Source: Hemileia vastatrix
Taxonomy: Eukaryota > Basidiomycota > Pucciniomycetes > Pucciniales > Zaghouaniaceae
Length of the DNA: 64,000 nucleotides
Assembly: GCA_030280995.1 (NCBI GenBank)
Contig: JASXTE010000017.1
Coordinates: 26,833,998-26,897,997 of the forward strand
Direction of reading: 5' to 3'
Positions 1 through 64,000 of this stretch are shown piece by piece (within the stretch, counting starts at the first letter, position 1; every line of letters begins with the position of its first letter). Made by a program: the position numbers and the translations under genes. Below the pieces are notes generated by a model. It was not told the origin of the DNA. It made no database searches and saw nothing but the letters and a program-made list of their open reading frames with translations.

Positions 1-2098
1 CACTTCCAGATAAATTTTTCCAGCACCAAAACCATAATCCAACTTGTGAGGAATAATATCTTCACCTACCACCTTTTTCAACTTCAGAAAAGCCTCTTCA
101 CAATCCTCAGTTCATTTTCAGTTTACATATTTTCTGGTCAGATTCCTTAAAGGTGAAGCCAACAAAGAAATATCCTTAATAAAAATCCTGACATACCCAC
201 ACACTCCCAAACATCAACTGACCTCACTAGTATTTTTAGGTCTTGGCCATGACTTGTTTTTATTAATCTTCTTCTTTTCCATAATACTTCCTTTACACAC
301 CACATGACCCAGAATTTACAAAGCAGGAACACAAAAGCAAAGTTTTGACCCAGATATGGTCAAAACATCCTCTTCAATTGTAAACAACACTCTTTCTAGA
401 GTTATTTCATATTCCAAAACAAAACTCCTTATACCAAGATTTTCTTTCAACACCTCATTACCATAATCAGTGGATGTTCCTTTAATTCCACCATCATCAA
501 AAAAAATTCCAGCATTGAGTGGAAAAATCATCCTACAAAATACAAGACATTTGTGCTTAATAAACTGCCATTGACTTTGTTGCCCCTTAAAGCAACCTTG
601 TGAGCTGAAAAATTCCCAAAGGAGTCTCAAAGGTTGTGAGAGGCCTTGAATCTGTATGAAGCTCCCCCTCATCATAACCATCCATAATATCACCCAAACC
701 ATAACACATTGTTCCAGCAAAAGCTTCAGAAAAATCCTCTACACTAGGTGACTTACCAGCATATTTGATAGTGACTCTATTCAAAGCTCTAAGATCATGA
801 ACCACTTTTAACTTCACATTTTTCTTCTTCACACAGAAAAAATGACTTGAATAAATGGATTTCAACTGTTCATATAACCGAGTCCTGACCCTTTCCCTGA
901 AAATCTCTACAAAACAATATCTGATAGAAGTCAGAATTAGAATAGGTTTGATTTTCCAAGGTTCATGAAAAACCAAAGGAATCAAGTAGGGCTCCCCATA
1001 AGAGTGTTTCAACACCCCCCTTTCATCCTCTACAGATGCCACAGCCAACTCTCTCAGCACAATAAAATGCAACAACTTCTTTTCCTCTTCAGAAATCAAC
1101 CCATCACGACCGAAATTAACAACTTTCAACCTTTTCACAGTCACTCTAGCAGTTTCCACAAAATCAGGATGACTCATCATCAGAGGAGTACAGTATGGAT
1201 CCTTTGAAAACAGAGGTCTCTTCAAAGGAGGATTCAAACCTACGGGAATAGGCTCATTGACAGGCTTAATCTTCTGAGCTACCTTCTTATATTTTTCCGC
1301 TCCACCTTCAATTTGAAGAATCTTCAGGAATTCTTCTTTACCATACCTAGAGCAAAATCAAGGGTTTCCCCATTTCTCACACTTGTGGCCAAGGTAATGT
1401 TTCTTAAAGGTGAAGAAGAAACCCTAGTGGTGCACAATTTGGAGGACTTACTTTTGAACCCCAATATCACCACTTCAAAGGTTTTTCCTTGCATCTGCAT
1501 CATCATCTTCACTAAAATCTTACAAATATTCACATCTTTAATCAACCACAGAATCAAATCCTCTATACTTGTGCTGTTTAACCACATTCTGGAGGTCCAA
1601 ACTTTAATCTTTCTGATCTTCACAAAAATTCATTTTATTTTCTTTCTTCTTTTTCTTCAGATTTTTTTGTTGATTATATTTAATTATCTTGAATTTTTTT
1701 TCTAATTTTCTTGAGTTTTCTTCTGACCTGCATAAATAACTGGCCAAGGTAGTATTTTTGAAAGGTGTAGAAGAAACCCTAGTGGTGCGAAATTGGGAGT
1801 ACTTAATTTTAAGCCCCGATCTCACCGCTGAAAAGCTACTCCTCATATCTTTCAATAAAGATAGCTAACTAATCTTCTTTCTTGAACTTGAATAAAAAAT
1901 AATTGAAAATTTTGAGAGAGGACAGAGACTTGATAAAAAACTTGAAGAATAATTTCTGAGAAGAGAAACATTAAAAAGAGAAAGTTGAAAATTCACTTGG
2001 TGTATCTCTAAGGGAGCTGACCTACTACAACCTAATATTTCCTCATCTTGGGGAGAGGTTGAAGCACTAGGGTGATAAGCCCTCATCACTCTGAAAAG
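1..2098 (-). pseudogene. Element A pol remnant (linker, RT, start of RNase H)
   Basis: Frames in this stretch give the N-terminal pol linker (about 2098-1260), then reverse transcriptase (about 1240-330) with the block LTTFETPLG and an FFDDGG active-site motif near 510, equivalent to FIDDGG in the better copies. The window start cuts it in the RNase H segment (DYG...K.YL). Frame changes near 590-720 and 1240-1320 and many substitutions break the frame. The slippery T run that precedes pol in the other copies is shortened here to four T (complement 2094-2097). No functional product is expected. Confidence 0.85.
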
Positions 2099-4482
2099 AC
2101 AGACTCCCCCTAGAGCCTGAGCTGCACTCCAAGAAACCAGAGGCAGCACCCACTTCTCTTCTCCTACAACAGTCCATGCACTGGCACATTGAAGACAAAT
2201 AAGGCCTGGTCTCCCAACCCTCCTCTCCAGGGGATGTTAACCTCATGTGAAGCCTCCTTTATCTTCACCAGTCAACTCCAAACTTATTTCCACATTGAAT
2301 TGATATCCAATTCTTGCTTGAAAATCTATGAAGAATGGCCCACCCAAAACCACTTTCATTGCCCCCTTGGCAATGTAAAAATGAACCTTCCCTGAGGCTC
2401 CACCAATGTCTAACTTAACAAATTCAGATTTTCCCTTTAATTCAGTGAAATGGCCACCAATCCCACTTAAATTTCCACCAATACCAGTCTTGATGGGGAG
2501 GCCCAAATGAGAAGTCTCATACAAAAAAATCAGGTTAATCTGAGAACCTGAATCCAACAATGTCTTAGCCTTCCTACCATTCAGGGTGACATTGAAATAA
2601 CCCATAGGAGCAGAAAAATGAGTTTCCAGCCCCTCAAAAAACCTTTAAGCAGAATCACAAATATATTCCACCTCCACAGATGAAGCCCTTCTCCTGGTCA
2701 ACAAATTTTTTTGTCTTTCATTCAACCCAGGACTGATAGAATATAACTCCACATAATTAGCAAAAACCAGACCCTGATTCATCCTATCCAACACAGAGTC
2801 CAAAAAAAATAGCTTTACCAGAAATAACTGGCCACTCAAAGTGAGCCCTTGGCTTCACCGCCTTAGTCCTAGAAGATTCTTGAGGACCAGAACCACCAAA
2901 AGATTTACCTTCAACAGGAATTAAAACAGATCCCTCACCAGACCCTCTAACTCCAGCAGGATTTGGAAATGAAGCCAAAGTGACATCCTTCTCAGAGTCA
3001 GAATCAACATCCATAGGCATTGGCTCACCATTCATGTTTAATGCTCCAAAACTAGGGGGGCCCATATCAGATATACCCTTCTGCATTTTATACAGCTCCT
3101 CTTTGCTGTACTTCTTCCTAGCTGCACTCAGATTAGGATCCACTTTTGAAGCCTTAGGATTTGGTTGGTCCTGAGAACTGCTTTTAGGCTTTCTAACCTT
3201 TCCTGCTTCCACATCATACACACAAGCCAAGCATTCTCCACTTGACTATCCACCACAAGAGTACAACTCTAAAACTCTTAAAAAAGATTTGAATGAGACT
3301 CTTTTAGCCTCCTAAACTTTTCCCTTGCCACCATCTCCAGCTTTACCAGAAGAGAAAGCCTCATTAAGCAACTCTTCAAGTCTTGGCCATCTTGAGTTGA
3401 CATAATGTCTCCTCCTCACCAAGTACACTGGAGGCTGACCATAATTAGGATTAGAAAGATAACCATATGGCAACTTAAAAATTTTCCCATTAAATTCCAC
3501 CATCCCTTCAAAAACATCTCTATTCAGTGCCCAAAAATCATTGGACTTGTTTCCCTTCCCACTACAGTAAGAGCAGACCCAAGGATCACTTCTACCAGCC
3601 TTCCTTTCAAAAATCCTAGACTGAGAAGGAGCCTTATTGGCCTTCTGAGCCTCCTGAAAAAAATATGTAGCTGTTTTGTCAAATAAGCCCACTACTCCAC
3701 TACTGAATCAACCTCTTTAGGCTTCTCAGGAGCCTTCACCTATTTCATACTCTCCTTCTTCCTTTAATCCTCCACATCTCCAGAAAAGGATTCATTGAAC
3801 TTGCTAAAATACTTGGTGCTAGCTTCTTGGAAAGAATCCAGTTCCAATAGTTTGAGATGATCCTCCACAAACTCCTTCACCACAGAAAGAAAAGGCAACT
3901 TCTGATTCACATTAAGAAGAACCTTCATTTTGTCCTTCCTTTCCAAATTCTTCAACACATCAATTCTGACCTCTCTTGAGAGAGAAGACCAAAAAATTTC
4001 CCTTACAGAATCAGTGCTTTCCATCTCCTGCATATCCACTAAGTGATCCACCACTGGCTCTAACTGAGCCACAAACTTCCTATAGGAGTGAAGATTATCT
4101 ACCCCACCATAAGATTGCCATTCACTTGCAATTATGTTGAGATCCAAAAAAGAGTACCTGGATCCCCACCTGTCTGTCATCTAAAGACACAACTTTTCTA
4201 ATCCTTCCTCCTATAGCCCTCCATAGCAGAAACCTCCTTCAACAGAGCCCTGTCACCAATATAGAAGATAACTTGCTTCACCATGTCCAAGTGAGAAACA
4301 CCATCCACATTCCCAGAAGCTTCAAACAGCTCCAGAAAAAACTTCACATCTTCCCCCATAAAAATAAGCCCCTTCCAGGACTTGATCCTGAAAGAGGGTC
4401 TAACAGAAACAGGAGGATTAAAATCCTCAGCAGCACAAGAAGTGCCACTACCAACACTAGAGAAGGTGGGTCCAGAAGCCAT
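2088..4482 (-). pseudogene. Element A gag-protease remnant
   Basis: The start at 4482 gives MASGPTFSSVGSG, matching the gag start of E and H (MASGSS). Pieces in different frames cover gag (4482-3700), the zinc-knuckle region (about 3570-3540, where CSYC is kept but the remaining Cys is lost, reading CSYCSGKGNKSNDF), the acidic linker with the conserved MQKG.SDMGPPSFGAL block (about 3100), and a retropepsin-like segment (2605-2243) reading TLLDSGSQINLI and VLGGPFFIDF. The DSG active-site triplet survives, but the gene is interrupted by at least four frame breaks. Confidence 0.85.
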
Positions 4483-4589
4483 GGTCCAATAGATTTTGGA
4501 TTCCCAATTTCCTACCAAAGAAGAGAGACCAACAGTAACAGAAAATCCAAAAAGCTAACAAATCATCACCACACATTGGGCAAAAGAAG

Positions 4590-6059
4590 TGTAGACAATC
4601 CTATAGTACCAGCTATAGGCCTTGACCAAGGGATTTGGAGACAAACCAGAGAGAAAATCTTCTGTCCCATTGAGAAATACCAAGTGAGATTAATTTGCTA
4701 CAGCCATTTGGAGACTTTTACAATAACCCTTACAAAACAATTCTTGACTGCTTAAAAAGTCAAGACAGTTGCCTAGATGACTACAAACCAAAGAAAACCT
4801 GAAATTCAGAAAGATACACACCAGAAAACCAAAACACTGTACACTTGGTGCACAGAAAACAGAAATAATATTTGACACAGGTTGCAAAGCTACACCAGAG
4901 AAACCAATTGCCAAAGTTAAGTCAAATGAAGAAGTCACCTTGCAACAAAAACAGCCAATTGTGGCCAAAAAACAGTGAAAACTGAGTGAGAAACAGTTAT
5001 CTAATTAACAGATGGTTGTATGATAATTAAAGTTGTCCCAAACAGTCTTATTCAGTATGTACACAAAGACCCCCATCTAAAAATCTATGCTACAGCAACT
5101 AATTTGGCGCTTCTGCAAGTCAAATTGCATAAAAAACACTCTAGAAGCACTCCCCAGCACACTAAAACTGAGGTGGCCAGGCCCCCTGAATCCAGAAAAC
5201 CACTAGAAACAACTAAAAAACCAGAAAACAACAGAAAACACCCTAAACCTTAAAATATGCTAAAAAATCAAAAGGAAATAAAAAATAGAAAAAAAACAGG
5301 GATATCTAATGGTACTAAGCACTTAAATCTAAGACTTAATTTTAGCCCAAAAAAGCAAAAATCAAAATTAACAATTATAGTAAAAAATGAAAAGTGTCCA
5401 AAAGAGCCCTTAAACCTTAGAATATAAAAAAATCATGAAAAAATATATAGATAAAAACTAGGGCTATCCAGTGATAATAGCCTCATCTAACCCTAATGTA
5501 GCCAAAGGCCCCCATCAAAAAATCTATGCTACAGCAACTAATTTGGCGCTTCTGCAAGCCAAATTGCATAAAAAACACTCTAGAAGCACTCCCCAGCACA
5601 CTAAAACTGAGGTGGCCAGGCCCCCTGAAACCAGAAAACCACTAGAAACAACTAAAAAACCAGAAAACAACAAAAAACACCCTAAACCTTAAGATATGCT
5701 AAAAAATCAAATGAAATGAAAAATAGAGAAAAAACAGGGCTATCTAATGTTACTAAGAGCTTAAATATAAGAATTAAGGTTAGCCCAAAAAATGCAAAAA
5801 TCAAAATTAAACAGTTGTACTAAAAAATGAAAAGTGACCAAAAGAGCCCTTAAAACTTAGAATATAAAAAAAATAATCAAAACATAAAATATAGAGAAAA
5901 TTAAGGGCTATCCAATCATAGTAGTCTCATACCTGTGGCTTCAATATTCAGCTTTTGAATCTAGAAAAACACCATAAACAGAAATTAATGCCATTTAAGA
6001 CGTCACCAAACCATACCAAACTACACAACAAAGTCCCCAGCCAATGTTGGATGACCACA
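4590..6059 (-). repeat. 5' LTR of element A, enlarged by tandem duplication
   Basis: On the minus strand it begins TGTGGTCATCCAAC and ends GATTGTCTACA, the same ends as LTRs of E and H. At about 1470 bp it is some 400 bp longer than the related LTRs because 5064-5502 is repeated at 5503 to about 5935 with a period of 439 bp. The degenerate PBS follows (complement of about 4570-4585). Confidence 0.85.
5064..5935. repeat. 439-bp tandem duplication inside the LTR of A
   Basis: Two imperfect copies: one begins at the AAAGACCCCCATC near 5065, the other at AAAGGCCCCCATC near 5504. Both run through ATTTGGCGCTTCTGC to a closing GGCTATCCA(G/A)T. Related LTRs (C, D, E, H) hold one copy only. Confidence 0.85.
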
Positions 6060-6319
6060 CCGCAATCCACTGTACATCAGACCCCTGTTCCACAAACCTC
6101 ACATTATCCTGAACTCTGGCTCAAATTTATAAATTTATCATCACTGTCAGTTTTTTTGTTTCATATGTTCTATCATCAAATTATCAAGCTCATGTTTTTA
6201 TTCTTTTTTCTATTTCAGTTTTTCTTATCTCACTAAATATTTTTTAAGATTTCACTTTCTTATCCATCAAATTTTACCATGCATTAATACTTTTTTTCTC
6301 TCCATAGTATAATTCCACT
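6060..6319. other. Unassigned spacer between LTR of A and Myb/SANT-like pseudogene
   Basis: AT-rich sequence with pyrimidine runs. I see no gene, RNA or repeat in it; it may be the promoter side of the pseudogene. Confidence 0.5.
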
Positions 6320-8580
6320 ATGCCTTGCCCAAAAACCATTGCTCAAAAGTATACTCCACTAACCAAGACTGACCTTAAGATTGTGATCAATTAGTTGCAA
6401 ACCAAATCAAATTTTGATGCCTGCTTTGGCTGTTACAAGTCTACACGAGTGGGATGCGCACCTGCCTCAAAAATAAGTGGGTATCAGAAAGTGTAAATTG
6501 AACTAAAAAATAAAACAAAAGGTAAAATGGACGTAATGACCAAGCAAATGAGGGAGTGATTCAAAAATTATCATTCAAAATTTAAGAAAGTTACAATGGA
6601 TTCTTCTTCTACTGGCTTTAAAGTATCAGAAGAAGATTTCAAAAATAGAATCACCTCAATCACTGAAAAACCTAATTCAATGTGCCCACTCTATCAAAAG
6701 ATGGATGAAATCTTTGGGAAAAGAGCTGATGTAAATCCTCTACACACTGAGGATTCTCAACTACTGGGTTCTGATATTAACCATTATTTAGACATTCCAA
6801 TTGATTGAATACTCAATACACAAGATTTAGAGGATGCTCCCAACAATTCTGACCATTATCAAGATGATCCAGTTGTTGTTAGTATAAATGGCTTGTATCA
6901 AAAACCTCCCTCCAACATTTAATATAATTTTTTTTCAACCTAATAACATCTATACCAATAATGAACCAGACCTCATCTGTAGTGCAGCAAGATACTTTTA
7001 AAGAATATTTGGATGTTTAGAGTAGTGTAGACAATGTGGTAATCCAAAATCGGCTGTGGTATTTGTTGTGAAGCTTGGTACAGTTTGGTGATCTCTTAAA
7101 TAGAATTGATTTCTGTTTATGGTGTTTTTCTAGATTAATGGGCTGAATATTGGAGCTACAGGGACAAGGCCATTATTATTGGATATCCCTGGTTTTTTTC
7201 TATATTTTATGTTTTAATGATATTTTTATATTTTAAGTTTTAAGGGCTCTTTTGGTCACATTTCATTTTTTACTATAACTGTTTAATTTTGATTTCTGAG
7301 TTTTCTGGGCTAACCTTAGGTATTAGGGTTAGCTTTTTAGTACCATTAGACATCCCTCATTTTTATCTATGTTTTATTTTTTGATGATTTTTTGTATATT
7401 TTAAGTTTTAAGGTGTTTTCTGTTTTTTTCTGGTTTTTAAGTGGTTTTTAGTGGCTTTCTAGCTTCAGAGGGTCTGGCTGCCTCTACCTAAGCATTCTTG
7501 GGAGCACTTCTAGAGGGCTCTTACGCAATTTGGCTAACAGAATCGCCAAATTAGTTGCTGTAACATAGGTTTTTAGATGGGATCTTTGTATACATACTAA
7601 ATAAGACTGTTTAGGCCAACTTCAATTATCATAAAACCATCTGGCAATCAGATAACTGTTTACCACTCAGTTTTCACTTGTTTTTGGCCACAATGGGCTG
7701 GTCTGTTGCAAGGTTATTTCTTCATTTAACTCCACATTGGAAACTGTTTTTTCTGGTGTAGCTTTGCAATCTGCATCAAGTATTATTGCTGTTTTCTGTG
7801 CAACAAGTGAACAGTGTTTTGGTTTTCTGGTGTGTATCTTTCTGCATTTCAGTTTTTATTTTGTTTGTAGTCTTCTAGGCTACTTTCTTGACTTATTGAG
7901 CAGTCAAGAAGTGTGTTGGGAGTGGTATTGTAACAGTCTTCAGTTTGCTGTAGCAAATTAATCTCACCTGGTATTTCTAAGAGGGACAGGGAATTTTCTC
8001 TCTGGTTTGTCTCCAACTCCCTCAGTCAAGGCTTATAGCTAGTACTATAGGATTGTCTACAATGATGAGAAAGCTAAAGCCTAAAACAGACTTAAAAGAA
8101 GAGCTTTGAAATATTTCACAAATAATCAATCAAGTTCAAAAATTGTCTTATTCACTTATGGAGAGATTGTGAACAAATGTGAAGAAGGTAAGGCTTATTT
8201 GACTTGTTCCATTTCTATATGATTATTGCTTTTGAAATTCTTTTAATTTTTAAGTAAAACTTGTTGCCTCAAAAAAAATGGCCTAGATAGAAATTTTGAA
8301 AATGGAGTCTCAAGAGAAGACTGCAAGCCAAGGATTTGACCTGGAAGAAAAAAAACTCTTGCACCTCCTCAAAAAGGATGAAAATCCTTTAGAATTTGAA
8401 AAAGATTGTTTGAAGATGGAGATAGAGAGCTCAAAGATTTAAAGGGAAGAAAATCATACACTCCAAAATCAAAGCTTCAGTTGGAAAGAGAAAAATTACA
8501 GTTCCAACATGAGAAATTAAATCAAAAAACAAAAAGAGAATTACAACCTGCAGACAAAACTTGATGTTAGTATGTCTGAG
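6320..8580 (+). pseudogene. Broken Myb/SANT-like DNA-binding protein gene, split by solo LTR C
   Basis: One frame runs from the ATG at 6320 to the TAA at 6920-6922 and is broken only by in-frame TAG (6392), TAA (6494), TGA (6557) and TGA (6806). Its translation has the order seen in fungal Myb/SANT-like proteins associated with PIF/Harbinger transposons: an N-terminal LT..DLK block, a middle segment, then MCPLYQKMDEIFGKRADVNPL. Right of the LTR, 8090-8580 reads like the usual charged coiled-coil C-terminus (LEREKLQFQHEKL) and holds a plausible GT-AG intron beginning at GTAAGG near 8190. All four stops can come from CAG, CAA or CGA by a single C-to-T change. The family assignment rests on remembered patterns, so it is moderate. 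Confidence 0.55.
7035..8061 (+). mobile_element. Solo LTR C (E/H family, old)
   Basis: Starts TGTGGTAATCC and ends GATTGTCTACA. The inside aligns with the LTRs of D, E and H: AAGACAG-like and GGCAACT segments, GTTTTCACT, and the closing CTATAGCTAGTACTATAGGATT. No internal region follows, and Myb/SANT-like pseudogene sequence lies on both sides, so it is a solo LTR. ACAA occurs just before it (7031-7034) and at 8059-8062, which would be the target duplication if the LTR ends at ...ATTGTCT. Confidence 0.85.
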
Positions 8581-8738
8581 TGCAGGCAAATCAAAAGATA
8601 AAATTAAACAGTTGCTTGATTTATTTAATTTTTTATATGCTAACTTTACAAAGGTCTTGATTTTAAATTTTTTTCAAAAAAAATGAAAATCTCTTAGAAT
8701 ATTTCTTGGAAAATTTCAGGCTGAGTTCAAGTACACAG
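8581..8738. other. Unassigned AT-rich spacer
   Basis: Sequence between the pseudogene end and the LTR of element B. No feature recognised. Confidence 0.4.
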
Positions 8739-9839
8739 ATTTTGTAGAAAGACTCTTACAGTCACCATGCTTTAAGCAGAATCCAAGGGAGTTGGATAAA
8801 AAGAAAAAAAACCCTGTCCCTTTAAGTTAATAAAGAGTTCACAATTCACTAAGCTTAAACCTATTCTTGATATAAAATTACCTATAAATTAATTTGATAT
8901 TAACGGAATCAAGATGTAGAATCTGTGTTCTTTGAAATAAGAGAAAGAAATACAACAGTGAAGCTGTATTCAGAAAAGTTATTTAAATGATTGAATATTA
9001 TGTTTTTAATAAGCTTTTATTTTTAATTGGAAATAGTTTCTAAATTCAAGTAACTCAAATTGAGACCTTTATAGTGGTACCCTATCTGTATATATTAATG
9101 AGTTGTTGAGTGAATTATCTAATATGTTATGTAAAAGTGTTATATTTATAAGGTTATTACGATTTATAATTTGTTATGTAAAATAATAATGATTGTTGTT
9201 AATATAAAATGTTGTATGATTATTTTTAATGGTTGAAATGTCTGTATGATGTCTCTATTTTGAGTCTACAAAGCTTTATATTCATAGTATGATCATGTGT
9301 CATATTTTCCCTTCCCGGAGCATCCCAGAGCTCATCTGGAGCAATCCAGAGCTTGTACAGACATCCAGGCTCAGTTAGAACCTCCAAATACCAATAAAAA
9401 TCCAAAAATAAATAAATATGATAGAGCTAATTCTCCTTTGAAATCCCAACTAACTTTTGTAGTCTGTGCAGTACTATTCATCTAATAGAAAATCATCAAA
9501 GTTAAGTAAATCATGAAAAATCAAAAATAATCAAAGATATTCAATAAAATTATTAAAAATAGAAGAAAAATAGTAAAAATTCCTCAAAAATTCCTAAATG
9601 TTCTTTAGTCTCCTAAATTTTATTTCCACACAATTTTAGATCTATACTTAAATTTTCTGACTGTTAATTAATTGTTTGATCTTGACTTGTATAATTAAAG
9701 CTTTTATACCATTTTAAATACTCATTCCTACAAATAGAAATCATTATAAAATTAGATTATCTTTTTCAATCTCAATTATCAACTCCAATAAGACCTCTTT
9801 TAATAAACCTAGTGCCATACTAAACATTATGCTTCCACA
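8739..9839 (-). repeat. LTR of element B
   Basis: Aligns with the LTRs of F and G: GACTCTTACAGTCACCATGC at 8750 against ACTCTTACAGTCGCCTTGC, the GGAGCATCCCAGAGCTCATC segment at 9318 against the CCAGAGCTCTTCCAGAG segment, and the closing CCATACTAAAC...CCACA. The 11-bp minisatellite present in F and G is reduced to a few unrecognisable units (9330-9380). Confidence 0.75.
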
Positions 9840-10699
9840 TCCTCCCTCTGATGAAGAATTTCCCCATTCTTAAAATTTTGCATATTTTTTCAATCACATA
9901 TTCATCTTTTAATGCAAAGCTTTGATAATGATGTAGAAAGATTTCAAAGATATTATTTATTTTGATTGCCTCCTTTTATTTTAAAATTTAAATATAAATC
10001 TATAGGTTCTGATAAATATTTTTGTCTGGTTGATTTAATTCTTTTTGATTGTCTTTAAAATGGAATATTTGAAATAAACTTTTAATAAACTGTAGTTGCC
10101 TTGTGATGATTCCAATACTTAGGGAAAGGATTTAATCCCTTAAGACTCTCCTCTACCAGTCTCTACTATCTTTCACAGCATGTGAGAGTGGGCCTCTCTA
10201 ATGAGCTGAATACTTTTGATTCCATTTGCATAGTGCTTCCCCCTGAGCCAAGTATTTTGATTCCATTCTTGCAATCAAGTCCTCCAAGCTTTGCCTAAAT
10301 ATTCTACCAAAGAGAACCACTAAATTCCAAATCCTATCCATCTTCTTTGATTCAAAATTACAACATTCATCAATTTCCAACCCTTTAAATCAATCCTAAA
10401 GTTTATCAGAAATTATATTTTTACCAGACTTTCTTGGCACTGTTATTTTCAGCTTTTAAACAATCTCCATCAATAGCTCTTAAAATCCACATCCTTCTTT
10501 AATCCCAAAAAATATCCATTTAACGACATCTTAATTCCTTAAAGTTAGTTGCACTGTTTCCATTAATGACTGAGTTGTCCAAATGAGTCAGTACCAGTTT
10601 GAGTACTTATGAAACAGTGATAAATTAAAAATGACTGAATTGAATATCCAACTAGATTGAAATTCCCTCATAAAATACTTAAAAACTAAACTTTTAATT

Positions 10700-11110
10700 G
10701 ATTTCCAGTTTAAAGTCTTGGTGGACTACCCTTTTACAAAATCCACATAAATTTTCCATATTATGATTGATTTTCCATTTTAAAGTCTTGGTGGACCAAA
10801 GACAAAGTAATTGTCCAGTTTAAGATCATGGAAAACCAATGATTTTCATTTTGCTAGTTTAAGGTCACGGAGGACCCAATCCCTATATTTCATTCCAGTT
10901 CTAGGTCATGGTGGGGCCAAAAATTTGATTGATTCCAAAATATTTGTAAGTATTCTGTTTAAAGTCTTGAAGGACTAACAGATCCCATAGAAAACATAAA
11001 AATCTTAATTGATTTTCAGTTTTAAGTATTGAATAAATAACAGATCCAAAAGCGTAAATCCCAAGTCTTGAAAAATTCCTGAAAATTAGCCAGTTTAAAG
11101 CACAGGGTGA
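10700..11110 (-). repeat. Degenerate TTAAACTGG-hairpin array in element B
   Basis: Plus-strand copies such as CAGTTTAAAGTCTTGGTGGAC (near 10708) and TAGTTTAAGGTCACGGAGGACC (near 10856) recur every 40-70 bp. On the element strand each is a GTC/GAC or GGTC/GACC stem around a six-base loop followed by TTAAACT. Confidence 0.7.
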
Positions 11111-11120
11111 AAGAAAAGAC

Positions 11121-12706
11121 TACTGGGAGGCAAGTTGTTTTTAAGAAATCATAGATTAATCTATAAAGTAACCTGCAAGGAACCACATTTTTAGTATTTG
11201 AGCTTTGTACAGGTAAAAGTTCCAAAAGTGATTTGGAATAGTTTGGAAATCTAATTAAACAGTAACTCAGATAACAGAGATTTAAAATGGTAAGAACTTT
11301 TCAATACCCAAATTCCTCATTTAACTAAAAACCTTGTAAAATTTTAAATAGAATTTTTCCTAATTCCACAGGTGTGACTTATTTCTTGTTTGAATGGATA
11401 ATCTGATTTAGAAAACAAATTTACATTTAATAATCCTCCTCCCCCATATCATTTTACATCATAAGCTACTCTGCTTTTAATCTTTGAATATTGATAGATA
11501 CTTATTGGAAGAATAAATTTGAATAAAAATATCAAAATGGTAAAGCGTCATTAATGCATATAGCTTTATCAGTAGAAATGTTCTTAATTTTCTTAAAGAA
11601 GAAGAACAGATTTAATTAAAAGTCAGGTTGATTTTTAAAACCTGATGCAGCTAAAAATCAGTGCTGCAATTTGTGAGGAATATTAAATTTACCAGATAAT
11701 TGTATGAATGTATTTTATAATTTCAATTAACCCTTACAACATCAAAAGATGGTCTAGGTTCTATATTTTTTATATTATTGAAGCTAGTAGAAATGTGCAT
11801 AGAGAAGTGTGTTTTCACTAATCCATGAAATTTTTTAATATTTGGGACTAATTGATTCAATATTCAATAAAAAATATGTCTATAAGTTGCAAATCCATTG
11901 AAATTAAAAAAGGTTCTGAAAATTTGAAATTTCAAAGGAAAGAAATCCCCCCATATTTATAACACCAATCAATTTTACATTGCTGAAGAACAAAGTCAGG
12001 TAAGTTTTTTTGAAGTATTTTTCACATACATGTAATTTTTTTTTAATGAATAACATATTTGGGATGAAATTTTCTGTATCTATAAAAATATTTATCTAAA
12101 ATAAGCTATATCACATGATAGAAAGTGTCCCCCCAGCTGAACTTCTATACTTCAGGAAATAATATGGACCTTCTAGCAGGTGCCAATTTTTTTCACATAA
12201 TAAAAACTAAGTGTAAATAATATATCAAAAGCAAATAATATTTAAAAATTTGAATACATTTTCATATCTGAAATTTATATGTCAATGTATTTTTTCAGGA
12301 TAAAATAAAATTTCATCCACAATTAACATGAAAAAATGTTCTTCCAGAGGTGAAATTGAAGGTGCTACTTTATTCAGCCTGAATAATTACAAACCCTTAT
12401 TAAAAATATTTTCAAAAAAATTTGGTTTACTTTCAACACCACAGTATTAAGATTTTACATTATCTAATAAACTTCATTTATCACATGTAAATTGGAAAGA
12501 TTTTTGTCCATGATGTACCAGAAGTTGAACACTTAAAATTAATATTATTGAATGTAATGATTTAAATACTAATAGATTTAAATAAAATTATCAATTTTTT
12601 TAAATTCTCAAATTTATTTTTTCCAGTTTTTTGACATCCCAGAAATATATTTTTATGAAATATATCATGTTACCCTATTACAAAGTAACCATAAATAATC
12701 AAAGGT
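11121..12706. other. Unassigned AT-rich stretch
   Basis: About 1.6 kb without a convincing reading frame, LTR or known motif. It could be the decayed remainder of element B or host intergenic DNA. Confidence 0.5.
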
Positions 12707-13761
12707 TGTGGTCTTCTAACATTGGCTGAGGCCTTTTTTGGTCTGTTTGGCTTGGTTTGTGTATTTATTTATTGACATTGGTTGAATAACTATGTGTAAC
12801 TTTGGTTTCACTAAGTGGATTTTGGGAGTATGCGTATGTGGGTACTACCATTGTAAAGCCCCTGTTTTTCTCTATATTTGATGTCTTGATGATATTTTTC
12901 ACATTCCAAGCTTTAAGGGGTCATTTCCTCATTTTTCATTTCTAAAAGATAGCTGTTTAATTTTGTTTTTTGTGTTTTATGGGCTAACCTTAAGTCTTAG
13001 GGTTAATTGCTTAGTACCATTAAGTAAGGCTAATTTGGCTATATATTATATGTCACAATGTTGTCCTAGCTTAATTTTGTGTTTTAAGGGTTTTAGTAGT
13101 TGTGGTGTATTTTTCTAAGTATTTTGTGCTTTATTAGATGTTTTTGGTGGTTTTCTGGCTTCAGGGAGGTCCACCTGCCTTGATTATAGAAGGCTGGGGA
13201 GCGTTTTTAGAGGGTTTTAATTTAATATGGCTGTCAAATATGCCAAAAATGGTGCTGTGCATGAATTTTTAAATGGGTGGTCTTTGTGTACAGACTGAAT
13301 AAGACAGTTTGGGGAAACCTTAATTATCATACAAATATCTGGTAATTATATCATTTTTTCTCACTCATTTTTCACTGTTGTTTGGCCACAATAAGCTGTG
13401 TTTTTTGTAAGTTTAATTCTTCATTTAACTCAACTTTGACAACTGGTTTCTCTGGTGTAGCTTTGCAACCTGCATCAAGTATTATTTCTGTTTTCTGTGA
13501 AACAAGTGCATGGTTTTTTGGTTTTCTAGTGTGGATCTTTCTGAATGTCAGGTTCTCTTTGGTCTTTGGTTCATCTAGGCTACTTTCTTGACTTGCTAAG
13601 CAGTCAAGAAGTGTGTTGGAAGGGGTATTTTAAAAGTTTCTAATTTTCTGTAGCAAATAAATCTCACCTGGTATTTTTCAAAGGGAGAGGGGTTTTTCTC
13701 TCCAGTTTTACTCCAACTCCCTTGGTCAAGGCCTATAGCTAGTACCATAGGATTGTGTACA
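12707..13761 (+). repeat. 5' LTR of element D
   Basis: Starts TGTGGTCTTCTAACATTGGC and ends GGATTGTGTACA. It aligns throughout with the LTR of E but lacks the GC-rich central segment, which here has decayed to CpG-free sequence (about 13160-13210). The following PBS (13766-13782) is altered to TGGTGCTCAATGTTGGG. Confidence 0.9.
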
Positions 13762-13868
13762 TTTCTGGTGCTCAATGTTGGGTGAGGATTTGTTAGCTTT
13801 TTGAACTTTCTGTTACTTTTGAACTCTCTTCTGTACTTGTAGATTATTTTTCTGGAATCTATTGGACC

Positions 13869-16271
13869 ATGGCTTCTTGACCCTCTTTCTCTAGTGGTGG
13901 TAGTGGCACTGTTGGTGCTGCTGAGGATGGTTATCCTCCTGTTTCTGTTAGGCCTTCTGTCAGGATCAAGTCCTGGAAGGGGCCTATGTCTATGGGAGAG
14001 GATGTGAAATTGTTTATGGAGCTGTTTGAGGCTGCCGGGAATGTGAATGGTTCTTCTTACTTATACATGGTGAAACAAGTCATCTTCTAAATTGGTGACA
14101 GGTCTCTGGTGGAGGAGTTTGCCGCTATGGAGGGTTATAGGAGAAAGGATTGGAAAAAGTTGTGTCTTCAGATGACAGAAAGGTGGAGATCCATGTACTC
14201 TATGGTGGATCTCAATATGATTGCAAGTGAATGGCAATCTTATGGAGGGGTGGAAAACCTCCATACTTATAAGAAGTTTCTGGATCTGTTGGAGCCAGTG
14301 GTGGATTATTTGGTGCATATGCAGGAGTTGGAGAGTACTGACTCTGAAAGGGATGATTTCTGGCCTGCTCTGGCCAGGAAAGTCAGAATTTATGTGCTGA
14401 AGGAGTTGGCAAGAAAGGATAAAATGAAGATTCTTCCTAATGTGAATTAGAATTTGCCTGCTCTTTCTGTGGTGAAGGAGTTTGTGGAGGGTCATCTGAA
14501 ACTTTTGGAAGTGGATTGTTGCTAAGAATCTAGCACCAAGTACATTAGCAATGTCAGTGAAGCTTTCGCTGAAGATGCAGAGGAATCTATGAAGAAGGAA
14601 AGTGTGAACAAAGCAAAGGCTCCTGAGAAGCCTAAAGAGATTGATCCAGTAGTGGAGCAGTTGGCTTCTCTGAAAAAACAGCTACATATTTTTGTTCAGG
14701 AGGCTCAGAAGGCCAATAAAGCTCCTTCTCAGCCTAGAGATTTTGATAGGAGGGCTGGTAGGAGTGATCCTTGGGTCTGCTCTTATTGAAGTAGGAAGAG
14801 CCACAAGTCCAATGATTGTTGGGCACTGAATAGGCATGTGTCTGAAGGGAAGGTGGAATTTGATTGGAAAGTGTTCAAGTTCACAGATGGATCTTTGATG
14901 AAGCCTAATGATGGTCAGGCTCCAGTGGACTTGGTGAGGAGGAGACAAAATGTCAACTCAAGGAGGCCAAGGTTTGAAGAGTTTCCTAATGATGCTTCTT
15001 CTTCTGGTAAAAGTGGAGATGATGGAAAGGGAAAGGGAAAGGAGGCTAAAATAGTCTCATTTACATCTTACTTTGGTTGTTTGGAGTTGTACTCTTGTGG
15101 TGGAAAGTCAAGTGGGGAATGCTTGGCTGATGTTTATGATGTGGAAGCAGGAAAGGTGGGAAGGCCTAAGAGCAGTGATCAGGCCTAATTAAAGCCTAAG
15201 GCTTCAAAGTTGGATCCTAATCTGAGTGCAGATAGGAAGAAGTACAGAAAAGAGGAGCTGTATAAAATGCAGAAGGGTATATCTGATATGGGCCCCCCTA
15301 GTTTTGGAGCATTGGACACAAATAGTGATCTATGACTATGGATGTTGATTATGACTCTAAGGAGGATGTCCCTTTGGCTTCATTTCCAAAGCCTTCTGGA
15401 TTTAGAGAGGTACTGGTGAGGGATCATGTTTGATTCCTGTTGAAGTTAAATCTGTTGGTGGTTTTGGTCCTCATGAGTCTTCTAGGACCAAGGTAGTGAA
15501 GCAAAGAGCTCACTTTAAGGGACCAGTGGTTTCTGGCCAGGTTAATGTTGTGGAGTCTTTCCTGGAAAGGATGAATCAGGTTCAGGTTTCCCTTACTTAT
15601 GGGGAGTTGTATGCTATCAGTCCTGGGTTGGCTGATAGGTAAAAAAAGGTTGTTGACTAGGAGAAGGGTTTCTTCTGGAGAGGTAGAATACATTTGTGAT
15701 TCTGCTGAAAAATTTTGTGAAGTGTTTGAAACTCATTTTTCTGCACCTCTGGGTTATGTAACGTCACTCTGAATAGCAGGGAGGCTAGGGAATTGGTGGA
15801 TTCTGGTTCTCAGATTAGCCTGATTTCTTTGCTTGAGGCAACTCATCTGGGCTTCACCATCAAAACAGCTATTGGTGGAAATTTGAGAGGGATTGGTGGT
15901 CATTTCACTGAATTGGCTGGAACATCTAATTTTGTGAAGTTAGATGTTGGTGGAGCCTTAGGGAAGGTTCATTTTTATATTGCCAAAGGAACAGTAAAAT
16001 CTGTTTTGGGCAGGCCATTCTTTATGGATTTTCAAGAAGAATTAGCTATCGATTTGATTTTGGAATCAGTTTAGAGTTTACTGGTGAAGATGAAAGGAGG
16101 CTTCAAATGAGGTTATCATCCCCTGGAGAGGATGGTTAGGAGCCCAGGCCAGGTTTGTCTTCAATTTTCCAGTGGATGGATTGTTGTAGGTAAAGAAGAG
16201 AAGTTGGTGCTGCCTCTGGTTTTTTGGAGTGTGGCTCAGGTTCTAGTGGGAGTCTGTCTTTTTTAGATTGA
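13869..16271 (+). pseudogene. Element D gag-protease remnant
   Basis: The ATG at 13869 is followed at codon 4 by TGA. Later frames give gag (14109-14450), the zinc-knuckle region (14776-14820, with the second Cys codon lost to a stop: CSY*), the PVDLVRRR segment (14920) that E and H have lost through a 1-base deletion, the acidic linker, and a retropepsin segment (15793-16074) in which VDSGSQI is kept. The unit ends at TTA GAT TGA (16263-16271) straight after the slippery site. Confidence 0.9.
16259..16265 (+). promoter_or_regulatory. -1 frameshift heptamer (T TTT TTA), element D
   Basis: In the gag-PR frame the codons read TCT TTT TTA GAT TGA. The heptamer is in the correct phase, and pol continues in the -1 frame. 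Same place as in E and H. Confidence 0.7.
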
Positions 16272-19200
16272 TGGGGGATGATCAACCTAGTGCTACAACC
16301 TCTCCCCAAGATGAGGAAGTCCCAAGTTGTAGTAGGTCAGCTCCCTTGGAGATATACCAAGTGGATTTTTAACTTTCTCTTTTTAATGTTTCTCTTCTCT
16401 GCAAGTATTCTTCAAGTTTTTTATCAAGTATCTGTTCTCTCTCAAGATTCTCAATTATGTTTAATTCAAGTTCAAATAAGATTGGTTATATATCTTTAAG
16501 GGAAGATATGCTGAAAAGCTGTGAAGTGGTTAGATTGGGCTCTAAAATTAAGTCCTTCCAATTGTGAACCGCTAGGGTTTCTTCTATGCCTTTCAAAAAA
16601 ATTACCTTGGCCACACCTGTGAGCATTGGGGAAATGCCTGGTTATTTTTGTAGGTTAGAAGAAAGCTCAAGAAAATAAAATAAAAATTTCAATATAATTG
16701 AAGAAAATCATGAAAAAAATCTAAAGATAATTAATAAAGAATACAAAAATAATTTTTGTGAGATCATCAAGATCAAGTTTTGGGCCTCCTGCATGAGGAT
16801 GAACTGCACAATTTTAGAAGATGTGATTCAGCAGATGAATCAAGATTTGATGATTTAGAAGATGGTAGTGAGGAATAAGATTTGGAATTACAGAAAATCT
16901 TTGGAGTGGTGAGATTGGGGAATAAAAGTTAGTCCTCTCAATGGTGCACTTCTGGGGGTTCTTCTACACCTTTCAAACATATTACCTTGGCCACACATGT
17001 GAGCAATGTGGAAACCCTTGGTTTTTGTTCCAGGTCTGGTGTTGACAATTTCCTGAAGATCCCTCAAGTGGAAGGCTGAGTTTCAAAGTATAAGAAGTTA
17101 GAGCAGAAGATTAGGCCTGTCAATGAGCCTATTCCTGTAGGTTTGAATCCTCCTTTGAAGAGACCTCCTTTTTCAAGAGATCCATACTGTACTCCTCTGG
17201 TGAAGAATTATCCTGTTTTTGTGGAAACTGCTAGAGTAACTGTGGAAAAGTTTAAAGTTGTTAATTTGGTCCTGATGGGTGGTTGCCTGATGACTAAAAG
17301 AAGTTGTTGTTGCATGTTATTATGCTGAGGGAGAAAGCGGTGGTATTTTTTGAAGAGGAAAGGGGTATGTTGAAACACTCTAATGGGGAACCTTACCTGA
17401 TTCCTGTGGTTTGTAATGAAACTTGGCAAATTAACCCTACTCCAATTCCGGCTGCTATCAGGGATAATTTTTTAGAGATTGTTAGGTAAAGAGTCAGGAA
17501 TGATTAATACAAACAATCAACATCTAGTTACTCAAGTCTAGTTTTCTGTGTAAAGAAACAGAATGGGAATCTGAGGGTGGTGCCTGATCTTAGAGCCTTG
17601 AATAGAGTCACTATCAAGGATTACGGGATGCCTCCAAGTGCAGAGGACTTTGTTGAAGCTTTTTCTGGAAGGGTTAGTTATGGTTTGGGTGATATTATGG
17701 GTGGTTATGATAAAAGGGAACTTCACACAGATTCAAGGCCACTTAAAATTTTTGAGACTCCTTTGGGAAGGTTTTAGCTCACTAGGTTTCCTCAAGGAGC
17801 AACTAATATAGTAGCAGTAAATCAAGAACAAATGGCTTGGATCTTACAGGATGAGGTTCCTACTCATGATGGTATTTTTATTGATGATGGTGGAATAAAA
17901 GGACCATCCACTGATTATGGGAATGAGGTGCTGAAGGAGAGCCCAGGTATAAGAAGTTATGTTTTGGAATATGCAATTACTCTAGATAGAGTATTGTTTA
18001 GGATTGAAGAGGCTGGTTCGACCATTTCTGGGTTAAAGTTTTGTTGTTGTGTTCCTGCTCTGGAAATTTTGGCCCATGTGGTATGTAAAGAGGGAAGGAT
18101 TATGGCAAAGAAAAAATTTGATAAAATTAAGTCATGGCCATGGCCTAAAAATAATACTGAATTCAGGGGATTTTTGGGGGTTTGTGTGTACATCAGAATT
18201 TTTATTAAAGATTTTTCCTTGTTGGCTTCACCTTTAAGGAGGATGACCAGGAAAGATGCAGAGTGGGTATGGACTGAAGAGTTTAAAGAGACTTTTCAAA
18301 AGTTTAAGAAGGTGGTAGGTGAAGATATCATTCTTCAAAAGTTGGATTATGGTGTGGGACCTGTAAAAATTTATCTGACAGTGGACTAAAGTTATATTGC
18401 TGCTGGTGCTGTTTTGACTCAGGAATATAAAACTGGGAGTGTCAGGCCATTAAGGTATGAGTCCGTGGTATTTAATGAGGTTGAAACTAGATATTCTAAA
18501 CCTAAGTTGGAATTGTGTGGGGTAGCAAAAATCTTGAAGGATTTGAAAACTGTTTTGTGGGGGTAGAATTTGGAGCTTCAGGTGGATGCTAAATCTCTGG
18601 TTCAAATGATCAATACACCTAGTCTTCCAAATGCTCCAATGACTAGGTGGGTTGCATTTATTTGGAATTTTTCTTTTGAACTGGTACACAAACCTGGAAA
18701 CAATTTTACAATGCCTGATAGATTATCAAGGTGACCACTTACAGATGAATATATGGACTCAGAACAATTCTATGAAGATTTCCCAGTGGTTAGAGCCAGC
18801 ACAAAGGGTGCTGACGATTTTTCTCTCCCCCCCTGAGACTAAACTGATGGATTGTTCTCTCCTCCCCCAAGAGGTTAAACTGGATAGATCTGATCTTTAT
18901 TCTGTTGATCAGAATGTCTTTGTTTATGAAGATGGGGCTTTTGTTTGGGATGGCTCAAATTTAAAAAATGGTGTTCTTGTTAGTGAACTGGATTTTCTTA
19001 AGATTCAGTGGAAGAAAAAGGATGTACAAAATTTAGGGATTGGTGTCCTGGTTGGGCTGGTCAAGTGGCTCATGTTTAAGCTGGCAATTTTAATTACAGG
19101 GTTAGTCCCTTGGATGTTGTTTTGTTGGATTTTGAAGATGAGACTTAAGGTCATTCTGGGTTTTATTTTACTATGGTTGAATATCTGTTAACCTTGGAGA

Positions 19201-19511
19201 GGCCAGATAGTTGTGATGATGATGCTTGGGTGGCAATCAAGAAAAAGAGTCCTGGCTTTTATGTTTCAAGAAGGAGGTTTATGAGGAAGAGACATCAACA
19301 TCCTTAAGTGGTGGTGACTCAGAAGAAGGGTCAAGGAGTTGTGATGAAGTCTTTGCATGAAGACTTTTGTCATAGAGGCTTTGGGGAGACTTATAGAAGA
19401 CTGGCAGACAGATTTTGGTGGCCAGGTATGAAGTTAGCTTTTCAGGGTTGGGTTCAATCTTGTGAAGAATGTCAAAGAACAAGTCACTTGAAACCTAAAG
19501 AGGTTGGCCGT
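16266..19511 (+). pseudogene. Element D pol remnant (linker, RT, RNase H, start of integrase)
   Basis: The pol order can be followed through broken frames: linker with both copies of the GSKSKSSQL-type repeat (about 16540 and 16910), RT (17140-18100, with LRALNRVTIKD and FIDDGGIKGPS), RNase H (18340-18720), the linker with CTCCCCCAAGAGG (18862), and the integrase HHCC region (19340-19480, HRGFGETYRR and CEEC). At least six frameshifts or stops. The integrase core is missing because the copy ends at 19511. Confidence 0.9.
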
Positions 19512-19537
19512 TGTGGTACGCACATTGCAGTTAAAGT
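19512..19537 (+). mobile_element. 26-bp stub X, possible start of a third LTR family
   Basis: At 19512 element D changes abruptly to TGTGGTACGCACATTGCAG, which begins with the TGTGG of LTRs in this window but matches neither family. Element E starts 26 bp later. The simplest reading is an LTR element inserted in D (left flank CCGT) and itself hit by E. The evidence is short. Confidence 0.4.
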
Positions 19538-20611
19538 TGTGGTCTTCCAACATTGGCAGGGGCCTTTGTTGTGTGATTTGGCGCTGTTTGTGCATGTCTT
19601 AATTGACATCTGTTAAAGAATTGGGTATTTTTCTGGTTTTATTCCGTGGATATTGGGTCTGCGGGTATGTGGGTACTATAATTGGATAGCCCTGGTTTTT
19701 CTCTATATTTTATGTCTTGAAGACATTTTTCATAATCTAAGTTTTAAGGGGTCATTTCCTCATTTTTCATTTATAAAAGATTGCTGTTTATTTTGTTTTT
19801 CGTGTTTTACGGGTTAAGTGCTTAGCACCATTGGATAGAGCTAATTTTTCTCTATATTTCATGTCTCAATCTTGTTATAGTGAAATTCCGTGTTTTAAAG
19901 GTTTTAGTAGTTGTAGCTAATTTTTCTAAGTAGATTAGTTGTTTTTATTGGTTTTCTGGCTTCAGGGAGGCTGGGCCGCTTCAGGCGGCATCTCCGATGT
20001 CGGGCGGCCCGCCCGCCTCTGTTTTAGGAGGTTGGGGAGCGCTTCAGGAGGGTTTTTTATTTAATTTGGCGGGTAAAGGCGCCAGATTGGTGGGTGCGCA
20101 TGGGCTCTTAGTTAGTAGTCTGTGTGTACATAGTGAATAAGACAGTTTGGGGCAACCTTAATCATCATACAACCATCCATAGGTGATATCATTGTTCCTC
20201 ACTCAGTTTTCACTGTTTTCTGGCCACAATTGGCTGTGTTTGTTGCAAGTAAGTTCTTCATTTAACTTAACTTTGGCAACTGTTTTCTCTGTTATAGTCT
20301 TGCAAGCTATAGCAAGTATTATTGCTGTCTCTGGTGTGGATTTGCAGCCTACATCAAGTATCTTTGCTGTCTCTGGTGTGGACTTTGTTCTACATTTCAG
20401 TTCTTTGGTCTGGTAGTCTATCTGGGGACTACTTTCTTGGCTCATCAAGCAGTCAAGTGTGTTGAAAAGGAGCTTTAGCAAAACAGGAACCAACTTACTT
20501 TAGCAAGTAAATCTCACTCTATTTTTCTAAAGGGACAGGGGATTTTCTCTCTGGTTTTTTTTTCAACTCCCTTGGTCAAGGCCTATAGCTAGTACTATAG
20601 GATTATCTACA
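19538..20611 (+). repeat. 5' LTR of element E
   Basis: TGTGGTCTTCCAACATTGG to GGATTATCTACA, 1074 bp. The middle (about 19975-20020) is a GC- and CpG-rich island in otherwise AT-rich DNA. The matching positions in the other copies are where H, F and G inserted. Confidence 0.95.
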
Positions 20612-20615
20612 TTTC

Positions 20616-20632
20616 TGGCGCCCAACGTGGGG
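20616..20632 (+). other. Primer binding site, element E
   Basis: TGGCGCCCAACGTGGGG, starting four bases after the LTR end and complementary to a tRNA 3' end with CCA. The tRNA is not identified. H has the same site; F and G differ by one base (AAT for AAC). Confidence 0.85.
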
Positions 20633-20702
20633 TAGAACTTGCTAGTTCTTTGGAATCTCTGTTTTCTTTGGTTGGCTCTTTTTGGTGTTTTGGACTGGAG
20701 GA

Positions 20703-23082
20703 ATGGCTTCTGGTTCCTCTATTCCTGTGGTGACTGTCAGTGGGGGTGATGGTCCTCCTTCTGTGATGGTTAGGGAGTGTGTGAGGATTAAAACTTGGGA
20801 TGGTACCAAGTTTAATGGGGAGGATGTCAAGTGGTTTCTAGAGAAGTATGAAACTGCTGCTGGAGTGGATGGTGCTTCCTACCTGGACATGGTGAAGCAG
20901 ATTATCTTCTTCATTGGTGATAGGTCAGTGGAGAAGGAGATTGTGGCCATGTCTGGCTACAAGAAGAGGGATTGGAAATTGCTGTGTAGGGAAATTGTGG
21001 ATAGATGGGGGGTCAGGTTCACTATGGTGGATCTGAACAAGGTTGTCAGTGAATGGCAATCTTATGGTGGTGTTGGTAACTTACATAGTTACAGGAAGTT
21101 TCTGCTACAGTTTGATCCTGTGGTGGAATATTTGGTGGAAGTAGAGGAGCTGGCACATGAAAATGCTGCCAAGGATGTTTTTTGGTCTGCCCTGGCTAGA
21201 GATGTGAGGATGGATGTGTTGAAAGAGTTGTCAAGAAAGGAATTGATGAAGACTCTTTCTAATGGGGATCAGAAGTTGCCTGCCTTGGATAAGGTGAAGG
21301 AGGCTGTTGAGGCCCATTTGAAGTTATTGGCTGTGGACACCTATCAGGAGGGGTGTGCCAAGTATGTCAGCAAAGTCAGTGAGGCTTTGGCTGAAGAGGA
21401 AGTTAGGGAGAAGAAGGAGGAGAAGAATTTGGTGCAGGTTCCCAAACAGGAGAGGGACCCAATGGTGGAGCAGTTGGCTGATCTCACAAAGCAGCTGCAC
21501 ATTTTTGTTCAGGAGGCCAAGAAGGTTAATAAGGCACCTTCTCAGACTAGAGATTTTGAAAGGAGGGCTGGTAGGAGTGATCCTTGGGTTTGCTCTTATT
21601 GCAGTAGGAGGGGGCACAGTTCCAATGATTGTTGGGCACTGAACAGAGATGTGTCCAAAGGAAAAGTGGAGTTTGATGGCAGGGTTTTTAAGTTCCCTGA
21701 CGGTTCTTTTGTGAAGCCCAGTGAGGGGCAGGCTCCTGGGATTTGGTCAGGAGAAGGGGTGGTCTCAATCAAAGGAGGCCAAGGTTTGAGGAGATTCCTG
21801 ATCAGGGGAAGTCTTCTGTTAAGGTAGATGAGGACGTCAAGGGAAAGGGGAAGGAGGTCAATAAGGTCTCTTTTTCTACTTCCTTTGGTGGTTTTGAGTT
21901 GTATTCTTGTGGTGGACAGTCAAGTGGTGAATGCTTTGCTGGTGTTTATGATGTGGAAGCAAGAAAGGTGGGAAGGCCTAAGAGCAGTTCTCAGGCCTAA
22001 CCAAAGCCAAATGCTTCAAAGGGGGATCCTAAGCTGAGTGCAGCTAGGAAGAGGTACAGCAAAGAGGAGCTGTACAAGATGCAGAAGGGTATGGGTGATA
22101 TGGGCCCCCTAGTTTTGGTGCATTGGATCTGAATGGTGATCCAATGCCAATGGAGGTGGATTCTGACTCTGAGGAGGATGTCCCTTTGGCTTCATTGCTA
22201 AAGCCTGTTGGAGTCAGAGGTTCTGGTGAGGGATCTGGTTTGGTTCCTGTTAATGGTAAATCTGTTGGTGGTGCTGGTCCTCAAAAATCTTCTAGGACCA
22301 AGGTGGTGAAGCAAAGAGCTCACTTTGAGAGGCCAGTAGTGTCTGGTCAAGTTAATGTTATGGACTCTGTCCTGGAAAGGATGAATCAGGGTCAGGTTTC
22401 CCTATCTTATGGGGAATTGTATGCTATCAGTCCAGGGTTGGCTGATAGACAGAAAAAGTTTTTGACCAGGAGAAGAGTTTCTTCTGGTGAGATAGAATAC
22501 ATTTGTGATTCTTCTGAAAAGTTTGGTGAGGGGTTGGAAAGTCATTTTTCTGCTCCTCTGGAATATGTCAATGTCACTCTGAATGGCAGGGAGGCAAGGG
22601 CATTGGTGGATTCAGGTTCTCAGATAAACCTGATTTCTTTGTTTGAGGCAACTCATATGGGCCTCCCCATCAAAACTGGTATTGGTGGGAATTTGAAAGG
22701 GATCGGTGGCCATGTCACTGAATTGGTTTGAACTTCAGAGTTTGTGAAGTTAGATGTTGGAGGAGGCTCAGGAAAGGTTCATTTTTACATTGCTAAAGGA
22801 AATGTAAAAGCAGTTTTAGGTGGGCTATTCTTGATGGATTTTCAGGCAAGAATTGGTTATCAATTTGATTTGGGAATCAGTTTGGAGTTGACTGGTGAAG
22901 ACGAAAGGAGGCTTCACATGAGGTTATCATCCCCTGGAGAGGATGGTTGGGAGACCAGGCCTGGTTTATCTTCAATGTGCCAGTGCATGGACTGCTGCAG
23001 GAGAAGGAAGAAAGTGGGTGCTGCCTCTGGTTTTTTGGAGTGCGGCTCAGGCTCTATTGAGAGTCTGTCTTTTTTAGAGTAA
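20703..23082 (+). pseudogene. Element E gag-protease, frameshifted
   Basis: Gag starts at the ATG at 20703 (MASGSSIPVV), the first after the PBS. It has the capsid-like region (DGTKFNGEDVKWFL..., to about residue 200), then a CCHC zinc knuckle CSYCSRRGHSSNDC (near 21589), C-X2-C-X4-H-X4-C. A missing base near 21740 (GCTCCTGGGATTTGG) shifts the frame; D is intact there. Further breaks are TAA (22000), loss of one C in the GGGCCCC run (22100) and TGA (22730). The retropepsin part has ALVDSGSQINLI (22600) and VLGG.FLMDF (22820). The protein part ends at FLE-TAA after a Cys-rich CQCMDCC patch. Confidence 0.9.
23070..23076 (+). promoter_or_regulatory. -1 frameshift heptamer (T TTT TTA), element E
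   Basis: Codons TCT TTT TTA GAG TAA. The heptamer is in phase for tandem -1 slippage and sits one codon before the stop. In the -1 frame translation continues into pol (FFRVIRADYPS..., equal to FFGVAGADRSN of F). It is identical to the retroviral U UUU UUA type. Confidence 0.75.
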
Positions 23083-26000
23083 TTAGGGCTGATTACCCTA
23101 GTGCTACAACCTTTCACCGAGATGAGGAAATTCCAGCTTGTAGTAGGTCAGCTCCCTTGGAGATATACCAAGTGGATTTTCAACTTTCTCTTTTTAATGT
23201 TTCTCTTCTTTGCAAGTATTTATCAAGTTTTTTATCAAGTCTCTGTTCTCTCTCAAGATTCTTAATTATTTTTAATCCAAGTTCAAGGAAGAAGATTCTT
23301 TATATATCTTTATTGAAAGATATGCGGAAAAGTTTTGGGGCTGTGAGATTGGGGTCTAAAAGTAAGTCCTCCCAATTGTGCACCGCTAGGGTTTCTTCTA
23401 CACCTTTCAAAAACATTACCTGGGCCACACCTGTGAGCATTGGGGAAACCCCTGGTTATTTTTGTAGGACAGAAGAAAACTCAAGAAAAGAAGATAAAAA
23501 TTTCAAGATAATTCAAGAAAATCAAGAAAAAAATCTGAAGATAATGAAGAAAGAAGATGCAAAATATTTTTGTGAAGATTGTCAAGATCTATTTTTGGGT
23601 CTCCAGCATGAGGTTAAACTGCAGAAAATTTTGAAGAGAGAAGATCATCAATATCGATTTTTGGGCCTCCAGCATGAGGATAAACTGCACAATTTTAGAA
23701 AATGTGATTCAGAAGATGAATCAAGATTTGAAGATTTGGAAGTTGGAAGTGAGGATGAAGATGTGGAATTGCGGAAAAGTTTTGGAGTGGTGAGATTGGG
23801 GTCTAAAAGTAAGTCCTCCCAATTGTGCACCGCTAGGGTTTCTTTTACACCTTTCAAAAACATTACCTTGGCCACGCATGTGAGCAATGGGGAAACCCTT
23901 GGTTTTTGTTCCAGGTCTGGTGGTGAAGATTTCCTGAAGATCCCTCAAGTTGAAGGTGAAGCGGCAAAGTATAAGAAGATAGCGCAGAAGATTAGGCCTG
24001 TCAATGAGCCTATACCTGTGGGCTTGAATCTGCCCTTGAAGAAACCTCCTTTGTCAAGAGATCTGTACTGTACTCCTTTGGTGAAAAATCCTCCAGAATT
24101 TGTAGAGACGGCTAGGGTGACGGTGGAAAGATTGAAAGTTGTTAGTTTTGGTCCTGATGGGTGGTTGTCTGAATAAGAAAAGAAGTTGTTGTTGCACGTT
24201 ATTTTGCTAAGGGAAAAAGCTGTGGCATTTGTTGAGGAGGAAAGGGGTGTATTGAAGCACTCTTATGGGGAACCTTACTTGATTCCTGTGGTTTGTCATG
24301 AACCTTGGCAAATTAAACCTATTCCGATTACAGCCGCTATTAGAGAGGATTTTGTGGAGATTGTTAGGGAAAGAGTCAGGACTGGGTTATATGAACAATC
24401 AACATCCAGTTACTCAAGTCTGGTGCTCTGTGTAAAGAAGCAGAATGAAAAGTTGCGGGTAGTTCATGATTTAGAGCCTTGAATAGAGTCACTATCAAGG
24501 ACGCTGGTATGCCACCAAGTGCAGAGGATTTTGTTGAAGCTTTTTCTGGAAGGGTGTGTTATGGTTTGGGTTATATTATGGGTGGTTAAGATGAGAAGGA
24601 ACTACATACTGATTCAAGGCCTCTCACAACTTTTGAGACTCCTTTGGGAAGATTTCAGCTCACTAGGTTGCCTCAAGGAGCAACTAATTCAGTGGCAGTT
24701 TATCAAGCACAGATGGCTTGGATTTTTCAGGATGAGGTTCCTACTCATGCTGGTATTTTTATTGATGATGGTGGAATTAAAGGACCATCCACCGATTATG
24801 GTAATGAGGTGTTAGCGGAGAACCCTGGCATAAGGAGGTTTGTGTGGGAATATGCAATAGCTCTAGAGAGAGTGTTGTTCAGGATTGAAGAGGCTGGTTT
24901 GAACATTTCAGGGTCAAAATTCTGTTGTTTTATTCCTGCTTTGGAAATTCTGGGTCATGTGGTATGTAAAGAGGGAAGGATTATGGCAAAGAAGAAGATT
25001 AATAAAATTCAGTCATGGCCAAGGCCTAAAAATACTACTGAAGTCAGGGGATTATTGGGTGTATGTGTATATGTCAGGATTTTTATTAAGGATTTTTCTT
25101 TGTTGGCTTCATCTTTAAGGAGCTTGACCAGAAAAGATGCATATTGGGAAGGGACTGAAGAGTGTGAAGAGGCTTTTCAGAAGTTGAAAAAGGTTGTTGG
25201 TGAAGATATTGTTCTTCACAAGTTGGATTATGGTGTTGGTGCTGGAAAAATTTATCTGGAAGTGGACTCAAGTTATATTGCTGCTGGTGCTGTTATGTCT
25301 CAGGAGGATAAGACTGGGAGGGTCAGGCCAGTAAGGTATGAGTCTGTGGTGTTTAATGAGGTGGAATCTAGGTATTCTCAACCTAAGTTGGAATTGTGTG
25401 GCGTAGCTAAAATTTTAAAGAAGCTCCAGACGGTTTTGTGGGGGCAGTATTTTGAGCTTCAGGTGGATGAAAAATCTTTGGTTCAGATGATCAATACACC
25501 TAGTCTTCCAAATGCTCCAATGACTAGGTGGGTGGCATTTATTCAACATTTTTCTTTTGACCTGGTACACAAACCAGGTAAAACTTTTACTATGCCTGAT
25601 GGATTATCAAGGAGGCCACCTACAGATGAGGATTCTGATTCTGAAGAGATTGACGAAGATTTTCCAGTGATTAAGGCCAGCACAAAGGGTGCTGAGGATT
25701 TTTCTTTCCTCCCCCATGAGGCTAAACTGGATGAATGTTCTGACCTCCCCCAAGAGCCTAAACTGGCAGGACCTGATATTGATTCTGGTGATCAGGATGT
25801 TTTTGTTGATGAAGATAGAGTTGTTGTTTGGGACAGTTCAAAATTGGAAAAGGGTGTTTTTGTTAGTGAACTGGATTCTCACAAGGTTCAGTGGAAAGAG
25901 AAGGATGTGCCAAAATTTAAGGATTGGTGTCCTGGTTGGGCTGCTCAATTGGCTCATGTTCACACTGGTGATTTCGATGACAGAGTTGTACCCTTGGATG

Positions 26001-27292
26001 TTGTTCTGTTGGATTTTGAAGATGAGACCTGGGGTCAGTCTGGGTTTTATTTTAGTTTGGTGGAATATCTGTTGACCTTGGAGAGGCCAGATAGTTGTGA
26101 TGATGATACTTGGTTGGCAATCAAGAAGAAGAGTCCTGGCTTTTATGTGTCAGGAAGGAAGTTGATGAGGAGGAGACATACAAATCCTCAAGTGGTGGTG
26201 ACTCAGAAGAAGGGTCAAGAATTGGTTATGAAGTCTTTGCATGAAGACCTTGGTCATAGAGGCTTTGGGGAGACTTATAGAAGAGTAACAGACAGATTTT
26301 GGTGGCCTGGTATGAAGTTGGCTGTGCAGGGTTGGGTTCAATCTTGTGAAGAATGTCAAAGAAGAAGTCACTTGAAACCTAAAGAGGTGGGCCATGCTAC
26401 TGGTGAATCAACTGTTTTTGGAAGGGTCAGCCTGGATGCTGTCCATATTAAAGAGGGCAGGTATAAATACTTGATTGTTGCTAGGGATGATTTGTCTGGT
26501 TGGGCTGAGGCAGTGCCTCTGGTTAATTTGACTGCCAAGAATGTGGCAGAGCTTTTGAAGAAGGAGTGGATTTATAGGTATGGGTTGATGAAGTTGGTCA
26601 CTGTTGATGGTGGGCCAGAGTTTGGTGCCGAATTTAAAGAAGCTGTGGCCAGTGTTGGTTCTAGGGTTAGAGTGGCTACACCGTATTATCCTGAAGCTGA
26701 AGGCATGGTTGAAAGAGGCCATCAAGTTATCAAGAATGCTTATGTGTGGAGATAGTGCCAAAAAGTGGAGGCATTATTTACCCTTGGTGTTATTTGCGGA
26801 TAGGGTCACTGTGAAGAGGAAAACTGGCTATTCTCCTTTGAGTTAATGTTTGGTCAGAAAGCCGTTCTACCAGTGGACTTGGAAGCTGTCTCTTATCTTG
26901 GAATTGATTGGGATGACATGCACTCAACAGAAGATTTGCTCTGTGCCAGGATGCAACAGTTGGAATGTAGAGAGGAATGTCAGGAGAAGGCATACTCTAG
27001 AATGATGAAGATTAGGAATCAATCAGTCAGGTACTGGGACAAAAAGCGGGCTCATAGACTCAGGAATCCCTTGAAACCTGGTTGTTTGGTTTTGGTGTAT
27101 AATAGAAGTTTGGAGAGTCATTGGGGGAAAATGTTTGCTGACAGATGGAATGGACCTTACAGAGTCAGATCTCAGGCGTCTGGAGTTTCTTATGTTTTGG
27201 AAGAGTTGGATGGTGCAGTCTTAAAAAAGAGGGTGGCTGCAGACCAAATGAAGAGGTTTTATCCCAGAGGCACTAGGCATGAAGAAGATTGA
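23071..27292 (+). pseudogene. Element E pol (linker, RT, RNase H, integrase), several breaks
   Basis: The linker (23080-24000) holds two near-identical blocks around GSKSKSSQLCTARVS (23350, 23810) and two LQHE.KL peptides. RT follows, with FIDDGGIKGPSTDY (24760), RNase H (DYGVGAGKIYLEVDSS, 25230; PDGLSRR, 25600), integrase HHCC (HEDLGHRGFGETYRR...CEEC, 26240-26360), the DDE core (LDAVH, VTVDGGPEFG, AEGMVERGHQ) and a GPY/F module (RWNGPYRV, 27150). Breaks: TAA (24174), a lost base near 24470, an 8-base loss after IKNA (26735, shared with H), and a loss near 26842. The stop is the TGA at 27290. Confidence 0.93.
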
Positions 27293-27426
27293 CTCCGTAA
27301 TGAGGATAAACTACGGACCATTCTTTAATCTTTTTTTTTGTGGTGATTCTATGCATATGTTTGTTGGAAATTTTTGTTAGAGGGTACCCATGGGTGGGGC
27401 CTCTAGATTTTGTCTTGGCAAGTGTA

Positions 27427-27467
27427 GGGGTGACTGATGGGCTGGCTGCTCTATCAACAGTTACCCC
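27427..27467 (+). ncRNA. Hairpin alpha, copy 1 (E)
   Basis: GGGGTGACTG pairs with CAGTTACCCC (one G-U pair) around a conserved loop ATGGGCTGGCTGCTCT. Confidence 0.7.
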
Positions 27468-27688
27468 AGATTGTCTGTTTCCAACCCTTTTTCTTAATTT
27501 GGTTGAACCCTAGTATTGGTTTCTTTTCACAGGTTTAAGTCCTCTATGAATTAAAACTGGAAATTCCTTTGGTTTTCATGTGCCGGACTCTTCACTTTTA
27601 TTGGTTTTGGTTTATAGTGTTAAATGTTGTGTTTTGTTGGTTAGAAGGTACCCAGGGGGGGCTTCTAGATTTTATTTTGGCAAGTGTG

Positions 27689-27730
27689 GGGGTAACTGAT
27701 GAGCTGGCTGCTCTGTAGAACAGTTACCCC
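27689..27730 (+). ncRNA. Hairpin alpha, copy 2 (E)
   Basis: GGGGTAACTG pairs perfectly with CAGTTACCCC, with the same loop core (GCTGGCTGCTCT). Relative to F the pair A/T has become C/G on both sides. Confidence 0.75.
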
Positions 27731-27869
27731 AGAATTTCTGTCTCAAGTCTTTTGTTTTTCCTAGTTGAATTCTAGTTCTGTTGTTTATTATTCAGGTTTT
27801 AAGTCCACTATGACTTTAAACTGGTTTGGAACTGGCTTCTCTATCTTTGGTTCTTTCAGATTGGTGGTG

Positions 27870-27925
27870 GATCACTGGTGGTCTCCCATCATTTTTACTT
27901 ATTGGAGGGAGCCCACCCAGTGATC
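27870..27925 (+). ncRNA. Inverted-repeat structure beta (E)
   Basis: GATCACTGG at the left pairs with CCAGTGATC at the right, with inner pairing of GGTCTCC against GGAG and CCCA segments. Counterparts are at 35691-35750 (F) and 48320-48379 (G). Confidence 0.65.
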
Positions 27926-28102
27926 GTTTCTATGGACCGGACTTTCTCTTATTGGGCCATCTATGGAGCTGGACTTTCTTTGATTTTGCAGTTATGTTTT
28001 TGCTAGATAGCAGTTTTAGATTATTTTCTTTTTTCTCTTTTTTTCTTTTAATTTTTTTATGAAGGTTGTTTAAAATTATAAAATCAAAAATATAGGGTGT
28101 TA

Positions 28103-28172
28103 CCACATCAGGGTCACCTGGATGTGGGCAAGCATTGGTGGGGAAAGGCTCATCAATTGGCCGGGCAATGCT
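28103..28172 (+). ncRNA. Structures gamma and delta, copy 1 (E)
   Basis: Gamma (28103-28127): CCACATCAGG pairs with CCTGGATGTGG, one bulge. Delta (28131-28172): AGCATTG pairs with CAATGCT outside, GGC with GCC inside, loop TCATCAATTG. Confidence 0.7.
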
Positions 28173-28298
28173 ATTTTCTTTTTTTATTTATTATTTATTT
28201 CATGTGTTTCTGTGTTTCATTATTTTTATTATCTTCTTAATTTCTAAATATTTTGAACTTTGTTTTCTGTTAATCATTTAAAAGAATTAATTGTGTAT

Positions 28299-28368
28299 CC
28301 ACATCAAGGTGCACTTGGATGTGGGTAAGGTATCAGGGGATCAGCTCATCAATTGGCTGGGGGATACC
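28299..28368 (+). ncRNA. Structures gamma and delta, copy 2 (E)
   Basis: Gamma (28299-28324): CCACATCAAG with CTTGGATGTGG. Delta (28329-28368): GGTATC with GATACC outside, CAGC with GCTG inside, loop TCATCAATTG unchanged. The stems differ from copy 1 on both sides while pairing is kept. Confidence 0.75.
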
Positions 28369-28525
28369 ATTTGTATTATTTTTTATATTTTATTTTATTT
28401 CATTTATGTTATTTCATTTCGTTTTAATTACTATTTTTTTATTTTAGTATATCAGTAGACAAAAAAAAAAAAAAAAAAATTCTAAAATTATTTTTATTAT
28501 TATGTTTCTAATCTTTTGCAGGAGC

Positions 28526-30106
28526 TCATTGTCTGGATGATGAAGCTTCTGGAGGCTGGTCCGGATTGTGATGACATTTTTGTTTTTTGTTGGGATTGTG
28601 GGAAGCACTGTGTTCTTTGAAGTGCATCCTGCTGGAGAGATGATAGGGATTGTAATGGTCAGGAACTGTATTAGAGGGAAGTTCAGAGGAGGAAGAAGAA
28701 GAGGTAGGAATGGAGTGCTGGAGGGTGTGTTTAATGATCCTAGACATTTTACAGTGGTTGTCCAGTAGGGGCTTTCTCAGGGATATTTCAAAGTCATTCA
28801 AAGGTCCATGGAGGGCAAAGGCTTTTAGCATGTTGGAACACATGGTGCTTAGGTGTTTCTTCATGTCTCCATAATCCAGGGTCAAAGAAGTTTCAAGAGT
28901 TTGGCCAACTCCAATAATAGATTCATGAAGAGGGGTGCCAACTAGACAAGAAGAATTGGATCAGTAATTATTTTTTTGTTGAAGAAATGGAATTATTAAT
29001 TTGGTACTTACAGATTGGAAGCTCATCAAATCTGTAAGCAGCTGGGATTTGGATCTCTGACAATTTTGTAATGGTTATAGTGGGTGGATTAAATAGGGAA
29101 AGATTGGATTCTCATGGTCTTCCTCTGAAGGATCCTGAGAAGGTGAACTGGGATGCTGAGGTTCCTGGGGCCTAGTTGGAGCAGTGAGATTGTTGTTGTT
29201 GTTGTGGTTGTTATTTCTGTTGGATTCAGCTGGAGGAGGTGCTGGTGATGGAGTGCCAGGGTTGTTAAAGTATGGAGCAGGAGAGGGGGATTTGGAAGAA
29301 GACTTCTCTCTTCTGGATGGAGATTTTGAAGAGATGGAACTGTTAGAAGAGTAGTTGGCTGACAGAGGAGAGGTGTAGTTTCTTTGTCTTAGTTGGGGAC
29401 AAAGTTGTTGTTGTGGAACAATGTGTGGTGCTCTGGTTTCTTCTTGGGATTCTCTGGCAGGTCTCTTGGAAATCTGGGAAATTTTGGTGCTTTTGGATTT
29501 TGGAAGGGTTGATTGAATTGCTCTGGGAGCAGTAGGAGGTAGTTGGGTTGAGTTGTTGTTGTTGTCTGGATGAATTTGGCTGTTTTCTGGACGTTTTTGG
29601 AGGTTTTGGCCCTGATTTTCACTGTTTGGTGAGGCGGCCAGGCCGCCTGGACGCGGTCTAGAAGCCTGGGAGTTGATCTTGAAGCTTTTGGAGCTAATTT
29701 GGCGGAGATAAAAGCAGTTTCTTGTGAGGCTAAGGCTGGTCTTTTGGGAAGAGTGCGGGAAGCTGAGCTTCTGGATCTTCTGGAAGGAGCAGAAGATAGA
29801 GGGGAAGAGGAAGGACCAAGCTCTGGGGATCTGGTAGGAGATCTTTGGATTCAGGATTTGGAAGAGTGAATGTGCAAGGTCTGCACATGTGGATTCACTG
29901 TTTGCAGTCATAGTCCTTGGGAGCAGTGAAGCAAGGGAGAGTAGAAGGGTTAACATCAGAAGATCCAGCCATGATCTGTGGTGAGAAAAGATGATGAAAA
30001 GAGATAGGTGGAGATTTTTTGTCAATGATGGGTAGATGATGAAGTGAAGGGGAAAGCTCAGCAGGTTGGTTGTAGAGGTGTGCTGCATGAAATTGGTTGC
30101 GTCCAT
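28526..30106 (-). CDS. Unrecognised antisense gene in element E, probably two exons
   Basis: A reading frame of 343 codons spans 30106-29075. From about residue 150 it is rich in Ser, Pro, Gln and Asn, with runs of NNNN and PAPPP. A second frame (28885-28526) ends in a poly-Ser tail and SSSRQ-TGA. Between them is a textbook intron on the minus strand: GTAAGT at 29011, TTGTCTAG ending at 28942 (70 nt). Splicing joins ...AYRFDELPI to FGTPLHESIIGVGQTL..., giving one continuous frame across the junction, although a TGA separates it from the long upstream frame near 29115. No known family recognised. It runs opposite to the retroelement; F and G have nothing comparable here. Could be captured host DNA. 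Confidence 0.45.
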
Positions 30107-30123
30107 TTTTATGCAAAATTCCG

Positions 30124-30385
30124 TTAGTCCATCAAGACTCTAAACTAAAAAAGCAATGTTATCAAGACAGTCCATAAAGACTCTAAACTGAAAAAAGCTA
30201 TGGTATCAAGGCATTCCATCAAGACATTAAACTGAAATCTGGTTTCTGTTAGTCCTCCAAGACTTTAAACTGGCTGGTTTCAAGATTTTATCAAGTCTAG
30301 TCCGTCAAGACTTTAAACTGAACACTGTGTTAGTCCCCCAAGACTTTAAACTGAGGGTTGTAAGTCCCTCAAGACTATAAACTGA
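30124..30385 (+). repeat. TTAAACTGG-hairpin array, part 1 (E)
   Basis: About eight copies in 260 bp, for example AGTCCTCCAAGACTTTAAACT and AGTCCGTCAAGACTTTAAACT. The stem AGTC/GACT is constant, the six-base loop varies (CATCAA, CATAAA, CTCCAA, CGTCAA, CCCCAA, CCTCAA), and the TAAACTG tail is constant. Confidence 0.85.
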
Positions 30386-30476
30386 GGGAAAAATCTTTTG
30401 TTGTTGGAGTTGGTTTTGAAAGATTGGTGGAGGGTATCCACAGGGGGAGCCTCTGAATTCAGCAAAGGCAAGTTTG

Positions 30477-30517
30477 GGGGTAATTGATGGGCTGGCTGCT
30501 CTATTCACAATTACCCC
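30477..30517 (+). ncRNA. Hairpin alpha, copy 3 (E)
   Basis: GGGGTAATTG pairs perfectly with CAATTACCCC, with loop ATGGGCTGGCTGCTCT as in F and G. It lies inside the 3' array, 2.7 kb from copy 2. Confidence 0.75.
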
Positions 30518-30593
30518 AGAATGTTAGTTTTTTCTCTGTGTCTTAATGTGGTTGATCTCTGGTTCTGGGTTTAAGATTTAGGTTTTTGAGTCC

Positions 30594-30682
30594 CCCAAGA
30601 CTTTAAACTGAGGGTTTTTGAGTCCCCCAAGACTATAAAATGAGGATGGTCCCCCAAGACTTAAAACTGAGGGTTGTTTGTG
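30594..30682 (+). repeat. TTAAACTGG-hairpin array, part 2 (E)
   Basis: Three closely spaced copies with loop CCCCAA: AGTCCCCCAAGACTTTAAAC and two variants, one with a GGTC left arm. Confidence 0.8.
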
Positions 30683-30730
30683 GTTACATCCTATAGAGGG
30701 TGTGGTCAATTTTTCTTTTCTGAATCAAAC

Positions 30731-31370
30731 TCAAGTACTAGTGGAATCACAGAGGGAATCAAGAGATGAAATGAAGTGTTCAGAATTAGCCTTGAACTGG
30801 TGAATGAGGTGTCTTCTGTTCTCAATGTCCTGTGGATCTCTAGCAGGAGTGGATTGGAAGTAGTGAAGCAGAAGTTGTTTCTGTTGAGATATGTGTTGTT
30901 GGAACTAGGCCTTGATAGTGGGCAAGTGCGTTGGTGTTGGTGGTGCAATGGATCCTACATTGTTATCATCTCTATCAGAAGAGAGAGGAACTGAGAAGTT
31001 ATCATTTTTAAAGTTGAAGGAAGAAATGAATGTTCTTTACCATCAGATGGACCAGGGATGGGGAACTAGTTGTTTTATGGTTTGTGGCACTCTTCTGGGA
31101 AGGGTGGAGCTTTTTGATTAATCTGGGTATCAGGATGGATGGCCTAGATCTTTTGGTGCTGGCAGAAGAAGGACCAGGTTGAGGTGGAGGTGAATCTGTT
31201 GTGGAAGAAAGTGGACCAGGTCTGTGGCAGGTCTTCTTTCTGGATTGGCAGACAATGCAGGACATTCTGTATGGATGGACAGGTGGTGTCATGGCGCAGA
31301 TTAAATTATTGTCGATGAAGTATTGGCAGGGGCCCATTTCAGAGGCAGATTTGGGAAGAAGGTTAAACAT
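30731..31370 (-). pseudogene. Antisense Zn(II)2Cys6-like gene in element E, decayed
   Basis: Start at the ATG at 31370 (MFNLLPKSASEMG). Residues 14-50 carry the six-position pattern C-X2-F-X6-C-X12-C-X2-C-X6-C. The second Cys is replaced by Phe; spacing and the closing RKKTCHRPG match the gene in element G (C-X2-C-X6-C-X12-C-X2-C-X6-C, VKKVKCNRP). Exon 1 ends at 31041, the intron is 30991-31040 (GTAAAG to TTCTCAG), and exon 2 (30990-30731) has LLLHYFQSTPARDPQDIENR, matching MLAYFQETPANNHEDL of G. The splice phase does not fit exon 2, and one in-frame TAG (a CAG by C-to-T) breaks it. It ends only about 50 bp from the PPT, opposite to pol. Confidence 0.65.
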
Positions 31371-31408
31371 GGTGGTTGGATGAAGAAAGAATGTGGACAT
31401 TCTCAATT

Positions 31409-31418
31409 GGAGGGAGGA
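31409..31418 (+). other. Polypurine tract, element E
   Basis: GGAGGGAGGA directly before the TGTGG of the 3' LTR. The longer context TCTCAATTGGAGGGAGGA is also found, on the other strand, in F and G. Confidence 0.85.
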
Positions 31419-31916
31419 TGTGGTCTTCCAACATTGGCAGGGGCCTTTGTTGTGTGATTTGGCGCTGTTTGTGCATGTCTTAATTGACATCTGTTAAGGA
31501 ATTGGGTATTTTTCTGGTTTTATTCCATGGATAATGGGTCTGCCGGTATGTGGGTACTATCATTGGATAGCCCTGGTTTTTCTCTATATTTTATGTCTTG
31601 AAGACATTTTTCATATTCTAAGTTCAAGGGGTCATTTCCTCATTTTTCATTTATAAAAGATTGCTGTTTAATTTTGTTTTTCGTGTTTTACAGGCTAACC
31701 TTAAGCCTTAGGGTTAAGTGCTTAGTAACATTGGATAGAGCTTATTTTTCTCTATATTTCATGTCTCAATCTTGTTATAGTGAAATTCCGTGTTTTAAAG
31801 GTTTTAGTAGTTGTAGCTAATTTTTCTAAGTAGATTAGTTGTTTTTATTGGTTTTCTGGCTTCAGGGAGGCCGGGCCGCTTCAGGCAGAATCTCCGACGT
31901 CAGGCGGCCCACCCGC
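31419..31916 (+). repeat. 3' LTR of element E, first 498 bp
   Basis: Aligns with 19538-20016. It stops at GGCGGCCCACCCGC, where H begins. The remainder should follow H outside the window, preceded by a second CCGC. Confidence 0.9.
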
Positions 31917-32386
31917 TGTGGTCTTCCAACATTGGCAGGGGTCTTTGTTGTGTGATTTGGCGCTGTTTGTGCATGTCTTAATTGACATCTTTTAAGGAAT
32001 TGGGTATTTTTCTGGTTTTATTCTGTGGCTATTGGGTCTGCGGGTATGTGGGTACTATCATTGGATAGCTCTGGTTTTTCTCTATATTTTATGTCTTGAA
32101 GACATTTTTCATATTCTGAGTTTTATGGGGTCATTTCCTCATGTTTCATTTATAAAAGATTGCTGTTTAATTTTGTTTTTGGTGTTTTATGGGCTAACCT
32201 TAAGTCTTAGGGTTAAGTGCTTAGTACAATTGGATAGAGCTAATTTTTTTCTATATTTCATGTCTCAATGTTGTTATAGTGAAATTCCGTGTTTTAAAGG
32301 TTTTAGTAGTTGTAGCTAATTTTTCTAAGTAGATTAGTGGTTTTATTGGTTTTCTGGCTTCAGGGAGGCCAGGCCGCTTCAGGCGG
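31917..32386 (+). repeat. 5' LTR of element H, left part
   Basis: Starts TGTGGTCTTCCAACATTGG and matches the LTR of E up to CTTCAGGCGG, where F inserts. The last four bases GCGG (32383-32386) are the left copy of F's target duplication. Confidence 0.93.
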
Positions 32387-33579
32387 TATGGTAAGGTAAA
32401 CTCTTACAGTCGCCTTGCTGTAAGCAGAATCCGGAGGAGATATGTGGATTTAGCTGAAAACCCCGTCCTTCCAATAAAATAACAAAGTAGGTGTTCTAAA
32501 TCACTAAGCTAACCAATCTACTTAGATCTGATTGATAAAAAATAATGAAACTCTAAAATATTTAACGCTTATTGAGATTTAAAGAAAGTGGCTGTTGAGG
32601 AAAGAAATACTGATAACAACAATTAAGGTGTACCAGTGAAAGATCTGAAAAGATTGACTTTTATGTTTTTATAATAATTTAAATTTTTATGAGACAGCAA
32701 TAATCAAGTCCCAGTGATGAAGACCTTTCTAAAGATACCCTATATGAAGTGTTATTTTAATTGTTGAATTGTATTTCTAAGATGTTATGTAAAAAATAAT
32801 AATGTTATAAGGGTATTACAAGTTATTTTAATTTGTTGAGTAATAAAAAATGAGACTGTGGTAGTTAATGATTAAGCTGTATGATGTGTCCCCCTTTTTC
32901 AATTTCGAGTTTGAGACGCGCTTAAGTATTCCTAGTCACGTGCCTAAGTTTTCCCCTCCAGAGCTCTTCCAGAGTCAATCCGGAGCCCGTACGGAGTCCG
33001 TACGGAGCCGAAGCGGAGTCCGAACGGAGTCCGTACGGAGTCGAAGCGGAGTCCGAACGGAGTCCGTACGGAGTCGAAGCGGAGTCCGAACGGAGTCCGT
33101 CCGGACTTCCGGACTCAATTAGAACCTTAAAACTATAATAAAAAATCTAGAAAAATTACACATAATAGAGCTACTTCCCCTTTACATACCAAACTAATTT
33201 TCGTAGTCTGCGCAGCTCTAATTACCCCGTGAAAATTCATCGAAGTTAAGTAATTTCTGAAAACGTAAATATTTCTATAAAACTTTAAAATTCATTTAAA
33301 AATATAAGAAAAATAGTAAAAATTCTGGGAAAATTTCCCAAGGTTCTTGAGTGACTCGACTTAATAATTATAAATTTTTCAGACCGTAAAAATAAGTTTT
33401 CTCCGTAAAATAAATTGTTTTCGTGTAGGCATTCGCTTGTGACCAATTTCTTCATATTTAAAACTCAAATAAATTAAATAAAACCCTTTTATATATAAAA
33501 AAATAATAACGCCAATCTTGCACGCCGTAATAACTCCATTTACATATTTAGGTGCCGTACTAAACTTTAGGCTACCACA
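32387..33579 (-). repeat. 3' LTR of element F
   Basis: On the minus strand TGTGGTAGCC to CTTACCATA, 1193 bp. The 3' terminus is TA rather than CA, fixed by the target duplication. It contains eleven units of the 11-bp minisatellite (32990-33110). Confidence 0.93.
32985..33112. repeat. 11-bp minisatellite in LTR of F (eleven units)
   Basis: Units GGAGTCCGTAC, GGAGTCGAAGC and GGAGTCCGAAC alternate, giving a 33-bp higher-order period, and close with GTCCGTCCGGACTTCCGGAC. CpG-dense in AT-rich DNA. Other LTRs of the family have 10 (F right), 4 (G left) and 5 (G right) units. Confidence 0.9.
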
Positions 33580-33592
33580 TCCTCCCTCCAAT
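33580..33592 (-). other. Polypurine tract, element F
   Basis: The complement reads ATTGGAGGGAGGA, directly before TGTGGTAGCC of the 3' LTR. Same tract as in E. Confidence 0.85.
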
Positions 33593-34195
33593 CGAGAATG
33601 TCCCCATTCTTATAACTTTGCATAAGTGGTTGAGCAATTCCAAAAGAATTATCTTTTCTAATAAAATAATTTGATAAATTTGTTTTAGCTGGTCTTCTTT
33701 TAAATCTTTATAATAAAAACGTTCTTTCTTCTTCTCTGGCTTGATATAACATAAAATAATATAAATCTTGTGATGATTCCACTACTGAGAGCAAGGTTTG
33801 AATCCCTTCAGACTCCCATATACCAGTCTTCCTTCTTGTCACAGCATTGAGAGAGTGGATCTTCCTATGAGCCGAATACTCCTGATTCCAACCTCATAGG
33901 GCCCCCCACTGAGCCGAATTATATGATTCCAATCTCGCCATAAGGTCCTCCAAGCTTCACACCAAAAAAAAATGGCCTAACTATGAGGCACTAAAAAAAA
34001 TCATTCCCTAAAATCCAACTACCATCCTAACTTCTGATTCCTTCATCACAATTTTCAAACTTTGCTATACAGCAAACCCATAAAATACTTTTGCCAGGCT
34101 TCCAATAATAATTTTAACTTTAGACCATGTTAAAGCGCCACAAATTTCACCTAATTAAACATTATGCTTTCCATAGCATCATTACCACCTAAAAT
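33593..34195 (-). other. 3' non-coding stretch of F between PPT and motif array
   Basis: No gene. Contains a paired block: GAGCCGAATACTCCTGATTCC and GAGCCGAATTATATGATTCC, about 45 bp apart (33869-33930), also present in G and, decayed, in B. The 45745-46440 segment of G, which holds the antisense gene, is absent here (junction near 33632). Confidence 0.7.
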
Positions 34196-34239
34196 TTTAA
34201 CATCCTAAAGCTATCAGCACCCAAATCCAGAAATAATTG

Positions 34240-35037
34240 AATAACCAGTTTAAAGTCTTAGTGGACAGTGATAAATTAAAAGATTGAATTGAGTTATCCA
34301 AACAAGATTGACATTCCAGTTTAAAGTCTTGGTAGACCAAACATATAATCGATTGCCAGTTTATGGTCTTGGTGGACCAAAGATCGTTTAGGTGCATAAA
34401 TAACTTGATAAATTCCTAAGTAAGGCCTAGGCTTGACCAAAGATTGAATAAATTTGATAATCCAGTTTAATGTCATAGTGGACCAAACATTTGATCGACA
34501 AGTAATCCAGTATAAGGCCATAGTGGTCCAATGAATGTTGAATTATCCTGCAGATATTAATTTTCCAGTTTAAAGTCATAGTGGACTAAACAATGAATGA
34601 ACTACCAGTTTAAAGTCATGGTGGACCAAACATTTAATCGATAAGAAATCCAGTTTAAGGTCATGGTGGACCCAACAGCTTGATAACAATCCAGTTTAAG
34701 GTCTTGGTGGACCTAACATTTGATTTATATAAAAAAAAATCCGTCTCCGAAAATATCCATAAAATCTTGAAAATCCTTGAAATTCAGTTTAAAGTCTTGA
34801 AGGACTAACAGCTCCATTATAAAATCTTTAATGAAAGTCTTGAAAATTAGCCAGTTTAAAGTCTTGGAGGACTAACAGATCCAAAATACGTGTAAAAAAA
34901 AAAAACCTTAAAGAACGTCTTGAACAGTAGCCAGTTTAAAGTCTTGGTGGACTAACAGATCCAAAATAGGTATAAAAAACCTTAAAGAACGTTTTGAACA
35001 GTAGCCAGTTTAAAGTCTTGGAGGACTAACAGCTGTC
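34240..35037 (-). repeat. TTAAACTGG-hairpin array, element F
   Basis: About thirteen copies 35-90 bp apart. On the element strand each reads stem, six-base loop (CACCAA, CACTAT, CACCAT, CTCCAA), stem, TTAAACTGG. The stems change together: GTC/GAC, AGTC/GACT, GGTC/GACC, AGGTC/GACCT. Confidence 0.88.
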
Positions 35038-35159
35038 TTGAAGTAAAATCCCATAGGTATTGAGCTCTCCTAGACCCTGTTTCCTGTCTAAACTAAATGA
35101 ATAAAACTAAAAAGAATGAAAACTAAAAAAATAAAACTAAGAAATATAATAATGATTTT

Positions 35160-35190
35160 GATTTAATTAATAAATTTTAATTTTAATTTT

Positions 35191-35224
<34 letters not shown>

Positions 35225-35376
35225 TATTATTATTATTATTTTTTTTTTTTTTTATTTTATTTTTTTTTTTATTTTTATTTTTTTTTATTTATTATTTAAT
35301 TTATTTTTAATTTATTTTTATATTTATTTTTATTATTATTATTATATTTTTTTTTTTTTAATTTTATTTTATTTTA

Positions 35377-35422
<46 letters not shown>

Positions 35423-35440
35423 AAATAAAAGATTTTAGAA
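35160..35440. repeat. T-rich low-complexity tract in F
   Basis: Long runs of T broken by A. A shorter version is in G (47910-48030) and a related tract follows delta in E (28375-28490). No coding content. Confidence 0.9.
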
Positions 35441-35549
35441 AAGATAGTTTTTAAATAAAAGTTAAAATTTAATTTTAAAGAAAGATAAATGAATGTGAAA
35501 AGAAAGATAAAAAAAGTACTAAAAAAAAATTTAAAATAAAATTTTAAAA

Positions 35550-35619
35550 GATGCCCCCCGGCCATTTGATGAGCCGTACCCTTGACATCATACCCACATC
35601 CAAGTGCAACTTGATGTGG
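35550..35619 (-). ncRNA. Structures delta and gamma (F)
   Basis: Delta (35550-35589): on the element strand GATG pairs with CATC outside and CGGC with GCCG inside, loop TCATCAAATG. Gamma (35594-35619): CCACATCAAG with CTTGGATGTGG. Both are homologous to the two copies in E. Confidence 0.72.
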
Positions 35620-35690
35620 TTACACAATTTTAAGAAATTGAAAAGAAAATAAAATAAATGAAAGTTTTTAAAAGATAATTTTTATAATGA

Positions 35691-35750
35691 TGATCACTGG
35701 GTGGGCTCCCTCCAATTTATAAAAATGATTAGAGACCACCAGTGAGCATC
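35691..35750 (-). ncRNA. Structure beta (F)
   Basis: CACTGG (35695-35700) pairs with CCAGTG (35739-35744), with inner GGGCTCCCTCC facing GGAGACC-like segments. Homologous to 27870-27925 of E. Confidence 0.65.
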
Positions 35751-35878
35751 ACCTTTACAATAATTCATAATATATATTAAAGAAAAGAAATCACAATCTA
35801 ACATAAAAAATCAAAAACAAAATAAAATAAAAAAAATCTTGAATCCGGCGTTGAGAACGGTGTCTCTTGATTCGTTCC

Positions 35879-35905
35879 AGTTTATAGTCTTAGTGGACTT
35901 CCTAA
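35879..35905 (-). repeat. Single TTAAACTGG-type hairpin between alpha and beta (F)
   Basis: The element strand reads AGTC, loop CACTAA, GACT, then ATAAACTGG. It sits in the same place as 27803 of E, which has loop CACTAT. Confidence 0.7.
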
Positions 35906-35966
35906 AATTAAAAGACAAAGCCAGGATTCAACTAGAAACAGGGAAAATTTTGGAAACGAACATTAT

Positions 35967-36007
35967 GGGGTAATTGTGTATAGAGCAGCCAGCCCATCAA
36001 TTACCCC
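35967..36007 (-). ncRNA. Hairpin alpha (F)
   Basis: GGGGTAATTG pairs perfectly with CAATTACCCC. The loop on the element strand is ATGGGCTGGCTGCTCTATACA. Confidence 0.75.
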
Positions 36008-36227
36008 CACACTTGCCAATATTAAATTAAGAAGGTTCCCCTGTGAACACTTCTTCCAATAAGTTTTAAAAAATTTTCCAACACTATCTTCACCCATATT
36101 TAAAGAATTTTAAGTTTTGAAAATTTCAAAGATGGTCTTCTTGAATTTCGTTAAGTTTCATCATAGTTTTGTCGCCCATAGGAAGTGAAATAGTAAAGTA
36201 TTTTTGATAAAAATAAGAAGATAGTTT

Positions 36228-36490
36228 ATCCTCGTTGCGGAGGAATCCGTATAATTTTCATAAATGTCATAGTTTATCCTCATTGCGGAGGTATCCATAA
36301 AGTTTCATTGATATCATAGTTTATCCTCATTGCGGAGGAATCCATAAAGTTTCATTGATATCATAGTTTATCCTCATTGCGGAGGAATACATAAAATTTG
36401 ATAAATGTCATTAAAATTGTAGTTTACCCTCATTTCGGAGTTGATAAAATTTAAGAAATTTCATAGTTTATCCTCATTGCGGAGGAAGAC
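36228..36490 (-). repeat. CCTCCGCAATGAGG repeats across the pol stop (F)
   Basis: About five copies of CCTC, loop CGCAAT, GAGG, ATAAACTATG on the element strand (one or two with AAATGAGG). The first encodes the last residues of pol (FLRNEDKL and the stop); the others lie in the 3' untranslated region. Confidence 0.85.
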
Positions 36491-39400
36491 TTCGGCACTC
36501 CTGGTGCCTCTAGGATAGAACCGTTTCACTTGATCGGCAGCTACCCTCTTCTTCAATACAACTCCATCCAACTCTTCTAGCACATATGAACTGCCGGAAA
36601 CTTGCTCCTTGATTTTATACGGTCCATTCCACCTATCTGCAAACATTTTTCCCCACTGACTTTCCAAACTCCTATTATACACCAGGACCATATCACCTGG
36701 GTTCAAAGGTTTCCTTAATCGATGTGCCAACCGCTCATCCCAATATCTGACTGATTGATTTCGGATCTTCATCATCCGTGAATATGCCTTTTCTAAATAT
36801 TCTTCTTTCTTTTCTAGCTGCATCATTCTTGCACACAATAATTCTTCAGTAGTTTTGACCGTGTCCCAGTCAACTCCAAGATATGATTCAGCTTCTAAAT
36901 CAACCGGTAAAACTGCTTTCTGTCCAAAAACAAGTTCATAAGGTGAAAATCCGGTCGTCCTTTTGGCAGTGATTCGATCAGCAAATAAAACTAAAGGTAA
37001 ATAGTGCCTCCACTTTTCGGCACTTGTCCCACACATTTTAACTAAAGCATCCTTAATAACTTGATGCCCTCTTTCAACCATGCCTTCAGCTTCAGGATAA
37101 TATGGGGTTGCTACCCTAACCTTTGATCCAACTTTCAATACGGCCTCTTTAAACTCTGTCCCAAATTCAGAACCTCCATCTACCGTTACCAACTTCATCA
37201 CCCCATACCTATATACCCAATTATTCAAAAAAAATTCTGCCACATTTTTGGCAGTTAAATTAATAAGAGGCGCTGCCTCTACCCAACCAGATAAATCATC
37301 TCTGGCCACAATTAAATATTTATACCTCCCTCTTTTATATGAACGGCATCTAAACTAACTCTTCCAAAGAGCGTATATTCACCGGTCGCGCGTCCAGGTT
37401 CTTTTGGCCTTAAATAACTTCGTCTTTGACATTCTTCGCATGACTGAACCCACTGTTTAACAGCCATCTTCATGCCAGGCCACCAAAATCGATCAGAAAT
37501 TCTTCTAAACGTTTCTCCAACGCCTCTATGCCCAAGATCTTCATGCAGTGATTTCAAAACTAATTCTTGCCCCTTCTGTTGAGTTATAACTACTTGAGGA
37601 TTTGGATACCTCCTCCTCATTAAACGTCGACCAGATAGGTAAAACGTAGATGACTTCCTCTTGATAGCCACCCATTCATCGTCTTCACAATCTTCTGGCC
37701 TCTCTAAAGTCAACAAATATTTGACTAACAAAAAATAAAAACCAGTCTGACCCCAGACTTCATCTTGAAAATCGATTAATATAACATCAATAGGGACTTC
37801 TCTATCACCAATATCACCTGCACATGAATGAGCCAATAATCGTTGACCCCTAAATAAATTTTTAATCGAGCTATGTCGACGTTTTTCTTCTGAACCTTTG
37901 GATCCTTCGAAAACCGTATTTGAAAATACCTCTTTCTCTTTATCCACCTTTTTATTTAAATTCTCTAATTCTCCAACATATACACCATTCCTTAATTTAC
38001 TACTATCCCACACTACCAATCCATTTTCCTCTACATACACCACATCTTCTTCTACCTCCTCTCTGCCGAATTTATCTACACCTTTTCCAACACCTTTATT
38101 AACATAAAAACTATTTTCCAGTTTATCCTCTTGGTGGAGGTCATCATCATCATAATCTAAACACAATAGTCCTGCCAGTTTAACCTCATGGGGGAGGTAT
38201 GGAAAGTCTTCAGCTCCTTTAGTGCTGGCTTTGATAGTAGGTATATCTTCATCGAACTCTTCTGAGTCTGAATCTTCTTCAGTGGGTGGTCTCCTTGATA
38301 AACCATCTGGCATAGTAAAAGTCTTGCCAGGCTTATGAACTAAATCAAATGAAAAATGTTGAATAAAAGCTACCCATCTCGTCATGGGTGCGTTCGGTAA
38401 ACTTGGGGAATTAATCATCTGGATTAACGATTTCGCATCCACTTGCAACTCAAAATGTTGCCCCCACAAAATATGCTGAAGTTTCTTCAGTATTTTCGCC
38501 ACACCACATAATTCCAATTTTGGTTGAGAATATCTTGATTCGACCTCAGTAAATACTACAGATTCATACCTAACTGGCCTGATGTAACCAGCTTTATCCA
38601 TCTGAGACAAAACCGCCCCAGCTGCAACCTGACTTGAATCGACTGCTAAATAAATTCTGCCAGCTTCTTTTCCATAATCCAACTTGTGCAGGACTAAATC
38701 CTTCCCTACAACCTCCTTCAACTTCACAAACGCCTTCTCACACTCTTCATCCCACTCCCAGTCTGCATCCTTTCTCGTTAACCGTCTCAATGGAGCTGCC
38801 AATGAAGAAAAGTCCTTGATAAACATTCTAACATATACGCAAACGCCTAAAAACCCTCTAACTTCGGTCGTATTCTTGGGTCTTGGCCAGGACTGAATTT
38901 TGTTAACTTTCTTCTTGGACATAATCCTACCCTCTCTACATACCACATGGCCTAATATTTCTAAAGCTGGCACACAACATGAAAATTTTGAACCTGAAAT
39001 AGTTAAGCCAGCCTCTTCAATTCGAAACAAGATTCTTTCTAAAGTAATTGCAAACTCCCAAATGAATTTGCGTATCCCGGGATTCTCTTCCAACACCTGG
39101 TTATCATAGTCGGTTGTTGGTCCCTTAATTCCTCCATCATCTATAAAGATTCCAGCATATTGTGGAATATCATCTTGAAGGATCCAAGCCATCTGAGCTT
39201 GATAAACTGCAACCGAATTTGTTGCTCCTTGAGGTAATCTTGTTAACTGTAAACGTCCAAGTGGCGTATCGAATGTAGTGAGAGGCCTTGAGTCCGGATG
39301 TAACTCTCTCTCATCATATCCACCCATAATATCTCCCAAACCATAACACACTCTCCCTGCAAACGCTTCAACAAACTCCTCAGCACTAGGTGGTATCCCA

Positions 39401-40602
39401 GCATCCTTTATTGTAACCCTATTTAATTCCCTAAGATCATGAACAACTCTAAGCTTGCCATTCAGTTTCTTGATACAAAATACCGGACTAGAATAACTTG
39501 ACGTTGATTGCTCATACAGTCCAGTGCGTATCCGTTCTCTGACAACTTCGATATAAGCTTCTTTCAATGCAGCCGGAATAGGAATCGGTTTCTGCTGCCA
39601 CGGTTCATGACATACCACAGGAATCTTGTAAGGCTCCCCATAGGAATGCTTCAACACACCCCTCTCCTCTTCTACAAAAGCAATGGCCTTCTCTCGCTTG
39701 ACCATCACATCCAACAACAACTTCTTCTCTTCTCCAGACAACCAACCATCAGGTCCAAAATTAACAACACCCAGTCTCTCAAAAGTGATTCTTGACGTCT
39801 CAGAAAATTCAGGCGGATTCTTTACCAAGGGACTTTCATAAGGATCTCTTGATAACCTTGGTCTTCTCAAAGGTGGATTTAATTCAGCAGGTAGCGGTTC
39901 ATTAATAGGTCGAACTTTATTTGCTACTTTCTTATATTTGGCTGCGTCCACATCTAAAAAAACTTGAGGTAAAACATCGCCATTAAAACTTTCATCAAAT
40001 GAATCATCTTCATCGCCAGAATCAGAATAAGAAAAATTAGAAAAATATTTTATTTCATTTTTAAATTTTACCCTTTTCTCCTTTCCCTCGTCTAATTTAT
40101 AAACAGATTTTCCAACACCTTTGCTTCCCTTATCCAACAGTAAATCACCCGTAAAGAAAGTTGGCAGTTTATCCTCTTGCTGGAGAACCGGAATTGAATT
40201 TTCACAAAAATTATTTTTTTGTGTTTTAATTATACTAAGATTTTTAATCGGGTTTTGATGATATTTTCGCAGTTTACCCTCTTGCTGGAGGTCCGTAATA
40301 GAAGGAGATACTTGCAGTTTAACCTCTTGCTGGAGGTCATAAAACATACCCTTCCAATTTTTATCCAACCTAATTTGGCCCATTTTGCCTTTTTTACCAT
40401 TTTTAAATTTAATAGAAAAAGAGGGTAAATCCAATAAACATATAGAAAAGTCCAAAACGTATTTGCACTCCAAAGTAATATTAACAGAAAATAATTGAGA
40501 ATCCACTTGAATTATCTCCAAGTGAGCTGACCTATTGCAATCCGGGATCTCATCCTGAGGAGAGATTACAACATTAGAGCGATCAGCCCCTGCTACCCCA
40601 AA
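36461..40602 (-). CDS. Element F pol: RT-RNase H-integrase, one frameshift
   Basis: Translated through the -1 site at 40599-40605. The linker has three LQQE.KL peptides, RT has LPQGATNSVAVYQ and FIDDGGIKGPTTDYD, and RNase H has LAVDSSQVAAGAVLSQ, the E in PKLELCG and LQVDAKSL. A second linker (LPHEVKLA, LHQEDKLE) precedes integrase, with zinc finger H-X3-H...CEEC, catalytic LDAVH, VDGG.EFG and AEGMVERGHQ, and a GPY/F module (RWNGPYKI). The product copies the element RNA and integrates the cDNA. One base is missing near 37325 (KEGG against KEGRYKYL in G), shifting the frame inside the integrase core; 37309-36461 carries the rest. Without it the protein would be about 1380 residues. One residue in the second Asp motif also differs (DGGSEFG, not DGGPEFG). 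Confidence 0.92.
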
Positions 40603-43177
40603 AAATGAGGGCATTCATCCCTTTCCAACAAACATAATTCACCAGAAGCTGTCCGTTTTATATGCCGCTTCTTGGTGCAAACACAACACTGGCACAGAGT
40701 AGTAATCCCTGGCCGTGTTTCCCAACCTTCATCTCCAGGAGGCGCTAAAAGCATATGTAACCTCTGCATATCTTCACCAGTGATCTCCAAACTAATCCCC
40801 ATGCCAGCTTGATACCCTATCCTGACCTCAAAATCCATCAAAAAAGGACCACCAAGAACAGTTTTGACTGCTCCTCTGGCCACATAAAAGTGAACCTTAC
40901 CAACAGATCCACCAATGCCTAGCTGTACCCATCAGCTCTGTTGCATGCCCTCCAATACCTCTGAGGTTTCCCCCAGTTCCACTTTTAATTGGCAAGCCTA
41001 TACCCGTCGCTTGCTCCAATGAAATTAAATTAATTTGAGACCCTGAATCAACCAAGGCCTTTACTTCTTTACCATTTAGAGTTACCACCAGGTAACCCAG
41101 GGGAGCGGAAAAATGCGTATCTACATCTTCCCCAAACTTCTCAGCATTTTCACAAATATATTCCACCTCTCCAGTGGAAACCCGACGCCTCGTCAAATGC
41201 TTCTTTTGCTTTTCAGCAAGCGCCGGACTAATCGTAAATAACTCCCCCAAAGATAAGGGAATCTGAAGTTGATTCACCCTATTCAAAACTGCGTCCATCG
41301 CATTAGCTTGACCAGAAACTACTGGCCGCTCATACTGAACCTTTGATTTAACAACCTTGGCCCTGGGTACCTCTTGAGGTCCAACCGAGCCATCTTCAAC
41401 CCCCATTATAACATCTTCACTTTCTATAACCCTAACTCCGTCACCAGCTTCTTGCACTAATCCTGATCCATCGCTAGTCCTTCTTACACCCTCCATTAGG
41501 ATGGGACCACTAAAACTTGGTCTGGGTAGAGACGCCAACGGTACGTCCTCCTCAGAATCCAAATCATCCTCTGGCATAGGCTCACCATTTAAATCAAACT
41601 TTCCATAACTAGGGGGCCCCATATCAGCAATCCCCTTCTGCATTTTATATAATTTGTCCTTAGAGTAAGGGTTCAATTTGTTGGCGGCAGTTTAAGCACT
41701 AGAATTCTTGTCCTTAGAGTAAGGGTTCACTTTGTTATTGGCCTTGCCAGGATTAGCCCTCAATTGGCTCTGAATGCTACTTTTCGCCTTAGTAGCAGCT
41801 GCTCTTCTAGCAGCATTAACATCATATTCGCCAGCCATACAGCTACCCTCCAGTTGCCAGCTCTAAACCTCCAAAAGAAGTAGAAAATGTGGCTTTACTG
41901 ACCTCTTTCTCCTTACCCTTGTCAGATTTACCCCCATTACCATTACCATTTTTGCCACTCTTGGCATTAACATCTTCATCCGTCACCTCTTCAAATCTGG
42001 CTCTCCTTTCAGCCGTTAAACTTCTTCTGACCAAATCAGAAGGAGACTGTCCATCACTGGGCTTGATGAACGAACCATCAGGAAATTTATAAACTTTACC
42101 ATCAAATAAAACTCGCCCAGCATCCATATCCTTATCAAGAGCAAAACAAACTGTTGCTCTGTGACCCCTCCTATTACAATAGGAGCACACCTTTGGCTCA
42201 TCATAGCCACCTCTATAATTACTACCACCATTCCCAACATTTCTCCCATTGCCTGGGAAGCGGTTACCGTTGTTATTGCCATTATAATTTCGACGTTCAT
42301 AACCTCTAGACTGATAAGAAGTCAACATCGACAAAGAAGCAATTGGGGCCTTGTTGGCCTTCTGGGTTTCTTGAACAAATATTTTTAATTGTTTTGTTAA
42401 ATCGGCCAGGTGATCGACCATATTATTGTCTACATTGCCCTCAACTTTAGCAGCCGGTAATCCCATTTGTGCCTTCTTGGCCTCCTGCGCTTTGACCATA
42501 ATATCGTTGTTTTCGGCCAAAACTTCGCTAACCTTGCTAACATATTGAGTGCATGACTCTTGATATTTGTCCAACGCCAATAACTTTAGATGGGCTTGAA
42601 TGTTGTCCTTGATAACCTCCAGAGCCGGCAGTTTCTGCTCACCATTAGGCAGTTCCTTCATCAAATCTTTTCTTGAAAGATCCTTCAAGACGTCCATTCG
42701 AATATCCCTGCTGCATGCTGTCCAAAACAAATCTTTTGCTTGGTTCTCATGCACTAACTTGTCCACCAGTATGAGATATTCCACCACTTCATCAAACTGA
42801 ACACAGAGCTTTTTGAAGTCAGCCATAGAAGAAACTCCACCTTTTGCTTGCCAGTCTCCAACAATTTTATTGAGGTCCATCATAGTAAACCTAACACCCC
42901 ATCTATCAACCATAGCTTTAGAAAGCTTAACCCAATCCTTGTCCTTAAATGCCTGCATAGCAATAACCTCTTTTTCCACCTCCCTATCAGCAATAAAAAA
43001 CCTAACTTGCTTCACCATATCCACATGGGAAGCACCATCAACAGCAGCAGCAGCTTCATACCTGCTAATGAACCATTTAACCTCCTCCCCATCAAACTTT
43101 GGGCCATCCCAAGAAACAATTCTAACTGAGGGAGTAAGAGGGTTAGAAGATCCAGAAGCAACAGCAGAAGAAGACAT
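40593..43177 (-). CDS. Element F gag-protease, three shared breaks
   Basis: Start at 43177 (MSSSAVASGSSNPL), first ATG after the PBS. Gag runs 444 codons with a capsid-like region and a CCHC knuckle CSYCNRRGHRATVC (about residues 330-343) after an Asn/Gly-rich stretch. It ends at GGA GGG TAG (41843), and the similarity continues in the +1 frame. A TAA interrupts a duplicated NPYSKDK segment (about 41690), and a base change of frame occurs at about 40915 inside the protease after ALVDSGSQINLI (41040). The last part (VLGGPFLMDF, Cys patch CQCCVC) ends at TTG GGG TAG after the slippery site. G carries the same three breaks, so they predate both insertions. Gag forms the particle; the protease cuts the polyprotein. 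Confidence 0.88.
40599..40605 (-). promoter_or_regulatory. -1 frameshift heptamer (T TTT TTG), element F
   Basis: On the minus strand the codons read CAT TTT TTG GGG TAG. Slipping back one base gives TTT TTT GGG GTA and enters pol. Same position relative to the stop as in D, E and H. Confidence 0.72.
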
Positions 43178-43335
43178 CCCAATAAGTAATGAAAAGCGTT
43201 AACAATTGATAAAATAACAAGCCTCTTGCAGGACAATAACAAAAATCCAATTAGAGTTCCAGAAAATAAGCCTCTTGCAGGCTAATAACGTTCTTGATCC
43301 AAGTAAGTCTTTTAAAGAAAGCTAGAGAAATCGAA

Positions 43336-43352
43336 CCCCACATTGGGCGCCA
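43336..43352 (-). other. Primer binding site, element F
   Basis: The minus strand reads TGGCGCCCAATGTGGGG, two bases after the LTR end. Confidence 0.85.
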
Positions 43353-43354
43353 AC

Positions 43355-44536
43355 TATGGTAAGGTAAACTCTTACAGTTGCCTTGCTGTAAGCAGAATCC
43401 GGAGGAGATATGTGGATTTAGCTGAAAACCCCGTCCTTCCAATAAAATAACAAAGTAGGTGTTCTAAATCACTAAGCTAACCAATCTACTTAGATCTGAT
43501 TGATAAAAAATAATGAAACTCTAAAATATTTAACGCTTATTGAGATTTAAAGAAAGTGGCTGTTGAGGAAAGAAATACTGATAACAACAATTAAGGTGTA
43601 CCAGTGAAAGATCTGAAAAGATTGACTTTTATGTTTTTATAATAATTTAAATTTTTATGAGACAGCAATAATCAAGTCCCAGTGATGAAGACCTTTCTAA
43701 AGATACCCTATATGAAGTGTTATTTTAATTGTTGAATTGTATTTCTAAGATGTTATGTAAAAAATAATAATGTTATAAGGGTATTACAAGTTATTTTAAT
43801 TTGTTGAGTAATAAAAAATGAGACTGTGGTAGTTAATGATTAAGCTGTATGATGTGTCCCCCTTTTTCAATTTCGAGTTTGAGACGCGCTTAAGTATTCC
43901 TAGTCACGTGCCTAAGTTTTCCCCTCCAGAGCTCTTCCAGAGTCAATCCGGAGCCCGTACGGAGTCCGTACGGAGCCGAAGCGGAGTCCGAACGGAGTCC
44001 GTACGGAGTCGAAGCGGAGTCCGTACGGAGTCGAAGCGGAGTCCGAACGGAGTCCGTCCGGACTTCCGGACTCAATTAGAACCTTAAAACTATAATAAAA
44101 AATCTAGAAAAATTACACATAATAGAGCTACTTCCCCTTTACATACCAAACTAATTTTCGTAGTCTGCGCAGCTCTAATTACCCCGTGAAAATTCATCGA
44201 AGTTAAGTAATTTCTGAAAACGTAAATATTTCTATAAAACTTTAAAATTCATTTAAAAATATAAGAAAAATAGTAAAAATTCTGGGAAAATTTCCCAAGG
44301 TTCTTGAGTGACTCGACTTAATAATTATAAATTTTTCAGACCGTAAAAATAAGTTTTCTCCGTAAAATAAATTGTTTTCGTGTAGGCATTCGCTTGTGAC
44401 CAATTTCTTCATATTTAAAACTCAAATAAATTAAATAAAACCCTTTTATATATAAAAAAATAATAACGCCAATCTTGCACGCCGTAATAACTCCATTTAC
44501 ATATTTAGGTGCCGTACTAAACTTTAGGCTACCACA
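43355..44536 (-). repeat. 5' LTR of element F
   Basis: 1182 bp, ends as in the 3' LTR, ten minisatellite units (43950-44070). Nearest the PBS it reads CAGTTGCC where the 3' LTR has CAGTCGCC; G shows the same difference. Confidence 0.93.
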
Positions 44537-44540
44537 GCGG

Positions 44541-44568
44541 CATCTCCGACGTCGGGCGGCCTGCCTGT
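44541..44568 (+). repeat. 5' LTR of element H, 28-bp middle part
   Basis: CATCTCCGACGTCGGGCGGC... continues the LTR of H between F and G. Preceded by the second GCGG of F (44537-44540); its last four bases CTGT (44565-44568) are the left target copy of G. Confidence 0.9.
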
Positions 44569-45678
44569 TATGGTAAGGTAAACTCTTACAGTCGCCTTGC
44601 TGTAAGCAGAATCCGGAGGAGATATGTGGATTTAGCTGAAAACCCCCTCCTTCCAATAAAAATAACAAAATGGGAATTCTAAATCACTAAGCTAACCAAT
44701 CTACTTGAATCCGATTGATGAAAATAATGAAACTCTAAAATAATTACGCTTATTGAGATTTAAAGAATGTGGCTGTTGATAAAGAAATACTGATAACAAC
44801 AATTAAGGTGTACCAGTGAAAGATCTGAAAAGATTGACTTTTATGTTTTTATAATAATTTAAGTTTATATGAGACAGCAATAATCAAGTCCCAGTGATGA
44901 AGAACTTTCTAAAGATACCCTGTATGAAGTGTTATTTTAATTGTTGAGTAGAATTTCTAAAATGTTATATATAAAATATTAAGTTATAAGGGTATTACAA
45001 TTTATTTAATTTGTTGAGTAATAAAAAATGAGACTGTGGTGGTTAAAGATTAAGCTGTATGATGTGTCCCCCCCTCTCAATTTCGAGTTTGAGAAGCGCT
45101 TAAGTATTCCTAGTCACGTGCCTAAGTTTTCCCCTCCAGAGCTCTTCCAGAGTCAATCCGGAGCCGGAACGGAGTCCGTACGGAGTCAAAGCGGAGTCCG
45201 TCCGGACTTCCGGACTCAATTAGAACCTTAAAAATTTAATAAAAAATCTAGAAAAATTACACATAATAGAGCTACTTCCCCTTTACATACCAAACTAATT
45301 TTCGTAGTCTGCGCAGCTCTAATTAACCCGTGAAAATTCATCAAAGTTAAGTAATTTTTGAAAACGTAAATATTTCTATAAAACTTTAAAATTCATTTAA
45401 AAATATAAGAAAAATAGTAAAAATTCTGGGAAAATTTCCCAAGGTTCTTGAGTGACTTGACTTGATACTTATAAATTTTTCAGACCGTAAAAATAAGTTT
45501 TCTCCGTAAAATAAATTGTATTTGTGTAGGCATTTGCTCGTGACCAATTTCTTCATATTTTAAACTCCAATAAATTAAATAAAACCCTTTTTATAAAAAA
45601 AATAATAACTCCAATCTTGCACGCCGTAATAACTCCATTTACATATTTAGGTGCCGTACTAAACTTTAGGCTACCACA
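44569..45678 (-). repeat. 3' LTR of element G
   Basis: 1110 bp, TGTGGTAGCC to CTTACCATA on the minus strand, four minisatellite units (45160-45205). It differs from the LTRs of F at many positions (AACAAAATGGGAATTC against AACAAAGTAGGTGTTC). Confidence 0.93.
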
Positions 45679-45691
45679 TCCTCCCTCCAAT
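45679..45691 (-). other. Polypurine tract, element G
   Basis: Complement ATTGGAGGGAGGA, next to the 3' LTR, as in F. Confidence 0.85.
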
Positions 45692-45801
45692 CGAGAATGT
45701 CCCCATTCATAAAACTTTGCATAAGTGGTCGAACAAAATATTCATCTTTAAACTTCAACCACCATCTTCTTTAATCAACTATAAAATTCATCTTCATCAA
45801 T

Positions 45802-46452
45802 ATGTCTTCCAAAGAACTTGTCGCTCCATGTGAACTCTGCGCTCGATACCAGGTACCTTGTTTACTGTCCAACCCTAATCTTCCTGGCAGAACAGCTTGC
45901 GACTTATGCCGTGTGAAAAAAGTCAAATGCAACCGGCCAATAGTTCCTTCTAAAACAAACATATATTTAGGACCAGCAGCTCTCCCTGATCCCTCAACTT
46001 CTAAAAAGCGATCCAAAATTCCTGTCTTCTTAAAACGAATAAGATCAAAAACAGCTTCAAAAGTTCAATCTTCATCAGCGGATCCCGGCCTAATTTTGCC
46101 TTCACAAGATCCTAATCCTATAACGCCAGTACCCCCAACTAACTTTGCTGAGACTATGTTTCCTGGCTCTAAATGTAAGACCCTATTTATCTTACTAAAA
46201 AAAACTTTTAATCAAAATTGACTAAACCTATGACTTAATAACATATTTGAACTTCTAGCTGTCGAAATAACCATCACTGATGATGTTGGTAGAGTGAAGA
46301 CGGACTATATCAATCATTACCCAAATTTTCATCGCTATCTTTTTCTTGACTTTACTAATGAGTTGAAACGAAAAATGCTGGCCTATTTTCAAGAAACTCC
46401 AGCTAATAACCATGAAGACCTCATGAAAAAAAAAAAAAATGCAAAGCTTTGA
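45802..46452 (+). CDS. Antisense Zn(II)2Cys6-like protein gene carried by element G (two exons)
   Basis: Exon 1 (45802-46174) starts MSSKELVAPCELC. Residues 10-46 show C-X2-C-X6-C-X12-C-X2-C-X6-C, the spacing of a fungal binuclear zinc cluster. The basic half (CDLCRVKKVKCNRP) is the second triad, whereas in Gal4-type proteins it is usually the first. Arg/Lys- and Ser/Pro-rich sequence follows. The intron (46175-46258, 84 nt) has GTAAGA, ACTAAAC and CTTCTAG. Exon 2 adds SVEITITDD... and FLDFTNELKRKMLAYFQETPANN, then a 14-A run read as Lys codons and a TGA at 46450, about 188 residues in all. It runs opposite to gag-pol, close to the 3' LTR, which may supply its promoter. DNA binding is inferred. 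Element E has a decayed homologue at the same place; F lacks it. Confidence 0.72.
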
Positions 46453-47070
46453 TAATGATGTTGAACAATTTCAAAGAAATTATCTTTTCTAACAGTATAA
46501 CTTGATAAAATTTTGTTTTTGCTTGGTCTTCTTAAACTTTCAACATAAATGATGTTTTCTTTCTTCTCTGGCCTGATATAACATAAAATAAAATAAAATA
46601 AATCTTGTGATGATTCCACTACTGAGAGCAAGGTTTGAATCCCTTCAGACTCCCATATACCAGTCTTCCTTCTTGTCACAGCATTGAGAGAGTGGATCTT
46701 CCTATGAGCCGAATACTCCTGATTCCAACCTCATAGGGCCCCCCACTGAGCCGAATTCTATGATTCCAATCTCGCCATAAGGTCCTCCAAGCTTCACACC
46801 AAAAAAAATGGCCTAACTATGAGGCACTAAAAAAAATCATTCCCTAAAATCCAACTACCATCCTAACTTCTGATTCCTTCATCACAATTTTCAAACTTTG
46901 CTATACAGCAAACCCATAAAATACTTTTGCCAGGCTTCCAATAATAATATTAACTTTAGACCATGTTAAAGCGCCACAAATTTTACCTAATTAACCATTA
47001 TGCTTTCTTTAGCATCATCACCACCTAAAATTTTAACCTCCTAAAACTATCAGCACCCAATTCCAGAAAT
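46453..47070 (-). other. 3' non-coding stretch of G before motif array
   Basis: No gene seen. It aligns with 33632-34240 of F and includes the paired GAGCCGAAT...TGATTCC block (46707-46770). Confidence 0.6.
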
Positions 47071-47077
47071 AATTGAA

Positions 47078-47770
47078 TAACCAGTTTAGAGTCTTGGTGG
47101 ACAGTGATAAATTAAAAGATTGAATTGAGTTATCCAAACAAGATTGACATTCCAGTTTAAAGTCTTGGTGGACCAAACATATAATCGATTGCCAGTTTAT
47201 GGTCTTGGTGGACCAAAGATCGTTTAAGTGCATAAATATCTTGATATATTCCTAAGTAAGGCCTAGGCTTGACCAAAGATTGAATAAATTTGATAATCCA
47301 TTTTAATGTCATAGTGGACCAAACATTTGATCGACAAGTAATCCAGTATAAGGCCATAGTGGTCCAATGAATGTTGAATTATCCTGCAGATATTAATTTT
47401 CCAGTTTAAAGTCATAGTGGACTAAACAATGAATGAACTACCAGTTTAAAGTCATGGTGGACCAAACATTTAATTGATAAGAAATCCAGTTTAAGGTCAT
47501 GGTGGACCCAACACTTGATAATAGTCCAGTTTAAGGTCTTGGTGGACCTAACAAATCCAATAAAAAAAATTTTAACAATAGTCTTGAAAATTAGCCAGTT
47601 TAAAGTCTTGGAGGACTAACAGCTCCAAAATTTGTATAAAACCTTAAGGAAAGTTTTAAACAGTAGCCAGTTTAAAGTCTTGGAGGACTAACAGCTCCAA
47701 AATATGTATAAAAAACCTTAAAGAACGTCTTGAACAGTAGCCAGTTTAAAGTCTTGGAGGACTAACAGAT
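47078..47770 (-). repeat. TTAAACTGG-hairpin array, element G
   Basis: About thirteen copies, homologous to the array of F but with different copies lost or kept near 47540-47700, where three nearly identical 60-70 bp units (loop CTCCAA) follow each other. Confidence 0.88.
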
Positions 47771-48178
47771 GTCTTGAAGTAAAATCCCATAGGTATTGAG
47801 TTCCCCTAGACCCTGTTTCCTGTCTAAACTAAATGAATAAAACTAAAAAAAAATAGAATGAAGACTTAAAAATAAAACTAAGAAATATAATAATATTTTT
47901 GATTTAATTAATTAATTAATTTTTTTTTTTTTTTTATTATTTTATTTTTATTTATTTATTTTATTTTTATTTTTTTATTTTTTTATTATTATTTTTTTTT
48001 ATATTTTTATTTAATTTTAATTTTAATTTTGTTTTTAATTTAAAATAAAAGATTTTAGAAAAGATAGTTTTTGAAATAAAAGTTAAAATTTAATTTTTAA
48101 AGAAAGATAAACGAATGTGAAAAGAAAGATAAAAAAAAGTAATAATAATAAAAAATTTTAAAAAGTAAAATTTTAAAA

Positions 48179-48248
48179 GATGCCCCCTGGCCATTTGATG
48201 AGCCGTACCCTCGACATCATACCCACATCCAAGTGCAACTTGATGTGG
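48179..48248 (-). ncRNA. Structures delta and gamma (G)
   Basis: Same pairing as in F (35550-35619). The delta flank differs at one base (CTGG for CCGG). Confidence 0.72.
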
Positions 48249-48319
48249 TTACACAATTTTGAGAAATTGAAAAGAAAAGAAAATAAATGAAAGTTTTTAG
48301 AAGCTAATTTTTATAATGA

Positions 48320-48379
48320 TGATCACTGGGTGGGCTCCCTCCAATTTATAAAAATGATTAGAGACCACCAGTGAGCATC
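48320..48379 (-). ncRNA. Structure beta (G)
   Basis: CACTGG pairs with CCAGTG, as in F. Confidence 0.65.
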
Positions 48380-48597
48380 ACCTTTACATTAATTCATAAT
48401 ATATATTAAAGAAAAGAAATCACAATCTATCATAAAAAAAATCAGAAACAAAAATAAAATAAAAGAATCTTGAATCCGGCGTTGAGAGCAGTGTCTCTTG
48501 ATTCGTTCCAGTTTATAGTCTTAGTGGACTTCCTAAAATTAAAAGACAAAGCCAGGATTCAACTAGAAAAAGGGAAAATTTTAGAAACGAACATTAT

Positions 48598-48638
48598 GGG
48601 GTAATTGTGTATAGAGCAGCCAGCCCATCAATTACCCC
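48598..48638 (-). ncRNA. Hairpin alpha (G)
   Basis: GGGGTAATTG with CAATTACCCC. Identical to F. Confidence 0.75.
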
Positions 48639-48854
48639 CACACTTGCCAATATTAAATTAAGAAGGTTCCCCTGTGAACACTTCTTCCAATAAATTTTAA
48701 AAATTTTTCCAACACTATCTTCACCCATATTTTAAGAATTTTAAGTTTTCGAAAATTTCAAAGAAGGTCTTCTTGCATTTTGTTATGTTTCATCACAGTT
48801 TCGTTGCCCATATTCAGTGTAACGATAGTAAAGTATTTTTGATAAAAATAAGAA

Positions 48855-49125
48855 GATAGTTTATACTCGTTGCGGAGGAATCCATAAAATTTCGTAGATA
48901 TCATAGTTTATCCTCATTTCGGAGGTATAAATTTAATAAAAGTCATTAAAATTGTAGTTTATCCTCATTTCGGAGTTAATAAAATTTGATAAATGTCATT
49001 AAAATTGTAGTTTATCCTCATTTCGGAGTTATCCATATAATTTCATAAATGTCATAGTTTATCCTCATTGCGGAGGAATCCATAAAGTTTCATTGATATC
49101 ATAGTTTATCCTCATTGCGGAGGAA
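48855..49125 (-). repeat. CCTCCGCAATGAGG repeats across the pol stop (G)
   Basis: Six copies, some with the left arm reduced (AACTCCGAAATGAGGATAAAC). The copy nearest pol encodes the C-terminal FLRNEDKL. Confidence 0.85.
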
Positions 49126-52100
49126 TACTTCGGCACTCCTGGTGCCTCTAGGATAGAACCGTTTCACTTGATCGGCTGCTACCCTCTTCTTTAATACTAC
49201 TCCATCCAACTCTTCTAGCACATAAGAACTGCCGGAAACTTGCTCCTTGATTTTATACGGTCCATTCCACCTATCTGCAAACATCTTTCCCCACTGACTT
49301 TCCAAACTCCTATTATACACCAGGACCATATCACCTGGGTTCAAAGGTTTCCTTAATCGATGTGCCAACCGCTCATCCCAATATCTAACTGATTGATTTC
49401 GGATCTTCATCATCCGCGAATATGCCTTTTCTAAATATTCTTCTTTCTTTTCTAGCTGCATCATTCTTGCACACAATAATTCTTCAGTAGTTTTAACCGT
49501 GTCCCAGTCAACCCCAAGATATGATTCAGCTTCTAAATCAACCGGTAAAACTGCTTTCTGTCCAAAAACAAGTTCATAAGGTGAAAATCCGGTAGTCCTT
49601 TTGGCAGTGATTCGATCAACAAATAAAACTAAAGGTAAATAGTGCCTCCACTTTTCAGAACTTGTCCCACACATTTTAACTAAAGCATCCTTAATAACTT
49701 GATGCCCTCTTTCAACCATGCCTTCAGCTTCAGGATAATATGGGGTTGCTACCCTAACCTTTGATCCAACTTTCAATACGGCCTCTTTAAACTCTTTCCC
49801 AAATTCAGGACCTCCATCTACCGTCACCAACTTCATCACTCCATATCGATACACCCAATTATTCAAAAAAAATTCTGCCACATTTTTGGCAGTTAAATTA
49901 ATAAGAGGCGCTGCCTCTACCCAACCAGATAAATCATCTCTGGCCACAATTAAATATTTATACCGTCCCTCTTTTATATGAACGGCATCTAAACTAACTC
50001 TTCCAAAGAGCGTATATTTACCGGTCGCGCGTCCAGGTTCTTTTGGCCTTAAATAACTTCGTCTTTGACATTCTTCGCATGACTGAACCCACTGTTTAAC
50101 AGCCATCTTCATGCCAGGCCACCAAAATCGATCAGAAATTCTTCTAAACGTTTCTCCAACGCCTCTATGCCCGAGATCTTCATGCAGTGATTTCAAAACA
50201 AATTCTTGCCCCTTCTGTTGAGTTATAACTACTTGAGGATTTGGATACCTCCTCCTCATTAAACGTCGACCAGATAGGTAAAACGTAGATGACTCCCTCT
50301 TGATAGCCACCCATTCATTGTCTTCACAATCTTCTGGCCTCTCTAAAGTCAACAAATATTTGACTAACAAAAAATAAAAACCAGTCTGACCCCAGACTTC
50401 ATCTTGAAAATCGATTAATATAACATCAATAGGGACTTCTCTATCACCAATATCACCTGCACATGAATGAGCCAATAATCGTTGACCCCTAAATAAATCT
50501 TTAATCGAGCTATGTCGACGTTTTTCTTCTGAACCTTTGGATCCTTCGAAAACCGTATTTGAAAATACCTCTTTCTCTTTATCCACCTTTTTATTTAAGT
50601 TCTCTAATTCTTCAACATATACACCATTCCTTAATTTACTACTATCCCACACTACCAATCCATTTTCCTCTATATACACCACATCTTCTTCTACCTCCTC
50701 TCTGCCGAATTTATCTACACCTTTTCCAACACCTTTATTAACATAAAAACTATTTTCCAGTTTATCCTCTTGGTGGAGGTCATCATCATCATAATCTAAA
50801 CACAATAGTCCTGCCAGTTTAACCTCATGGGGGAGGTATGGAAAGTCTTCAGCTCCTTTAGTGCTGGCTTTGATAATAGGTATATCTTCATCGAACTCTT
50901 CTGAGTCTGAATCTTCTTCAGTGGGTGGTCTCCTTGATAAACCATCTGGCATAGTAAAATTTTTGCCAGGCTTATGAACTAAATCAAACGAAAAATGTTG
51001 AATAAAAGCTACCCATCTCGTCATGGGTGCGTTCGGTAAACTTGGGGAATTAATCATCTGGATTAACGATTTCGCATCCACTTGCAACTCAAAATGTTGC
51101 CCCCACAAAATATGCTGAAGTTTCTTCAGTATTTTCGCCACACCACATAATTCCAATTTTGGTTGAGAATATCTTGATTCGACCTCAGTAAATACTACAG
51201 ATTCATACCTAACTGGCCTGATGTAACCAGCTTTATCCATCTGAGACAAAACCGCCCCAGCTGCAACCTGACTTGAATCAACTGCTAAATAAATTCTGCC
51301 AGCTCCTTTTCCATAATCCAACTTGTGCAGGACTAAATCCTTCCCTACAACCTCCTTTAACTTCACAAATGCCTTCTCACACTCTTCATCCCACTCCCAG
51401 TCTGCATCCTTTCTTGTTAACCGCCTCAATGGAGCTGCCAATGAAGAAAAGTCCTTGATAAACATTCTAACATATACACAAACGCCTAAAAACCCTCTAA
51501 CTTCGGTCGTATTCTTGGGTTTTGGCCAGGACTGAATTTTGATAACTTTCTTCTTGGACATAATTCTACCCTCTCTACATACCACATGGCCTAATATTTC
51601 TAAAGCTGGCACACAACATAAAAATTTTGATCCTGAAATAGTTAAACCAGCCTCTTCAATTCGAAACAAGATTCTTTCTAAAGTAATTGCAAACTCCCAA
51701 ATGAATTTGCGTATCCCGGGATTCTCTTCCAACACCTGGTTATCATAGTCGGTTGTTGGTCCCTTAATTCCTCCATCATCTATAAAGATTCCAGCATATT
51801 GTGGAATTTCATCTTGAAGGATCCAAGCCATCTGAGCTTGATAAACTGCAACCGAATTTGTTGCTCCTTGAGGTAATCTTGTTAACTGTAAACGTCCTAG
51901 TGGTGTATCGAATGTAGTGAGTGGCCTTGAGTCCGGATGTAACTCTCTCTCATCATATCCACCCATAATATCTCCCAAACCATAACACACTCTCCCTGCA
52001 AACGCTTCAACAAACTCCTCAGCACTAGGTGGTATTCCAGCATCCTTTATTGTAACCCTATTTAATTCCCTAAGATCATGAACAACTCTAAGCTTGCCAT

Positions 52101-53391
52101 TTGGTTTCTTGATACAAAATACCGGACTAGAATAACTTGATGTTGATTGCTCATACAGTCCAGTGCGTATCCGTTCTCTGACAACTTCAATATAGGCTTC
52201 TTTCAATGCAGCCGGAATAGGAATCGGTTTCTGCTGCCACGGTTCATGACATACCACAGGAATCTTGTAAGGCTCCCCATAGGAATGCTTCAACACACCC
52301 CTCTCCTCTTCTACAAAAGCAATGGCCTTCTCTCGCTTGACCATCACATCCAACAACAACTTCTTCTCTTCTCCAGACAACCAACCATCAGGTCCAAAAT
52401 TAACAACACCCAGTCTCTCAAAAGTGATTCTTGACATCTCAGAAAATTCAGGCAGATTCTTTACCAAGGGACTTTCATAAGGATCTCTTGATAACCTTGG
52501 TCTTCTCAAAGGTGGATTTAATTCAGCAGGTAGCGGTTCATTAATAGGTCAAACTTTATTTGCTACCTTCTTATATTTGGCTGCGTCCACATCTAAATAA
52601 ACTTGAGGTAAAACATCGCCATTAAAACTTTCATCAAATGAATCTTCTTCATCGTCAGAATCGGAATAAGAAAAATTAGAAAAATATTTTATTTCATTTT
52701 TAAATTTTACCCTTTTCTCCTTTCCCTCGTCTAATTTATAAACAGATTTTCCAACACCTTTTCTTCCCTTATCCAACAGTAAATCACCCGTAAAGAAAGT
52801 CGGCAGTTTAACCTCTTGCTGGAGGACCGGAATTGAATTTTCACAAAAATTATTTTTTTGTGTTTTAATTATACTGAGATTTTTTATCGGATTTTGATGT
52901 GATATTTGCAGTTTACCCTCTTGCTGGAGGTCCAAAATAGAAGGAGATAATTGCAGTTTAACCTCTTGCTGGAGGTCCGTGATAGAAGGAGATAATTGCA
53001 GTTTAACCTCTTGCTGGAGGCCCATAATAGAATTTTCACAAAAATTATTTTTTTGTGTTTTAATTATACCGAGATTTTTTATTGGGTTTTGATAAGATTT
53101 TCGCAGTTTACCCTCTTGCTGGAGGTCCGTAAACATACCCTTCCAATTTTTATCCAACCTAATTTGGCCCATTTTTCCATTTTCACCATTTTTAAATTTT
53201 ATAGAAAAACAGGGTAAATCCAATAAACATATAGAAAAGTCCATAACGTATTTGCACTCCAAAGTAATATTAACAGAAAATAATTGAGAATCCACTTGAA
53301 TTATCTCCAAGTGAGCTGACCTATTGCAATCCGGGATCTCATCCTGAGGAGAGATTACAACATTAGAGTGATCAGCCCCTGCTACCCCAAA
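49099..53391 (-). CDS. Element G pol: RT-RNase H-integrase, nearly intact
   Basis: About 1430 codons from the -1 site to the TAA/TGA after FLRNEDKL. The only break is TGA (complement 52549-52551) where F reads CGA, a C-to-T change at a CpG. The N-terminal linker has five LQQE.KL peptides against three in F. RT: LPQGATNSVAVYQ, FIDDGGIKGPTTDYD. RNase H: LAVDSSQV, PKLELCG, PDGLSRR. Integrase: zinc finger H-X3-H/CEEC, LDAVH, VTVDGGPEFG, then AEGMVERGHQ with 34 residues between the second Asp and the Glu by my count, then GPY/F (RWNGPYKI). It copies and integrates the element. The best copy in the window and a possible source of activity for others. Confidence 0.94.
52800..53135 (-). repeat. Coding hairpin repeats (LQQE.KL) in pol linker of G
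   Basis: Five copies of ACCTC, CAGCAA loop, GAGG(T/G), TAAACTG on the element strand, in frame. A unit of about 60 bp (LQLSPSI.DLQQEVK) is duplicated relative to F (40155-40345). Confidence 0.85.
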
Positions 53392-55965
53392 AAATGAGGG
53401 CATTCATCCCTTTCAACAAACATAATTCACCAGAAGCCGTCCGTTTAATATGCCGCTTCTTGGTGCAAACACAACACTGGCACAGAGTAGTAATCCCTGG
53501 CCGTGTTTCCCAACCTTCATCTCCAGGAGGCGCTAAAAGCATATGTAACCTCTGCATATCTTCACCAGTGATCTCCAAACTAATCCCCATGCCAGCTTGA
53601 TACCCTATCCTGACCTCAAAATCCATCAAAAAAGGACCACCAAGAACAGTTTTGACTGCTCCTCTGGCCACATAAAAGTGAACCTTACCAACAGATCCAC
53701 CAATGCCTAGCTGTACCCATCAGCTCTGTTGCATGCCCTCCAATACCTCTGAGGTTTCCCCCAGTTCCACTTTTAATTGGCAAGCCTATACCCGTCGCTT
53801 GCTCCAATGAAATTAAATTAATTTGAGACCCTGAATCAACCAAGGCCTTTACTTCTTTACCATTTAGAGTTACCACCAGGTAACCCAGGGGAGCGGAAAA
53901 ATGCGTATCTACATCTTCCCCAAACTTCTCAGCATTTTCACAAATATATTCCACCTCTCCAGTGGAAACCCGACGCCTCGTCAAATGCTTCTTTTGCTTT
54001 TCAGCAAGCGCCGGACTAATCGTAAATAACTCCCCCAAAGATAAGGGAATCTGAAGTTGATTCACCCTATTCAAAACTGCGTCCATCGCATTAGCTTGAC
54101 CAGAAACTACTGGCCGCTCATACTGAACCTTTGATTTAACAACCTTGGCCCTGGGTACCTCTTGAGGTCCAACCGAGCCATCTTCAACCCCCATTATAAC
54201 ATCTTCACTTTCTATAACCCTAACTCCGTCACCAGCTTCTTGCACTAATCCTGATCCATCGCTAGTCCTTCTTACACCCTCCATTAGGATGGGACCACTA
54301 AAACTTGGTCTGGGTAGAGACGCCAACGGTACGTCCTCCTCAGAATCCAAATCATCCTCTGGCATAGGCTCACCATTTAAATCAAACTTTCCATAACTAG
54401 GGGGCCCCATATCAGCAATCCCCTTCTGCATTTTATATAATTTGTCCTTAGAGTAAGGGTTCAATTTGTTGGCGGCAGTTTAAGCACTAGAATTCTTGTC
54501 CTTAGAGTAAGGGTTCACTTTGTTATTGGCCTTGCCAGGATTAGCCCTCAATTGGCTCTGAATGCTACTTTTCGCCTTAGTAGCAGCTGCTCTTCTAGCA
54601 GCATTAGCATCATATTCGCCAGCCATACAGCTACCCTCCAGTTGCCAGCTCTAAACCTCCAAAAGAAGTAGAAAATGTGGCTTTACTGACCTCTTTCTCC
54701 TTACCCTTGTCAGATTTACCCCCATTACCATTACCATTTTTGCCACTCTTGGCATTAACATCTTCATCCGTCACCTCTTCAAATCTGGCTCTCCTTTCAG
54801 CCGTTAAACTTCTTCTGACCAAATCAGAAGGAGACTGTCCATCACTGGGCTTGATGAACGAACCATCAGGAAATTTATAAACTTTACCATCAAATAAAAC
54901 TCGCCCAGCATCCATATCCTTATCAAGAGCAAAACAAACTGTTGCTCTGTGACCCCTCCTATTACAATAGGAGCACACCTTTGGCTCATCATAGCCACCT
55001 CTATAATTACTACCACCATTCCCAACATTTCTCCCATTGCCTGGGAAGCGGTTACCGTTGTTATTGCCATTATAATTTCGACGTTCATAACCTCTAGACT
55101 GATAAGAAGTCAACATCGACAAAGAAGCAATTGGGGCCTTGTTGGCCTTCTGGGTTTCTTGAACAAATATTTTTAATTGTTTTGTTAAATCGGCCAGGTG
55201 ATCGACCATATTATTGTCTACATTGCCCTCAACTTTAGCAGCCGGTAATCCCATTTGTGCCTTCTTGGCCTCCTGCGCTTTGACCATAATATCGTTGTTT
55301 TCGGCCAAAACTTCGCTAACCTTGCTAACATATTGAGTGCATGACTCTTGATATTTGTCCAACGCCAATAACTTTAGATGGGCTTGAATGTTGTCCTTGA
55401 TAACCTCCAGAGCCGGCAGTTTCTGCTCACCATTAGGCAGTTCCTTCATCAAATCTTTTCTTGAAAGATCCTTCAAGACGTCCATTCGAATATCCCTGCT
55501 GCATGCTGTCCAAAACAAATCTTTTGCTTGGTTCTCATGCACTAACTCGTCCACCAGTATGAGATATTCCACCACTTCATCAAACTGAACACAGAGCTTT
55601 TTGAAGTCAGCCATAGAAGAAACTCCACCTTTTGCTTGCCAGTCTCCAACAATTTTATTGAGGTCCATCATAGTAAACCTAACACCCCATCTATCAACCA
55701 TAGCTTTAGAAAGCTTAACCCAATCCTTGTCCTTAAATGCCTGCATAGCAATAACCTCTTTTTCCACCTCCCTATCAGCAATAAAAAACCTAACTTGCTT
55801 CACCATATCCACATGGGAAGCACCATCAACAGCAGCAGCAGCTTCATACCTGCTAATGAACCATTTAACCTCCTCCCCATCAAACTTTGGGCCATCCCAA
55901 GAAACAATTCTAACTGAGGGAGTAAGAGGGTTAGAAGATCCAGAAGCAACAGCAGAAGAAGACAT
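53381..55965 (-). CDS. Element G gag-protease, same breaks as F
   Basis: Gag (55965-54631, 444 codons) differs from that of F by one residue that I could see (ILVDELVHEN against ILVDKLVHEN). The CCHC knuckle CSYCNRRGHRATVC is intact. Breaks are identical to F: GGA GGG TAG at the gag end, TAA in the NPYSKDK duplication, and a frame change in the protease after GGHATELMG. An extra one-base loss before the slippery site is private to G. The protease has VDSGSQINLI and VLGGPFLMDF. The neighbouring PBS and LTR are undamaged. Confidence 0.88.
53388..53394 (-). promoter_or_regulatory. -1 frameshift heptamer (T TTT TTG), element G
   Basis: Same sequence as in F. A one-base loss just upstream (CCCTTTCAAC against CCCTTTCCAAC) changes the incoming frame in this copy. 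Confidence 0.65.
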
Positions 55966-56123
55966 CTCAATAAGTAATGAAAAGCGTTAACAATTGATAA
56001 AATAACAAGCCTCTTGCAGGACAATAACAAAAATCCAATTAGAGTTCCAGAAAATAAGCCTCTTGCAGGCTAATAACGTTCTTGATCCAAGTAAGTCTTT
56101 TAAAGAAAGCTAGAGAAATCGAA

Positions 56124-56140
56124 CCCCACATTGGGCGCCA
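56124..56140 (-). other. Primer binding site, element G
   Basis: The minus strand reads TGGCGCCCAATGTGGGG, two bases from the LTR end, as in F. Confidence 0.85.
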
Positions 56141-56142
56141 AC

Positions 56143-57264
56143 TATGGTAAGGTAAACTCTTACAGTTGCCTTGCTGTAAGCAGAATCCGGAGGAGATATG
56201 TGGATTTAGCTGAAAACCCCGTCCTTCCAATAAAAATAACAAAATGGGAATTCTAAATCACTAAGCTAACCAATCTACTTGAATCCGATTGATGAAAATA
56301 ATGAAACTCTAAAATAATTACGCTTATTGAGATTTAAAGAATGTGGCTGTTGATAAAGAAATACTGATAACAACAATTAAGGTGTACCAGTGAAAAGATC
56401 TGAAAAGATTGACTTTTATGTTTTTATAATAATTTGAATTTTTATGAGACAGCAATAATCAAGTCCCAGTGATGAAGACCTTTCTAAAGATACCCTGTAT
56501 GAAGTGTTATTTTAATTGTTGAGTAGAATTTCTAAAATGTTATATATAAAATATTAAGTTATAAGGGTATTACAATTTATTTAATTTGTTGAGTAATAAA
56601 AAATGAGACTTTGGTGGTTAAAGATTAAGCTGTATGATGTGTCCCTCCCTCTCAATTTCGAGTTTGAGAAGCGCTTAAGTATTCCTAGTCACGTGCCTAA
56701 GTTTTCCCCTCCAGAGCTCTTCCAGAGTCAATCCGGAGCCCGTACGGAGTCCGTACGGAGTCTGTACGGAGTCGAAACGGAGTCCGTCCGGACTTCCGGA
56801 CTCAATTAGAACCTTAAAACTATAATAAAAAATCTAGAAAAATTACACATAATAGAGCTACTTCCCCTTTACATACCAAACTAATTTTCGTAGTCTGCGC
56901 AGCTCTAATTACCCCGTGAAAATTCATCAAAGTTAAGTAATTTTTGAAAACGTAAATATTTCTATAAAACTTTAAAATTCATTTAAAAATATAAGAAAAA
57001 TAGTAAAAATTCTGGGAAAATTTCCCAAGGTTCTTGAGTGACTTGACTTGATACTTATAAATTTTTCAGACCGTAAAAATAAGTTTTCTCCATAAAATAA
57101 ATTGTATTTGTGTAGGCATTCGCTCGTGACCGATTTCTTCATATTTTAAACTCCAATAAATTAAATAAAACCATTTTTATAAAAAAAATAATAACGCCAA
57201 TCTTGCACGCCGTAATAACTCCATTTACATATTTAGGTGCCGTACTAAACTTTAGGCTACCACA
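56143..57264 (-). repeat. 5' LTR of element G
   Basis: 1122 bp, five minisatellite units (56735-56790). The first about 85 bp next to the PBS agree with F; beyond that it follows the other LTR of G. Confidence 0.93.
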
Positions 57265-57268
57265 CTGT

Positions 57269-57860
57269 CTCCGTTTTAGGAGGTTGGGGAGCGCTCCAGG
57301 AGGGTTTTTTATGCAATCTGGCAGGTACAGGCGCCAGATTGGTGGGTGCGCATGGGCTCCTAGTTGGTGGTCTGTGTACATAGTGAATAAGACAGTTTGG
57401 GGCAACCTTAATCATCATACAACCATCCAGAGGTGATATCATTGTTCCTCACTCAGTTTTCACTGTTTTCTGGCCACAATTGGCTGTGTTTGTTGCAAGT
57501 GAGTTCTTCATTTAACTTAACTTGAGCAAATGTTTTCTCTGTTATAGTCTTACAAGCTATAGCAAGTATTATTGCTGTCTCTGGTGTGGATTTGCAGCCT
57601 ACATCAAGTATCTTTGCTGTCTCTGGTGTGGACTTTGTTCTACATTTCAGTTCTTAGGTCTGGTAGTCTATCTGGGGACTACTTTCTTGGCTCATCAAGC
57701 AGTCAAGTGTGTTAAAAAGGGGCTTTAGCAAAACAGGAACCAACTTACTTTAGCAAGTAAATCTCACTCTATTTTTCTAAAGGGACAGGGGATTTTCTCT
57801 CTGGTTTTTCTCCAACTCCCTTGGTCAAGGCCTATAGTTAGTACTATAGGATTATCTACA
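57269..57860 (+). repeat. 5' LTR of element H, right part
   Basis: Resumes after the second CTGT of G (57265-57268) and runs CTCCGTTTTAGG to GGATTATCTACA. It aligns with 20017-20611 of E. Confidence 0.93.
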
Positions 57861-57864
57861 TTTC

Positions 57865-57881
57865 TGGCGCCCAACGTGGGG
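57865..57881 (+). other. Primer binding site, element H
   Basis: TGGCGCCCAACGTGGGG, identical to E. Confidence 0.85.
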
Positions 57882-57951
57882 TAGAACTTGCTAGTTCTTT
57901 GGAATCTCTGTTTGCTTTGGTTGGCTCTTTTTGGTGTTTTGGACTGGAGGA

Positions 57952-60332
57952 ATGGCTTCTGGTTCCTCTATTCCTGTGGTGACTGTCAGTGGGGGGGATG
58001 GTCCTCCTTCTGTGATGGTTAGGGAGTGTGTGAGAATTAAAACTTGGGATGGTACCAAGTTTAATGGGGAGGATGTCAAGTGGTTTCTAGAGAAGTATGA
58101 AACTGCTGCTGGAGTGGATGGTGCTTCCTACCTGGACATGGTGAAGCAGATTATCTTCTTCATTGTTGATAGGTCAGTGGAGAAGGAGATTGTGGCCATG
58201 TCTGGCTACAAGAAGAGGGATTGGAAATTGCTGTGTAGGGAGATGGTGGATAGATGGGGTGTCAAGTTCACTATGGTGGATCTGAACAAGGTTGTCAGTG
58301 AATGGCAATCTTATGGTGGTGTTGGTAACTTACATAGTTACAGGAAGTTTCTGCTACAGTTTGATCCTGTGGTGGAATATTTGGTGGAAGTGGAGGAGCT
58401 GGCACATGAAAATGCTGCCAAAAATGTTTTTTGGTCTGCCCTGGCTAGAGATGTCAGGATGGATGTGTTGAAGGAGTTGTCAAGAAAGGAGTTGATGAAG
58501 ACTCTTTCTAATGGGGATCAGAAGTTGCCTGCCTTGGATAAGGTGAAGGAGGCTGTTGAGGCCCATTTGAAGTTATTGGCTGTGGACACCTATCAGGAGG
58601 GGTGTGCCAAGTATGTCAGCAAAGTCAGTGAGGCTTTGGATGAAGAGGAAGTTAGGGAGAAGAAGGAGGAGAAGAATTTGGTGCAGGTTCCCAAACATGA
58701 GAGGGACCCAATGGTGGAGCAGCTGGCTGATCTGACAAAACAGCTGCACATTTTTTTCCAGGAGGCCAAGAAGGTTAATAAGGCACCTTCTCAGCCAAGA
58801 GATTTTGAAAGGAGGGTTGGTAGGAGTGATCCTTGGGTTTGCTCATATTGCAGTAGGAGGGGGCACAGGTCCAATGATTGTTGGGCACTGAACAGAGATG
58901 TGTCTGAAGGAAAAGTGGAGTTTGATGGAAGGGTTTTTAAGTTCCCTGACGGTTCTTTTGTGAAGCCCAGTGAGGGGCAGGCTCCTGGGATTTGGTCAGG
59001 AGAAGGGGTGGTCTCAATCAAAGGAGGCCAAGGTTTGAGGAGATTCCTGATCAGGGGAAGTCTTCTGTTAAGGTAGATGAGGACGTCAAGTGAAATGGGA
59101 AGGAGGTCAATAAGGTCTCTTTTTCTACTTCCTTTGGTGGTTTTGAGTTGTATTCTTGTGGTGGACAGTCAAGTGGTGAATGCTTCGCTGGTGTTTATGA
59201 TGTGGAAGCAGGAAAGGTGGGAAGGCCTAAGAGAAGTTCTCAGGCCCAACCAAAGCCAAATGCTTCAAAGGGGGATCCTAAGCTGAGTGCAGCTAGGATG
59301 AGGTACAGCAAAGAGGAGCTGTACAAGATGCAGAAGGGTATGGGTGATATGGGCCCCCCTAGTTTTGGTGCATTGGACCTAAATGGTGAGCCAATGCCAA
59401 TGGAGGTAGATTCTGACTCTGAGGAGGATGTCCCTTTGGCTTCATTGCCAAAGCCTGTTGGAGTCAGAGGTTCTGGTGAGGGATCTGGTTTGGTTCCTGT
59501 TAATGGTAAATCTGTTGGTGGTACTGGTCCTCAAGAATCTTCTAGGACCAAGGTGGTGAAGCAACGAGCTCACTTTGAGAGGCCAGTAGTGTCTGGTCAA
59601 GTTAATGTTATGGACTCTGTCCTGGAAAGGATGAACCAGGGTCAGGTTTCCCTATCTTATGGGGAATTGTATGCTATCAGTCCAGGGTTGGCTGATAGGC
59701 AGAAGAAGTTGCTGACCAGGAGAAGGGTTTATTCTGGTGAGGTAGAATATATTTGTGATTCTGCTGAAAAGTTTGGTGAGGGGTTGGAAACTCATTTTTC
59801 TGATCCTCTGGAATATGTCAATGTCACTCTGAATGGCAGGGAGGCAAGGGCGTTGGTGGATTCAGGTTCTCAGATAAACCTGATTTCTTTGTTTGAGGCA
59901 ACTCATATGGGCCTCCCCATCAAAACTGGTATTGGTGGGAATTTGAGAGGGATCGGTGGCCATGTCACTGAATTGGTTGGAACTTCAGAGTTTGTGAAGT
60001 TAGATGTTGGAGGAGCTTCAAGGAAGGTTCATTTTTACATTGCTAAAGGTAATGTAAAAGCAGTTTTAGGTGGGCCATTCGTGATGGATTTTCAGGCAAG
60101 AATAGGTTATTAATTTGATTTGGGAATCATTTTGTAGTTGACTGGTGAAGACGAAAGGAGGCTTCACATGAGGTTATCATCCCCTGGAGAGGATGGTTGG
60201 GAGACTAGGCCTGGTTTATCTTCAATGTGCCAGTGCATGGATTGCTGCAGGAGAAGGAAAGAAGTGGGTGCTGCCTCTGGCTTTTTGGAGTGCGGCTCAG
60301 GCTCTATTGAGAGTCTGTCTTTTTTAGAGTAA
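57952..60332 (+). pseudogene. Element H gag-protease, frameshifted
   Basis: ATG at 57952 (MASGSSIPVV). Gag is almost identical to that of E. CCHC knuckle CSYCSRRGHRSNDC near 58847. The missing base in GCTCCTGGGATTTGG (58988) is the same as in E and moves the frame before the acidic linker. TGA follows at 59091 (GTCAAG TGA). The protease then runs open (59148-60113) with ALVDSGSQINLI (59850) and VLGGPFVMDF, until TAA at 60111 (CAA in E) and a TAG at 60134. It ends FLE-TAA (60330-60332). Confidence 0.9.
60320..60326 (+). promoter_or_regulatory. -1 frameshift heptamer (T TTT TTA), element H
   Basis: TCT TTT TTA GAG TAA, in phase, one codon before the stop. Pol continues in the -1 frame. Confidence 0.75.
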
Positions 60333-63300
60333 TGAGGGCTGATCACCCTAGTGCCACAACCTCTACCCAAGATGAGGAAATCCCAGGTTGTAGTAGGTAA
60401 GCTCCCTTGGAGATATACCAAGTGTATTTTCAACTTTCTCTTTTTAATGTTTCTCTTCTCTGCAAGTATTCATCAAGTTTTTTATCAAGTCTCTGTTCTC
60501 TCTCAAGATTCTTAATTATTTTTAATTCAAGTTTAAAGAAGAAGATTGGTTATACATCTTTATTGAAAGATATGCGGAAAAGTTTTGGGGCTGTGAGATT
60601 GGGGTCTAAAAGTAAGTCCTCCCAATTGTGCACCGCTAGGGTTTCTTCTACACCTTTCGAAAACATTACCTTGGCCACACATGTGAGCAATGGGGAAACC
60701 CTTGGTTTTTGTTCCAGGTCTGGTGGTGAAGATTTCCTGAAGATCCCTTAAGTTGAAGGTGGAGCGGCAAAGTATAAGAAGGTAGCGCAGAAGATTAGGC
60801 CTGTCAATGACCCTACGCCTGTGGGTTTGAATCCGCCTTTGAAGAGACCTCCTTTGTCAAGAGATCCGTACTGTACTCCTTTGGTGAAGAATCCTTCAGA
60901 ATTTTTAGAGATGGCTAGGGTGACCGTGGAAAGATTGAAAGTTGTTAATTTTGGTCCTGATGGGTGGTTGTCTGAGGAAGAAAAGAAGTTGTTGTTGCAC
61001 GTTATTGTGCTAAGGGAAAAAGCGGTGGCATTTGTTGAGGAGGAAAGGGGTGTATTGAAGCACTCTTATGGGGAACCTTACTTGATTCCTGTTGTTTGTC
61101 ATGAACCTTGGCAAATGAAACCTATTCCGATTCCAGCCGCTATTCGAGAGGATTTTGTAAAGATTGTTAGGGAAAGAGTCAGGACTGGGTTATATGAACA
61201 ATCAACATCCATTTACTCAAGTCCGGTGTTCTGTGTAAAGAAGCAGAATGGAAAGTTGAGGGTGGTTCATGATCTTAGAGCCTTCAATAGAGTCACTATC
61301 AAGGACGCTGGTATGTCGCCAAGTGCAGAGGATTTTATTGAATCTTTTGTTGGAAGGGTGTGTTATTGTTTGGGTGATATTATGGGTGGTTATGTTGAGA
61401 GGGAACTCCATACGGATTCAAGGCCTCTCACAACTTTTGAGACTCCTTTGGGAAGATTTCAGCTCACTAGGTTGCCTCAAGGAGCAACTAATTCAGTGGC
61501 AGTTTATCAAGCACAGATGGCTTGGATTTTGCAGGATGAGGTTCCTACTCATGCTGGTAGTTTTATTGATGATGGTGGAATTAAAGGACCATCCACTGAT
61601 TATGGTAATGAGGTGTTATTGGAGAACCCTGGAATGAGGAGGTTTGTGTGGGAATATGCAATAACTCTAGAGAGAGTGTTGTTCAGGATTGAAGAGGCTG
61701 GTTTGACCATTTCAGGGTCAAAATTCTGTTGTTGCGTTCCTGCTTTGGAAATTCTGGGTCATGTGGTATTTAAAGAGGGAAGGATTATGGCGAAGAAGAA
61801 GATTAATAAAATTCAGGAATGGCCAAGGCCTAAAAATACTACTGAAGTCAGAGGATTTTTGGGTGTATATGTATATGTCAGGATTTTCATTAAGGATTTT
61901 TCTTTGTTGGCTTCACCTTTAAGAAGGTTGACCAGAAAAGATGCAGATTGGGAATGGACGGAAGAGTGTGAAGAGGCTTTTCAGAAGCTGAAAAAGGTTG
62001 TTGGTGAAGATATAATTCTTCACAAGTTGGATTATGGTGTTGGTGCTGAAAAGCTTTATCTTTCAGTGGACTCAAGTTATATTGCTGCTGGTGCTGTTTT
62101 GTCTCAGGAGGATAAGACTGGGAGGGTCAGGCCAGTAAGGTATGAGTCTGTGGTGTTTAATGAGGTGGAATCTAGGTATTCTCAACCTAAGTTGGAATTG
62201 TGTGGCGTAGCTAAAATTTTAAAGAAGCTACAGACAGTTTTGTGGGGGCAGCATTTTGAGCTGCAGGTGGATGCAAAATCTTTGGTTCAGATGATCAATA
62301 CACCTAGTCTTCCAAATGCTCCAATGACTAGGTTGGTGGCATTTATTCAACATTTTCCTTTTGACCTGGTACACAAACCAGGTAAAACTTTTACTATGCC
62401 TGATGGATTATCAAGGAGGCCACCTACAGATGAGGATTCTGATTCTGAAGATATTGACAAAGATGTTCCAGTGATTAAGGCCAGCACAAAGGGTGCTGAG
62501 GATTTTTCTTTCCTCCCCCATGAGGCTAAACTGGATGATTGTTCTGACCTCCTCCAAGAGGTTAAACTGGCTGGATCTGATCTTGATTCTGGTGATCAGG
62601 ATGTTTTTGTTGATGAAGATAGAGTTGTTGTTTGGGACAGCTCAAAATTGGAAAAGGGTGTTTTGTTAGTGAACTGGATTCTCACAAGGTTCAGTGGAAA
62701 GAGAAGGACGTGCCAAAATTTAAGGATTGGTGTCCTGGTTGGTGTGCTCAATTGGCTCATTTTCACACTGGTTATTTTGATGACAGAGTTGTACCCTTGG
62801 ATGTTGTTTTGTTGGATTTTGAAGATGAGACCTGGGGTCAGTCTGGGTTTTATTTTATCCTGGTGGAATATCTGTTGACCTTGGAGAGCCAGATAGTTGT
62901 GATGATGATACTTGGTTGGAAATCAAGAAGAAGAGTCCTGGATTTTATGTGTCAGGAAGGCGCTTGATGAGAAGGAGACATCCTAATCCTCAAGTGGTGG
63001 TGACTCAGAAGAAGGGTCAAGAATTGGTTTTGAAGTCTTTGCATGAAGACCTTGGTCATAGAGGCTTTGGGGAGACTTATAGAAGAGTAGCAGACAGATT
63101 TTGGTGGCCGGGTATGAAGTTGGCTGTTCAGGGTTTGGTTCAATCTTGTGAAGAATGTCAAAGAAGAAGTCACTTGAAACCTAAAGAGGTGGGCCGTGCT
63201 ACTGGTGAATCAACTGTTTTTGGAAGGGTCAGCCTGGATGCTGTCCATATTAAAGAGGGCAGGTATAAATACTTGATTGTTGCTAGGGATGATTTGTCTG

Positions 63301-64000
63301 GTTGGGTTGAGGCAGTGCTCCTGGTTAATTTGACTGCCAAGAATGTGGCAGAGCTTTTGAAGAAGGAGTGGATTTATAGGTATGGGTTGATGAAGTTGGT
63401 CACTGTTGATGGTGGGCCAGAGTTTGGTGCCGAGTTTAAAGAAGCTGTGGCTAGTGTTGGTTCTAGGGTTAGAGTGGCTACACCGTATTATCCTGAAGCT
63501 GAAGGCATGGTTGAAAGAGGCCAACAAGTTATCAAGAATGCTTATGTGTGGAGATTGTGCCAAAAAGTGGAGGTATTATTTACCCTTGGTGTTATTTGCG
63601 GATAGGCTCACTGTGAAGAGGACAACTGGCTATTCTCCTTATGAGTTAATGTTTGGTCAGAAAGCCATTCTACCAGTGGACTTGGAAGCTGTCTCTTATC
63701 TTGGAATTGATTGGGATGACATGCACTCAACAGAAGATTTGCTCTGTGCCAGGATGCAACAGTTGGAATGTAGAGAGGAATGTCAGGAGAAGGCATACTC
63801 TAGAATGATGAAGATTAGGAATCAATCAGTCAGGTACTGGGACAAGAAGTTGGCTTATAGACTCAGGAATCCCTTGAAACCTGGTTGTTTGGTTTTGGTG
63901 TATAATAGAAGTTTGGAGAGTCAGTGGGGCAAAATATTTGCTGACAGATGGAATGGACCTTACAGAGTCAGATCTCAGGCGTCTGGAGGTTCTTATGTTT
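60321..64000 (+). pseudogene. Element H pol, broken, runs off the window
   Basis: The linker holds one GSKSKSSQL block only (about 60605); a segment of roughly 440 bp present in E is missing. TAA at 60749 (CAA in E). RT to RNase H are open in one frame (60821 to about 62660): LPQGATNSVAVYQ, SFIDDGGIKGPS, LSVDSSYIAAGAVLSQ, PDGLSRR. One-base losses at about 62664 and 62888 precede integrase (HEDLGHRGFGETYRR...CEEC, LDAVH, VTVDGGPEFG, AEGMVERGQQ). The 8-base loss after IKNA (about 63540) is shared with E. The window ends in the GPY/F module (RWNGPYRV). Confidence 0.93.

What the first reader, a model, noticed from the sequence alone, without database searches (positions are those of the whole stretch)
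34240..35037. Array of tiny covarying hairpins with a constant TTAAACTGG tail
Seen directly: about thirteen copies of [stem][six-base loop][stem'][TTAAACTGG] on the element strand. Stem pairs differ between copies yet stay complementary: GTC/GAC, AGTC/GACT, GGTC/GACC, AGGTC/GACCT. Loops follow C-N-C-(C/T)-A-(A/T). Covariation argues for selection on RNA (or cruciform) structure, not on sequence alone. The same motif occurs in both families, in coding and non-coding parts. Inference: repeated protein-binding sites on the genomic RNA, for example for Gag during packaging, or for export. I know of no described fungal Ty3/gypsy element with such an array.
Basis: partly seen in the sequence, partly recalled or inferred. 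Interest (0 to 1): 0.93.

Follow-up and report, generated by a model that had tools for sequence, protein, structure and literature searches.

The report
Retrotransposon with serial RNA-decay roadblocks
Jumping genes in what is likely a rust fungus carry dozens of copies of a tiny RNA hairpin that matches the core of a plant-virus structure known to stop the RNA-destroying enzyme Xrn1, so the array would likely let pieces of the element's RNA escape decay.

Summary
A scan that ignores the outer stem finds 73 copies in 64 kb and none in five simulated sequences. All 73 are sense to their Ty3/gypsy-type elements: in 3' UTR arrays, at the pol end and in two pol linkers; none in 5' LTR, leader, gag or protease of A1, A2 or B1. 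Codons under the motif are fixed (23 of 23), so selection acts on RNA. Hairpin, loop and spacer match coremin, the RNA-virus fold that stalls Xrn1; 10 of 73 copies carry hexaloops reported resistant. The other class is untested, and coremin's second hairpin is not detectable, so membership is unproven. Both loop/tail classes, with the same rule, recur in phage contigs, mostly upstream of genes. Best explanation: serial exoribonuclease roadblocks on the element RNA. Gag packaging remains possible without support of its own. The host genome search did not complete; the species is unidentified.

The parts
34245..35028 (-). Element A1, 3' UTR array between pol and the 3' LTR: 12 motif copies (the finding)
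35877..35900 (-). Element A1, single 3' UTR copy
36221..36486 (-). Element A1, 6 copies with loops CGCAAT/CGAAAT/CGCAAC and CUA tail; the first in sense direction reaches the pol stop codon (peptide LRNEDKL, then stop)
38118..38198 (-). Element A1, 2 in-frame copies in the RNase H-integrase linker
40164..40337 (-). Element A1, 3 in-frame copies in the protease-RT linker (LQQExKL repeats)
47081..47764 (-). Element A2, 3' UTR array, 11 copies
48508..48531 (-). Element A2, single 3' UTR copy
48856..49124 (-). Element A2, 6 pol-end copies with CG..A loops and CUA tail
50757..50837 (-). Element A2, 2 in-frame copies, RNase H-integrase linker
52803..53126 (-). Element A2, 5 in-frame copies, protease-RT linker
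23599..23688 (+). Element B1, 2 in-frame copies, protease-RT linker
25707..25766 (+). Element B1, 2 in-frame copies, RNase H-integrase linker
27291..27314 (+). Element B1, pol-end copy (loop CGTAAT, tail CUAC); same peptide LRNEDKL as in family A but just behind a stop
27537..27824 (+). Element B1, 2 copies in the 3' UTR
30125..30670 (+). Element B1, 3' UTR array, 10 copies
16784..18883 (+). Element C (related to B), 2 copies: 16784-16807 and 18860-18883
62511..62570 (+). Element B2 (cut by the window end), 2 in-frame copies, RNase H-integrase linker
10705..10977 (-). 3 copies in an A-type remnant (pieces of 8952-11100 align to A1/A2 LTR and 3' UTR in the same orientation); a weaker fourth copy at 10850-10879
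32387..33579 (-). 3' LTR of A1 (5' LTR 43355-44536, 99% identical)
36461..43177 (-). A1 gag (by position), protease and pol reading frames (RT, RNase H, integrase zinc-binding domain)
44569..57264 (-). Element A2 (LTRs 44569-45678 and 56143-57264)
19538..31916 (+). Element B1 (LTRs 19538-20016 and 31419-31916)

Best explanation
The copies match the core of coremin, the RNA-virus fold that halts the 5'-to-3' exoribonuclease Xrn1, in hairpin, loop and spacer, and they are predicted to form a series of roadblocks that likely stop Xrn1 on the decapped retrotransposon RNA. Shown: a hairpin with invariant inner pairs U-A and C-G and covarying outer pairs, a hexaloop starting with C and with A at position 5, and the spacer NN-UAAACU; two loop/tail classes (CG-N-A-A-Y with tail CUA, the published type; C-N-N-Y-A-W, mostly with tail CUG, in which loop position 4 can pair with the G and loop position 3 with the next base, so that a small H-type pseudoknot of 3 bp would form). 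Inferred: after decapping, host Xrn1 enters from the 5' end and stalls just upstream of a copy; one copy would stop a fraction of the enzymes, a row of about twenty nearly all. Inferred next step: 5'-truncated RNAs that end in the 3' UTR and LTR would pile up, as subgenomic RNAs do in viruses, and would blunt decay or silencing of the element; copies inside pol would protect what lies behind them while ribosomes can still pass. Untested: any Xrn1 stalling by these very sequences.
For: Sequence and structure: 11 matches of a pattern written from the published hexaloop and spacer (loop CGNNA[A/U], spacer UAAACUAY), 0 in 100 shuffles; hexaloops CGCAAU and CGAAAU, in 6 and 4 of the 73 copies, were reported Xrn1-resistant in the viral context (PMC10520033). 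Covariation in 53 unique copies: stem pair 3 Watson-Crick in 51 (shuffled mean 26), pair 4 standard in 43 (24); loop 3 with base t8 Watson-Crick in 41 of 45 (19.6) with three pair types; 7-pair structure, 59 distinct rows, covariation score 0.373 against 0.120 shuffled and at most 0.224 when slid. Sense RNA: 73 of 73 copies sense to their element; G.U 7 and A.C 0 at pair 4 (p 0.016). Nucleotide and not peptide: a codon-blind search found 23 LxxExKL peptides, 23 with CTC, 23 with GAG, 23 with AAA, though CTC is 5% of Leu codons. Conserved against flanks: 0.85 against 0.36-0.38 in the A1 array, 0.82 against 0.27-0.31 in the B1 array. Recurrence elsewhere: a covariance model made only from 69 phage-contig copies has 57 window matches at E up to 1 (27 below 0.01), all sense: 56 of the 73 copies and one weaker copy. 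The loop/tail rule (tail A with loop-4 purine, tail G with loop-4 pyrimidine) holds in phages (53 of 56, 12 of 13) and in the window (8 of 9, 43 of 44).
Against: The second hairpin (hp2) that coremin needs behind the spacer is not detectable: the 28 nt behind the copies fold no better than shuffles (66 copies; 63; 10 published-type ones, p 0.32). At 40 and 55 nt there is an excess (p 0.0002 and 0.004), but in arrays that stretch can include the next copy. 59 of 73 copies lack the loop G at position 2; the six hexaloops without it that the paper names (tested in the viral context) did not stall Xrn1. Two of the 13 CUA-tail copies end the loop in C, which the paper found inactive in one construct. 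Loop 3-t8 has 4 C.A exceptions and no G.U, and stem pair 5 pairs less often than shuffled (16 of 53 against 23). In the phage set loop 3-t8 pairs in few copies of either class (29 of 69), so that pairing is mainly a feature of the window. A G2-t8 pairing first seen in 8 of 8 published-type copies is not borne out in phages. Between A1 and A2 motifs differ less than spacers, but not significantly without gap columns (5 of 242 against 31 of 605, p 0.058; p 0.003 with gap columns). The phage model misses 17 of 73 copies at E 1. A stalled exonuclease does not save a full-length genomic RNA, so the gain for the element is unproven. The phage patterns were seeded with letters of the window motif, so only their free positions are independent.
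Confidence: 0.6

Rival explanations
1. Binding sites for a protein on the genomic RNA, for example Gag during packaging or an export factor.
For: Structured, sense-strand, repeated and conserved; the frame at 41843-43177 has a CCHC-type zinc knuckle by eye (no Pfam hit).
Against: No copy in 40351-44536, 53131-57264 or 19538-23590, which hold 5' LTR, leader, gag and protease of A1, A2 and B1. The motif matches a fold known for another function and recurs in phage contigs.
Confidence: 0.17
2. Translation control: coremin RNAs also block scanning ribosomes, so the copies could pause ribosomes or set the ratio of products.
For: Published block of scanning ribosomes (PMC10520033); copies inside pol and at its stop codon.
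Against: Most copies lie behind the pol stop codon, where scanning is not expected. The paper tested scanning, not elongating, ribosomes.
Confidence: 0.1
3. DNA-level element: dyad protein-binding site or cruciform.
For: Any hairpin is also a dyad in DNA.
Against: G.U but no A.C mispairs on the sense strand (7 against 0), strict sense orientation (73 of 73), an asymmetric tail, and covariation between loop and tail, none of which a DNA dyad needs.
Confidence: 0.05
4. Neutral tandem duplication of a 3' UTR unit (satellite-like), with apparent covariation by descent.
For: Parts of the arrays are plain tandem duplicates, e.g. 34821-35053 in units spaced 74-80 nt at 70-89% identity; papers on tandem repeats from LTR retrotransposons appear in the listing (titles and abstract starts only).
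Against: Flanks of the copies are nearly unrelated while the motif stays; separate occurrence in coding linkers with fixed codons; the same fold outside these elements.
Confidence: 0.05

Closest known systems
Coremin / xrRNA-C of beny-, cucumo- and other RNA viruses, including mycoviruses (Dilweg et al. 2023, PMC10520033, parts 1-4 of 6 of the text read; Flobinus et al. 2018, PMC5869530, passages)
   Same: Short hairpin with inner U-A and C-G pairs, loop beginning with C and ending A-[A/U], same distance to a UAAACU spacer; the published 6-nt loop rule YGNNAD with a CUA tail is met by 11 of 73 copies; repeats and copies at stop codons are also known there
   Different: Here 17 to 25 copies per well-covered element (A1 24, A2 25, B1 17) in an LTR retrotransposon, also inside pol; most copies are the C-N-N-Y-A-W class; no detectable second hairpin; Xrn1 resistance untested
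Flavivirus and Tombusviridae/Solemoviridae xrRNAs (as described in PMC10520033)
   Same: Would do the same job (stop 5'-3' decay, leave 3' RNAs); found in 3' UTRs and intergenic regions
   Different: Larger ring-like folds with pseudoknots; a different architecture
Luteovirus-type mini H-pseudoknots (recalled, no call)
   Same: Short stem 1, 2-nt loop 1, 3-bp stem 2, A-rich second loop, if the loop 3-5/tail pairing forms
   Different: Those sit behind slippery sites and drive frameshifting; here dozens of copies, most in 3' UTR
Tandem repeats derived from LTR retrotransposons (listing only)
   Same: Repeat array inside an LTR element
   Different: Not known to me as a conserved covarying RNA module

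Membership tests
Coremin-type Xrn1-resistant RNA (xrRNA-C) | hp1: hairpin of 3-4 bp with C-G closing the loop and U-A next | tested here: met
   Pair 3 standard in 57 of 59 distinct rows and pair 4 in 48 of 59; these letters were free in the search. The inner pairs are invariant in all 59, but their letters were search anchors.
Coremin-type Xrn1-resistant RNA (xrRNA-C) | Loop YGAD, or YGNNAD for six nucleotides | tested here: inconclusive
   Met with a CUA tail by 11 of 73 copies, 10 of them with loops reported resistant; 2 more end in C; of the other 60, 58 are C-N-N-Y-A-W
Coremin-type Xrn1-resistant RNA (xrRNA-C) | Conserved spacer with UAAACU at the same distance | tested here: met
   The scan looked for the tail at this one distance, so spacing is by construction; what counts is that 73 copies exist and none in simulations. 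11 copies continue with A-Y as published; 59 of 73 have G there
Coremin-type Xrn1-resistant RNA (xrRNA-C) | Second hairpin (hp2) directly behind the spacer | tested here: not met
   Not above shuffles for 66 copies nor in 28-nt stretches of 63 copies; the same 28-nt test was not significant for 69 phage copies either (p 0.09), so its power is limited
Coremin-type Xrn1-resistant RNA (xrRNA-C) | Stalls Xrn1 | not testable with these tools
   Needs an enzyme assay or degradome reads
Ty3/gypsy LTR retrotransposon (carrier) | LTRs, gag, aspartic protease, RT, RNase H, integrase in gag-pro-pol order | tested here: met
   LTR pairs; Pfam protease, RVT_1, RT_RNaseH and Integrase_H2C2 in A1, protease, RT_RNaseH, Integrase_H2C2 and rve in B1 frames. 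Gag by position and size only; no family-level tree was made.
Rfam RNA family | Reaches a gathering score | tested here: not met
   0 matches in the window against 4227 families; in 34200-36550 seven sub-threshold matches, best E 0.085

The most novel reading that the evidence does not exclude
A retrotransposon lineage has armoured its genomic RNA with a serial array of coremin-type exoribonuclease stops, writing some of them into pol with fixed codons; and coremin is a cross-domain 5'-decay roadblock with two interchangeable loop/tail solutions, used also in the 5' leaders of bacteriophage genes, where RNase J would be the enzyme stopped.
Probability: 0.45. Interest if true: 0.93.

Novelty: new variant of a known kind. 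Interest (0 to 1): 0.86.

Why it matters
Exoribonuclease-resistant RNAs are known from RNA viruses. In the listings (titles and abstract starts of the papers shown) I saw none that reports one in an LTR retrotransposon or a phage, and the main coremin paper does not hold the words 'retro...' or 'transpos...'. If true, an LTR element uses a viral RNA-stability trick on a large scale, RNA decay becomes a front of transposon-host conflict that can be read from degradome data, and natural covariation bears on the loop-spacer contact in a fold whose structure the 2023 paper calls unsolved.

Tried and rejected
Peptide motif as the unit of selection: rejected, codons fixed in 23 of 23 (2 of the 23 lie in open stretches of the 3' UTR). 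An earlier codon test was circular, since most of those letters were search anchors; only its codon-usage table is used. Motif in relatives: the 120 listed of 329 pol homologues hold 1 peptide of the motif type, against 0-3 in 20 shuffles; a search with the linker frame found nothing. Rfam: no match at gathering score, only sub-threshold ones in the array region, and none at the copies in 8 phage loci. G2-t8 pairing in the published-type class: seen in 8 of 8 unique window copies, not in phages, dropped. Second hairpin: not found. Pol relatives in viral contigs: none. First scans of viral contigs were read as chance. Rows dropped: phage copies without a standard outer pair before (82 of 96 distinct CUA-tail copies had one, 14 of 19 CUG-tail loci a Watson-Crick one), then near-duplicates (96 to 69). 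Species: rust-like by best named hits; a guess of Austropuccinia psidii was recall and is not supported (its listed protein is 62% identical). Passages of PMC10886601 and PMC8063080 gave nothing on such a motif. Listings gave no lead.

Full report
What is there. The window holds LTR retrotransposons of two related families: A1 and A2 on the minus strand (LTRs 32387-33579/43355-44536 and 44569-45678/56143-57264), B1 on the plus strand (LTRs 19538-20016/31419-31916), a cut B2, a related element C, and remnants. Pfam finds aspartic protease, RT, RNase H and integrase domains. Among the 120 listed pol homologues the best identity is 75%, over about half of the query; named ones include Puccinia and other basidiomycetes. 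The host is therefore likely a rust fungus, unidentified here; the whole-genome search did not complete.

The motif. I scanned with 13 anchor letters and left the outer stem free: 73 copies reach 12-13 of 13, none in five Markov sequences. All 73 are sense to their element (where the 10.7 kb cluster proves to be an A-type remnant). They lie in 3' UTR arrays (12 in A1, 11 in A2, 10 in B1), as 3' UTR singles or pairs (1, 1, 2), at the pol end (6, 6, 1), in the RNase H-integrase linker (2 each in A1, A2, B1) and in the protease-RT linker (3, 5, 2), with 2 in C, 2 in B2 and 3 in the remnant; none in 5' LTR, leader, gag or protease of A1, A2 or B1.

RNA selection. Among 53 unique copies stem pair 3 is Watson-Crick in 51 and pair 4 standard in 43, against shuffled means of 26 and 24; pair 5 is not supported (16, shuffled 23). 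For a 7-pair structure with the loop-tail helix the covariation score is 0.373 against 0.120 in shuffles and at most 0.224 when partners are slid. Copies are related, so these are not probabilities. At pair 4 there are 7 G.U and 0 A.C mispairs on the sense strand. In the A1 array the motif is 0.85 identical between copies and the flanks 0.36-0.38; between A1 and A2 motifs differ less than spacers, with p 0.058 without and 0.003 with gap columns. A codon-blind search for LxxExKL in open stretches of 30 aa or more found 23 peptides, 23 with CTC, GAG and AAA, although CTC is 5% of leucine codons in these frames.

A second covariation. In the 45 unique copies outside the published-type class, loop position 3 and the base after TAAACTG are C-G 25, G-C 9, T-A 7, with 4 C.A exceptions; of the loop-tail position pairs scanned this is the strongest. 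With loop 4 (Y) against the tail G and loop 5 (A) against the tail U this would make a 3-bp pseudoknot helix. That it forms is inferred. In the phage set only 29 of 69 pair at loop 3-t8, against 41 of 45 here.

What it matches. The two papers seen on coremin (PMC10520033, parts 1-4 of 6; PMC5869530, passages) describe a short hairpin and a conserved spacer that stall Xrn1, in yeast too, with a 6-nt loop rule YGNNAD. A pattern from that rule (CGNNA[A/U], spacer UAAACUAY) has 11 matches in the window and none in 100 shuffles. Loops CGCAAU and CGAAAU, reported resistant there, are in 6 and 4 of the 73 copies. Family A's pol ends in such a copy at its stop codon, and B1 keeps the same peptide just behind a stop; the paper describes motifs that embed a stop codon in two viruses. 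Against full membership: no second hairpin above chance, and 59 of 73 copies lack the loop G whose absence or shift abolished stalling in the six such hexaloops the paper names.

Elsewhere. Loop positions 2-4 were free in the pattern, yet 89 of 96 distinct tail-A copies have G at loop 2. In 69 non-redundant copies with an outer pair, tail A goes with loop-4 purine (53 of 56) and tail G with pyrimidine (12 of 13); the window obeys the same rule (8 of 9, 43 of 44). 65 of 69 lie outside ORFs of 80 aa or more, where random places would give about 15; for 62 intergenic copies the median distance to the next same-strand ORF is 81 nt, with an opposite-strand ORF nearer in 10, while on the antisense side the median is 725 nt (43 copies). 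One relative is in Enterococcus phage VEsP-1, in the gap before the gene that precedes the major capsid gene. A covariance model from these phage copies alone has 57 window matches at E up to 1, 27 of them below 0.01: 56 of the 73 copies and one weaker copy; 17 copies are missed. The fixed letters of the patterns came from the window, so only the free positions are an independent test.

Mechanism. I commit to exoribonuclease roadblocks (0.6). Shown: the motif, its orientation, covariation, likeness to coremin. Inferred: stalling by host Xrn1, build-up of 3' RNAs, benefit to the element. Weak points: the missing second hairpin, the untested loop class, and that a roadblock does not save full-length RNA.

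Noticed in passing
L270, L308, L064, L087, L054, L387 2528-2557 and others: Coremin-type hairpins are common in phage and prophage contigs: of 69 non-redundant copies 65 lie outside ORFs of 80 aa or more, median 81 nt upstream of a same-strand ORF (62 copies), some just behind tRNA-like 3' ends by eye; no Rfam match at the copies in 8 loci tested. Looks like a phage 5'-leader RNA element that I found in no listing.
   Followed up: partly
L193 2250-2315: Three head-to-tail 22-bp repeats in a Komagataeibacter contig match the anchor letters but form no outer stem.
   Followed up: no
43150-43310 (minus strand): Two copies of a different small hairpin (CCTGCAAGAGG core) in the A1 leader between 5' LTR and gag.
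   Followed up: no
33000-33110: Short GC-rich units (CGGAGTCCG-type) repeated inside the A1 3' LTR, in an otherwise AT-rich window (38% GC).
   Followed up: no
27313-31418: B1 has about 4 kb between pol and its 3' LTR, much of it without motif copies.
   Followed up: no
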